A stretch of 64,000 nt of DNA from Trichodelitschia bisporula (lineage: Eukaryota; Ascomycota; Dothideomycetes; Phaeotrichales; Phaeotrichaceae), in contig ML996695.1 of NCBI GenBank assembly GCA_010356995.1, forward strand, positions 691,061 through 755,060, written 5' to 3'. Below are positions 1 to 64,000 of this stretch, in pieces (positions within the stretch are counted from its first letter, which is position 1; each line of letters opens with the position of its first letter). The position numbers were made by a program, and so were the translations under genes. The notes beneath the pieces were generated by a model. That model made no database searches. It saw only the letters and a program-made list of their open reading frames with translations, and had not been told where the DNA came from.

Positions 1-3000
1 CGGGTGCAGTGAGCGCATCAATCGAGGCAAGTATTGGCAGGAAAGTCTCCCCGGAGTATCCTGGAGGGGCGAAAGGCTTCGGGATAGGTATTTAAGATGA
101 CGAGTGGCGCTGGGGCGGGCGTATGTCGTTAGATTCCGGTGAGGTCGTCTGGTGTGTGTGGCTGAATTCGAGGCTCGAGGTTTGACGATGAAGTTCGAGG
201 GTACAGGTAATGTGGATCTTTCACGCCAGGACGTTTGCGCTGACAAGGGAAAGACGGGCGCTCGGATCTCAATAGAGGTCGGAGATGAGGGGGCTTGGGA
301 CTGGAAGCCTACGAGGGAGGGGTGGGGAGGAGGGGTGTGAGAGTTGGTATGGGTAGTTGGGAGTTGCGGGGGGTTGGGATAATGGGGTGAGGGGTGTAGG
401 TAGGTAGAGAGGGTGGAAAATAATGAGAAACGGGGAGGCTGTCGAGATAACCGACAAGAAAACAAGCACCGACCAAGTGTGGAGAGAGAAGAAACTAGCA
501 CAGGGAAGATGGGAAATAGAGAGGACGATCATCAAGGGCGATGGACGAGTCTAGTGTCAAGAAATGGAACAAGCGCACGCGAGGAATTCCATATGTTCCC
601 TCTGCTAAGAAGCGGAATCATGACACTACTATGCAGGATACGTTTAGTTAGCAGCAGCAACAGCAGCAGCAGCCAGTATCTAGCACCCCCTCCCTCACCC
701 CAGCAGCAGTGGATATTGCGTTCAGAGTACGGATGTATCCAAATGCTTCTTTCACCATCTCAGATATCCTACTACCTCCGTAGTTCTAGAGCATATGCAT
801 TCGGCAACCATTTGGCCATCTAATGCCGGTTAAGAGGCGCCCTTGAGTCCTCTACGAATGCGCGTTGCAAGCTGTACGGATGTACGGGTAGGCCGCAGGC
901 CATCTCAGACTCTAGTCTAGATAGACTTCGACTTGCGGCTGGTGGCTTCTCCGTAGCATGCCTATCCAAGCACCTTGTCTACTGTCCTTCCCCTCCCCCA
1001 TCCCCTCCCCCCACACGCACTACAGCCAGCCCGTTTCTGGACCTTGATTCCCACAGAAGTGCAGAATCGGCCAAAACTCTCCCACCTGCCAACCACTTAC
1101 CTTAGCTTGTCGGCGGTTGAGGGCGTGAAAGAAGCGCCAGTGAGACGCCTCTAGCTACCATTACCTGACGTCTCAGCGGAGCACGAGGATATGGCCTGGG
1201 TCACGGCAGTTCCCAGCGAGCACCGTCATCCAGTCGCTCTCGTCGTGACCATATTGCCAGACCGACCGTTCTGAGCTGAACACTAGACTCACGCGCGTAT
1301 CCCGAATATACACATTGCGCACATACCACACCACACAGACGAATAATCCATCTGATGGGCGGAGCGGGTGAACCAAAGAAGGTGGTGGACGAGGTTGCGT
1401 TGCGTCTTGCAGTTACAGGCAGCTCGGGCCCCACCGACAATTGTAAACCGAGGCCGTTTTTTTTGACGCTCGGACGTTCAGATGTCTCGACCTCGATGCT
1501 GTGAATATGGCGACTCGAGTGGCCAAAGGGAGGGAAAGAAGAGCAAATACGGATGTGAACACTTGAACCAACGGTGTAAGCCGTTGCGGCGTGTGGAGAA
1601 AAGTCAAAGGAATATGCCCACTGTAACCTCAGGGCTCAACCCCCAGAGTCCTAGGGGGGCGACACGGTCACCACACCTTGCAGGGGGGGCTGATGTGGAA
1701 GTGGGACAAGGCCCCACGCTGCGCATCGAGATTTGCGATTCACGAAGCTGCAACTCACAACGATGTGGGCTTTCCAAGCAAACTGGTCATGCTGTAGCAA
1801 GCAAAAGCTCTCAGGCTGTTCGGCTCGCCTTGTCAAGCTTCATTTTCGCCCCCTTTTTTTGTTCCGGGCCCGCCACCATCATTGCGCGTCGTAGGGCATC
1901 GCGGTGGCAAGCTGCGAGGACCAAGTGATTGGGTTTGCTCGAAAAGAAGCCAGCTCTCCGCCTTCTAGCAACTTTGTGAACCGCTCTCCCCGGGGTGTCG
2001 GGGTGTCGCTGACCCCCGTTCGTACCGGTAAATGCGAACGCACCATCCCAGCGTCGCCCGGGTTTTGCAGCCTCCAAAGCGCCGACCAGCCCAGCAGAGC
2101 GAGTTGTCACCGCCGCTTCGTGGCACTTGATGATGGATCAATGTAGCGCATAGTATGAAGTGAACCCCATCTAATGCACCTGGCGCAGTAGGCAGTACAT
2201 GTCAGTTGCCGTGAGCTATGATTTGCAAGTAGAGGCAAGGTAGCCACCGGCCGCATGGGACACAGAGTCAGCGACACACGTTTTGAACATGTCCTGACAA
2301 ACTAGGTTGCTGCAGAGAACGATATTCTGGAAAGATGATAGATCCCCCATGCAGTGGTGGGATGCAGGGAGGCATGTGATGCGAGGGCATCCACTATCCA
2401 GGAACCGCCTTCCTGTTACTTGCTCCTAAGTCTACAGGATTACACACTCGTTATGCAACTTGCTGCACCGCTGCATCTATTGCCTGCGTGAGCCGACGAA
2501 TCATAATTCTCTCATGACCGGACCCCACAGGTGAGGTACGTTGTACGTTGGCGGAGAGGAACCTGTTGAGGTCGGCGCCTTGGGCGCCCATAGTCATCCT
2601 CTTTCGTCATCCTAAGGAGCCGGTGGTCTGTGGTCTCATATCCTCCGAGCGGTTAAGGGTATATCTTCGTTGTCGGAGGTCAGTCCATCACCGTGCTCTG
2701 GACGTTGACAAGATCGAATGCTGAACGCCTCAGCCTGCAACCTACAGCCTCATAGACGGTCTCAGCGGAAGGGCGTCGTCTCATTCGCTCGGGGAAATTC
2801 GACACAATACGGCGCCAATGACGTGCCGCAGCGGAGACAACGGGGAGATCCCGGGATGGGCGTCGAGATTGGGAGAGACGACCGGATCGCCGTGCATTCT
2901 CATTCAGCCAAAGGCCAGCGCCCAGCGGATACCTGGCTGTCGGTCAGGTATGCTAACCTCCCCAAAGGGCCTCTTGGCGCGCGCGTGGCGCAGCGTGGGG

Positions 3001-4825
3001 CATATCAGGAAGGCCTGACGAAAGCCCACGCAAACTTCCATGCTTTGCCGACCATAAACATGCCATTCCTCGCAAACGAGTCCACATCGCTGGTGTAGGC
3101 CATCATTTCCGAATCCAATAGTGCCCGATATCGTGCCACGCGCTGGGCCATTCCAATGGCTGCGTAGAAAGTCGAGTCGTGAGAAATGAGATGTTCATGC
3201 GACGAAATTGGAGAACATTGCTGCTGCGAGGTTGACAGGTGATGAGCGCCAGGGCTTGAAGGGGAAGTCTTCTAGAAGAGGCACGGAGGCACGGGCTTTG
3301 CGTGGGGGGTCTAACTTCTGGCGGGAAGTTGGCGTCTTGACGCGCAGCGGGAGCGGGTTAGAGGCGGCATCAACCCTGAATCTGCGCCATTATGCGACCA
3401 CTATTAGGAGAAGTGGTCAGGGTAAAAGATCCTCTTCTTCGGCGAGCCCGTTGACATGTTGATCCGTTGACGTCGTTCCGTATCGTCATGGACGCCTCCA
3501 ACTCTTTGGGGGTAGGATACGGCGGGATAGGCAGGACCTGCCCTCCGTCGTTGCAACCTCGGCTTCATCTCGCGTGCCTCCAAGACCAGTGAGTGTTCCT
3601 GGGGCGTTGCAGCGCAAGGAAGGTCGACACGAGAGAGGCACGAGAGGATCACGAAAGGCGGCAGGGACTGCCGTGTCAGCATGTCAGCAGGTCGCGGGAG
3701 AGACAAGATGCACAAAGAAGACTCCAAACAGAGCAATATGTGATGCTCTTCGTCCATGTACGATGTTATGATTTGCCGTCAAGTCCAAATTGCATCTCCA
3801 CAGTGGCGCCGTGCGTAAGCGCCTAAGGCACTTCTTGAATGTTAGTCAGCATGTGTCCGGTGGCGGACAAGCATGTGACTTTTCGTCATCGATTGTGGCA
3901 GTGCAGGCGCACTCGGCACGTCTTCGGAGCCGAGATAGACCAGCCAGCTCGGGATGGCAACCACGATTGTGGGGGTAAGGTCAACACCAAGGTGGCATCG
4001 CCATTCGCATTACGGCCATCCTATCGTATCTTGATATCGTAGGCCACTGATACCTCTACGCTCTGTCAGCATTCTCGCCTCACTCTTTTGTTCTCACGTC
4101 ACGTAAAGCATCAAAGGACGACTCACCCTACCTAGCTAAAGTTACCATCTGAAGCTTAACAACAGTACACTAGTTGCCGGTCCTTGTAGATATGATGATG
4201 TGAAGCTTTAGCGGTGAAGGAGCAGGGCCCCATCCCAGACTAAAGGGTGCAGCTGGGAGTGGCGCGATAGGATAACACTTTGGTTTCCTTCTTGCGTGCT
4301 GCGTCGAAGGCTCACTATCTAGGCAGCAAGAGGCAACTCGCATCAACCCCTAGGTAAAGGCCAAGGGCAGCGCTAACCATCGGCGAACCCGCCTCACCAA
4401 TGGAGCAGAGGCGGATAGCGAGGCGGTGTCGGGTAGGCATCACGATAAAGCAACAGCGATGCTAATGAGAACAATGTGCGGTCACTGGCCAAAGGGGCAC
4501 CATACGGAGACATCCTGATATACAAGTGCATTCTAGTTACTCTACGCAACAGAATGGATCAAGATTGCTTTGCACAACTGATGTACATGCCGTGTACGCC
4601 TGCCTCTTGGCAGGGTCAAAGAGAAGGTGTTCTACAAAATCGCCATCTCAGCGAAAGGCCATGTGCAGAGAACACAAAAACCAAAACTTAGGGTATCTTC
4701 CTGGCGAAGCCAAAGAGAATCCACTCTATCCCGAAAGCCCAACCCTAACCAAACCCGAGTGCCGAATTGTGTACTCTACCCGAATGAAATCCAAAGCCCT
4801 AACCTGAACTCCAAACTATCAGTGT
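1..4825. other. gene-free stretch
   Basis: I could not support any gene here. Open frames are short (under 150 codons), overlap on both strands, and resemble no family I recognise. Notable composition: a G-rich plus strand around 300-410, and a short CAG/CAA-type run around 650-710. The right end lies downstream of the minus-strand GH16 gene, so part may be its 3' flank. A decayed element or a lineage-specific gene with small exons cannot be excluded. Confidence 0.5.
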
Positions 4826-6277
4826 TCAACCCATCAGCTGCCTGGGATGTCTCCGCGCGTGCACCCTCCTCCATCCACCTAACCCCCTCTGTCCATCAGC
4901 AGCACCAGGGATCGATGTTGGCCGAGCTCCACGAAGCGTGCGCCACGCGGGGCCCCCGCCCCTCTGCGAGCTCCGTGGAACGACGAGGTCGGTCCCGGGA
5001 GCGGAAGCAATGAAGCCAGAGCTTGTATTGGGGAACGGAGTCGGGGCGCTGGGATTGGGCTGGACGGCAGACAGCGGCGTGGTGGGACCACCAGACGCGG
5101 CAGTGGGCAAAGAGTTCACGTTGCCGTTGCCGCCGTTAGGGTGCGTGAACGGAGTGCCATCAGTGCCACCGAATGGGTTGCCGCTGGCGGCGAAGCTTGG
5201 GACGGCTGGGGTTCCATGAGATTTGGTGGGGTTGGCGCTGGGGAAGCCCGTGCCCGGGAAGGCGGTCGGGACGGCCTTCGAGCTGGATGTCGGGGCGGCG
5301 GATGGAGTGCTAGATCCACTCGCACGCGCGCCAGGCTGGAACACCTTCACGTAGTTCACGAGCCAGTACGCCTCTTTGAAGGCCGCGGGATTGTTGGCCA
5401 CGTAGTCATTGCAAGTCGCTGCCTTCTGGCTGCACACGGCGTCCGAACCCCAGACACCGGCATCGCCAGCCCACTGGCCGCAGAAGGTGGTGTCGAAAAT
5501 TATGGTCTGTTGTTGAATGGCCTTGGTGAAATCGCAAGAACCCTGGAAATGCGCCTGCGGAATGCCCCAGCCCGAAGGGTCTGGGTTGCCGTAGGTGATG
5601 TCTGCGGGAATCGCGTTGCGAGGGAAGTGGTAGACGGAAATGGAATCCGATGTCCACAACGTCGCATAAACACCACCGCCTACGGCGTTGAAGCCATCCC
5701 CATAGGTGGTAGTGTCATGGGAGTCGATAGCACAGCCCACGTTGGTGCCTTGGCCAGGCGCGTGGATGTCGCAGTTGGTCGTACGTACCGTGCCAGCCAT
5801 ATTGCTCGTCTTGGTGATAGAGCAGCCGGGGTTGGTGTGCAGCGTCATCGCGTTGGTTTTCCCGGAGTTGACGCCTTCGATGATGTCGATTTCACCGTTT
5901 GAAGGCCAGTTGGGGCCGATGGTCCAGTACGCCGGCCACGCGCCGCAGATGCTACCCGGCATGTGCGCGATATCAGCGATGATAAGCCCGCCCGTATAAG
6001 TCTTTTTGGACTCGAGGCGCAGACTCGGGCGGCCTTGGGGCGTGACGTTGATGTGGTCGACGCCAAGATAGGCGCCGGATGCATTGTTCATGATTAGACC
6101 GGCGGACTGCGCCGACGGACGGTCGAGCATCTTGACGAAGCCCTCGGTTGGGTCCGGTCCGGAGTAGAAATTGAACATGTCAAAGAAATTCGAAGGGTTG
6201 TACTCATCCTGGAGGACATAGCCAGCTAGTCCTGTTGGGATGGAGGAGAGGGCAACGATCAACGCTGAGAAATGCAT
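4826..6277 (-). CDS. secreted GH16 endo-beta-1,3(4)-glucanase
   Basis: Single-exon gene for about 483 aa. The start was chosen at 6277 because it opens a typical signal peptide (MHFSALIVALSSIPTGLAG); the frame is open further upstream but without a secretory signal. The GH16 catalytic motif GEIDIIEG lies at about residues 128-135 (nucleophile E129, D131, acid/base E134), preceded by the conserved WPAYWTIGPNWP stretch. After about residue 330 the protein becomes a Ser/Thr/Pro/Gly-rich tail, as in wall-associated GH16 enzymes. By family knowledge it hydrolyses beta-1,3 or mixed-linked beta-1,3/1,4-glucan outside the cell or in the wall. All catalytic residues are present and the frame is unbroken, unlike the GH16 copy at 8-14.7 kb. 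I see no clear hydrophobic GPI signal at the C-terminus; the last ~40 residues are basic and Gly/Arg-rich, so the true end might differ. Confidence 0.88.
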   Translation of the reverse strand: MHFSALIVALSSIPTGLAGYVLQDEYNPSNFFDMFNFYSGPDPTEGFVKMLDRPSAQSAGLIMNNASGAYLGVDHINVTPQGRPSLRLESKKTYTGGLIIADIAHMPGSICGAWPAYWTIGPNWPSNGEIDIIEGVNSGKTNAMTLHTNPGCSITKTSNMAGTVRTTNCDIHAPGQGTNVGCAIDSHDTTTYGDGFNAVGGGVYATLWTSDSISVYHFPRNAIPADITYGNPDPSGWGIPQAHFQGSCDFTKAIQQQTIIFDTTFCGQWAGDAGVWGSDAVCSQKAATCNDYVANNPAAFKEAYWLVNYVKVFQPGARASGSSTPSAAPTSSSKAVPTAFPGTGFPSANPTKSHGTPAVPSFAASGNPFGGTDGTPFTHPNGGNGNVNSLPTAASGGPTTPLSAVQPNPSAPTPFPNTSSGFIASAPGTDLVVPRSSQRGGGPAWRTLRGARPTSIPGAADGQRGLGGWRRVHARRHPRQLMG

Positions 6278-8154
6278 TTTGGAAAGGACAGTGATGGCGC
6301 AGAACCTGGCGCCTGAGTAGAGACGGTAGAGAAGAGGAAAAAGGAAAAGCGCTTCCCTGGATATTGGGATGCGGTATGTTCTGATATTCCGATTTGGGAT
6401 GGATGTGAGGCAGATCAACTGGGGGGGTGGGCGACAAGGCCTGATATACCTTTCGCGGGGCGGTATGCTAGGATGGCAATATGTTTGCTCCTCCTCTCAC
6501 ATTGAGTGCCTCCGCCATCACTATAGGACCCTTTGTTGGATCCCCTCTCGGGGAGTGCGGAGGACGGGGTCCTCAGGGACGCGAGGCAGCCGAGTGGAGT
6601 GGGGACGCGGAGAAGCTCCTAAGCTTTCGGGTAACCTAGGCTAGGGGTCCAGGTACAGTATCCAGAGGGACCTTAGGGGAGACGGAGAGCCATTGCTACC
6701 GAAACTCCACCATGAGGGGTGGATTGCGATGGGGGACAAGCACGGTTTAGCGTGCACCAGTCAAACAGTGCAAGCCGCGACCCTGTTTGATACTCAGCGC
6801 GGCATGGCTGCAAGTGCAGCATGTAGATGGCGCATGATACGTTGCGCGCCAGCTGAAGGCGAGAAAAGAGAAACAGCTTGCGGGATGTTTGCACGACGAA
6901 TAGTACGAAGTAGAGGCGGAGGGACTGGAACTATGCAGACAAAGGGAGTGTGCCGGCGGTTCATCAGCGAGGAAAGAGGCTCAATGAACCAACACAAAGC
7001 GTCGTTGGTGCTAAGCTTTTCCCCTGGCGCAAGCCCTATTCGCCCTGCCACAGCCCAAGGCGGCGCCCCCTATCCCCAGGACTCGTTTCAGATGCCTCTC
7101 AGGGACAACTTTTACGCGGCGCCAGGTAGCGCGACAGCTGTCACTGGACGCATCATTGGACAAGACCGGAGATTTAGATCCCACGGGGTCTTTAACCTTG
7201 TCCGTCGGTCTGGAACATCAGATAGGCGTAAAGGGGTCCGTGGCCAACGGTCCCAGACCCCCCACCAAAAAAAGGGTGATATCTAGGGACGTGCATCCCG
7301 CAGTACCCTTCCGCGTTTGGGGCGTGCTGTAGGGTATGGTACGGAGTATGGCGCCGGTTAAGTCCCTTTCCGCGATAAGCTTCTTTTCTCTCCTGGGCCC
7401 TGGATTGTTCGCTTCGCCTTCGGAACTTCGGCAAAAATGAGTCAGGGCACTCGCGTTTTGGCGGACCAACCCCGATAGCGGGTGGCGTCACCTTTCGCCA
7501 ATCGCCTTCGGGAGCAGCCGAGAGCCAAATCTTATTGCGTCCCCGAGCCGAGTGCGGGGTTCCTCCGGAGCGGGGTCAGTTTCGTTATCGGGTCCAGTAT
7601 GTAGGAGCTGGGGCATCTGGTCATCTTGGATTTTCGCCTTCATCGCCTCGCACTCTCCGCTGGATACCCCACTCCATTGGTACGAGTATGTGTGGGGGCG
7701 GGCGGCGGGAGTGGGTACGACCGAAACTCTGCGAGGGGCAACTGACCCGTCCGTGGAGGAGAGATAGTATCGGTCGAAAAAGGCGGCATGTATGGTTGGT
7801 TTGGGAGGGAAACACTTGCCTGCAGTCAATTCTGAGGTATCACGAGTCTTGGCGATGCTGTGACCGTTACCCAAGCAACGTGTTACAACTGCACGATGTG
7901 CAAGGCTTCCCTGACATCTTCCAGAAGCATGTCACATTGCGACGGTTTACATGTTTCCATGTATCAGTTTGCATGGAATTCCCAGCTCCGTTTCCTAGAC
8001 ACGCGACAGCTTTATGACCGAGCCAACCGGATACAAACAATCTAGAGATGATTACGAGCCAATTACCAACACCTCAAACACGTCAAACCAACAAAACTCC
8101 CCCTCAACCATGCGCTAAATCTGAACAAATGTTCAAAGCTCCAAAGAAAATCGC
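6278..8154. other. intergenic stretch between two GH16 loci
   Basis: No convincing gene. The left part is the promoter side of the minus-strand GH16 gene at 4826-6277; the right part is the 3' flank of the broken GH16 mosaic. Open frames up to about 200 codons occur on both strands but overlap each other, lack recognisable domains and look like chance frames in GC-rich DNA. Confidence 0.5.
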
Positions 8155-8651
8155 TTACAACATATGCATTTCCGCCAAATCTCGCACCGCTTCATGCAAA
8201 ACGTCGCCCAGCATCCGTCTTTTTCTTTGCGTCAAGTAGTTCATCGGAGTAGCATGGCACACAAAGGCTGATGAACTGCTCGAACCCCCTACAGTAACGG
8301 TTACCACGCCACCACCACCTCCACCGGATGCCGTAACAGTTATTGGCGGCGCGATCTGGGTGACCACTTCTGTGAAGGACTGTGACAAGAGTGCACAATA
8401 AACACGGTCACCGAATGTAGCGTAGTCACTTGCTGAAATGGTTGTAGGGACGGAAACAGATGTCATGATGGTGGTTTGGACAGTGGAGATCGAGGTTACT
8501 GTGGCCGTGACCGTTTGCTGGCTAACCACAGTGAGGTATTGGATGGTAATGACTATCGAGGGAACGACGGAAGTATAGATCTCGGTGATAGTGCCGAATA
8601 CAGTGGTCGGGAGGCCGGGACCAGTTCCGGGTCCCGTGCCTTGCGTTACTG

Positions 8652-8905
8652 TCACAACGCCGGTCCCGGGTCCAGTACCAGGTCCAGTACCAGATCAAGT
8701 GCCAGGCCCAGTACCAGGCCCAGTGCCAGGCCCAGTACCTCCTCCAGTGCCCGGTCCAGTGCCTGATCCAGTACCTTCTTCAGTTCCTGGTCCAGTACCT
8801 TCTCCAGTACCTGGTCCAGTGCCGGGGCCAGTGCCAGGGCAAGTACCGGGGCCGGGGCCAGGACCGGTGCCAGGACCGGTGCTAGGTCCCGTTCCAGAGA
8901 ATTGA
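8652..8905 (-). repeat. coding minisatellite, (GTGP)n
   Basis: Imperfect 12-bp repeat units encode Gly-Thr-Gly-Pro on the minus strand, with variants such as GTEEGTGSGT. The tract lies inside the broken GH16 mosaic, between the last apple-like module and the Val/Thr-rich tail. Low-complexity Gly/Pro/Thr linkers of this kind usually act as flexible spacers in wall proteins; that role is inference here. Confidence 0.8.
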
Positions 8906-10859
8906 ACAAATGAAGTTGAAAATGAAGAAGATATCGCCGAAGAAGGAGAAAATGATTCCGAAGAAAAGGACGAACTCAGAGGAGAAGTGACTACACTAAT
9001 GCTGACGCTGATACTCGAATTACTGACTGGATCCTGCATTGTCACCAACTTGGCGCTGTCCACACCACGCCTCAGCTGCGGTACCGCAGCTTGCGATTTC
9101 AAAGCAATTGACCCCCGGAGTCGGCTCGTAAAAGGAAACCCCGCGACACGGACTCCCGACCTGGAAGTGTTGGATATTGTACACGTCACAGGCCGTGTTG
9201 CAGTCGCCGAGGCTGGCTTGGTGCTGCACGTCAATATCGGGATCTAAGTACTCGACGCTGCAGTATATTTCGTACACCATGCCTGAATAGTCAGTATATC
9301 GTCGACCGACAGGCTCATCGGGGCAGTTGGGGAGGTCTGACAATCCGCCCGTCACGCTTGACGTTAGGGTATTGGAAACGGTGCTCATTTGGCTGCCGGT
9401 TGGAGAGGCGGTGATGCTGGTGAGAACGCAACTACAGGGAACAACTACAACTGTTGGTGTAAGAAAGCAATCGTGGCAGAGTGATCCGTACATGTTCCCT
9501 GCGCAAGCTGCGGAGCTTGAGCTGACTGGGCCTGAGCTCGAGATTGTCGTTGAGACCAAGGCCGTTTCCACACAGCTTGATGAGCTTGGGCACTCCGTGA
9601 CTAACAATGTCGCGAACACTGTTGTCGTCATTCGTGGTGGCGCTGCACATATGGAGTGCGTGAGAGTAACGGTGCTCATTGGATGCCTTGAGCATACATG
9701 CACGGAATCGTTTCAGTGATGGTGTACGTAATGGCGCGTGGAGTGCCATTGCACATGCCGGATGTGGTTGCTGCTCTATGTCAGACCATTCGAAAAATAA
9801 GAAGGATGAACTTACACATATATGTCGATATCGAGCTGGTGGATAGCGATGACGACGTCATGGTGCTCATTGAATTAATGGCAGTCCCAGTAATTGTGCC
9901 GCTCATTGGAATCCTTGTCGACACACTTGTCGACATGCTTGACGAGGATCCCGGGGTCTGCAATATGATCGCGATGTTTGCCATATCGAGAGTCGGGAAG
10001 ATGTTCGTGTTTACACAAGTCTCAACGAATTGGATGGTGGTGTTGGTCGAAGCTGGTGTGATTACGTTGGTCACATATTTGACATAGGTGGAACTGATTG
10101 CGCCGAGATTAAGTGAGAAAACCTCCCGCCCATCATATAGGACCGTGAGAAGACATCCGCTGGCCAACTGGCGCCTCATCTTCCCGAAGTAGAAATCGGC
10201 ATTTCTCGCCATGAACGTGATGGTTTGCGGCGTATCCGTGGGTGTTCCGTTGACCGGGATGGTCAGTTCTCCACTGATTATTTCGGGGTCGGGCATGAAC
10301 TGTGCAAATGATCCACCCGTTGCTGGATCATTCAGAACTTGGACAATGGGGCTCAAAGTAGCCGTTGAAAGGTCGACAGTGGAGGCTATAGGTGAGGAGG
10401 TAGAAGCTGAAGAAAAAACCATCGTGGAAGAGAAAGACGAAGTTGATTGAACAGAGCTTACGGCGCCGGATCCTGTGGAGCTTCCAGGAAGAACTGTGAC
10501 GGTGCCAATCGTTGATCCCAAATCACTAACAGATGATGAGTATCCCAGAGCTGTTTGACTACCCTGAGTTCCAGATGACACTGGGCTTGCCGGAATTGAG
10601 GACGACGTTAGCAAAGAGGCGCTGCTCGATAGCGGTGATGCGCTTGAAGTAGTTTGAAAAGATGATGTGCCGGAGATCTGAGATCCTGTGTTTGTGGATG
10701 TTCCAGAAGTCCCTGTTTGGGAGGTGCTCCCAGCTGATGAACTTGCAATGGATGAAGAACCCAGCAAAAGCGAGTTTGTGGAGCTTCCAGTGGACGAACT
10801 CGTCCTCGAAGAAGATCCCACATGGGAGGTGGGGATCGAGTAAGAGCCTCCACTCGAAG

Positions 10860-11060
10860 ATCCTGCGGTTGGAGAAGAACTCCTAGCCGAAGAACTTACG
10901 ATTGATGGAGAGCTGACAGTTGAAGAACTCAGGGCTGATGAAGAGCTGGCAGTTGAAGAGCTCAGGACTGATGTAGAGCTGATAGTTGAAGAACTCAGGG
11001 CTGAAGTGGAGCTGACAGTCGAGGAGCTAAGGGATGAAGAAAATATGACATCTGAAGAGC
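10860..11060 (-). repeat. tandem Ser-rich coding repeat
   Basis: Imperfect units of about 33-36 bp encode variations of ALSSSTVSST on the minus strand (for example ALSSSTISSTSVLSSSTASS). They form part of the Ser/Thr stalk of the GH16 mosaic gene. The in-frame stop at 11083-11085 sits just upstream in coding order. Confidence 0.7.
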
Positions 11061-12254
11061 TTTGCGATGAAGAGCTCGCAATCTACGAAGAGCTTCCAAC
11101 TAAACTCGATCCCGACAAATGGAGACTCCGCGAGGATGAGCTGCTTGATATCGATGCCGAGCTTGTCGCTTGAGAGCTCACAATCAACGTGGAAGTTCCA
11201 GCCTGTGATGTCGTTCCGCTCGTCGTCTGGGAGCTTAAGGTTTGTGATGATGCACCGCTCGATGTCTGTCCTGAACTGGTTGAAGTTCGCGAGCTTGACG
11301 AAGATGAAACAGAGCTGCTGGAAAGGTTGCTAGGGGCGGCCATCTGAGAATTAGAGACTCCCAAACTGCTCTTTTGGCTTGAACTAGCAAGCGTGCTAGT
11401 GGTCGATGAAGAAGACGAAGATATCAAGGACATAGAGCTGCTACTGCTCGGCAAGACAATAAGCCGGGCCGCTTGCACTCCAGCGTTGACACTCCATGTC
11501 CCAATCGTGGCTTGAGGTAACATTCTCTAGCCGCCAAATTCACACCAGCGCAGCCGGCAGTTGACGCGCAGCGATCGATGCAAGTCTGGAACGATGCTGC
11601 CGATTGGCCGGTGTTAGCCATGTTGCCAGAAGAGTAATTGATCCCACAATCGATATGGAAGGTGCCCGCGACAGTAACGTAGTCCGTTTGGTTAGACTGC
11701 AGGCAGATGGGTACTGTGGCAGACGGAGAAGCCGAGCTTGATGTCGTCGTCATTGAGAAGGACATTTGACAGGCTGCCCTGCATGCTTGAGGTTTGGCTC
11801 AGGGGCGTACTCTGTGAAGACGTAGACGAAGGCAGGATGTTCGAGGATTGCATAATCGAAGCCGTTCTACTCGACGATTGGGTTGTGGGCGACGGAACGA
11901 GGCTGGTCGGTGTTCCCGACGACGTTGGGGAAAGCGAGGATGAGGACGACATCCCAGAGGACGAACTGGAACCTACGCTAGTCGATGATGTTACAGAGGT
12001 AGTGGAGCTGCTGGTAGAAGCTGTTGACAATGATGGACTCGTTGAGGACGCAGATGATGTTGATGACAGGGAAGATGCTGTGGACGATGCCAATGAAGAG
12101 GTCGCAACAGACAAACTAACACTTGACGTTTGCGAAGAACTCGAAGGGCTTGAGATCGTCTGGCTATTGGAGGCCGAGGAAGATGTAGATGATGCGGTAG
12201 AGCTTGATGCCGTTGAAGTCGAGCTGGAAGACTGTCCAATGGTGCTTGAAGATT

Positions 12255-12420
12255 GAGTGGTAGATGTCGAATATGAAAGCGCCGAGATTGACGATTGCAC
12301 ACTTGAAATCGAGGACTGAACACTCGAAATGGACGATTACACACTCGATATCGACGACTGTACGCTTGAAATCGACGATTGCACGGAAGAAGTCGACTGG
12401 ACAGTGGAGCTCGAAGTCTG
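12255..12420 (-). repeat. tandem SVQSSIS-type coding repeat
   Basis: About five to six imperfect 24-bp units encode SVQSSIS-like heptads or octads in the Ser-rich stalk of the GH16 mosaic. One unit carries TAA (12337-12339) where its neighbours have a CAG or CAA glutamine codon, so this stop most simply arose by C to T change within the array. Confidence 0.7.
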
Positions 12421-14676
12421 AAAGGAGGAGCCGGTTGACTGGACCGAGCCCGAGGACTGCGTGCTCGAAGTCTGAGTGGAGGAGCCGGTGGACTGGACCG
12501 AGTTCGAGGACTGCATGCTCGATGTCGATGAACTCGAACTTGCCGAGGACTGCGGATTGGAACTGCTGAGACTCTGGCTTGAAGAAGACGAAGACATCTG
12601 ACTCGTACTGCTTGACGAGCTGCCGGAACCGCCCCTAGCGATCACCCGCGCACCCCATATTCCACTGTTCGAGCTCGCGGCATTGATGGCGCTCTTGAGG
12701 TAGCACACGTTGGCCCGGATTGTCATGATACGCGCACGCATCGCGAATCCCCAGCACATAGTTCCATGCATTGTTGGAACACGGTGATACCACTAAAAGT
12801 CACGAGATTGCCGCTCGATGTGTCCTTGGAGCATTCGACCACAAAGGAAACTCCTGGCGAATTGACACTGATGTAGGTTGTGCCATTGGAGCCTGGGCAC
12901 ACAGGGCTTGTGGCTACGACTGTCGCTGATGTTGACGACGTGGACGAGCTTTGAGTGGTTGTAGAGGTGCTAACAGATGAGGAAACTGCGGACGATGATA
13001 CGGAGCTGCTTGAGGAGCTGGAAGTGCCGGCAGATGAAGAGACTGAAGACGAAGACGTTGAGCTCATCGAAGAGCTGGAACTTCCAGAATTATGGCTTGA
13101 GCCAGAACTAAGTGACACGAGCCTTCCAGTACAGACCTGAGCATTGTGGACAACCGCCCCCACGCTGCTCTTAACGTAACAGGTCCCTGAGGGGCGCCGC
13201 AGACCCATACCGCGTCTATACAGCCGGGACGCGTCTCACACAAAGCGATGCAAGCAGGAAGATCCGAGGTGTACACGGGATTTGGGGCGGCCATTGACCC
13301 TCCCGAATGATCCCACCCACATTCGATTGTGTAGACGGATCCGGAGCTTGATATGTATTGCGTCATGTTTCCTTCAGGACAGCTTGCAACCCCTGATGCA
13401 ACCGGCACGGAAGATGATGCCAAAGAAACAGTGGAAGAAGATGGTGTTCCGGTAGAAGCAGAGGTTACACCTACGCCTACACCCGTGCTTGCTGAGCCAG
13501 TGCTTGCCACAGGGATGACGGAAGAAAGGGAAGACGTTGTTGAGGAAGACACCGAAGAAGAGCCAGTCGTCTGATTAACTTTCAGCAAGTTGATTACCCA
13601 ATATGCCTGCGTGAAGTTTTGAGGATTGTTGCCAGAAAAATCGACGCAAGAACCCCAGCCAGAGGCACCGGCTGTTTGGGGCACAACGATGCGGCATATG
13701 CGTTGCTAGCATTGTCTCCACAGAAGTCCGTGTTGATGACCATCTGGTGATTTGCGAAATGATTGTCGATCTGGCAATTTCCTTGGAATAATGCAGTTGG
13801 TGTTCCAAACTGACTGACATCCGGCGCCCCGGACGTGATACTGGAGGGGACGAAGCCTCTCGGGAAAAACCATATTCGAATGTAAGATGAGGTCCACTCT
13901 GTAGCGTAAACGCCTTCATCGAGTCAGTGATCGCTCCCACATAAACAGAATCAACGTGCGTACCGCCACTATTGTCGTTGAAGTTATAGCCATGATTTTG
14001 TGTGCTTGGGTCGGTGATGCTGCAACCAACGTTGTACCCAGGGTAATAGGCGCAATTATTCGTCTGCAGCGTGCCTGTCATCCCGCTGCCAGCGATGGTG
14101 CAATTCGGAGTCGTATGCAAAGTCATTGCGTTGTTCGTGTTGAGACTGACGCCTTCGATGATGTCTAGACCATTAAGCACTCATCCACAACCATAAAGCC
14201 TTGACGTACCTATTTCACCGTTGTTTGGCCAGTTCGGTCCCAGAGTCCAAAAAGCCGGCCAGGTTCCGCAGCCCACGGGCATATGTGAAAGGTCCAAAAT
14301 GAACAAGCCGTGGGTATAACTATTGTTACTGATCAGACGGACGCTAGGTCGCCCAGGTCCACCTCGCGGGTAAACTCCAGAGTAGTCCACCCCCAGATAA
14401 ACCGACGCATCCATGACGTTCTGAGCGTACCCATTGTTCATCGCGACGCTCTGGTATACGTATTGAACATGGCCGTGGGTCGGATCCGGCCCCTGACATG
14501 ATGAAAGAATTGGGACAGGTAATCGATGAGCTTACCGAATAGAAGGAAAACTTGCTGAAGAAGTTATTAGGCACGTAGTTATTAAGCAGAGAATATGATT
14601 GTCCTAAGACATGACAGGCGAAAGGAAGAAGGGAAAGCAATTCCTGCAGGCCAGGCACGGCGGCGGAGGATCGCAT

Positions 14677-15471
14677 TGTGGGGACTCCAGCGTAATCGAC
14701 AAAGACGGATGGCTTGCGGTAGGATCAATAAAGTGAAGGGCTGAAAGAATAGGATGAAGAAAAGTAAAGCAAGAGACGCGTTGTTGATAGCCATGCCCAT
14801 CGCATTCCATCCCTTTGCAACTGCGGCAAGGAGAAAGACATCAAAAGCCGAGCATTCTTTGCCGTGGCCCGATTTTTGCGTCTAGATGCATGTTAGCAAA
14901 ATTCCTGGATAACAGGTGGAGATGGCCGTAACGCAAATTATAAGCAATCACGCTTGAGGAATGATGAGGGCGAAGCTCTGCAGTCCGCACTGATGGTAAC
15001 TCTCGCCTAAGAAGGCTGTCATTTTGTAAGCGGTAGAGCTGCGCACCTCCGACGGGAATACCCAAGACATGGAGGTCCCGGCGGCCCTACTGCATGACCT
15101 TGACGGGGAGATATGCACTCTTTGAGCAATAGCCAGTTGCCTCATGTCGGTTGGGTCGCTTGAGCTGAAACTCACATGAACTCTCCCTCAAGTCAGCATT
15201 CTTCGGGATGAAGAAGACGAAGTATCAATTCGGTCTTCTCTTTCCCTAATAATGGATAAGGCGTCCCCTCCGTTTAACATACCACATCATCATCACATCA
15301 TCATCACACCCCAGTCGTTGGAGCAATGGACGAAAATTGGCGCAAGGCTTTCAATGGCAGGAAGCACTTCAGGAACCCATCCAAGCTCCTAAACCCACTC
15401 ATTTCCGTCCTCATGATCCCCATTCGGCCTCTGCTTGCAGTTAGTCGACAAGTCATATAGAGTTCGCACCA
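14677..15471. other. promoter side of GH16 mosaic and 3' flank of metalloprotease gene
   Basis: No gene seen. A short CATCAT/CATCACA-type run lies at about 15281-15312. The segment lies between the start of the minus-strand GH16 mosaic and the stop of the minus-strand metalloprotease gene. Confidence 0.5.
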
Positions 15472-17892
15472 TCAAACCCTCACCTCTCCGCATCCGCCGT
15501 CGGTGTTCCTCAACTCCTCCATGTCGAACGCCTGATCTGGAATGTCAACGTCTTTGTTCAACGTCAAGATCCCAAACTCCATGGTGCGAAAGTAGCTGCC
15601 ATTTGAATACTCGTTGCATCCAAAGAACCCGATGATCCGGTCCGGGGGCCCCGCCTCCAACGATGTAGTCTCACTCTGTTCCTGCTCGGAGAGGCACCCC
15701 CACGTCTGCCCGTCCGACGAGTGCACGCGTAGGGCATCCAAACCCCCATTTGCTGCCGAAACCTCAATCATTGTGATGTTTGTTGTGGCTGCAAAACTGC
15801 GCTCCTCCGAGCGGTGGCCTCCTGGGACAAAGTCAGCGTAAAGGCACGAGGAAGACACGACAGCGCAAACCAAAGTGATGTTGGTGTCCATCCCGATCCC
15901 ACCGTGGCCCGCAGGGGACCTTGTGCCCATCCTGAAACCCCACAACTGCGCCGTCGAGCAGAGCGCCAACCCGGCAGTCGATGCTTGTAGCCGAGACGAC
16001 TAATTCATCAGTTACTGAGTTTCTGGCCGCCCAGTTTGGAAGAGACCTACGCCCGCCGCTTGATGTCCGCTGTTTAAATAAAACGGCCCAACGCCAGAGT
16101 GGTATATCGTCACGGGTCGCAAGTTCCTGGCTCGCTACAGACGCCTTGCCTATTAGGACATCTGTGCCAGTGACCTTGACAGCACCGGTTGGGAAGAGCT
16201 GCCAAACATTGGAGAGAGTTTTCTCAACGCCATTCATACCCACAACCCGGACGTTCAATGCCTGATCGCGCGACCACATACTTTCAAGCTCGTGAAGCTG
16301 CCAATCACAACTCTTGCAGGGATTCTTCCAATCTGACAATGTTTCCGTTCCTTGGAACTCGACGATGGCAAGTCCTAAAGGCTCGCACGACATCTGAAGA
16401 TAGGGTCCGGTATTTGCGTACATCACTTTCACGTCCGGCATCTTGCTAAGGACACTGGAGTCGTACAGAGGGTCCATCGGCTGCCGGAAGTGCATGTGAT
16501 ACTTAAAGGAAAGCGCATCAAGAATATGCCAGCGTGCATCGTTCGGAGTGTCTGCCGTTACAACAGGGATACCAGGTTCGTTCCGTGCCTGGGATGGTGA
16601 GGTTGAAGAGAGAAAATTGCGTGCCCAATGCACGGGGTAGCCGCGTTCCATAATGCCAGAGCGATGAGGGGAGCCAAAAGCGTGGCCGGCCTTCGAAAAT
16701 TAGCCGGGTGATCCCGAGACGATGTCCAACGTCTGCACCCAGATGATCAACAGAATATCTTACCTCATGCAAAAAGGCACCTTGACCCACACAACACGCC
16801 TCCCACATGCTCAGACAGTCACCAGCATCATTACCCACGCCAGTGCCAGGCGCCCTTCCATCGGTTAAGGACGGTACTACCTCCTCTAAAAACCGAGGCC
16901 ACGAGTATGTCAGATGGCTACCAAACACGCCCAGCGAGATCCCATTGTCGTTTCGACAACCTAGCGCCGCATGCGCCAGAATCAAGCCGCTATTCGCATC
17001 GTAATGCGAGTCTAAAATCAAGCCTGCAACAACCGGCCGTGCATCTAGTCCCAGAGAACCACCAGCTTGGGCAAGTGCATCTGTGAACCACGAGTGTAGC
17101 TGATCTCTCCGGGTTCCATTTTCGTTCTGCTGCGCGACATCTGGATCACGGAGTTCCCGAACAGTCTGCGTAGCGGTTACGAGGTTGACTTTGGCTGTGG
17201 AACGCATGACACCGCCACCCTCCCTTGAAGCCAGATCGCCATGGGCAGCTTTGTTGACAAAGGTACGCGAGACTGTATCTGGCAGCCATTCCTCCTCTAA
17301 GTGGAAGGAGCGACGCCCTAGGCCTTTCTGTCGCATATCCTCGGCCGTCATGGCTTGCCACATGTAGGCTGTCATACGAAATTTGGCAATGGCGGCAGCG
17401 AGGTCAGAGTGTGCGTTGCACAGACCAGCGGATTTGGTCGACGGACAGTCGATCAGCAGGGGGGAATCAGAGGCAACTAGAATGGCGAGTTGGAGAGGAG
17501 GGGCGTGAAGCGGAGGGAAATAAGTGAGAGTAAGCGTTGTTGTCGATAAAACTCCTGAACTTGTATGAAGCGTCAAAGAGATAGTGTTTTCACCAGGAGA
17601 AAGGAAGAGGAGGGCTTTGAAGTAGCCTCGTGCGAGGGGCCATGTCTGATCGGGGAAGAGCTCGGCGCCCTCCGAGGAGAGAGTTCGGACCAGTATATAG
17701 GTTGATGATGGATCACTGGCGTCATCGGCTAAGTTCTCACAACGACCAGTGAGCAGTAAGCAGCGCTGCAGAATGTTAGGACGACATTTATAAGAAGCTA
17801 TGGGTTTTAACTTGAAAGATGACTTCGTCGTCCTCCACGTTGCCCAGAATTATCTGCACAGGCGCAGCAGCGGAGCGCTCTGGGATAATCAT
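15472..17892 (-). CDS. zinc metalloprotease (fungal Metallopep family, YIL108W-like) with jacalin-like C-terminus; one frame change
   Basis: The start at 17892 opens a short exon (MIIPERSAAAPVQIILGN...) spliced by an unusual GTTAAA donor to RCLLLTGRCEN, a join typical of this family. A second intron (about 16688-16764) splits the active site. Spliced, it reads HEAGHAFGSPHRSGIM, an HExxHxxGxxH zinc site (three His ligands, catalytic Glu) followed by the Met-turn-like SGIM. The family is a poorly characterised fungal zinc protease group; substrate unknown. The last ~165 codons resemble a jacalin-type lectin domain (GHGGIGMDTN..., then FFGCNEYSNG). They are in a different frame from the protease part: the switch lies at a G/C run near 15938-15941 on the plus strand. 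As read, the protease domain is complete and the lectin domain is replaced by about 25 unrelated residues. This may be an early stage of decay or a base-calling error. Confidence 0.75.
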
Positions 17893-18346
17893 AGTGTGTG
17901 ATGATCCAAATGGTTCAGATGACTAGCGGCCAATGGATCGAAGTCGTAGGAATGGCAAAGAAGACGGATCTAACAGTTAAATGAAAATCGAGTAGCAGAG
18001 GTTGGAGACGAAGTGTGGATGGAAAGCTGGCGCGTTGAACGCACACGAGAGACTTTACCCTTGGCGGTGTGACGACATTTGGCAGTGCAACGGCTACATG
18101 TAGGCAACTGCCCGGAAAGTCGTATCTTCAACGAAGCTGTGAAAAGAGTGCCAGATACAATTTAGGACTGACTTTTACGACGGAGTAGAGGATAACGTGC
18201 GACTACGTCCAATCAACCTAACACGCCGTCGTCACAGCAATAGTAAGGTTTGTCGTCATTCATCCCATCAGGGGGATAGCGGGTCCCGAACCATGATTAT
18301 CGCACGAACGACAAAAGCTAAACCGTAAATATCCCTAGTACGGACT
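17893..18346. other. intergenic, no gene seen
   Basis: This is the promoter side of the metalloprotease gene and the 3' flank of the broken GH55 gene. I see no open frame or motif worth naming. Confidence 0.5.
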
Positions 18347-21035
18347 CTATGGAAACTCAAAGACGGCCAGACTCTTCCCAAATGTGTTCAAATTTGCCCC
18401 ATTTGGAACCAAGCTCGTTCCGTCTACCTGGACCATATCATCCCTACCAATCGTGTACAAGCCAAATATCCAAACAGCCTCAGAGAGCTCAAGGCTGGCG
18501 GCGTTCTCTTGGCATGTGTGGGTGAAAAGGCAGGCTGAGTCGTAGTTCTGGAAGAACGAATACAACCCCGCTCCGTAGATGAACGCGTACGAGCTGTTGT
18601 ATACCCGCAGGCCCCACGTCTTGAAACAGCTGGACTGGAAGCAAGAGCTAAAATCGGGGTCGTTCCATGACGCTTTGGGTACGAATGGTTTGATAGCTTG
18701 GGGGTTGTCTTGCATGTATCTACAGTCTCGGGTAAGCCAACAACCTCACCAGCATCGCGAACACTTACGCAGTTTCCGACTGGATGTGCGAGAAGTATAC
18801 ACTCTTTGCGTTGGCCACCTGGTAGTTATAGAGCATGGAATGCTCAAACGACCCGCCAACGACCTATACCGCAGACCGCGATTCTACCAACAGGCCTCGG
18901 CCGTTGTAGATGTAGATCTGGTTATGGTCCGCGGCGTCCAGTTCGTGATCAGAGACCCAGCCCCAGTTGTTCTCCATATACAGCGATGCCGTTTCTGTGA
19001 CATGAAGGAGTAAAAAGGTCCCAATGCAATTGGGATCCGGGGTGTTGACTCTGATGGCAGGAGTCTTCGCGCAGGTATTCGACTGCAGCTGCGTCCCCGC
19101 CGTACCGCCGATGCGCCAACGGACATCCCACATGCCTTAGAACGGGGAATCAGCTCATACTCTCCATAATAATGTCGACCACGACCTACCGGCAGTTCCC
19201 TGACCGTCCTCGGCCAGATTCCACTCCATCATGATCGCTCCTGGTGCTGGCCCGATTGTCTCGAACAGGATGTCTTGCATCTCGACTCTCCCAGTATCCC
19301 CGCGGTTCCCAACTCGCACTGCCGGCTGCGGGTTGTTTATGTCCTGCCATATGGAGGAAGAGCCCTTCACCATGATGAGTGGCCATCCTTCGCCGATGAT
19401 CTTGATATTGGTCGGCACTTGGATTGTGTTGGTGATGACATATGCACCTTGGTCAATATACATGATCTGGTTCGCTCCCAAGTTATTCAGATATTCTGGA
19501 GGCAGGCGGTGTCGTCTGCCACGCCATCGCCTACGTATCCATTGTCCTTGGTGGGGACGAATGCGCTGACAGGGTAGCTATCGTATGTCGGCTTCCCTCT
19601 GTCAAAAATCCCACCGGCCGAGTTCAGGAGTGACGCCGGCTTAGGCAGTGGCGGGAAGCTCCCCTGGACGCATACTTGCTGCGCCTTCGGGATGTAGTAT
19701 ATTTCACTACCGTGATCGGGGAAGACTTACGGACCATAGTATGCAGAGTGCGACTGCCCTTGCATCTAGAAGGGCACGATCGAGCCACCCGGGAGTATGA
19801 CGGTGTCGTTGTGGTACGATATGGCGAGCTGGGCTCCGCGGAAGTCAAAATTATCGACTATCATAGTGCCGGCTGACACCGGTTTGATGGTGCAGTTGAA
19901 GTTGGTCACGATGGCTTGAGACACGTTGCTGAAGATCGTGTCGGCGATCAGGGCGGAGCCAAGCGTGGGGTTTGGCGGGTTTGCCGGGTAGATTCCAATG
20001 GGGCAGTTATTGATGTGGAGGCCCTCGAAGGACCAGAGCCAGTCCCAATTCATGCAGATAGCCGTCTGGCAGTTATTGAAGGTAAGGTTGGTGCTGGTAA
20101 ACTGCTGGTTCCTGAAGAAATTAGTTCTGAATCGCGTTCAGGAAGCCGACGCTCTCAACTAACCCGAGGAAGAAGCCCGTTCCACCCCCGTTGAAATGAG
20201 ATCTCGCATGAAGCCACCGGAGCCATTGTCCATAAAGATGCCTTGCTGGCGATTAGCTGCCCCGCCGCCGACGACCATGTTGAAGACGATGTTCTGCAGC
20301 GAGGTCGCCTGCGCAACCTGCCAGTGGATACCGATTCCGCGCCCCATTGGCACCTGCGTGAGGTCCAGGACCAAATTGCGCACCTGGCGGAAGAAGTTGT
20401 TCTGATTCGCACACCAGCTTGCACCACCAGGATAGTAAACATCCGAATCGAGGACACCAGCGCCATTGAAAGTCGGATGTGCCCTGATCGTGGGCATGCT
20501 AAGGGCATCTCCGACGACGATACTATTATATACATGATGATGGGATCCGTCACAATATATGTTCCCGGAGGGAAGTAAACGATCGCTGGCAAAGTGGTGG
20601 ATGATTCACATGGATAAACGGGGGTGATACTGGCCCAGGCAGCGGTTGCCCTCAGAGAAGGCCCGGTTAGTGGCAGCAGTATCGTTTGTAACTCCATCGC
20701 CTAGTTCATGAGGTGTTAGGAGCGTGCGCTGCAGTCTGTGGTGGATCTACCGATGGCTCCATAGTCTTTCACATTGCGGAATAAGATGTAAGAAGTGTTG
20801 CCATATGCAACGGTGCCCTGTCTCCTGATCTGCGCAAACCACCAGTTCGATCCGGGAGCCACCAATCGCTCATCGAGGGTGTGTAATTCGTCGGCCCTGA
20901 TCAGCCGTTGCTTTGCAGATTCCCTCCTGTCAGCGCGCACTTTGGCATGAGGAATACTCGACTTACCACAAGGCTGATAATGGAAAAACAGACAAGCCAT
21001 ATGAACGAGAGAGGTGCACGCTTAGATGCAAGCAT
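18347..21035 (-). pseudogene. broken GH55 exo-beta-1,3-glucanase
   Basis: The start at 21035 gives a signal-anchor-like N-terminus (MLASKRAPLSFIWLVCFSI). Several introns of about 40-60 nt follow. The body shows the duplicated pectate-lyase-like beta-helix of GH55: FRNVKDYGAIG|DGVTNDTAA, YFPPGTYIV, SMPTIRAHPTFNG and NLVLDLTQVP in the first half; GYVGDGVADDTACLQN, YIDQGAYVI, GEGWPLIM and the C-terminal Cys-containing FSSCFQSSCFKTWGLRVYNS in the second. Family members release glucose or short products from beta-1,3-glucan outside the cell. The frame changes about four times (near 20620, 20525, 20200 and 19490). Two in-frame TAG codons (19766-19768 and 18864-18866) stand where homologues have Trp. 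All exons and splice sites are otherwise recognisable, so loss looks recent. A run of base-calling errors could explain the frame changes but not easily the two Trp-to-stop changes. Confidence 0.82.
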
Positions 21036-21454
21036 GGCTAAAGTATGACGTGGGAGGGTTTTCCACACGGTTGGCACGATGTAGGTACCCTCAAATGTTG
21101 GGGTACGTCCGTGTCTTTGCAGTTGGAGATGCTTCTGGGGTTCCAGCTATCGGGAGAATTCGCAAGTTGACTTCTCTGCTCTATACGCGGCACGAACGCG
21201 TAGACTGCTGGGTGCATAGGCTGTATTCCGCAAGATAACACAAAGCACGCGTTCAAGGGAATGCACATTTAGACGACGATATCCATTCGTACCATTGACC
21301 TGGCCTGAAAGCAAGGGCCACACCGCTGACCCTGAGAACGGAAATCAGTTCAGCTCGTCCCTGGCGCCGATCTGCGGAGCATTCCCATTAGTATGCATTC
21401 TCAAAGGCATAGCTGTAACTCATCAACATACCACTTGTAGATGCTCGTCCATTC
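21036..21454. other. promoter side of GH55 and 3' flank of CDC26
   Basis: No gene seen. Both flanking genes are on the minus strand. Confidence 0.5.
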
Positions 21455-21652
21455 TCAGTTCCTCCCGCCCTGGGCCTGGCTCTGGTTCTGGCCCTCCGGT
21501 TTATTCAACCCCTCGAAGAACTGCTTCTTCGGTATCGAGTTCTTCCTCAGCCCCTGAGCCCGCAGCTCTACCAGGCGCGCCTCGCATTTCTCGTCAAATT
21601 CGGTGATGTCGCTTTGGGTGAGCGTGAGAGTTGTAGGGTGGCGCCGAATCAT
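21455..21652 (-). CDS. cdc26: anaphase-promoting complex subunit CDC26
   Basis: A 65-residue protein. The start at 21652 was chosen because CDC26 proteins begin directly with the M-[IL]-R-R-x-P-T motif, here MIRRHPTTLTLTQSDITEFD; an earlier in-frame Met exists at 21736. The N-terminal motif binds the TPR groove of the APC/C subunit Cdc16/APC6 and stabilises it, which is the known role of the family. The rest is a short helical, Gln/Asn-rich tail. No intron is needed. The gene is divergent from the plus-strand gene at 22004, with 351 bp between starts. It is intact although it lies between broken genes. Confidence 0.83.
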   Translation of the reverse strand: MIRRHPTTLTLTQSDITEFDEKCEARLVELRAQGLRKNSIPKKQFFEGLNKPEGQNQSQAQGGRN

Positions 21653-22003
21653 GATGCAGTTTGCCGAACAAGATGCTGCGTAAAATGATTGGATATGTAG
21701 AGTTAGAGACGCAAAGGCTTCGTGGATCAGCTTCATTCAGAAAAAGGGCGGTTTCCACGCACCAAACAGATACTTTGATATTCACAATCGAAAATGACGC
21801 CCGCCACTTTGAGGTTCACTTGTTTTTGGTGATATGTTATGTATCCGGCGCTGATTGGCGCTTCCTACATGGTACCCGTAGCCCTTGTGGCGCATATGGC
21901 GCATGTGGCTGGTGCACAGGTACCGCCAAGCTATTTTTCAAACTGCAACTGCACATCCAACATCACGACCTTTCTCTCGCCAACCCCCTCAGGTCATCTC
22001 ACC
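21653..22003. promoter_or_regulatory. divergent promoter region, CDC26 and unknown mitochondrial-type gene
   Basis: The space between two divergent start codons should hold both promoters and 5' leaders. The plus-strand frame of the right-hand gene is open through part of it (from 21839), so an N-terminal extension of that protein is possible. No specific binding site was identified. Confidence 0.45.
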
Positions 22004-23203
22004 ATGCGCAAATTACCACTTCGACCCTCAATGGGGTTTGCCCGTCCGGCGCCGACTTCTAACCGACACTTCCGCACCACCCCCGCCCTCGCAGCTGAAG
22101 ACGATGCACCGTCCACCCCCCGCCCTTCTTCTCCCAAGAGCGACAAACTCGTCACCCGCCGCCGAACCAACGCCTCGGCCGCCGCGGCAGCAAAACTGCA
22201 ATCAATCCGCCAACCCAGCGCCCAACCACGCCTCCGTGGCCTCATGGTCTCGGCCCCAGGCGGCATGGTCCCCGTCAAAGCGGGCTCGCTCGTTGAACCG
22301 CAGGCCCAGAACCACAGCCCGGGACTCGTGCGCCGCGTCGTTGACCCAGGGCAAGGAACCGCATCCCGCGATGGTGCGGCCCGGCCGCCCTTTGTGCGCC
22401 GCGTGCGCCGCGACAATGCCGAGGGCGATAAGCCGCGGTTCCGCGTGCAGGCCCTGCCGGGGAAGCGTGCGCCTGGCCGGCGCGGGCCGGGCAGAGCCTC
22501 CGACGGCGCACAGCAGAAAACCAAGCGGCCACGACGCGGGACGAGCATTGACGAGGCCGAGGACGATCCGGCCGCGGACGCAGCGCAGGAGGAGGAGCTA
22601 TTAGAGACCATCGACCGGGCGAAGCAGGCCGAAGCAGCAGCACGAGGGCCCATGAAGTACGCGCCCACGGAGTTCAAGCTGCAGGACCTGGCCACTGGCC
22701 GGGTGGCCACGGCGGCAGGGACGCTAGGCGCGATCATGGAGATGGATGAGACGATGGGGCGGCTGGCGCGGCGGGCGGATACGAGCTGGGCGATTGACAA
22801 TGATATTGCGCGGCGGCTGTTGCGTGGCGAGGTAGTGCGGTTTAAGGACGATGCGGAGCGGGAGCGCATCGTGGCACTTGCCCAACAAATGTCCGAGGCG
22901 ACGGCGGACAAGATTGCGGTGCAAAAGGGAAAAGCCGTCAAGCCTCTCGATGTCGGCTTTGTGTCTGTTGGCGGCGAGATGCGCAAGGAACTCGTTGACA
23001 AGGTTATGCGCGGGAAGTACGAGTTGGCGCCCGCAGCGCACGGCAAGGACCCCAAAGCGAATAACCTCACGCATGTGCAGCGGCATCTGCAGCTCAATAG
23101 CACGTACTCGCCGTCTCAAGCACAGAGCATGATGGCTACGATTGAGCAGTTGTGGGGAGCGGCTCAGGCCCCTGCACCGAAGGGGAAGGTTGTGCGCCGT
23201 TAG
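22004..23203 (+). CDS. unknown fungal protein, probably mitochondrial
   Basis: An intact single exon of 399 codons. The start at 22004 was chosen because it opens an Arg/Ser-rich, acid-free presequence-like stretch (MRKLPLRPSMGFARPAPTSN) typical of matrix import, ending near FRTTPALA. The frame extends upstream to 21839 with a hydrophobic segment, an alternative start. Residues ~30-230 are low-complexity, very basic and Arg/Pro/Ala-rich. The C-terminal ~170 residues (from about KYAPTEFKLQDL) are compact and helical, with RRLLRGEVVRFKDDAERE and VDKVMRGKYEL; I take this as the conserved part. I do not recognise a named family. Mitoribosome- or mitochondrial RNA-related roles are possible but unsupported by any motif I can name. 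Confidence 0.7.
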   Translation: MRKLPLRPSMGFARPAPTSNRHFRTTPALAAEDDAPSTPRPSSPKSDKLVTRRRTNASAAAAAKLQSIRQPSAQPRLRGLMVSAPGGMVPVKAGSLVEPQAQNHSPGLVRRVVDPGQGTASRDGAARPPFVRRVRRDNAEGDKPRFRVQALPGKRAPGRRGPGRASDGAQQKTKRPRRGTSIDEAEDDPAADAAQEEELLETIDRAKQAEAAARGPMKYAPTEFKLQDLATGRVATAAGTLGAIMEMDETMGRLARRADTSWAIDNDIARRLLRGEVVRFKDDAERERIVALAQQMSEATADKIAVQKGKAVKPLDVGFVSVGGEMRKELVDKVMRGKYELAPAAHGKDPKANNLTHVQRHLQLNSTYSPSQAQSMMATIEQLWGAAQAPAPKGKVVRR

Positions 23204-23749
23204 GTGACGGGATTGTATCATAGACGTGGACAGAAGCCATGGCCTTTCAGCTACGCATGATATGTCTGCTTGATTTTTTGTCGTGACATAAGTCGCTTGA
23301 TTAGGGAGCTGGGTGAGAAGGCGGCCATGTGGCGCAAGACCTGGAGCATTGAGAGTTCAGTCTCTCGGCCCTTCGACTTGTAGACACACAGCCCGTAATG
23401 TGGAGCACGTCTATGGGCCCTTGATAACTGCTCACAGGTGTAATAGTGAGAATTCGTACTGTATGGATGTAAAATGGGAAGGTCGGGGGCGCGGGTTGTA
23501 GTGATCGTGATGTTTTCGTGGAGCTTGATATCAAATCGTGAAAACAGAGACTAGAAATATCTTTTAAATCAACACGCTATCATGTCCGGCTACAAATCTG
23601 CTGTAAAGCTTGACATGGACAGCTGGCATTACTACACCCCGAGATATAGGGTATCGAGGACCGGTTCGACCATGAAACTGAGGCCATCAAACCGGCCCAA
23701 AATATCAATTCGCCTTCAAATCGTCAGCAACTGAAGCGAAATCATGAGC
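23204..23749. other. convergent intergenic stretch
   Basis: It holds the 3' flanks of the plus-strand gene ending at 23203 and the minus-strand mlh2-like gene ending at 23750. No gene seen. Confidence 0.5.
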
Positions 23750-26426
23750 TTAGTCAATAACGATAACCTCCTTTCTCCGAGAGATTGCTGCGGAAATATC
23801 CTTTTCCATACTTTCGGTCACTTCAGCCTTGGTACTGTCTTTCAGTCGAGCACCCAGTAACTCAACATCACTTAGAGCCCACTGCCGCATCTCTTCAGGA
23901 GTGGCTCGCATCCGGAAAGTTGATATCTCGCTAGTCTCCTCGTGCAAGCGCATGGAGGTTCCAGCGACCGCAATGTGGGCCTTCCGACCCTTGAGCTCAT
24001 CTACCGAGACCATCGCGCATATTTGCAAGCGGTGCATCTGGAAATCATCCGGAATTCGCTCCAGAGGTATATTGCGTGTCGATTTTCTCCGTTTCGCCAG
24101 CGGCAAACGCGGTGAACTCGGCGCGGCACCCCCTTTGGCCCAGACAAGGCTGCCGAATCCTTCATGTGACTGCAGGGTTTCTGGCGCAGGAGGAAGGGCC
24201 ACCGGGCCGGGGTCTACGCTTGACGTCGCCGCGCCCGCACCACCACCGTGACAAGCACCGGGCTCAGAAATCCGACGATCGGATTTGCAAGGATGTGCAA
24301 TCGACTGGTATTCAGGGCCACCTTGTCGAGAGCGTGCTCTACCCTTGCTCGCCATGGCAGCCGGTGCGCAGCTGTATCCGCCAGTTACCAGGCTGGTACC
24401 GGGGTCCACGGCATGACCGGTATGCGATGAAGGTGACGAATATTCGTTCTCGTAAGCTGCTGATACCGGGGCCGCGGCTCCGACGGTGCGGTCAGCTCTT
24501 CCAGAAGGCGTCAACGGGATGCGAATGTCCTGACTCGAGGATGCACTGGGCATCTTTTTGCCGTGTGACCTGCTCGGTGGTACATTGATGGGCGTCCATG
24601 AGGCCGCTCCAGCAGGACTTACGACGCCCAGAACAGGGTTTTTGTACGGTCGGTGAAGCCGCAGCTTCTTCTCCTCGAATCGTTTCTGGAACGGTGAACG
24701 GGGAGCCGGTGAGGAGCGCCGGGTGTTAGTAACCCCCAGTCTGCGTTGAGGTTCTCCCGAACAGGACTTACGAACGTGGGGCGTGGGGGTCCTGTCAGAT
24801 ACCCGTTTTGAAAGCAATCAAGAGATTGGGACTGGCTTGGACTAGAGCTCACGGGTATGGAGCACGCCTTCATGCTCTGGGAGGTACCAGGACGAGGATT
24901 TACGTTTGGACGGTTTTTACGCCCTAGGTCTGGTCGGGCCGAAGCAGCCATCTTTGCAATGGACCATGGCTTGATCGCTGAGGAGCCGTATGGATTTTCT
25001 TCCTCGTCGTCCGATGGAGGTTTAGCCTGTTCGGCGATGGCCTCCAGCTCTTCGTCCACCTCATACATGCTGGAAGCTATTGGAGCAAGATATGGATCCT
25101 CCGAAGTGTCAGTGTAATCGCACATCTCCCCTTGTCCTTGTACTGGAATGCGATCAGAGGAGGATGCGATACGCATAGGAGGATCCGAAGCAACATCACA
25201 CTCGGCCTCCCAGTCGCCAGGTTCGGATGGATTGAAGCCCTTATGTTCGGTTAACCGGTTATTTCCCGGTGGCATCAGCTGGACCCGCTCGGCTAGCTTT
25301 GATGGATAGGCAGCATCAAAGGATAGTCGCGTCGCGGCATACAGCTTTGAGCGGTCGACGAAGAGCACATCGTCCTTAGCTGGTTCGATGTTACCGTCAT
25401 AACTCAACTCCGGACACATGATGTTGAGGCAAATGAACGGCTGCTTAGTCTTTCGGAAGTATTTGTTGCACGCTCGGAGCCTCTCTTTGTGGATAGAGAT
25501 GAGCTCGTTCATATCCTTCCCTCTCGATGACACTGGTCTGGAATCAATCGCAAGGAATTGGCCCAATCCACACAGCATCGAGGCGTCAGCATCTGGTTTG
25601 GGTATGAAGGCGTGAAACTCGTATCCATCAACCATCGCCGAGAAGAAAAAACCCTGTGATGTACATTGCTTCTTGAAGATCTGCGATGCTGCGCCGTCAA
25701 CCTGACCACTGCCTGGTTTAGGTGCATACGTGAAGTCGTCCTTGCTACTCTTCACCTTAAGTACTTTCATGGAGAACCGTACCTTCGGCCGCGCGAGGGC
25801 ATATGCACAGAGAATGCTCTTGATGTTAGCAAGACACTTCGGCGCATCCTTGTTGGCGAGCTGTTTCCGAACTGGAATTGCCTTGAAGAAGTCTGTGATG
25901 CGGACCGTAGTGTCAGCAGGATGGGAAACCATTTCTCTCCTGGACAGGTCAATAAAGCCGGACAGAAACAGCACGAAATCGCCACACGTCTCCACTCACC
26001 CCTCAGATCCGTCTTCCCCCATCCTCAGTTTAACCCCAACAACCTCTCCCTCAATCCTCGTTGTAACCAGCACCAACCCGGACACCTCGACAAGCGCACT
26101 TAACGCCTCGCCCCTAAAGCCGAGTGACTTCCCACCAAGCCGCTCCACCTCCACACAATCACGGATCTTGCTTGTACACCATCGTCACCCGACTATGCCT
26201 CGATCCCGCGGTGCAATCCCATGCCCATTGTCGCGCACTTGAATCACGTCGAGGGTGTTGGCTGAGATCTCAACGCAACAGATGAGGCTCGCGCATCCAG
26301 AGCATTGTCTATTAGCTCCTTGACAGCGGAAGCTGGGGTTGCGAGAAGTTGGGTTGACGTGAGGCGCTGCGCTGTGGGTGTGGGAATGGATAGCGACGCT
26401 GGATCGGCGTGGACGTCGAAGGGCAT
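23750..26426 (-). pseudogene. mlh2: MutL homologue of MLH2 / human-PMS1 type, broken in the ATPase domain
   Basis: The start at 26426 gives MPFDVHADP. The GHKL ATPase motifs follow: KELIDNALDA (motif I, catalytic Glu), DNGHGI (II) and GFRGEAL (III). After an intron of about 60 nt (donor GTGAGT) come TTVRITDFFKAIPVRKQ and the transducer part (QFLAIDSRPVSS, EPAKDDVLF). Later exons are separated by introns with good splice signals. The C-terminal tail (IPLERIPDDFQMHRL) is short and lacks the DQHA endonuclease motif of PMS1/PMS2 and MLH3, which argues for the MLH2 (human PMS1) branch: an MLH1 partner with an accessory role in mismatch repair. Two breaks lie between motifs I and III: a one-base frame loss near 26273-26279 (after ALDARASSV) and an in-frame TGA at 26185-26187, just before RWCTSKIRD. 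Everything downstream is open and well preserved. Recent loss, or two local sequence errors, would fit. Confidence 0.75.
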
Positions 26427-26812
26427 GAAGGCTGCTTTATCACGTATTCGAAGAGCTGAGAATGAGGTTCAGGACGACTTACAAGTGAAGATGGTGTTGT
26501 TGAGGACACAATGTCGTCATCCCTGCCCACGACGGAAGGAACATTGCCCGAGGTTACGTGAAGGGAAGGAACGCCATTTCATTATTCGAAGGTACACCCA
26601 CCCACAGAAGGCGCGATCAATACATCAATCACAAGGCTGGATTATCCTTGAGTGAAAATAAGAACCAGACGCCTATAAGAAATATTCGTCCCATCATCCT
26701 GCGCCGTGCCATGTAACAATTCTAACTAGCACCTCCATGCCAGTCTCCAACAGCTGTTTCAGCTCACGAACCCACTCCGACGCCAACGAGTTGACTAATA
26801 AGCCAGTTAGCT
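26427..26812. other. promoter side of mlh2-like gene and 3' flank of SIN3
   Basis: Both flanking genes are on the minus strand. A short open frame continues near 26694-26885, but the SIN3 stop at 26813 is upstream of it in coding order, so I do not call it a gene. Confidence 0.45.
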
Positions 26813-29800
26813 TCAGGTGCTGAAAGTTGTCATGAATGCAGATTTCAGCTGCTCCACGTCTTCCTTGTTCATGCCAGCCATCCATTGACTGTTGGCAACC
26901 ATCTTCTCGAAGGCGATGTTGTCCCGAGCCTGCCCATCGGAAGCTCTGTCCTCAGCCTCGTTCCTTCGCATCACGCCGTATTCGTAACCGGAGCGTTCGA
27001 ACTTGACGTGGTAATCGTCTTGGGAGACACGGAAGCGCAGACCCTCATACTGGTGACTGATGTCGGGTTTTGGGTCAGAACGAGCTGAGCGACGAAGATA
27101 CGGAATAGACAGGTTCGCAAAGTTGATACCTTCAGTTACATCGATGTTCTCCCAGGAAGTGACGTACATACGCCAGCGGTCTAGCTTCGAGAGATTCGTA
27201 AGATCGTAGGTTGGGTCGCCCTTCTTGCACAATCGAAACTTGACGGTCTTGTCGACGGTGTCGTAAGTGATGCGGAACATCTCGCCGTCTTTTATCTGCT
27301 TGTCAACCTGATTCCTGTAGTACACTTCTTCATCAAAAGTGGTGTGATCCCCACGAGCACGGTCCTTTTTGAACAGGTGATATATCTCCGAGGTCTTCTC
27401 GCGGCCGTCTGGAGAGAAGATGCCACCGGCGAAGCGAGTCAGAGCATTGAGGAGCTTATCGAGAGAATATAGCTGCCAGCCCTCCTGGAGGTAGTAGCGG
27501 CGCAGCGCATCCTCAACCGTGGACATCTCAAGCACACCCTTTATCTGCGACTCGAACATTTCCAACATCTGTTGGTAATAGTTGGCCGTCGGGCTGGTGT
27601 CGCGGAAGAAGTCGTCAGGGTATTTGTCGATCCAACCGAGCTCTTGAGCCGCCTTGGGAGCCTTAGCCCGACGAACGGACTTGTGGACTTCGTCCTCCGC
27701 AGCCTTGATCTTGGCCAGACGCTCGCAGAGCACACCTAGGAGACGGACGAAGCAGTAGAGCTGCTGATTGGCGTACATGTGGTATGACGTGCGAGGGAAC
27801 GGGTCGTACGGACTGATGTTCTGGCCGTTCCCAAGGCTGTTGTCGGTGGGATGATTAAACCACTTGTCGCTAGGTGGGTTGGCTCCGTCGGTCTCGTTCG
27901 AGCTCTGATCAGCCTCTTGCATCGCCTCATCCGCAGCTGAAGCATTGTCCGGAGTCGTGCCTCTACTGTCGGATGCCACGCTCTCATGCCCGGCACGACC
28001 ACGCTCGAGGACTCCGCGAAGTAAGTTTGCTTTCTTGCCGGCGCCTCGCGAGAAAGGAGACACGCCTTCTTCAGGAGTCGGCGACCCTTCCTCCGCATCC
28101 TCCATGGCGACGTCCTGACCCTGGCGAGTTCGGTCTTGAAAGAAGTTCGCATCGAGGTCGAAAAACAGCGTCACAAACTCCTTCATGAAGCCGAGAAGAC
28201 GCGGGTGGTCTGGAAGGCTATTGGCCTCGGCGTACGTGAGGATCAGAAGAGTCGCATCGCGGAGGACGTTTCGATCCTCGAAGGAGTAGATGAACTGATA
28301 ATCGGGGATGTTGGTCTTTCCCAGCTCACGACACCGCTTGTGCTCCTCATAGCGCACCTGGATCTCGTTGACCAATTGCTTCGGCCAAAACTGGCGCTTG
28401 TCAGAAATGCGCGATGTAGTCCCTTGGGCGTCCAAGCTCTTGAAGAACATTTGGTTCGTCTGCGTGCGCCAAACCTTCTGCCACTGGGCTTGCGCTGCCT
28501 TCCATTCTGCTTGTTTGCTCTTGAGGCGGGCGAGAAGAGTAGGGATGACGTCGTAGGGCTTCAGGAACATCCGCTCGACCACTTGCATCCCCTTGTCCCG
28601 ACCATAGACCTTGTTGATGAGGCGGCGGTATATGAACACGCTCTGGCCTCCGAGCTTTGGATCTAGCTTGTATTGGTCACGGGCCTCGGGGGTCGCCTGA
28701 TGCAGGATGCTGGCAATCGGCTCGAGGAGCTGAATGGTCCGGCCGCAGATCTCTAGATGATAATCGTAGTCATGACGCTCCTCTTCGATACGATGGAGGC
28801 CCTCCTCGTGCACATTCTTCCGATGTGCCACGAAGCCGGAATCTTCGGATTCCCAGGTGGGATGCGAAACCCAGTCGTCGTTGAGCACCTCATTGCAAAT
28901 AGAGTCGCGACCGGAGCACTTGTTCGTCTTTTCATGGTTGGGAAGGAAGCGGTAGCTGGGGCCATAGCTACGACAATTGGCGAGATTGACACGGCCGTGA
29001 ACGTTGGTGGGCGGGTTGTTTGCCACCTCCTCCTCGCCCGGGTACCGGAGCGCTTCGCGTAGCGTCTTCATCAACTCGTCATTGTTGCCAATAAAGGCAG
29101 CGGCGCGATGGAGAAGCAGCCCCTCGTCAATGAGGTCAGAGGTGTAGAGGGCAACGAGCTGTAAGAGCTCGGTGTAGTGAGTCTTGCTGCCCACATGCTT
29201 CTTGACCTTCTCGAAAAAGGCGAGCACCTCTGGCGTCAGGCCTGTGGCCATCGATGGAGCCATAGGGCGCGGCATGGCTGGAATGATGGAGGGTTGAAGC
29301 ACGGAAGCTTCCACCGTGGGTTGTCGGTACGACTGTCGCAGCCGCTGATTGTCTTCGTCAGCCTGCTCATTACACAGATGCAAAAAAAAACCTTGATGGG
29401 GTCGCTCGCCACGCGATCGATCGCGTGAACTCAAGTCGTGAAGTGAAGGAAGGTTGACCGATTGGTATCGTGCTTGTAGTGGTTGACTACAGGGGGAAGA
29501 TGGGGAAAGGACTGGGGGAAACGGGGGAACGTGGTATAGGCAAACGGAAACGGGGAACGTGTGGAAGAGCGGCATTGCAGCCCGAATGCCATGAGAGGAT
29601 GCCTTGAGCATCACGAACGTCTTCGAGGAGAACAACGCGCACATACATGCGCACGAGGTCTGATAGAGCTGCCATCTGACCTGGCATATCCCCTAATAAT
29701 CAAGTGGAAGGAAAAGAAGTGGCATACCTTATTGCCATTGTTGGTCGGCGCAAACGCGCCACGCGCAGCCAAATTCACAGGCTCGGGTCCAGACGGGCCC

Positions 29801-32168
29801 GAGGCCACGGTACCCTGCCGGTCGCTGCGTTTCCTCTTGTTATCCCGATTTGCGCTCGGAGTTGGTGCAAAGTTGCCCATTGGAGGCAAGCGTGGTTGAT
29901 CGGTTCTCGGGGTTTGCTGCTGATGCGCGTGCACGGCAGCAGCAGCAGCGTAGCCCGGTTCCGTCCGCGTGCTGCTCATAGGAAATGCCTCCTCGTTTAC
30001 CGGCCTCGTCGCTGCTGGCTTCGTCTGGGCCGCAGATTCGGGTAGAAATTGCTTGAAATCTTCCAGGAGGTCCGGAGCACCTTCAAAAAGATGCGTGACC
30101 TGCGCGTATACGTCGTGTATAGGCTTCGACTCGCGTTGATAGGTTTGTAGTATTTCAAGGAACTGCTTGTATATATCGGGCTGCGAGGCAAACCGATTCT
30201 ATGTCGGGTAAGCAATCATCGGGAAATTTGTGCAGCAGTTGATCGTACCTTAATCTTGTTGACGTAGCTGATGGCGTGGTTGAACTCCACAGGTCCTCTA
30301 CTCTTTTCACCAGTCCCATTCGCCGCTCCCTGTAGCAGCACAGGCCCCGAGCCGTTCAGCGCATGCGCTGACAAGACGTTCGGGAGTTCACCCGGCGAGG
30401 TCGTCAATGTTTTATTCTGGGCGGAGCCAGCGGCAGCTATATTTGTGGTTGACGATGCCAAGTGGGCATTTGCACGTTGCTCGCTCTGATGGACCAATGA
30501 ATGAAGGCTATGCTGTTCCCGATGAGCCTCTGGAGAAATCGAATGTGGCGCAGGGACCTGTGCGGTATAAGCTCCCCCTTGAGGCGCGGTACGTGCAGCC
30601 TCAGGGCTGAAAGGTCCTTCTTGCTGCACACCAGCTTGCTGCTGGTGGCCCCAGCCCAAGCGACCAGACGCGTCGTAGAATTGTCGTTCGGTCGCGCTTG
30701 CTGGCGCGCCATTAATTCCATGCGACCGAGGGTTAGACAACGGCCGGGCGGGAGGCATGGTCGACACAGTCGTGCCCATCGGGGTCGTCACCCGAATCGC
30801 ATTGGGATCATCTCCAGCGCCACACTCAATCTTATAACCGGGCGGCAAGAAGGTGTTAAAGCCCTGGATGAGCCCAGGGTTGCCAGCGAAGAGGTGTGAG
30901 ACTCGCTCAATCACCCCAGGCGTGTCAATTCTGTACGGCGAATCAGCCTTGATAACAGGATTCTGAGACGCGTTGGGTACTAACGCTCCGCTCTTGAAAT
31001 CCTTCATGATGTCCAGAAACCGGTTATACACGTCTGGATGGTCTGCGAACTGGAACTTCACCTGGTCAAGGTAACTAAGGGCATCCTGGATTCAGGTCAG
31101 AAGAAACGTGATTGATAAGCATGATGGCTTACATTAAGAATGGGTTGCTGTGCCTGATTCATGGCAGTGGACTGCTGCTGGCCCGGACCCGCCTGAGGGA
31201 ACGACACCAAGTGGTTTGCTTGGGCCTGCTGTCCCTGCTGCTGCTGCTGCTGAAGGCGCGCCGCCTGCTCTGGGGCATGCGGTGCTCCGCCAGGGAACAA
31301 TGACTGCCCAGCGCTCATAGAAGCTGGAGCGGTGCTAGGCCCTCCACCTGATCCTGCGTTGTTCAAGAGCCCGTTCGGCCCGTGGATGGCGCGCGCACTG
31401 GGGGCAACGGCAACTGGCTGGTGGAGATGGATTGGAGCCGCATGGTTCTCATGAGATGGATTCTGCTCGCGATGCTGGCGCTCGCGCATTTCGCGCTCTC
31501 GCTGCTCGCTGCCACGAGCAAGCTCTTCCATCTCCCTAGATTCACGGATCTCCCTATCACGCTCTGCTTCGATTCCAGGATGAGCGTGCAGTTGGTGCTG
31601 AGTGATGCCCGGAAGTGAATACCCGGGTATCTGTGCCGTCTGGTGGTGAGTTGTAGCACCAGGATCCTGCTGCTGACTCTGCGGACGTTGATTCTGCACT
31701 TGGCCCTGTGGTCCCTGAGCTAGCGCTGTGAGAGTGGGGAGGTTGTGGCCGGATTGGACACTTGCAAAGAAATTGCCTGGCCCTGGATGTCCGAACGAGT
31801 TAAAACCCTTCGACTGCGCAGATGCCTCAGAGAGAAGGGTCATACCCGAGGGTGGGGGCAGTACTGGTGCGGGTGCGGATGCCGCCGGTTGGGGTTGCTG
31901 CTGCTGTGCCGAGGGCCCTCCAGGACTGTGACGTAGTTAGCAGCTGGTCAAATCTGGGACAGCAAAAGGTTTAAATCGAACGCGAAGCACATATCCGATG
32001 AACTCGCGAGCGATCATATGCTTAGCCAACCAAAGGTGCCAACACCAGCACTCACTTATACGTTCCCAACGGCCGAGCAGACTGTCCTGGTTGATCTGAA
32101 GTATTTGAAGGGTTCGTCGCGCCCGTGGGTGCTGGCGGTGGCGCCCATGTCTCGCGATTTTGATTCAT
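26813..32168 (-). CDS. sin3: transcriptional co-repressor Sin3 (Rpd3/HDAC complex scaffold)
   Basis: The start at 32168 gives [12 protein letters not shown]. Exon 1 ends at GTYK before a GTGAGT donor. Exon 2 is a Gln/Pro-rich region, followed by PAH1 ([19 protein letters not shown], near 31050), PAH2 ([21 protein letters not shown], split by an intron near 30200), a nuclear-signal-like KRKRSD, PAH3 ([13 protein letters not shown], near 29215), the histone-deacetylase-interacting region ([12 protein letters not shown], near 28965), and the long conserved C-terminal half ending at 26813. Sin3 is the nuclear scaffold that brings Rpd3-type deacetylases to promoters; PAH domains bind short helices of repressors. 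About six exons; all exons traced are in frame and the splice sites are canonical. An intron of roughly 300 nt precedes PAH3. This is a core gene that stays intact next to the broken mlh2-like locus. Confidence 0.95.
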
Positions 32169-33448
32169 GACGGCGCAAAGGGGCTGTGCTGGACTCCAGT
32201 GTCAAGAGCGGAGCTTCTTCTAGTTCCCTTGACGCATCGACACGGTCAGATAGCGACTTTTCAACGAGCACCTACACAGCAAGAAACGTGTTAGAAATGA
32301 CTAATGAATCAAGTGCAGAGACCACGATGCCACGAGCACCTTGTTCTCGGACGAGACTGAACTACTATCATGTCTTCACTGGCGCAAGGTGGAGCGGGAA
32401 GCGGCGTCCTTGTACAGCTCGGGATGAAAAAAGGGAGAATTTGGAACATACCTTATGCGAATGTACTACCTAAGAAGGTCGTAGAGCAACTAACAGACTC
32501 GCAAGTGTTGCTATACAGCTGTACAGATCGTAACTTAGATGGCGTCTGGTATCGGGTCGGGAGTGAAACGCGCGCGATCAAACAGCGGCGCAACGGGCAC
32601 CTCTTGCCGCTCCGGCACATTTATTTTTCCGCCCCGATGAGCTTATCCTGTTCGGGTAATTGGTCAGCAGGGGTGCGTTGGGGCGAGATTCACGGAACCA
32701 CGGTATGCACGGGTAGATGGATGACTGGGCTACGTAATGTGCTACGCAATGTACTACATATAACTAGAATATACATCCAGCAGGTGCTGCGACGGGCCAT
32801 ATAGAGTCTGACGAAAGAAAATTCTTTGGCTATTAGAAAGAGCGAGTATCATAGCTTCATATGCAGGTCGAGTCAAATCGCAGCATGGGAGCTCGCCACT
32901 TACTCCGCACAGCTCTGACATTCGGTCCAAGGCACTTTACTGTTCAACCATACTTCTTCGAATACCCATTTCACTTCGTTACAAGAGCAACTAACGATTT
33001 CCGATTAAATCGCACATGGACAGCTCAAAACGAGGTCTGGCTACCTATGCGAACAGCACGGGGTACGGAGGTGATCTGATAGCTTCCTTTGGTGTAGCTT
33101 CTAAAATAACAGACAGCGCCAAAGTCCCAAAGAAAACCCAAGCCCGGTAGAGTGCAGAGAGGTACGTAGGCCTTCATAAAACACGACAGAATGCAGGTTA
33201 ACGTGAGAACCGGTCAATGATTTACCGGTCATACGCCGACCGATGGCCGAAGATCAGCCCGGTGTAAGGCCCACAATTGGCCCTCGCTCCTGCGGCCTCA
33301 AGGTGAAAGACTGATCCCAAGTGTATCTCCACGCCGCTCATTCCTAAAACGCCCGCATCAAAATATCCAGGTAAATGAGTCTGTCACTTCGAACGAGACA
33401 CTAGATCTGCGATGATGTCAGTCAAAGCTGCACAGGAGAGGAATCTGT
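32169..33448. other. SIN3 promoter and 3' flank of GH3 gene
   Basis: About 1.3 kb without a supportable gene. Since SIN3 reads leftward, this is its upstream region and leader. A short imperfect direct repeat (GCTACGTAATGT / GCTACGCAATGT) lies at about 32729-32752. No transcription-factor site can be assigned with confidence. Confidence 0.5.
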
Positions 33449-36400
33449 TTACCTGATGTCGACAGAAGAGGCGCCGATAAGCACATCGAACCAGCCTTCT
33501 TCCGCAATCCACGCTTGCAGCGAGGTATCGTAGTAGCCGACGGAATGCTTGTTGAGCAACAAGTCCACAATCTTCGACTCCCCGGGCTCAAGGAAGACCT
33601 TCGCAAAGGCCTGAAGTTCCTTCTCGGGTCTCGGGAGTCGCGACTTGACGTCTCGAATGTAGGCTTGAACCACCTCATGAGCCGCCACGTCTCCGGTGTT
33701 GGTGATCGAAACAGTGACAAGAAGCGTGTCCGACTCTCCCAAAACAGTGTCGCTAATTTCAACCTTTCCATACTCAAAGGTCGTGTACGTCAGGCCGTGT
33801 CCAAAGGGGAATAGCGGGCGGAGATGCATCCGCTCGTAGTGCTTATAACCGACAAAGATGCCCTCGCCGTACACCACCTTCATGTTCTCTCCCGGCCAGT
33901 TGTGGAATGTTGGATTATCCTCGAGCCGGATAGGGAACGTCGTCGGCAACTTACCGCTGGGGCTCTGCCGCCCGAACAGCACGTCGGCAAGGGCATTACC
34001 CGCCTCTTGGCCCTGGTACCACGCCTGCAGGATGGCCGGGACACGATCAGCCCACGGCATGGCCACCGGCGCGCCAGACTGGTTGATAACAATCGTGTTG
34101 GGATTGGCCTCAAGGACGCCCTGGACCAGGCGATCCTGGCTCCCATCCTTGGGCAGATCCATGCTCTGTCGATCGTACCCCTCGGACTCCCACTCGTTAT
34201 CCAGACCGACCAGGACAACGGCAACATCTGCCGCTTTAGCAGCCTCAACAGCCTCCGCAAGCAGGTCCACCTTGTTCTCTTCTTGGTATCCAATGCGGCA
34301 ACCGCCGTACTTGTGTGAACCTTCGATGGGGATCTTTGACGCCGGGCGGACCTCGCTCGTACTCTCCACCAACAACTCGACGGGCTGGTCGGCCGGTAGG
34401 AACACCGACTTGATGACATCTTGGGAGTCCTCAAACATGGCCTCGCCTTCCTCGGTCCAGTTCCAGTTGTCGATGAACAGCTCGCCATTGAGGAAGAGGC
34501 GGCCTGGTCCCACGCTAGAAAAGCTCAACGTGTGCAAGCCCGTTGTCTTCGGCCTAATGGTGGTCTTCACCTTGAAGGAAAAATCCGGCAACACAGCTTT
34601 GGGCGCCGAGTCCCAGAGATAGAGATCGGTTGTTTTCTTGTGCTGAACGGAAACCGGCTCTCCCTTGAAGCGGTCTCCCCGGTAAAATTCCAGAATGACA
34701 CCTTGGTCGCCATTGGATGTTTCACAAAACTTGGATGCCAACGGAAGCCACTTTGACGTGTCGCAGCCTTGCGCATATAACAGCTTGGCGGTTGTGTTCG
34801 CCTGGATACCCTCGAAGGGCGAAACCGTGTAGTAGGGATTAACCTTCGCACTCCCGCCACCTCCGGCGATGGCCCGTTTGGCATTCGGTCCAATGACGGC
34901 AATCTTTTGGGCATGCTTAATCGGCAACAGACCGCCCTCGTTCTTAAGCAGCGTTAACCCCTCAACGCCAGCTTGCCTGATCAGTTTGCTTGTGTAAGCG
35001 TTGTCATTGGCACGCTCCGGCGACTCCGGCGGGCCATTAAGCCCTTTGGTGCGATCGACGAGATAAAGCACGTTGCCCGCAGCGCGCTCAATCTCAAGGC
35101 GGGAGATTTCACCCCGCGCCAGCGCCTTGATGACGAGGCTACCCCGCTTCTTGGTCGGCCCCGGCATTTCCAGGTCGCAGCCAGCGCGAATCGAGGGTGC
35201 CGTCGAGTTCGTACCCGTCCAATCCGAAATCACGGTACTGGAAATGTCAGCGCCCGGTGCATTACAGACATTGTTTCGCTACCGCTCGCGAGACTTCGTT
35301 GGCATGAGAACGCAATGGCAAGCCGAGCAAGCAGGGTAGAGTGCAGGAGCAGGTGGGGTGGTTGAGGCCGCCCACATGCACGGTACCGCGGCTTGCAAGG
35401 AGCGTCTGAAAGGTGGATTGGGCCGGAAGGAGAAGGGCGGGAAGAGGGTAGGCCGCTTACCCATCATACTTCCACTCCCCACGCAAGACCTTCTTGAGGG
35501 TGAACTCGTTCATATCGGCGTGAACACCATTGACAAGGTTGTAGGAACTCATGAGGGCCCATGGCGAGCTCTCGCGAACGGCAATCTCAAAGGGCTTAAG
35601 ATAGACCTCGCGCAGCGGCCGTTCCTGGATGACAGAGTCGATCTTCATCCGGTGGGTTTCCTGCTCATTCCCAACAAAATGCTTAATGGTGGCAGCAACG
35701 CGCTTGCTCTGCACGCCGCGGATGTATGCAGCGGCAAGCTTACCCGTTAGAAAGGGGTCCTCTGAAAAGGACTCGAAGTTGCGACCCCCGAGCGGTGAGC
35801 GATGCATGCAGACGGTCGGGGCCAATAGGACATTCGCCCCGCGAGCTTTGGCTTCCTCGCCCAGATGCTTCCCGACCTCGTGGACCAGGTCCGTGTTCCA
35901 CGTGGCAGCAAGGGAGATGCCGCATGGAAACAGTGCCGCCTGCAATATCGAAAACGTCAGTGTTCATGCAGGGCGATGGCAGGGCGGAGGCGAGTGGGTC
36001 GGGGGGAAGAACGCCCTCTTTCGGACTCACCGGTGTGCCATTGTCGAAGAACTCGCCTCGTGCACCGTTCGGGCCGTCGGTGGTCTTGATGGATGGGATC
36101 CCCCGATGCGGCAAGGCAACCGTCCGCCAAAAGTCCGCACCAGCTAGAAGCGAGACCTATCAAGACCTGTCAGCCCATATGATCACGCAATGATATCCCC
36201 ATGAAGGTAGTCAAATCTCCTGCGGCAGCGGCGGAGTTTTTTTTTTCGCCAAAGGGCGTCCTCAAATGCACCGCGAGTCAGAACAGACAAGGGAGCAGTG
36301 CTGGGCGATTCGCCCGGGATGAATGAAGTAAAAGCAGATAAGGGTGGTTCATGCGTCGCACCTCCCGCCGCGTATATGCAAGCAAGTGTGAGGCGACGAG

Positions 36401-36754
36401 GAAACGAATGGCACGGACTATAAAACGGCAGATATGAACAAGGATGGTTACGGACGAACCCTCGTTCGCCCGGCTTGAGGGTGGGGGAGAAAATAAAGAA
36501 GGAAAAAGGACAGGTCAGGGAGACAAACCGGTCAAAGGCGATGGAGGCGCAGGAAGCAATATAAAAACGCTGTTATGATGAAGGGTTGTGAAGGGAAAAG
36601 GTGGGGAAGGGAGGGGTGAGGTGAGGTTTGGGAATGCGGGAAGGAGCTATGATGCTCAATGTAACCGTACCTGTTCTTCCAATGACAACCGCGACGCCAT
36701 CTCCCGCGCACGATCATCAGGTTTCTCCAGCGAGTAGAGTTTCTTTGCCGTCAT
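33449..36754 (-). CDS. GH3 beta-glucosidase with PA14 insert, non-secreted type
   Basis: Four exons: 36754-36671, 36156-36031, 35939-35461 and 35237-33449, summing to 2,478 nt (825 aa) with no frame problem. The N-terminus MTAKKLYSLEKPDD has no signal peptide, as in intracellular GH3 enzymes; an in-frame upstream Met exists at 36904. The join LSLEEQ|VSLLAGADFW matches the family. Substrate-binding and catalytic landmarks are KHFVGNEQE and TVISDWTGT, the Asp of SDW (about residue 235) being the nucleophile. A PA14 domain sits between the two halves (about 34700-34420, GRLFLNGELFIDNW), then the C-terminal (alpha/beta)6 part (VVLVGLDNEWESEG) and a fibronectin-III-like end (EVVQAYIRD, KELQAFAKVFLEPGE). 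It should release glucose from beta-linked oligosaccharides such as glucanase products. Introns 1 (514 nt) and 3 (223 nt) are long for this window. Confidence 0.93.
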
Positions 36755-37930
36755 GATGGGCTGTCCGTTGGACACAGGGCCCTTTGCTGAGTATGCGAAT
36801 GAAACGCTTCTATGGCAGTCGAGCTGGCCACGTGATTCGAGTTTTATAGAAAATGATGAGTTATCACCGGCGACCACGTCAACTGCAAGGTCGATATCGG
36901 TCATAGCTGGCGCCGCGTGTGTGTGGGAGTCAAGGGAGAGGCAGCCTCCGGCCGATTTTACCTCCCAGAAAGATGAAAGACGAAACTAGTGAAGCCGATG
37001 GACCGCAGACTGATTGTTGAGGTAGTGTTAGGAACAGTTGGTCGTGGAAGAAGGTTGCAATGTGTGAAGGACGAGAGTTGAATGGCGAGAGAGGGGAACG
37101 AGGCAAGATATTGAGAAAAAGGCGCGATGGGACCTGGTGCGGGATGTGAGGGTGGAGAGGATGTTGAGAGGGTAGAGGATGATGAGGGCGAAGTGAAGGA
37201 ACAAGGTGAGACAGATAGGGAAGAGGGAGGCTGGACAAGAAGAGGCGAGAGAGTAAGAGAGAGGATGAGACGGTAGGACTAACGCAAGTCAAGTGGTGAA
37301 GGAAGCCATCCTTTAGTACTCGTTCTGGGGCACGACAGAGGCAGCCCTTGATGCGGAAGAAGTTATTATTATTGCGGTCCAGCTGGGCGACACATCTGGT
37401 CAGGGAGCTTGGTGCTTGAGGAAGACGCGTACCTTGCACTTAGTCGAAGAGGTAGAGGTTCCAAACGGCGGTTGCACGGCGGCTGTGCCATTGGTGAGCG
37501 CGACTAACCAGAGGAAGGCGCGAAAGGACATATGGCCGGGTACATATCGATATTCATCAAGCCATCGCTGAGTCGAGCGGCCACAGCCCGCCAATCTTGG
37601 AAAGGCGTGAGCAATTGGGGTGGGGGGGGGGGTGACAGCGTCAGTGGAGCTATACCGATGCCAATGCAGGGAGACAGCAGGACTGAGCCTGGGTGATATA
37701 GACATGGATGAGCCCGGGGGAGGGGTGTATGTGTGGGGGGGATTATGGGGGAGGGGGGTTAGAGGGGAGGTGAAGGGGAATAGAGAGGGGGAGGGTGGAG
37801 GTGAGGTGGCCGAAGGCACGGGATGGAAGGTCAAGGCAACTTAGCGGGCTGGCGTCATGGGGCGAAAGAGGGCGTTGAACCAAAAGAGGTGTAGCCTTGT
37901 TCAAGATCATAGGAGGCTGAATGGGGAAGG

Positions 37931-37972
37931 GCTGGCTTGGGCTTGGGCTGAGCTGGCTTGGGCTTGGGCTGG
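37931..37972. repeat. 21-bp tandem duplication
   Basis: Two copies of a 21-bp unit (GCTGGCTTGGGCTTGGGCTGA, second copy with one change at the end), themselves built from GGGCTT-like hexamers. Non-coding as far as I can see; it lies in the long gene-free stretch. Confidence 0.75.
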
Positions 37973-40213
37973 GTTGGGTAGGGCCTGTGAGCCGTGAGGA
38001 TGGCATCAAGCCTGTAAAGCCTTTTCGGCGATGCTGGGTCTGACCGGCTATCTGGCTGGGGAAGACTGCGGAGGGGTAGAGAGAGAAGGGGAGGGACAAA
38101 GTTGCGAAGTTGACCGAACCGGTAAAAAGCGATATGCAGGCGTTAGCTAGGGGTAAATTAAGAATGCGTTTGCGGAGTGCTTCCAGAGGCCGAGAACGGA
38201 CACAGCAGAGGAGGAGGAAGAGGAAGAGGAAGAGGGAGCATGAGGGGAGGGATATAGTAGAATTACGGATGTAGAGGGCTTGAGAGAGGTACTGTATGAA
38301 AGAATGAGGTCGGGCTGGTAATACGGTAGTAACAAGCGGCAATCAAGTACATATCAAGCAAGCAAACAGCAAGCAGCAAGCAGCACGAGCATGAATGTCG
38401 AGGAGCGCAGAAGTCAGAAGGGCGGTCGGAATGATTGACGTGTGCGTGGTCACCAATTTCGTTTTTGCTTTTTCAGATCCTTTCTTCCGTCGCCTTCGTC
38501 GGGGCTTCCTTTGCATCGGCGGCCGACAACCGCACGTTTGGCGTCTTTGCAACGGTTCGAACTGCAGGCACCATTCGCTCATTCGCCTTGCGCACACACC
38601 CCTTTCCCGCACACCAATGAGAAAATTTCCCTTCAAGAAAGTGAAGTCAACGTCGAACGAACAGCACGCCTTTCCCGCTCTTGTCAAGCTCCGATCAACT
38701 TCCTTCACCTCCTCCATCCACTCCAACCACGGCTACTCACGGCGGAAAGGGCCTTGCTCAACCTCCCATCCCCCACCCCCAGTACAGATGTACTGTAGCA
38801 GATCCCAACAAGCGTCTGGTAATGCTGAAAAGAAAATGTACCTTCTGGGAAGCGAGAGAAGAAGAAGTAGCAGGGATGTCGAGTCGGGCGATCTTCGACC
38901 GGCACGCCGCCATGCGGGACTGCGGGTGGTGGTGTGCGTTGCCGCGCCAGCCAACAGGTAATTGGCTGCAGGGCGGCGCAAATCGCAATTGGATTGGAAC
39001 ATCTTCTGCTTCGAAAAAGGCAACGACGAGGATAGTGGCAGCTGGGGGGTGGAAAGGCGAAGGAGAGGGGAGGACCGAAAGATAGTGCAGACCTCAAGCT
39101 GCTGTGCACCATCCACCTGCATTCTGCGCTACCGTATGCCGTGTCCGCAATGGGATACGCCAGTAAGGTAGGTACATGCCGCAGAACCCGCGCGCGACAT
39201 TGTGGTGTTTGCAGCAAGCATGCAGAAAGCTGCAGCGTCATGCATCTTGTTTGGGTTTTGGGGCTTGGATGGGGCAGAAGCCGGGAGGAAGCCTGCGGCT
39301 GGCTGTCCTACTTCGTAGCAATGTGAGGGTATTTTCGGCGGGTTTGAAGGTGGGGGGAAGCAAGTATAGTTGGTGTGGTAGGATGCCATGTCGGGGAAGC
39401 TCGTGATAGCAGGTTTGATAGAGGCAAAGTGTAAGAGGAAGGGATGGTGCGGGAGGGAAAGGGAAGGACTCAGGGAAGTCTGCCGGGTACTGTAGGTATT
39501 GGAGATGATGAAGGGGTGTGGGGGGGAAGAGTAGGTGGGGGGGCGGTTGCAGATCAACGGAAGCACAGGGCGATTCACATCATTGCAACCAAAGAGAGGC
39601 GCATCGGAAACGACGCAAATATCTCCGAAGGTTGACGAAGGCGCCGAGGTGGTTACATGATCATGAGCATGCGCATTGGGAATGAGATGAACTGGAAAAG
39701 AAATGAAAGCTCGAGCTTGAGTACGAATGATACTCGTAATATGAGCCGTGAGACACAACACGCAGTGAGGTGGCGGGGAAGAGCTTGGTTCATTATTATC
39801 AACGATGTACATACGGATGTAGATACTGTACGTGCGTCGGCATGGGGAGCTCATTTGCGCGAAGAGCAGCTAGCGGCAGGCGCGCATCAGGCTGGACGCA
39901 TCGTCTACTTACTACGCAGTGGCGTATATGTCGGAGCTCCGGTGAGTCCCATCCGTTTCAGCTGTCAGAGTAGAGAGCCGCCGGACGCGATACGCCAACG
40001 AGGAATATCAATGTGAATGTGTGAAGGAAGGTGAAGGCAGACCGAGTGACCCAGTGACCGAGAGGAATGGTCGGACGTCAAGGAGGAAAATAAGCGCCAG
40101 GCGCGGTGAGAGGCGATTCATGTTTGCGGGAATAGGTCGTCCCCCTGGTTCCTTTCTGTGAGCTCTTTCTGGTTGTAGGAACGGCCACTTCTCACAGTTC
40201 CTTTCTGTTGCTT

Positions 40214-40258
40214 GACGAGGGAGTTAACGACGAGGGAGTTAACGACGAGGGAGTTAAC
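40214..40258. repeat. 15-bp tandem repeat, three perfect copies
   Basis: Three consecutive identical units of GACGAGGGAGTTAAC, followed by a further GAC. It lies in gene-free DNA. Each unit contains the hexamer GTTAAC. A simple minisatellite is the plainest reading; spaced binding sites are possible. Confidence 0.9.
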
Positions 40259-43200
40259 GACTGCGCCAGCGCTTCCCCCTCCACTCTGCTAGAGTACTAA
40301 GTTAGGAGCGACGTCCCTCACCGTTCACGTTCCTCTCACTACTACCATAGTATAGTAGCAAAAGAGAGGGAAACCCCACTCGGCCAAGGTGGGGGGAGCG
40401 GGGGAGCCTGAGCTTTGCAGGGCTGCTAGCGGGGATTGTGCCTGTAAGGAACAAGGCGCGATGGCGGGCGGGCGGGCGGTCACTGAAGCCCGTCCCGGGA
40501 GCGAGGCTACCGTGCCGTACATCAGAAGGTCCGTGATCGCAGCAATCAAGGGCATGTACACTGTACATTGAGTACCGTTATGCTTGCGGAGACGGCGCCT
40601 ACTATGGTACCAGGCCTAATATATGGCCTGTGGGTCCAAAGTGTGGCGCCAGCGTAAGCCAGTCAAATCGTCCATAGGATGCCCTACTCACTGGAAAAAA
40701 TGTGGCTAAGCACCGCCACGAATGGGCCCACTGGTACCGTAATAAGCTCGCCTAGTATATCGCTAGGTACTGACTACTTTCCAAGGCCCTTTCCTAAGGC
40801 ACATCTTTCCCATCGCATCTACATCCACACTCTGCAGCTCATCTTGTATAATCTTCTTCACGCTGCACCCCACTACTCTATCAATCGGCGTCAGCAGAGA
40901 CCGAGACAGGCATGGTCACGGGATGACGAGCCCACGACATGTCGTTCCGCCAAACGGGTCAGCCATCAATAGAACTGCCGAGGGTTGGACAAACTTGGGC
41001 GGGTAAGATACCCTTGAGGCCGCCTGTCCCAGGAGTCAGGTCCGGCATAGTGTCTGCATACGGACAATATGAACAACATGGCAGTCCGAAAGATGTATCC
41101 CCCTGCTGGGGCCTTTCTTGGGTCCGCACTCCGCTCGCTGGGTTTGACGCTTGCCGCCGCAGTCAAAGATGGAGGGACGAGGATAAGGCGATTGCGAGGC
41201 CGAATCAGCCAGCCACTCACAACCGCAGGGCCTGGCGTCCAGCGGCTCGGACTGGTCGTGACACTGACAGTTCCGATGGCCACAGGAGCTGCGAACAAGA
41301 CGGCAAGTGGAATATACCGATGGCGCGTTACGGCGGCATCTGAGGTTGTACAAAAACGGCAGCCGCCATCGCCTCCTTTTTCTTCTCCCCATGTCTTTTC
41401 GGCAAGATTAACCGCAAAAGCCGTGTGGCATGGATGGAAGGCCGTGCTTTGAGATCTGGGCATGTCCATCGTAGTTCAAACAACGACATCTGGTGAAGCA
41501 TTACAGTATAGTCGATGAAGCACATTCGTCAATGTCATGATCACTTCGTGCAGTTCAATGGCTTTTATTTGCTATGATAGGGTAGCTGCGCGGCCTGGCA
41601 CCAAGCGGCCCACCATCTCCGCTCCTCATTTCCTCCCCATATCCCTCCACCGCCTCTTGCTCCCTCTTCCCTGAATGCACATTTTGCCTTCTTTCCACCC
41701 ATTCCACTTGGGCATGAGAAATTGTGCCCCACTAATCCAACAATCTGCCCATCACCACGACTCAGTTGCTCGCGAATCAACTAGCTCTTGACACCCCAAA
41801 GCACCACAGGTCACAAACATCCCGACCGCTCGTCCACTCGTTGTTTGCGCTGATGAACTTCCTAGCCTTTAACCTATCCCCCTCCCCACACTCCACCCGA
41901 GTATCCGGCCAGCGCCTGTGTTAAACTGGACTCGACTCTGGAGTCGCGGGCCTGCGAACCGGTCGCGCCGCCCACGCTCAATCGAGTCGGTCGAACGGGA
42001 CTACGGGACGGGGCGGGTAGCAAACAATCAACGTTTCCTCGAGCAAATGCCAGCAGCAAGCAATAGCTAGCATCTCGGGAATTGGGAGAGTATATTTTCA
42101 CAGCTACTTCCGTGTAAGCGCTCACTTCCGGACCTTTGCACCGATTTAAAGAAGGGCTATAATAAACTCGCATCTTCGCATCTGCGCATAGTGTACGGGA
42201 AGAGTACGGAGGCCCTCTCGACACACTCTCCCTGGAAGCGGTCCCAGGAAATACCAGCGCCCCCGCCGCAACAACGCACCTCTCTCTGGCTCCTCCGCCT
42301 TCTTTGATTCCATGCCACGCGGTTCGTTTCCAGGTGGGCGGCCGCCGCTCCCGCCTACCCATCAGTTACTCACCAACCATGCTTGCCTTCACCGTTGCTT
42401 GTCTTGCCGCCTGCATCGAACATGTGCCCCCCCCCCCTGCTTCCCGGCCCGACAGCCTGGACATCCGCCCGAACAACAGTTAGGGACCGGCCGCATAGGG
42501 ATATCCCAACACCACCTATCTCGCAGTCGAATCGCACAGTCGACGGAGTAACGACAGCCACCAGCAAGCACCCATAACCGCCCTCAAAGCCATGTAACCG
42601 ACCCTCGTGCTCCGAACCCGAAGCGCCTCGAGCGGAGCAAGAACCACACAGACCCCCACCCTCCCTCAGGCACCTTCCCTACCCTAACCCCTCTCCTCCA
42701 CCCCGCCTTCTCATCTCTCTCACAGTAGCACCGCGCCGCTGGGCTGAAACCCGAATCTGTCCATCTCAGCGGGTAGCGAACAGGAAAACATCCCCAGCGT
42801 GCCCCCTATCCGCGCTTCCTTTCCGTATCCGGCCGGCTGCTGCGGCCGTCCCCGCTCTGCCGGAAGCCCTGCCCGTCCAAAACCCCACCCCCAATGTCGC
42901 CGCAGAAAGACGCGCGAAGGAACACTGCACCTTCCTCCTATACTGCTCCCGCACATATACCTTCCAACCTCACGTTTCTCCACCAAAACAGGTACTGTAT
43001 ATGTGACGACGCACCGCCTAGACGACCACCAATTTTCCTCCGTCACCGGCCCCAAAACCTCCTACCCACGTCACCCACAGTGATATACGTAGTACAATTG
43101 AGGAACGCGCCTCGCCTCGGACCAGGGCCGAGGATTGGGCCTCATCCTCATTCGACAATCTGCTCTACCCCTCCCGGCGTGTCGCTCATCCGCTCTTTGC

Positions 43201-43880
43201 GCGCATGTCCAGCCTGGCCCTCCGCACTGCCGCAGTTCGCATCATAGAACCCTTCCTCCAGTCCCCCACTCTCCAAGAACCCCCATTCCCCACTCCCCAG
43301 ACCCACTAGCCTTAGCCGACACCAATCGGAAAATTTCACCACAGCCTAGGAAGGAACTCCCGTGTTATACGGAGAGGCACGCGCGGTAAGGAGAAGCCCG
43401 CCAAGCCGGTCACCGTCTCCCCTCCCTGAAGCACACAATTCGCCATTTCAAAACCAAGTCTGGTATCTATTTCTCGTAACCATCCCCCGCTTTCTCCAGT
43501 AATAGCCCCCTTCACACAGACCCTCACCCCTCGCTGCAACCCCTCCAGCCCTCTTCTCAACCATGTTCCCCCCTCTCCAAACCCGTCCTCGCGTTGACCG
43601 CGAGTCCGTGACGCCTTGCGCACCACCGCGTGACTACAACGCACCAAGCCCAACCTTGCAGCACTCGCCCCCAAAGATACATCCTTATATGAAAGGCTAC
43701 GCTGGACAATACCGAATCCAGTCTCCGCAAAACGCCCTAGACCCCCCTCGTCACTCCCAGTCTCTCGGGGCCGCCTTTGGCGCTTTGGTTCCAGTCGTCC
43801 ACCCACCAAAATTCTTCCCCCTCAATCCTTACCCCCCTCCCCCACCACCAACCCATGCGCACCGCCCCGCCCCACCCCCC

Positions 43881-46800
43881 TCACCAGTCGTCATCTTCAT
43901 TTCGCCGCGAGTGCATCGCTGCCTGGCGCTGCCTCAGCGCCTCCGCCAAGCTACCTGCCACGCTGCCGCCGCTGTCCCTCGCCGCACCAGCGTTGCTTGC
44001 TCCGGACCCAGAATATCCGCTGTCCCTGGACTCAGCCATAGGCGCCGGGACAGGCTTCTTACCGGCCGGGCGCTTTGATGGCGGCGCCGGCGGCGTAGGC
44101 TTGCCACGTGCGGCCGCGCCGTTTACACCGTTGGTAGCAGGAGCGGCTGGCACAGGCCGCGCTACGGGCGGCGGAGGTGGTGGTGGAGGCGGGGCCTGTG
44201 CAACCACCTCTTCCATGTACGCCGATGGCACCCAGCCAGACGCCGAGCTATCTGGCTTTTTCGCAAGCCACCAACCTAAAAGCACACGTGTGAGCGAACA
44301 GAACAGGCAGACAGATAAGGTTGACGCGTGGAAGACGCGGAAAGGCGTTGTGCGCTTACCATTCCCTTCCTTTTGCATGACGATGACTACGTCATTCTTC
44401 CCCACGCTCATCTCACCCTCCGTTTGACCGTTGAAGTCGTATAACACGCGATACGTGGGTTCCCTGGCTGCTGGAGGTGCCGCTGCAGGCGGAGGTGGGG
44501 GCGGGGGTGTTCGGACGGCCGAAGCCGAAGCGTTTCGCGCATGTCCAGCCCCGTTCTGCACGGCCATCGGCTGCGGAACAACCTTCGCTTGGGCTGCGGA
44601 CTGCGTTTGGGCTGGTCGGACTTTCGAGGGCGCGCCGCCAGGACCGCCCGGGCGAAGGAGCTTGCCCTTTGTGATAGGTCGCCCCGCAACTTGCTTACCC
44701 CGCGGGGTGGGCCTGGAAACAGAATTTGCTGGCTCTCCTTGGCTGGTGTGAATACTGCCACTCTTGTACAGATCGTCCCTGGGAACATTAGGATCCTTCA
44801 TAACCTTCACCACGGCCAATTTTCCAGGTTTTTTGTTGTATTCGACACTGCATGCGTTAGCTCATGCAAGTAAAAGTAATGGAATGTCCGGCTGAGCCAG
44901 TAGAAGGGGAGTGGCTCCCACACACCTGCTTCCGATACGAAGTTCCGTGGCACCGCGCGTCGCATTGCGCAGGTGCGTGAAGAACTCCGTCTTAAAAATG
45001 CAGTTGACAAGCGCGTCAGGCTCCTGAGCTGAGCCAACTCCGAGCGCAAACCAATCATCCTTGAGGTTTGAGCAGCTGACAAAGCGCAACGCGCCTAGAG
45101 GAATGGCTCGCTCCGCCTGGATCTGGACCTGTCTGTTGACAAGGACTTGCTTGACTATGTAGACTGATTTGTTAGTGAGGATCAAGGAGCGTGCTTCTGG
45201 TTTGCTTGAGCGACCCAGCTTCGACACGAGGACTTCCGCCCGGCACGAGAATAGGACATTCTCGTTGGCGCCTATATCGAGAGAGTTGCGCATAATCTCG
45301 CCAGGACCGCCTCTGTTCGCAATCCCTAGATAGTCGCCCAGGAACCTGCGAGACCCCAGCAAGCTGAAGCGCCGCCGCTCCTTCCGGCCAGCCAGGACCT
45401 TGTGACCTTGGTCACGCAGCTGTATGAACTCGAGTCCCCCGTTGATCCTCCGCCAGAAGCGCTGGATGCGAATGGCGCATTCGGTACGGTAGCGAACATA
45501 GTTGCGCCACGCCCGCTGGATCCGGATGGCCATATTATGCCAATATCGATCCCGCATGGCTTCCAAGGCGAACAGAGTTTCAGGCGTCTTAATAAAAGCC
45601 TTAGAAACCCCCATCTGATACTCTTCTACAGGGATATTGGTGTCCTTTAGGATCTGTTTCGTCCCGGATAGATAATCACCCGTCCATGTGTAATCACCTG
45701 CGTACGACGTCTTCGGTGAAAGCAGATAGAACCGTTCTACAAACTTTTCGAAGGTCTGGCGGTATGCGAAGCCAGCGCGTCTGATCCGGACGTTTTCTTG
45801 CAAGCCGAGGTACTTGATCTGATGAAGCACGTTGGCTTGGTTGTACTCGGAGGGCGACTTATTCTCGTTGGGCTTAATGGTGCGGATGTACGAAGGCGAT
45901 GCCTTCATGAGAGTCGCCACCAAGTCGTTTGCCGACTGCTTGATCTTGTCGCCTGCCGTGGGTGGTCTCCGCTTATTGTCCTGATCCACTGGGGCAGGGA
46001 ACAACGTGTGCAGGAAACGGTTTCCGCTCTGACCGACAAGCTGGAGCAGGTCCTTGAGAAGTTGGTCCTTATTTTTATCGGTCATGCCGGTCACCGCGTA
46101 GGACACGTCCCCAGCGTAGTGCTTGATGATGAATTGTCCTTGGCGGGGTTGGAAGTGCTGATTTGACGAGAGCGCATTCAACCGCTGGACAAACGTCTGG
46201 TCCGCAGCGGTTGGGTCGGCGTGGGCCGTTGCACAGGCGTCGTTCAGAGCCGCAAAAACACCAGGAGGCTTCCGCTCCTCGATCAGGTCACAGACAACTT
46301 TGTTGTCAAAGTACTTGATGGGTGTCCACTGGATCTGCTCGCGTTCATACTCCTCTTGTTCCGCCTTCAGAGTAAGTTGAATGAAAATCTGCTGGAGCTT
46401 TTCGTTGACGTAATTGATGCAAAGCTGCTCGAAGCTGTTCTTCTCAAAGATTTCGAAGCCGTAGATGTCAAGAATCCCGATGGACTGAGCCATAGCTCCA
46501 CGAGCTTTAAGCGATGCGTTGACGCGCTGGACGATCCAGTCGAACATATTGAAGTAGATGGCTTTCGAAAGGGCGTCACGGACAGCTGTAGCTTGAGCTG
46601 GATTAAGGGGAACATCATAGATCGATCCACGGCGCCCACCGCGGCTAGTTTCAACGACGCGCAGCGTGAGGGCCTTGTCGACGTGAGCGGCGTCGACTTC
46701 CAGCAGATAAGCTACGAATTGAACAACGGACTGATCAGCAATCGCGGCGTTGCCCTCATTGTTCTCAACGAAGGAGACATTGCCCAACCATAGAATGGCA

Positions 46801-47927
46801 GCAAGCATGCGGAAGAGGTCGTCTTGTTCCGCTTGTGAAAGCCCTATGACCTTCATCGCGTTGAGAGTCTCCTTGAAATCGGCATGGTCGTCAATACCAT
46901 CAACATCGAAGCATTTGGATCTGCTCGTGTAGACGTATGACTTGGGCTCTTGGACTCCGAAAGTTTCTAAGCCACAGTGTAAGCTAAACGACACTATCAG
47001 TAGCAGATGTGACCATACCTCTGTAGCTCGACGAGGCAGCTTTGGTGAACTGATAGAAAATATGGAAATTGCGCTCGTTTGTAATTTGCCCAACCACCCG
47101 CGACTTTTCCAAGAGGTAGTTGTTGATATTGGCCCCAACCGGTTCTCCCCGAGAATTGAACTGGATTTCCAGGTACTTCCCAAATCGCGACGAGTTGTTG
47201 TTGCGTAACGTCTTCGCATTGCCGAACGACTCGAGGAGAGGATTCGTCGCCAGAACCATCTCTTTTATCTCTTGAATTGAGGAGTCATTGCCTCCGGATA
47301 CGCTCGCGATATATTGCATTATCCGTTTCGCAGCTTCGGTTTTGCCTGCTCCTGACTCGCCTGAGATGATTATGCACTGGTTCTCGTTATAGCCCTTCAT
47401 ATTGTAATATGAAGCCTCAGCGATGGCGAAGACGTGTGGAGGCATCTCCAAGCGGTTCTTCCCACGGTAGCTGTCAAGAACGGTTTCGGTGTACAAGCCC
47501 ACTAGATGAAATCAGCCAGTGCATTCCAGTATGTGATGCCTGGAGCGTACAATCTCTAAATGGATTTACGGAGACCAAAACGTGGCCGATGTAGGTCTGG
47601 AAGAGTCAGTAAGCTACCGAGAGCTCTGCCATACAGAAGGCACCCACGTAGATCTCTCCATTCTCGAAGCGCTTCTTCAAATTGTCGTTGATCGCTTCGT
47701 TGGAGATCTTGCTGATGAGCGTGAGATCGGAGACGCCCACTTCCTTCTTCTTGGTGCTCTCGAAAACAGCTCGTTTGATCGGCCCTTTGCTAACCCCACC
47801 TCCGCGTCCTCTATCGGCATGGCCACTGCCGCCGTCCTTCTTGCGGCCCGCCCGCTTCGTGACAGCCTGAAGTGGAGGTACCCGTTAGTTTGATGCAGAT
47901 CATGGAGGGGTCGGGCAAACTTACCAT
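43881..47927 (-). CDS. myoA: class I myosin (MyoA / Myo3-Myo5 type)
   Basis: Actin motor for endocytosis and polarised growth at the hyphal tip. The coding sequence begins with ATG at 47927-47925, followed at once by an intron (47924-47867) and then [13 protein letters not shown]. Motor landmarks: [10 protein letters not shown] (P-loop), NNNSSRFGK (switch I) and [20 protein letters not shown] (relay). The TEDS-site Ser lies in [11 protein letters not shown], phosphorylated by PAK kinases in yeast. Two IQ motifs ([23 protein letters not shown]) follow, then the TH1 lipid-binding tail, a Pro/Ala-rich TH2 region, an SH3 domain (YRVLYDFNG ... [10 protein letters not shown], split by an intron near 44280) and the Arp2/3-binding acidic end EDDDW. 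All exons are in frame and match family length (about 1,200 residues). Further short introns lie near 47630, 47530, 46990 and 44900. The neighbour upstream is the polo kinase gene, on the same strand. Confidence 0.96.
47867..47924 (-). other. 58-nt intron directly after the start codon of myoA
   Basis: Read on the minus strand: ...CTTGATG|GTAAGT ... CACTTCAG|GCTGTCACG. The donor GTAAGT begins immediately after ATG, and the acceptor joins to GCT, giving M-A-V-T-K-R. There is a branch-like CTAAC. Without the splice, ATG runs into the intron, so translation of myosin depends on removing it. Confidence 0.8.
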
Positions 47928-48583
47928 CAAGCGTGTGCTCCGGCGCTTTCAGACAGCGATGATAGCGGGGTTCAAGTGTACTTGTAGGGTGAAGTCAAGT
48001 GAAGGCGAGGGAGGTGCGCAAGGGAAGCGTTGTGCGCAAATGTCATGCGCGCGATAGGATAACTTTAGAAAGGAGTTTCAAAGTGGCCTGCAGAGATGTG
48101 GAACGGCGGCCCTTGAGGTGACGTGGGTTGCGGAAAGCGTGAGGCGGTGCTGGTTCCCAGCCACAGGCGACCGCGTAATCCTTATAGGTTGCTTACGTAC
48201 TGTAGCTCACGCCCACTACATCCGGAGAACTAGGCTTCAGCAAGATGTACATAAATGCCTTCCCAGCCACTGAAGCCTGTTCGGATCAAAGGGCGGCACT
48301 GTAACATATGCGTTGATACAAATGCAATGTACGTCATGCCCTCAAGTCTTTAAATAGTCTAATTTTTATTCACCATGCAGGAACACAGATCACCATCGTT
48401 GGAACTACAGCCTGCACTATCGCCATCATCACTGACTAACACATTGTTTCTCAACCCCAAGGCTGATACGAACAAGCTTCGCCGTACGCCGCCAGAATGC
48501 TGCTGAAATAAGACAAGAATGGCCCTAGCACGCCGGTTATGAATATCAATGCTCCGAATGCCCAAGCACAACACGCCATGAGT
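47928..48583. other. myoA promoter side and 3' flank of polo kinase gene
   Basis: About 650 bp without a gene. It contains AT-richer patches near 48340-48370. It should hold the myoA promoter and 5' leader. Confidence 0.5.
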
Positions 48584-51409
48584 CTAGTCACCGCCAAAGC
48601 GGCCCACTGTCACCCACTCTTCCTTCTTGCCTTTCTCCAACTGAGGCCCATCCCACTTCATGCGCTCCGAGCCCTCAGGAGACTTTCCGAGCCCACCTCC
48701 ACTGACCCAGCGGGTCGTGACTGCTTCAACAAAGCACAACTTTTGGCGGAATAAGTTGAACTCCAGAAGTTCAGCAGTCGCTGATCCCTTCGATCTGTTG
48801 AGCAAGCTGCTGACGGAAGCAGACAAAACCTCCCGGTTTCTGATGTACTTGAAAGGGAGATCTTCCGTCTGCTGCCAATGCAATATGCCTTCAACCGAAA
48901 TGCAGGTGAAGTCGCAATATTTACCATCTGCAGACAGTACAAGCTTCGTATGGTCAGGGAAGTTGAACTGGAGCATGTTAACCCAATTTCAAGTAAGACT
49001 TCAAGCCTCGCGGAAAATTGCGTACCTGGAAGGAGCCGTCGCTGAAACCCCAAACGCCAACAGTGCTCATACGCTCGTAGAAGTGAACGAACAAGGTCTC
49101 AGACTGTGTTTCCGGCTCCATTTCGGCCCTCAACTTCTCTGCCTGGCCAAGCTGCTGGCACATGTAGCGAGCAAACATAGCCCACAAAACGCCTATGCGT
49201 CCTAGCCGGTCGCCAGTGAGGGTCAATTTCTTCAGTTCATTCCCCGGGCAGTTGGTGTACATCTCGAAAGGGATGTTGGCCATAAGTTTAGCGTCATTTT
49301 CTTTCGGAAGATGTCCGTAGCCATTGCGTACAAATGTGTGCGTAACCGGGGAACGGGACGTAGCGTTGAAGATGCAGCCAATAGTACCATCTTCCAAGAT
49401 GTATCCAATACCATGCTTACGAGCATAATCGACCCACTTGGAGACGAAAGGCAGCTTCTTCGTGGTCGTGTCACTGCCTGGTACGCCACCCTTAGATGCC
49501 AAAGCTGACGCGATGTTGTCCCGGAGCTTTGACGCCTGCGCCAAAACATTGGCTGGATCCGAAAATTTGTATGGCTCCGCCGCCTCGAGCTTGGGTCTGG
49601 CTGGGATTGAATTCGATATGGCGATAATTGCTTCGGCAGATTTCTTCGGTGCAGGCACCGCCTTCGATTGGGACGGCGCGAGGGTACGGCACCGACGAGC
49701 AGGCCGATCAAGTGCGGTACGCACCGTTGTTGTCGCTGGAACCTCTGTGGGTGGTGCTGTTTCCCTTGAAATCTTGCGTACCGGCCCTAGAGCATCGCTT
49801 TTCGTAGAATCATCGCTAATTGGCGATTGCCTGCTCACCACGGGCTTAGCCTCGGGAAGCCGTTCACGTCTCGCAGGCCGGGGAGAGAGCTCCCTCTTTG
49901 CGTCTGGCAGATTCCTTCTAATACTTCTTGCCCGGCGGGCATCTGTTGGAGCGGCCTCTGGTTGCTGCTGCACATTCGATGGCGGCGCATTCTCCTTAGG
50001 CATCCGTGTGGCTGCCTTTCTAGCCGGAAGTCTAGAGGGCTTGACAGGTTGCTCGTTTCCGGAAATCTCCACAAGCTGATTTGCTTCTGCGGAAGATTCC
50101 CTTTCTTCCGTTATCCCGTCCAGATACGTGGGACGACGTTGCAGGATATCCACGCGATCCGTACGATCAGGGAAGGGGACGTAGACCGTCCCTACAGGAA
50201 TAGGCACCAGGGGTTGTCGACCCGCGGCTATCTCCTTCTCAACATCTTTGATCACGGAAACAACACGCTTTCCCCCAGCAAGCGGGAAGACAAGACCCGG
50301 TCCATACTCGCCAACACCTGACGCCTTGCATATTCTGGCCCAGGAGTCAGAATAACCTCGTGCAGTGGTGGTCCTCGAGGGAAGGTCGTTCGGAAAGTTA
50401 GGCCTATGTGTGAGGCATCTGCCCTCAAGGTGGTCCGGAACAAATTGCAATCTGAAGAAAGGATGGCTGACGATTTTGTCCGGGACTGGGCGGTCGTCCT
50501 CGTGAACGAGCAAAGAGCTGACCAGGTTCTTGAGCTCAGTTGAAATATCGTTTGGGCACTTGTCTTTCGTTGGCCATTCGTATTCACGGTTTTGTAGTTT
50601 CTTGTAGATGTCTTCCCGCTTGGGAGCATGGAACGGTGCCTTCCCGACGGCAAGAGTGTAACTGCATGGGTTAGCTTGCGATGTGGAACACGGATAGGGC
50701 ATTTACTGACGCAATGATTCCAATGGCCCAAATATCTACCTTCTCATTGTGCCCCTTACCACCCTTTTCCAAAATCTCAGGTGCAAGGTAGTTGGGTGTG
50801 CCGCACATAGTCGTCCGACGTGCGCCCATGTCATTCTTCGAGACCAGCATGGCTGCAAGCCCAAAATCGCCAACCTTAACGTTCATATCCTTGTCCAGAA
50901 ACAGGTTACCGGTCTTCAGGTCTCTGTGCACAATGTTGCGATGATGCAAGTACTTGACTGCACCACAAGTTTGGATGATGAAGCGCCGAATTTCCGGCAT
51001 TGTGAAGTATTTGCGGGCTCGTAGAGCATCGGCAAGAGATCCGTTTTCGCAGAGCTCCAGAACTACGTATGTATTTTGCTCGAATGAGAACGCGCGGTGA
51101 AACCCAACAATGTTGGCATGATGGAGTTTGGAGTGAAGCTGCAATTCTGTAGCAAACTATGAAATAGGTTAGCTTTAGCCATTGAACTATGTTGTGCTGA
51201 TAAAGTACCTTCTGCGCCAGCTTGGGAGGCTCCATCTTGGAGCGAACGATTTTCAGGGCTACAATCTTTCCTGAAGGCTTGCCATCGTACAGCTCTGCAC
51301 GATAGCAAATGGCAAAGCCGCCTTTTCCAAGGTACTTGCCAGTGACATAATGAACATCATGAGATGGCTCTCTCACAATAGGAGGGGGTGCTTCAGCGTG
51401 GACAGACAT
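48584..51409 (-). CDS. plk1: polo-like kinase (Cdc5/Plk1 type)
   Basis: Mitotic Ser/Thr kinase. The start at 51409 gives MSVHAEAPPPIVREP (an in-frame Met also exists at 51472). Kinase domain: GKGGFAICYRAE (Gly loop), VALKIV (VAIK-type Lys), HRDLKTGN (catalytic loop), DFGLAA, and activation loop ARRTTMCGTPNYLAPE. Exons join KLAQK|FATELQLHS and GIIA|YTLAVGKAPFHAP; the second donor is GTCAGT. A basic, Pro-rich linker of about 200 residues precedes two polo boxes: FVSKWVDYARKHGIGYIL carries the pincer Trp, and FNFPDHTKLVL carries the His and Lys that bind phosphopeptides in human Plk1. Total about 890 residues, longer than yeast Cdc5 mainly in the linker. Intact in all exons. It is divergent from the OPA3-like gene, with about 430 bp between starts. 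Confidence 0.95.
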
Positions 51410-51837
51410 GGTGAAGTGAGTGTCCTTGTCGTCGTGGGGCGTGAAAGGAAGAGCTTCAAGGTTTGTAAACAATGGTTGCTAAGAGAGCTTTGGCGCAGCA
51501 TGGACCCCATGCTCCTTGCTCCATGTTTGTGGCACAGGTGGCTGGTGGCAACCACATTCACTTGGCGCCGAGGATTTATCCCAACCAGAGTTTGAGCCTA
51601 GCCGGCCAATGAGCATCAGGGAGCTGTGACTTCGAGCGTTGTAACGTCGAGCCGGCTCACTTTTCAGTTACGATATCATCGCAAATACACCCTTGATGAA
51701 GGTATAACCTCTCAAATATACCCGAGAATAGGGCGGTGGAATGGTCTCAGCTTTCCTGGAGTAAGCGGCATCCGCCCACTCCGTTCTATACTCTACCTTC
51801 CGCAACCCCGCACACCTCTCCAGACCGTTCCTCGGCC
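51410..51837. promoter_or_regulatory. divergent promoter, polo kinase and OPA3-like gene
   Basis: The space between two divergent start codons holds both promoters. No specific element was assigned. Confidence 0.5.
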
Positions 51838-52676
51838 ATGTCGCTCACACTGAAGATCGGGTCTTTGGCTGTAAGGACATTGGCGAAACCCATCGGTGTA
51901 AGTTTATCTCCTCGTACGACATCTAGTCGAGGTCGTGGCAGCGCCACTGATGCGTACACTAGAACTACATCAAGCGAAACGCCCGAGAGCATGAGCGATT
52001 CCGCAAAATATGCGTGAGCTTTGCTCAATCCCTCCATCGGATCGACATGCGCCTGCGTCTAGGCCTGCTCCAAGATTCTGCCACCATTGATCGTCAAATT
52101 GCGAGAGAGCTTGCTGAGGCTGAGGCTCGGCGCTTAAAAGCTGCGGCTCCCACCGTGAAAACGGAAGCCGAGATGAAGGCAACGGAAGCAGCCCTGTTGA
52201 AAGAGAAGAAGGGCATTGAAGAACATGTCAAGGCGGCAACAAAGAAGCCTCGCATACGACCACTCTCGGAGGCAAAGGCGATAGAATCGGGAGCCAACTT
52301 CATTTCAGAAACCTTTCTCTTCATGGTAGCAGGCAGCATCATCGTCTTCGAGTCAGTGAGATCGCGGCGCAAGGAGTCGAATCGTCAAGGAGATGTCAAT
52401 GAGAGACTGGAAGAACTAGAGAAGGAACGTCAAGACACTAAGGCGAAGATTCAGCAGCTAGAGGAAGAGCTCTACACCGCATTGGTCAAGCTAGGCACCG
52501 TTCCAGCGTCGTCGATAACAAAGGGAGGCACGGGATCAAATTCGGCAGAGGTGGCGATTGAAGCTACATCTCAACCCCCTGAGACTTCACAGATACGCAA
52601 GGAAACACCACAGAAGAAAACGTCTACATTCTGGATGTGGCTTCCGCATATGCCCGGGACAAGAAAAGAGGAATGA
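51838..52676 (+). CDS. opa3: OPA3-like mitochondrial protein
   Basis: Two exons, 51838-51897 and 51963-52676, split by a 65-nt GTAAGT intron; together 774 nt, 257 residues. The join ALAKPIG-type|NYIKRNAREHERFRKIC matches OPA3 proteins, whose N-terminus carries the mitochondrial targeting signal. The core continues with VSFAQSLHRIDMRLRLGLL and a hydrophobic segment near residues 140-155 (FISETFLFMVAGSIIVFE). A C-terminal coiled coil follows (NERLEELEKERQDTKAKIQ). Human OPA3 is a mitochondrial membrane protein linked to optic atrophy; the fungal role is less clear. Convergent with SLY1, whose stop lies 202 bp away. Confidence 0.9.
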
Positions 52677-52878
52677 CCATTGATTTGAGTACACACTGAC
52701 TTCGACCGTTACTCTACACGGCGCCCTTTGGACAGCTTCGGTAGATTTGGGAGGGCTTCAACCCTGAAATTAGTATCATGATGGCGACCACTATGTATAA
52801 TTACTCCACTCAGACGGAATCACACCTTCCGGAAATTCGAAAACGGTGTCGTGACCCTTATGCCTCCATTGAAGAGCT

Positions 52879-55239
52879 TCATACGCTCTCCTTCCCCAAT
52901 CTGTCTAGCTCTAGCTTTATGAAATCCTCAGCCGTGACGATCTCCGTGCTCCCATACACAATCCTCCTTTTAGTGGTCGAACCCGGGGCGCCTCCTCCGC
53001 TCGTCCTCGCTGCCCACTCCTGGAGATTGCCATACTCGTCAATGCTCCCACCTCCCACGGTGAACACCACTGCCTCGCCGAAGCCTTGTCTCCGCTGCCC
53101 GAAGCTCGCCTCGATACCTCTACTTGCACCACCCAAGGCACCGGCTTGCTGTGCACGGGCCGCGCTTGCCGGTGGCATTGTGCCTCGCGCATTTGCACTG
53201 CGCGGATCGAAGTAAAGGTAGTTCTCAGTGCGCGCTATCGCTGCCGAGGATGCGTTTTGCGGGTCCATCAACGACTCAGTGATCTTAGTGATGGTAAAGT
53301 CCTTGTTCGCAGGAAGGAAGTTCTTGACGCCCGAGATGAGGTTCTCAAAGTTGGCGCCAATGCCAGCCTCCTTAAACCCACTGGTTAAACGGCTCGACAA
53401 AGAACTGAAGCCTTTGAGAAGGTCGTTGGAGGCGGATGGTGGGTTTGGCTGGGTTGGAGCCGTTGACATCATTGTCATGCGAGTGATTTCCCGAACACTG
53501 CAAGGAATTAGGCGGACTCAATGCTAGTATGGGTAGACAAACCGTCGAATATAGGCCAGCGAAGCTGTATCAGCGCCAACACCCCGCAATTTCTCCTCAA
53601 ACTGTTCCATATCGGCTCTTGAGACTTCCTGTTCCGTGCTAAGGAACCAGATGATGAAGAGACGCAGTTTGTCGAGCGGTTCGCTCCCCTTGTCCTTATC
53701 GCTGATTAACTCCGCGATCTGTGCTTTGGTCTGTTTGGAGATATTCTCTTCAATTTGAAAGAAATTGTCCAGTTGCCTCTCTTTAATACCGTGCAAGAGC
53801 GCTGTAGCGATGTTCATGTGCATATCAAGTATTGCCTTTCGTTCCTTGAGCTCTGGAAGAAGGGTAATCGCAACTTTAAGGTGTTGGGCCGAAACGCCAG
53901 TCTCCGCTTGCAGCTCTTCCAACGATGAAGCACCACTCTTTCTCGTGAGATCCGCAGCGTCCTCCTTGTATTTGGACAACTGGGCGTCGATATCTTCCGC
54001 AACATTAGGGAACGGTTGACCAGCGTTCTTTTTCCAAAAGAAGTCGTTGGCTTTGAGATCGTAATGCTTGACAACAGGCTTTGAAGTCCCGGACTCGTCA
54101 GCAGGAATCTCCACTGTAATCTGATTGAGGCGCATGCGCAGGACATCGTGCACGAGAGACTGGTAAGTCCAGGAATGAGACAGCATGGGGACTAGGTCCA
54201 CGTTGCGATCGACGATAATGAGAATAGGCCGAGAAGCAGGTGTTCCGGTTGTGGGGCCTTTTCCAGTGTGTGAGGAGAAAAGGGTGCTATCCTTAGAGTT
54301 CAGGACGTGGTCACGCAGCTTCCGATCGAGCTTCGCGGCTATCATTTCTGCAGCACCAGCTTTCGGACAGCGAATGATGGGAATTGAGCCTAAATTCACG
54401 GTAAGCGCTAGGGTTGCTACTGGTACACAGAGACGGACCCATGGTAACAACAACGCTGAACAAGCCGCTGACTATGCGGTCAATCGTCGTGTCAAGCTGC
54501 TCGTCACTTGTTTGGGCACTGTTCATGGTCCAGTATGTGTCCTTTCCCATTCCCAGGCTGAAGAGATCTGGCTCGCTGACGATGAAGTTGAGATACTGGT
54601 CGTACACTTGCGCAATGTGATCCCCAGTCCCAGCAGCGGCAGTTTGGGCGGCGAAATCCTCGAGGATGGGTCTTGGAATTGACGACAAGAAATTGATGTA
54701 CGCCGGAGAATAGAGACTTTGCGACAGGTCTGATGTTATGATACTTAGATTTGCTGTTGTAGGCTCAACGAGGTAGATGACCGGAACATCGGGAATCGCG
54801 TGTCTCGTGGAGTTGAGATTTCTAGAGATAAAGATCAGCTACTGGTCCTGGGCATGGGCACCACACCGATGTGAAAGTCACACAGCCACATACAGATGTA
54901 TCGTGATACCACATGCTCTCAGGTCGTTGACCCTCATCACGCTGCTGATGACATCCCTCCCCAGTCTGTCGAAAACCAGCACCTTCCATATGGGCTCTCC
55001 GTCGGCATTGAGGATAGGCGTAGCTTCCGGGAGAAGGCCATTGGAGTGGGACTCATGGTGTCCGTTCTGGTTTTGCGGGAGATCGTGGTTCAGGTTGAGA
55101 ATGCGCTCGATGGATGCTAAGGTGAACAAGCAACGTCAGCGAGTCCACTTCACTATAGGCTTGCCTTCACGAGGGGGCTCTATTGCAAGCAGTATTTACC
55201 GACTTGGCGATCTCTCAGCGTAGGATGATGCGCGGCCAT
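52879..55239 (-). CDS. sly1: SM protein Sly1 (ER-Golgi vesicle fusion)
   Basis: The start at 55239 gives a 40-nt first exon, MAAHHPTLRDRQV, spliced to ASIERILNLNHD, the typical Sly1 N-terminus. Further exons: EPIWKVLVFDRLGRDVISSV; VPVIYLVEPTTANL; GSIPIIRCPKAGAAEMIAAK (after an intron with a GTCCGT donor); RPILIIVDRNVDLVPMLSHS; NDFFWKKNAGQPFPNVAEDI; and, after the last intron, VREITRMTMM. The end IVYGSTEIVTAEDFI is the conserved domain 3b motif of Sec1/Munc18 proteins. Sly1 binds the syntaxin Sed5/Ufe1 N-peptide and promotes SNARE assembly in ER-Golgi traffic. All exons are in frame, about 690 residues. It is divergent from the PNUTS-like gene. Confidence 0.95.
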
Positions 55240-56679
55240 GATTACGTCGGCCGAAGGCCAGCCTGCGACTGGCGCAACTTCATAAACGACGGGGGGTCGG
55301 CAGTCAAAGACGAGGCGTTAGTGTGCAGGTACGATACTCTTAGGGGGAGGCGAAATAGGCGCGGAGTTGGTGCAGAGCTGTGCGGCAAGAGAGGGAGGCA
55401 AAAAGGAAGGTGAATGTGTATCGTCTACTGTAAGTGGACAACTACGAACTTATTTCACTGGAAGGAAAGCTGGCCTTGCTGGCTGTCCGGAGAGTTTCAT
55501 GAGACGGTGGCATCAGACATGGTGCTAATTGCGGCCTAGCGCACGCTGTCACGTGACCATAACTTCATCGACCTGGCCGCGAGTCCGCTCCGGTTCACTC
55601 CCTCTCCCTCGCCCAAACCTTTCACTCACACAACAAACCTTTCGCACCCCGCTGCCACCCTTACAACTCTCCATTGTTCTCGACTCCACCACATCAACAA
55701 TAAAGTGCCTCGGTGGCCAAAGCCCTGTTCCATCTTTGTCTGAATGATAAATTGTCTTCTGATGATTGACAACCTACGTTTTGAGACCGAGGGAGCGTGA
55801 CGGCAGAAGTTGCACTGCTTTGGTTTTCGGTTGGGGATTTCGGTGACTGAGCGAAGGGGAAGATCGTTGGACTAAAGCGCGCTCCATCATACGTTTACAC
55901 AGGTGAAAACCTGGGAGACGAGTACGGAGTAGAAACTTTGCGGCGGCACTCAGTTTACGCGCGACTTGTCGCTCTGTGGAGGGACGCATCTGGGCCGCGT
56001 GAAGTACGGTGTCTTTCTCACAATCTTTGCCCGCCTGCTGCTCGCGATCCGCTACGCACCGCGTCGGAACAGCGCTTATACTCAGCGAAAAGCGGCCAAG
56101 TGGTGAAAGGAAAAGGCACTCTGCGGGGGGGTTGCCCTTTGGGTCTGGTAGGCACTTTTCTTCGCAGGCCATTCACACATCCGCCAACCGCCACCCCAGA
56201 AGAATCCATCCTATCTTCTTTCCGCTATAACCTTCAGAGAAAAGCTTCAAGGCAAACAGCGGTGGTGCGGACACCCAACCACCTTTTTTGCATATCGTCC
56301 CCGATACAACACGCACAACGCAGGCGACAGAGCAGACGGACCTTCCTCACTACCTCAGACATCAAGCCTGAGAAGGCGGCCTTAATTTGGCGTCGCAGTC
56401 CCCTCGTTTCCACACAGTACACTGCTCACTAAAGCATACACTCTCCCTGAACAAACACCTGACGACCCATTTGCGGCTTAGCTCATTCTGCGCCGAGGCA
56501 CCTGCACGACCGGGATTGGGATCAGGGCTGGGTTGCCTTTACTTGGCACACATCCTCTGAGCCAATCCTCTCTCTCCCTTTGCCCTTCACCCCAGCGCAC
56601 TCCGCTCTGCTCCCACGCACAAACTCCTCCACCCTCCTTCTCCGCTCCGCTACACCTCACAAGCCACATCACCGCCACA
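55240..56679. promoter_or_regulatory. 1.4-kb divergent intergenic region, SLY1 and PNUTS-like gene
   Basis: No supportable gene. The right-hand 150 bp are CT-rich on the plus strand (TCTCTCCCTTTGCCC and similar), a usual feature just upstream of starts of fungal housekeeping genes. Open frames of up to 160 codons overlap on both strands and have no recognisable domains. Confidence 0.5.
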
Positions 56680-59600
56680 ATGACTTCAAATCACGTGGAA
56701 CATAATCCACCTGGTCACGGCTCCACGATGTTCGTGGACAATGACGATGCCTACAACTACAATCCTGTCTTTGCCCATGGCCAGGCGCAATATGACTCCA
56801 ATTGGACAGTCGACCACAACCCTCCCTCCACCAATGGCATCTATCAGAATGCCACACCAAATGCCGTCAATACTTGGGCTCATCCGACCTCAACCACCTC
56901 TCAGAGCAACATGAACTACGGCGCCACATCAGGCGGCTACTACGGAATGCCAAATTCACGGCCGCCGCCCCAGTTTCGCGATACAGCGGCATTCCCTACC
57001 CATGCGGGACTTTCCCATCCGTCAAGCTCCACATCAATGCCTCGTGTAGCCATGCCTACCTTACAACCCCAGGGTCACGCTCAGCAATCCACACCCACGG
57101 TACATCTTTCGGCGGTTCCTGTAAGTGTTGCATCCTTTCCTGCATAATTCAAATGACTGACCTATCCGTTCCAGCTCTCAAGAACCCAGCCAAGGGAAGA
57201 TGCGATCAATGCTCATGTTGGTCGAGCGAAAAGGCTTCAAATACCCAAAGGTACTATGTCCGGAAACTTTTTCGTCGTTGATCAAAAGGCGCTTGCATCT
57301 GTCGCGGGATCCAAGCCTTTGCATAATTTCGTAGATATCAGCATTTCCCAAGCTGATCTGCCAATCACCAAGAGTAAGTGAATCCCGTAATTCGCAGACT
57401 CAGACTGAGTTTTCCAAGGCACCATTCCCCCTTATGTGCCACGCAAATCAAGAAAGGAGATCCTTGCTGACCCTACGCTTCGCGGTATGTAAAACTCTTG
57501 TGTAATCTGATTCGCTAATTAGTAGCAGCAAAAGTCGACAAAGCCCCCAATCCATTCAAGACACTCACCAAGATGATGATCTCTAATTCCTCACCTGCGA
57601 CAACACCGGACACTATAGGATCTTCCGAGACTAGTTCATCAGAGTACACCGACTCAGAGTACGAGTCTGAGTCGTCGGAAGAACCCTCTCCATTGCCCCA
57701 GTCGCGCCCTCACGACGCACTTCAAGCCGTTCGGTATGATGTGATCAAAGCCGTTTGGCTTCCACGTAACGTCGCGTCCAAGCCTGACACAATCCGAACT
57801 GCTCTAAAGGAGTTCTGGGATGTCGTTCGCGCTATACGTGATCGGTGGAAGACCGAAATGGATGCTCTCAAAAAAGCCGGCGAGAATAAGCAAGACTCTC
57901 AACTGCCTGCCCTCAAAGAGCGTGTGGAAAAACAACGATCAGCGGTTGAGATTGCTTTAAGCACCGCTGTAGAATTCGGTCACCCTGCCGTCATGCGATT
58001 GTACGTGTCCTCTTCTCACTAGTTCCGTCATTCCCTATATCCCATCCCTTAAACTGGCACCATAAAGGCGTTGCAATAGAATTACTCCTTTGCTTGCAGA
58101 GAATGTTTCGCAAAGGGGGCTTGCAAAGGTGGTCTCAGACTGAGCGCGGAACGGGATAGAAGTTCTGCTGCTTCAAACCGATTGCGAGATACTGCTTGTG
58201 GTGGGAAAGTCTCGCAGTAGTTACTGTCTCCCAGTTACAACCGTCAAAGTCTGTTTGCGCTAGGAACGGAGTTTCCGGTCACGCGTACTCCACAAGCTGT
58301 GAACCACTTTTTGGTTTCTGGATATCTGATCCCTGAAGTCATACTAATGCTTGGCTGTGAATTAGGCTTAGTCAAAACATGCCGTTGATCCTGACGATGT
58401 ATCAGTTTCTGGTTGATCGCGTGCGCGAGAACGATTACAGTGGCCGAGCCGTCGTTACTATCTGCAAGGTTTGTTCCCCTATCGTTTCCGCTGTTGAACG
58501 TTTGCTAATTGGCATCAGTTTCTGCTAACCTGTGGTCTGACGTCGGAAGCGCTGGAGACGGGGAACCTCAACAAAGTGTTTTCCCGGTTCACAAAGCGCG
58601 GGAGTGATGAAATCAAGGCGTTGGTAAAGCAAATCACAGAAGCCGCCGCTGCCGAGTCGAAAAATGCAAAGCCTACGTCTAAACCCACAAAACTGGAGGA
58701 GTCCAAAGACGGCAAGGGATCGGAGACTGCTGTCGGCGTCAAGCGGCCCAGAATGGATGGAGCCAACCCCCCGCCGGCTAAGCGTGTGGCTCCCACCACT
58801 GCTTCCATGGATCTTGGGAACAAGTCAACTGTGCCAAAACGCCCGACCGTTCCATCAAGCTCTTCAGATAAAGTTGCATCTAATCCTGCTACCAAGCCGA
58901 AGACTCCGGCAGCAGCAAGTAGTTTCTTCACGAGTCTACCGACGGCGCAGACGAAGACTGCCCCTTCCACTACTGCCGTGGCCTCTATGAAGCCTAAAGC
59001 AAAGATTGGGGTACCGGAGAAAAAGCGCCCCGTTGCCGCACCAGGCCCCACGAAGCCAGTCTTTTCCTTCTCAGAGACAATGGCCAATCTTACTAAGGCT
59101 CGGGAACCTGAACGCACTGTGAAGAAAGAAGAAAAGCTGCCCCCTGAGACCCCCGAAGAGCGTGCGAAGCGTCTGCGTAAAGAAGAGCGGCGCAAGCTGC
59201 GTGTGACGTGGAAAACGGACGCGGCACTTGTGGATGTCCGGTACTTTAGCCGTGATCCCTCAGAGTTCCCTGGCAGCTCATCGAATACTCGTGACGTTAA
59301 GGACGGCAAGGAGAAGGAAGGGCTGGCCTTCAAGCGCCATATGGACGTCACTGATATCGAGGAAGAAGACGATCAGCCTCTGGAGCACACTTTCTTCGAG
59401 TTTACTTACCCCAGTCTGGTCGACTTTAGTGGTGTCGGAGAGAAGGAGCGCGAGATCAACTACGAGCGATTTGGTGGGCAAAAGAAGGTCGAATCCCCTG
59501 AACGCCTGGCCCAAGAGGAACGCGAAACCACCACGCTCATGGTTACCTACTTCGCGCGTTCCGATATCCCTCCCTCTCCGAGAGAACCCCCCAATCCTTA

Positions 59601-60369
59601 CACTGGAGTACCCCTGGAGACAAAGATGTTCGGAAACCCTCCAGACACTGTTATGCAGCGTATGGCGGCATTGCAGCCTCAGCAAGCGCCCGACATCATG
59701 AATATACTGAAAGCTATCCAAGGCAGCCAACCCGAACAGCCGACCGAACAGTCTTACCAGCAGCCCACACTTGCCCTTCAGAGTTCTTTCCAGCCTCCGC
59801 AGCCTCAGCCCGCTGCTCAACCGAACTCGATCGAGAGCATCCTTGCTCAGATGACTGGCTCGAGCATCGCTCAACCGGCCCCGGCTGCTCCGCAGTATGC
59901 GCAGTACCAGGCCCCAGCCCCGGTGGCTCAGGTGCAGCCTCCCGCTCGCGGCCAAGAATCGGATATCAAGTCCATCCTTGAAGCCCTGAATATGCACGCG
60001 CAGCCGATGCAGCAGCCAACGACTGCAGCCCAGTCGTTTGCTCCTGCTGCCACTCCTTCGATGAGCAATTCATCTGCAATGGAGATCATGGCCCGGTTAG
60101 GTGTAAACGTAGCCACGATCCCGGGTTTCGCGCCATCCGCCGTTGCTCCCTCATCTTCCTCGACGCAGCTGTTTGAGCACCCGGAGCGCAAAAGGATGCG
60201 CGAAGGCGACAACTCTGGATCCGACCAAGGGCCTTCGTCCGGCAAGCGGGCCAAATGGAATGGAAACCGAAACCCGGACAAGCCGAAGTTCATATTTCCT
60301 TGTCGCTTTTGGAAAGATGGCCGCTGCAAAAAGGGGGCTGATTGTACGTACCGGCACGAGCCGCTTTGA
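56680..60369 (+). CDS. ppn1: PNUTS/Ppn1-like PP1 regulatory protein (TFIIS-N-like domain, RVxW motif, CCCH finger)
   Basis: The start at 56680 lies in a good context (CCACAATG). Exons run roughly 56680-57129, 57175-57376, 57419-57484, 57532-58000, 58366-58470 and 58519-60369, about 1,040 residues in all. The N-terminus is Asn/Pro/Ser-rich. A helical region follows (RYDVIKAVWLPRN ... MPLILTMYQFLVDRV ... AVVTICK|FLLTCGLTSEAL, KVFSRFTKRG) that fits a TFIIS N-terminal (LW) fold. Next is a basic segment with LRVTWKTD, resembling the PP1-docking TVTW of human PNUTS. Then comes a Gln/Pro-rich stretch and the C-terminal finger CRFWKDGRCKKGADCTYRH (C-x7-C-x5-C-x3-H). This order is that of PNUTS and fission-yeast Ppn1, which tether PP1 to the transcription-termination/polyadenylation machinery in the nucleus. 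The assignment rests on architecture; I could not align it. Confidence 0.75.
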
Positions 60370-60803
60370 ACTCTTTGTAGTTCATGTAGAATTCTTAATG
60401 TATGTTGTAGCGAGCCAGGTTCCCTGGGTGCTTTGGGACCTGTTCCTCATATTTGTACGTTGCATAGGGTCCGGCGCAGCTTTGTCTTCTGATTTGGCGC
60501 ATTTCTCTGAGCATTTCTGGCGGGGGCAAGAGGCGACTGAACAAAGGGCTTGATTCTGTCGCAAGACAATTTTTTTTTGTGCGGTTCCGGCGCATCACCT
60601 ACTGGCGAATGTGGAAATGGGCTAATTCTCCGACTGGGTGATCTTCATAAGCTAATGATTGAGACGGATACACGCCTTCCCGAGGAGGTCCTGGGGCGGT
60701 CCTTAGTCTATAGTCTACAGCGCAGTACGGTCAGGAGGTCATGCATTGTTTGTGAAGTAGTTGCCCTGAATCATAAGTCGGTCCAGGTCACAGTTGTTCC
60801 GCT
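60370..60803. other. convergent intergenic stretch
   Basis: It holds the 3' flanks of the PNUTS-like gene and the MFS gene. A T8-9 run lies at about 60571-60579. No gene seen. Confidence 0.5.
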
Positions 60804-62642
60804 TCATCGCTTGTGCGCCCCCAGCTTCCCAGCTCCTCGAAAAGTAACCACCGCGATTGTGAACCCAAGCACCGCCAGCCCGAAGTCAAACCAGTCGGCA
60901 GTCCGCAAGCCCTTGAGCAGCGCTGCATTGCCTACACCGACCTCCTCCAACGTCCCAACTTCCGCCACGCCCTTGCCTTGTTCCTTGGCTATCACTGCCA
61001 TTTCGATTGCCGTGCCGATGGCGAGGCCGAGTGAGCGACCTACCTGGGCGACGGCATTGATCAGTGCTCCGCCCAGTGCTTGGTCTTCTTTTGGCAGGGT
61101 GTGAGCGGTAAAGAGCGTTAGGCAGGGGTAAATAGTATCTGCGCCCAAGACGCTCAAAACCATGGCTGGGAAGCCATAGGCCCAGTAGGTTGTATTTGGG
61201 GCAATGGGAAGAGCGAAGAGGAGAGACGAGATGGCGATACATGTTATGCCGAACATTAGCATGTACATTCCAGGAATATGGGCGAGAAGGATGCCGGTGG
61301 TGAAGGCCGTCAGCAGGCCAACCACGCCTGTGGGGATGAACCGGAGGGTGGTTTGGATAACTGAGAGGCCTTGGTATTCTTGAAAGCTGTGATAGATATT
61401 AGCTTGGTGCTAGTTAAAAAGTGATAAGCTGACTTACAAGTAGGTAGTAAAAACGAGGAAGTTGCTAAAAGAAGCGAAGAATAGGGCCATGATGGCCATG
61501 GCGCCACGGAGACGGAGACTCCGCCAAATTGAGACTTTCATCAAAGGTCGGCGGTTGGTTTTTGTCTCGAGGTACCATTGCCAACATATAAAGGCGGCAA
61601 CTAGGATCAAGGAGACGACGATCAGGGCAGGAATCCAAGGTGTCGACCAGCCGACAACGTTCCCTTCAGTAAGGGCAAACATGAGCGCAAGGAGGCCACA
61701 AGTGATAATCCCTCCCCCGACCCAGTCGACATCTGGCTTTGCTCTGGGAGCAAGTGAAGGAGGTGGTCTGGGTATGACGAAAACCCCTGCAGTAGTTACG
61801 GCAGCGGCGAGGAAAGAGAAGATCCAGAAGACCCATTTCCACGAGGTGTACTGCCCGATCACGCCAGCCTAAGATGCACGTCAATGATTATTCGGGCAGT
61901 TGAAAGGTTGGAGTATTACCAAGATGTTTCCAACAACGGATCCCAAGGGAGCACCAGCCCCGTAGCATGCAAAAGCATAGTTTTTAGCCTTCGATGGCGG
62001 AAACGTCACGCCCAGGATTCCTAATGCGGTAGGAACATTGGCCGCCGCGCCCTGGCATTGTGAGCTCTCCGCCGGTGGTGCGATGCCTACGTACTTACAA
62101 GACCTTGGAGGGCTCTGAAAATATCAAAGGCGATTTCATTTGGAGCAAATGGAAGAACGACCGTCCAGATTGTGAGCCAGACAGATCCGCAAATGAAGAT
62201 GAGCCGTTTTCCAAAGCAATCGGCAATCCGACCCCAGAGGAGGAGAAAACAACCAAAGGGTAGGGCGTAGGCAGATACAATCCACTGCTGTCTGCTGTTT
62301 GGGATGTTCAAATCCTTTCCGATACTCGGCAAGACTATCACGACGGCTTGGTTGCTCATAGTCTAATAGAGTCAGATAGCGCTGGACAATCCAGGATGGT
62401 CATCTCACATTCAGAAAAGCAGCCCCGGTGAGTGTAAAAACAAGAGCAAGTAACCGTGCCCTAGAAAATGGAAGTTTATCCCGAGCTCCATCATCGCATG
62501 AGGCTTCATCCGCTGACTGGCTCGGAGCCGCAACCTTGAGATCAGTTGCATTTTGCTCTAAGTCGACATCAACATCAACGATATCGCTCTTATGGTGATC
62601 ATTGACATGTTCTGAAGGCCTAAACTCCTTATCCATGGTCAT
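60804..62642 (-). CDS. MFS transporter, DHA2-type 14-TM multidrug/aminotriazole resistance family
   Basis: The start at 62642 (MTMDKEF; a second Met two codons on). An acidic cytosolic N-terminus of about 60 residues precedes the first membrane segment (LLALVFTLTGAAFLN). Exons join FLN|TMSNQAVVIVLP, RALQGL|GAAANVP, GNIL|AGVIGQYTSWKWVFWI and FTTYL|FQEYQGLSV. Motif A between segments 2 and 3 is GRIADCFGKR; motif C of drug-proton antiporters appears as GAGAPLGSVVG. Hydrophobic segments continue through GGGIITCGLLALMFAL, LIVVSLILVAAFICW, AIMALFFASFSNFLVF and FGLAVLGFTIAVVTF, consistent with 14 segments, about 550 residues. It probably exports small toxic molecules or metabolites using the proton gradient at the plasma membrane or vacuole; the substrate cannot be told. 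No biosynthetic cluster surrounds it. Intact. Confidence 0.9.
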
Positions 62643-63587
62643 ATAGGAAAGTTAGAATAAAATTTCTGATTTTGCATCTTTCTTCGGACATGGCCGCTAC
62701 TTTTAAGGACTCGCCCTCGCCCACCCCCCCATCCGATATGCCATGCATCAGAGCCATCGCGTAATGCACGCAGAGTGCGGATTGATGCCGCGCCGGCACA
62801 CGCAAGGTGCCGTCATGCAGCCAACTGACGGGAAATAGATGCAAAAGGCGGCTAAACTCCAAGTGCTGCAGCCGACAGCGGCGGTCTCGATAGTCGCGGG
62901 ACCAAACGAGGTCAAAGACCCATGCCCAAAGGTGGCAAGGCGGTGGGGCCTTTGGGGTTTAGCCGCCAGTTTACCGCTTGTGAGTGCATGATTAGTGGAT
63001 GACGCCAAACAGACGCGCAGAGGCGACTACGGGTGATGGCTTTTGGCCGAATGGAAGTCCAGAAAGTCGGATGAAACGGCATCTTCAAAATCTTGGACAT
63101 GAGGTCGCCTTGGATCAGGGGCATCCATCCAGGGCTCGAACTAGAACTAATACGGTAGAGGGAAATGTCATTGCGCTGAACTCGCGCTAAGTCAAAGAGG
63201 GGAGGCTGCTACAACTTTTTGGTCCAGATCAGTTTGTTCCCATTGGATGCATCTTCAGGGCTGCAAATCAAGGGCCTCCCGTGCCACCTGAGAATATCGC
63301 GGCCACTCCAATCCGCAAAACCTCCCATGAAAGGCGGCTACGACTTTTTTTCAGGTGGCGCTTGGACGGAGCGAGTGTGAAGAATCGCACGAAATCATGA
63401 CCTTTGAATGTATCACGTGACGCCAAGCTTCATGTCACTCTTTCCTGCAGTATAGCTGGCGTTCCGCCCGCCCCTCTCTCCTCCTCGACCTCAACCCCCA
63501 ATTCTCCATCGTACTCACTAACTCGCCATCAACCCTACCTCTCCATTTCGCACCACCTAGCCATCCCAACACATCCCAACCGTCGTT
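62643..63587. promoter_or_regulatory. divergent intergenic region, MFS gene and BBP gene
   Basis: About 945 bp between divergent starts, holding both promoters. The last ~120 bp before the BBP start are CT-rich on the plus strand. No gene or specific element assigned. Confidence 0.5.
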
Positions 63588-64000
63588 ATGGCATGGCGTG
63601 GTGCTCAAGGAATTACCGGGTCCAACAACATACCTCTCGGCAATCGTCGGCGTTTTGGCGGAGACGACTCGATTGAAAGCGAAACTCCTCCCCCGCCGTC
63701 CATCGGCGAGAAGCGCGGCCGTAGCCCGGTTCGCGACGTCAAGAGTGAAGGCGGCCAGCGTCGGAAGAAGCGCAACCGATGGGGCGACGCGAGCGAGAAC
63801 AAGGCGGCCGGTCTGATGGGTCTGCCCACGGCTGTCATGGCACACATGACTAGCGAACAGCTTGATGCCTATGTGCTCTACCTGCGCATCGAAGAGATCA
63901 GCCAAAAGCTGCGCATCAACGAGGTTGTGCCTGCAGATGGTGACCGATCTCCCTCGCCGCCGCCCCAGTACGACAACTTCGGTCGTCGCGTCAACACCCG
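63588..64000 (+). CDS. bbp: branchpoint-binding protein BBP/SF1 (5' part, cut by window end)
   Basis: The start at 63588 gives MAWRGAQGITGSNNIPLG, the usual fungal BBP opening. Next come a basic KRKR-type segment (QRRKKRNRWGDASENKAAGL), the U2AF65-binding ULM-like RWGD with its preceding basic residues, and the helix-hairpin/Maxillin-type block LRIEEISQKLRINEVV. The conserved linker GDRSPSPPPQYDNFGRRVN follows, whose SPSP serines are phosphorylated in SF1. The reading frame is open to the last base; the KH-QUA2 domain and zinc knuckles would lie beyond the window. BBP recognises the intron branchpoint in the early spliceosome. Confidence 0.95.
   Translation, partial: MAWRGAQGITGSNNIPLGNRRRFGGDDSIESETPPPPSIGEKRGRSPVRDVKSEGGQRRKKRNRWGDASENKAAGLMGLPTAVMAHMTSEQLDAYVLYLRIEEISQKLRINEVVPADGDRSPSPPPQYDNFGRRVNT

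Follow-up and report, generated by a model that had tools for sequence, protein, structure and literature searches.

Probable gene-by-gene decay beside intact neighbours: three probable pseudogenes in Trichodelitschia bisporula

Judged from their sequence, three genes in the window (the whole 64,000-nucleotide stretch of Trichodelitschia bisporula DNA analysed here) are probable pseudogenes: a GH16-PAN mosaic gene, a GH55 gene and an MLH2-type MutL homologue. Lesions were called with a spliced aligner that used homologs as queries and weighed introns against frameshifts and stops. The three genes carry seven firm frameshifts and seven firm in-frame stops. Adding weaker lesions gives an upper count of 11-12 shifts and eight stops, close to the approximately 13 frame changes and seven stops of the initial annotation. 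The same annotation listed four decayed genes; the three named above stood, and the fourth, a metalloprotease, proved intact. The public models for this species (P0001, P0121 and P0241) were identical to the window at every aligned residue. No description of the T. bisporula assembly was found in a literature search covering titles and abstract openings among the matches listed.

The GH55 gene was homologous over its full length, aligning to residues 32-829 of P0002 with 564 of 780 residues identical, and was interrupted as follows:
18350..21035, minus strand, GH55 glucan 1,3-beta-glucosidase-type probable pseudogene (spliced alignment)
20750-20701, minus strand, intron (34 of 40 homologs)
20163-20112, 19189-19136 and 18768-18720, minus strand, introns (40 of 40 homologs each)
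20611..20638, minus strand, frameshift 1 (40 of 40)
20517..20535, minus strand, frameshift 2 (40 of 40)
20194..20197, minus strand, frameshift 3 (40 of 40)
19489..19495, minus strand, frameshift 4 (40 of 40)
19766..19768, minus strand, in-frame stop (36-39 of 40 over four settings)
19727..19729, minus strand, in-frame stop in a variable stretch (across the four settings 37, 36, 34 and, at the harshest, 25 of 40)
18864..18866, minus strand, in-frame stop at an invariant column, where 109 of 109 homologs agree (40 of 40 throughout the four settings)

Each of the four frameshifts was called with all 40 homologs whichever of the four penalty settings was used, and the three stops with 37-40 of 40 at the default setting. 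Among the four stops of the GH55 and MLH2 genes, three lie one base from the majority residue (present in 109/109, 100/109 and 77/105 homologs) and the fourth one base from a residue present in 31/91.

The public GH55 model, P0001, is 673 aa long, compared to 757-829 aa in five relatives. Signals are weak in six of the 10 introns (score 1-5), against scores of 8-12 for homology-supported introns, and these six overlap the seven GH55 lesions or come to within some 12 bases of them. The model thus appears to have been patched with unlikely introns that hide the lesions. The public GH55 model treats its frame changes as introns, and the idea that missed introns or alternative splicing account for the frame changes of functional genes is right for the metalloprotease, as it is for several of those in the other genes. 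As an account of the three broken genes it is scarcely credible, as the six odd introns remove 123 aligned codons, 32 of which show at least 97% identity across 109 homologs, and homologs align straight through them. The four frameshifts and three stops of GH55 were not removable by credible introns.

The aligner found no shifts and no stops in the four other GH55 loci of the genome. On a quick tree with long branches, these loci fell outside the 16-row clade of the window copy, and, as for a unitary pseudogene, no intact copy of its orthologous group was present among the GH55 loci found in the genome. A raised missense rate was not found at conserved GH55 sites: private changes affected 5 of 161 invariant columns (one being a stop), the same as in Tothia (5/161), and branch length was 0.24 versus 0.25. 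By a hand estimate, neutral drift producing three stops would bring about 12 changes at invariant columns; four missense changes were observed, which, small as both numbers are, counts against neutral decay. Since the gene is otherwise as conserved as in its nearest relative, its death, if it is a pseudogene, is recent.

The GH16-PAN gene contained two firm frameshifts, three firm stops and about five weaker lesions:
8155..14676, minus strand, GH16 plus PAN-like/Ser-rich repeat mosaic, probable pseudogene (spliced alignment to the paralog at 4826-6277, paralogs C20 and C3, and P0045; ORF breaks)
14535-14493, 14209-14165 and 13963-13914, minus strand, introns
13668..13680, minus strand, frameshift in the GH16 domain, at about 13675 (3 of 3 in-genome paralogs and P0045)
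13195..13201, minus strand, frameshift in the first PAN-like domain (P0045)
12337..12339, minus strand, in-frame stop inside a 21-base tandem array (flanking frames continue in register)
11083..11085, minus strand, in-frame stop in a Ser-rich stretch (flanking frames continue in register)
8695..8697, minus strand, in-frame stop inside a 12/36-base tandem array (flanking frames continue in register)
12700..12725, minus strand, probable stop (12723) and frame change in the second PAN-like domain (ORF frames; homolog alignment ends before 12723)
4826..6277, minus strand, intact GH16 paralog used as comparator (483 codons, single open frame)

The period of both arrays that hold stops is a multiple of three. 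The weaker lesions, namely the stop at 12723 and frame changes near 12.71, 11.77, 11.50 and 9.69 kb, were read from ORFs only and received no confirmation from homolog segments in the P0045 alignment; near 11.50 kb, one segment was unshifted and the other placed the shift at 11668 instead. A further frame change, near 9.03 kb, may instead reflect an intron of 41 bases. A search for a second copy of the distal part (9781-11082) returned only the self match, and this part had no PDB match. Pfam matched only PAN, below cut-off, in two of seven pieces of the gene, and gave no GH16 match even for the intact paralog, so that the GH16 identity comes from PDB matches, among them 3wdt and 2cl2. The three other GH16 loci examined (4826-6277, C20 and C3; a weak GH16-like match on C1 was left out) were all unbroken, with no shifts or stops called at C20 and C3, the latter requiring one weak-signal intron.

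Between and beside the broken genes lie intact ones:
15392..17892, minus strand, PF12044 metallopeptidase, intact (spliced alignment)
17811-17766, 16763-16691 and 15870-15822, minus strand, metallopeptidase introns
21455..21652, minus strand, CDC26 (APC subunit), open (PF10471)
22004..23203, plus strand, 399-codon gene, open, without a confident Pfam family

The decay attributed to the metalloprotease dissolved on spliced alignment, which needed introns only and called no shifts and no stops with four of four homologs. An intron at 16050-16000 was used by all four homologs and is absent from the public model, while one at 15483-15431 occurs in the public model only. The continuous spliced frame includes the zinc motif HExxH, read from the sequence as HE-AGHAFGSPH spanning the intron 16763-16691. 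CDC26 and the 399-codon gene were clean, as annotated initially. Among the right-hand core genes, also described as clean, ORFs of SIN3, GH3, myosin and Sec1 type carried Pfam domains that run uninterrupted within the ORF, some of them partial with other exons untraced, and five of seven ORFs tested had a match (one below cut-off), the other two having none. GC content in 2-kb steps was 0.511-0.593 over 8-27 kb, within the 0.506-0.605 of the whole window and hence without a strong AT shift (RIP context).

Lesions were unevenly distributed among eight local genes (P = 0.015), 14 genes (P = 0.0052) and five GH55 loci (P = 5.8e-05), with gene sets in each case picked after seeing the data. Mistakes in sequencing or assembly where the contig is of poor quality would fit the conservation of the rest of GH55 and the shift sizes (1 or 2 bases only, as the frameshift test is constructed). 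Runs of at least four bases (one of five, two of four) lay near three of eight shifts examined, against a background of about 13%, which hints weakly at indel error; the eight include a shift at 24717 that was since dropped and is not among the three. Nevertheless, we consider such errors unlikely, as lesions respect gene boundaries, the metalloprotease, CDC26 and the 399-codon gene being undamaged inside the affected stretch, in-frame stops occur besides shifts, and the four GH55 and three GH16 loci elsewhere are clean. Gene-specific decay, preferred over scattered error from the outset, is supported by the uneven spread, by the intact genes between broken ones and by the weak, lesion-hiding introns of the GH55 model, which take out conserved residues.

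The third broken gene was damaged near its start:
23753..26426, minus strand, MLH2-type MutL homologue, probable pseudogene (spliced alignment)
25999-25940, minus strand, intron (8 of 8 homologs)
26276..26277, minus strand, frameshift in the N-terminal ATPase domain (8 of 8)
26185..26187, minus strand, in-frame stop in the ATPase domain (8 of 8)

A frame change near 24.7 kb was excluded from the lesion count: three of eight homologs called a shift and five some intron. There is perhaps an intron at 24771-24686, which the public model uses with strong signals and none of the eight homologs chose. Single homologs called extra downstream shifts in poorly conserved stretches (25227, 25088, 24663, 24619 and 24094). 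PF01119 was found in the window ORF, and PF02518, PF13589 and PF01119 are precomputed for most listed homologs. Assignment to the MLH2 (human PMS1) family is probable from similarity and a missing motif: the DQHA endonuclease motif, unlike in PMS1 and MLH3, was absent in six of six homologs searched, all of them other than the window gene, and was present at locus C6 of this genome. The assignment also draws on the other loci being MLH1-like (C20) and PMS1- or MLH3-like (C6), and on the source name of P0199.

Private MLH2 changes affected 12 of 80 invariant columns, versus 3/71 and 4/72 in relatives (11/80 with another reference pair), two of the 12 (25653 and 25551) falling within a 132-base stretch called intron by the public model. 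At conserved columns, the rate was 16.5% versus a maximum of 7.3% among 105 homologs. The intact metalloprotease was also top of its family (7 of 129 conserved columns changed, above all 82 homologs; 0/122 in two relatives), so part of the MLH2 excess reflects the long branch of the species; MLH2 has probably been relaxed for longer than GH55. It is rather improbable that a truncated product lacking the N-terminal ATPase part is still in use: a long open frame of 458 codons follows downstream and the public model P0121 begins in it, past both lesions, yet the change rate is raised downstream of the lesions too, and the ATPase domain is a defining part of MutL proteins.

The GH16-PAN, GH55 and MLH2 genes are probably genuine pseudogenes, broken gene by gene after selection ceased. 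Selection would have ceased on each separately, small indels and stop-creating substitutions would then have built up, and purifying selection would have preserved the metalloprotease, CDC26 and the 399-codon gene. If the bases are true of the organism, as we infer, relaxed selection rather than adaptation would have let the lesions fix. The initial annotation had read the locus as a loss of glucan-degrading functions under relaxed selection, as in some symbiotic or specialised fungi; the rival considered here is an adaptive loss of glucan degradation with a change of lifestyle. Two of the three dead genes are indeed glucanase-type and may once have formed a linked module, given that a single predicted protein of a relative (P0045) carries both domains, a hint of a functional link. 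Loss of glucan degradation is not supported, however, as no break was seen in the four other GH55 loci or in the three further GH16 loci examined, and the remaining dead gene belongs to mismatch repair; Trichodelitschia is a genus of dung habitats with, to our knowledge, no symbiont lifestyle, and adaptive loss seems quite doubtful. Very improbably, MLH2 loss weakened frameshift repair and helped indels to arise in dispensable genes, the GH55/GH16-PAN pair, perhaps once a linked module, being among the first genes lost to a mild mutator state.

The analysis records the probable death of three genes in a fungal order with few representatives, exposes a public GH55 model as probably patched, and corrects the reading in which both a metalloprotease and all glucan degradation had gone. 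If the lesions are real in the organism, the locus offers a modest natural example of genes decaying one by one next to intact ones. Van der Burgt and colleagues have reportedly studied fungal pseudogenisation. CAZyme pseudogenes and MLH2 loss are already known in fungi, and the present case looks like ordinary gene decay. GH55 exo-beta-1,3-glucanases of known structure (PDB 5m5z and 3eqn) are both matched nearly full length by the Tothia relative P0002, whereas the window copy is interrupted seven times. The Dothideomycete Cladosporium fulvum likewise has broken carbohydrate-degrading enzyme genes with family members remaining (two of six GH78 and one of two GH88; PMC3510045), but it is a plant biotroph with pectinolytic losses, while here beta-glucanase-type genes are broken in a dung fungus and adjoin a dead MLH2-type gene. 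MLH2 is described in PMC4014439 as an accessory factor that CTG yeasts, Lachancea and Basidiomycetes have lost, with stops and frameshifts in the homologs of a few species; our case differs in being an apparently decaying copy in Phaeotrichales with measured conservation, its family assigned by similarity and the missing motif.

The window lies at C9:691061-755060 of an assembly of 25.65 Mb in 30 contigs. Proteins were aligned to the genome with a spliced aligner in which GT/GC-AG introns, scored by donor, acceptor and branch site, compete with frame changes of one or two bases and with in-frame stops. An aligner of this kind was used because short introns resemble frame changes in raw sequence. 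At GH55 control loci on contigs C21, C1, C13 and C23 it returned no frameshifts, no stops and 0, 0, 5 and 8 introns, respectively. The GH16 control loci on C20 and C3 likewise had no frameshifts or stops, with one of five C3 introns carrying a weak signal; a weak GH16-like match on C1 was left out of this control. Public T. bisporula models were identical to the window at 669/669 (of 673; P0001, GH55), 654/654 (P0121, MutL) and 760/760 (P0241, metalloprotease) residues; they were the best protein matches to these three regions and place the window in that species (Phaeotrichales, Dothideomycetes). The genes with lesions were as follows:

8155-14676, minus strand: GH16-PAN mosaic, with three homolog-supported introns
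18350-21035, minus strand: GH55 gene, with four frameshifts and three in-frame stops
23753-26426, minus strand: putative MLH2-type MutL gene, its N-terminal ATPase part interrupted by a frameshift at 26276 and a stop at 26187

The GH55 gene was aligned to 40 homologs (P0002-P0041, of 119 non-self homologs listed) at four penalty settings. Each of the four frameshifts was recovered with 40/40 homologs, the placement of the first ranging over 20611-20638. Default penalties gave the stop at 18866 with 40 of the 40, that at 19768 with 39 and that at 19729 with 37; the last fell to 25/40 at the most intron-favouring setting, where 10 alignments take one of two introns. Of the 10 introns in the public model P0001, three match homologs (signals 8-12). 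Another, 20966-20869 near the start (signal 7), is overlapped by the alignment of the Tothia protein P0002, which starts at 20910, and lies outside the reach of the four other homolog alignments compared. The signals of the remaining six are weak (1-5), and these introns overlap the seven GH55 lesions or come to within some 12 bases of them. Together they excise 123 homolog-aligned codons, including 32 with an identity of 97% or more among 109 sequences; one of the six is a shifted form of a fourth homology-supported intron. These six are best read as gene-caller artefacts spanning a dead gene. Both P0001 and P0121 resemble broken genes that have been patched or cut short, and users of the databases may be misled by them.

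In the GH16-PAN mosaic, a frameshift at about 13675 was found against 3/3 in-genome paralogs and against P0045, a predicted protein of Dothideomycetes sp. NU459; another at about 13195, in the first PAN-like domain, was found against P0045. Reading frames continue in register across each of the stops at 12337, 11083 and 8695, two of which lie within tandem arrays. The open reading frames also indicate a stop at 12723 and frame changes at about 12.71, 11.77, 11.50 and 9.69 kb, all of them only probable: homolog segments in this distal part end before 12723, one runs unshifted as far as 11493, and others place shifts elsewhere (11668 and 9148). An intron of 41 bases may account for a change at about 9.03 kb. 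Left of the window, reading frames at 7088-9504 of the flank may encode a Zn2Cys6 transcription factor-like protein, judged by motif.

Both lesions of the MutL gene were recovered with 8/8 homologs tested (of 119 non-self homologs listed), and P0121 starts downstream of both. A frame change at about 24.7 kb was excluded from the lesion count; it aligned as a shift in 3/8 homologs and as some intron in 5/8, one of these also with shifts, and the public model has there a strong-signal intron (24771-24686) chosen by 0/8. Where conservation is poor, individual homologs gave additional scattered shifts. No other locus in the genome matches an MLH2-type protein strongly. Weaker matches lie on C20 (MLH1-like, with the characteristic ending FERC), C6 (PMS1- or MLH3-like, with a DQHA motif) and C12, and six MutS-type loci were found. 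Absence of the motif from 6/6 homologs, the identities of the other loci and one source name suggest the MLH2 type. Changes at conserved columns numbered 15/91, against a maximum of 7.3% in 105 homologs, and private changes 12/80 against 3/71 and 4/72 in two relatives (11/80 against 2/71 and 3/72 with another reference pair). Part of this excess reflects the long branch of the species, since the intact metalloprotease also tops its own family (7/129 against 0/122 in two relatives). Between CDC26 and this gene lies a 399-codon open gene (22004-23203) without a confident Pfam family.

The metalloprotease (15392-17892, minus strand) is intact. The initial annotation had counted it among the decaying genes, but its frame changes are introns: four homologs (of 119 non-self homologs listed) and the public 760-aa model align with introns only, and the PF12044 match extends to either side of intron 16763-16691.

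We consider it very probable that the GH55, GH16-PAN and MLH2-type genes are genuine pseudogenes decaying gene by gene, because unbroken genes sit between the broken ones and in-frame stops accompany the shifts. The same two observations make sequencing or assembly error an unlikely source of the lesions, although three of the eight shifts examined lie near short runs of one base, which leaves some room for error. Error also fits poorly with the 14 firm lesions being spread among genes more unevenly than length explains (P = 0.015 for eight local genes, 0.0052 with six paralogs added, 5.8e-05 for five GH55 loci), values that serve as guides given rounded gene lengths and gene sets picked after seeing the data. 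The proposal that decay is selective by gene holds. The conserved-column counts in the metalloprotease control, and distal GH16-PAN lesions that homologs did not confirm, make the case for genuine pseudogenes slightly weaker.

Away from its lesions the GH55 sequence is well conserved, so its death, if real, would be recent. It shares 564/780 residues with Tothia fuscella; private changes at invariant columns amount to 5/161 (one being a stop), compared with 5/161 in Tothia and 16/172 in Microthyrium, and branch length is 0.24 versus 0.25 for Tothia. A cruder count gave 8/181, versus 15/203 and 28/205 in the two nearest kin.

Trichodelitschia grows on dung. The suggested loss of glucan-degrading function found no support, as unbroken GH55 and GH16 genes remain in the genome, one of the latter adjoining the broken GH16-PAN gene. 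An unbroken GH3 beta-glucosidase frame (33449-35278; 609 codons; GH3_C, PA14, Fn3-like) lies 7 kb past the decayed stretch, and between 36000 and 44000 the GC skew goes from roughly +0.3 to -0.35. Since the dead GH55 falls in its own Dothideomycete clade in a quick tree, one ortholog seems to have been lost rather than a recent duplicate. P0045, of the same clade, is a predicted protein that unites GH55, GH16 and PAN parts; the window genes (8155-21035) keep that order on the same strand, both broken, with the intact metalloprotease between them. The unity of P0045 may result from neighbouring genes having been falsely joined; whether or not it does, the protein suggests an old GH55/GH16-PAN linkage. 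The two genes may also have shared a fate, though this is unproven.

CAZyme genes broken like GH55 and GH16-PAN here have been described from Cladosporium fulvum (PMC3510045). MLH2 acts as an accessory factor in mismatch repair, and deleting it alone in yeast had no significant mutator effect; several fungal groups have lost it, and in a few species it carries stops and frameshifts (PMC4014439). Because broken CAZyme genes and MLH2 loss have thus both been described in fungi, the T. bisporula locus can be regarded as a new example of already known processes.
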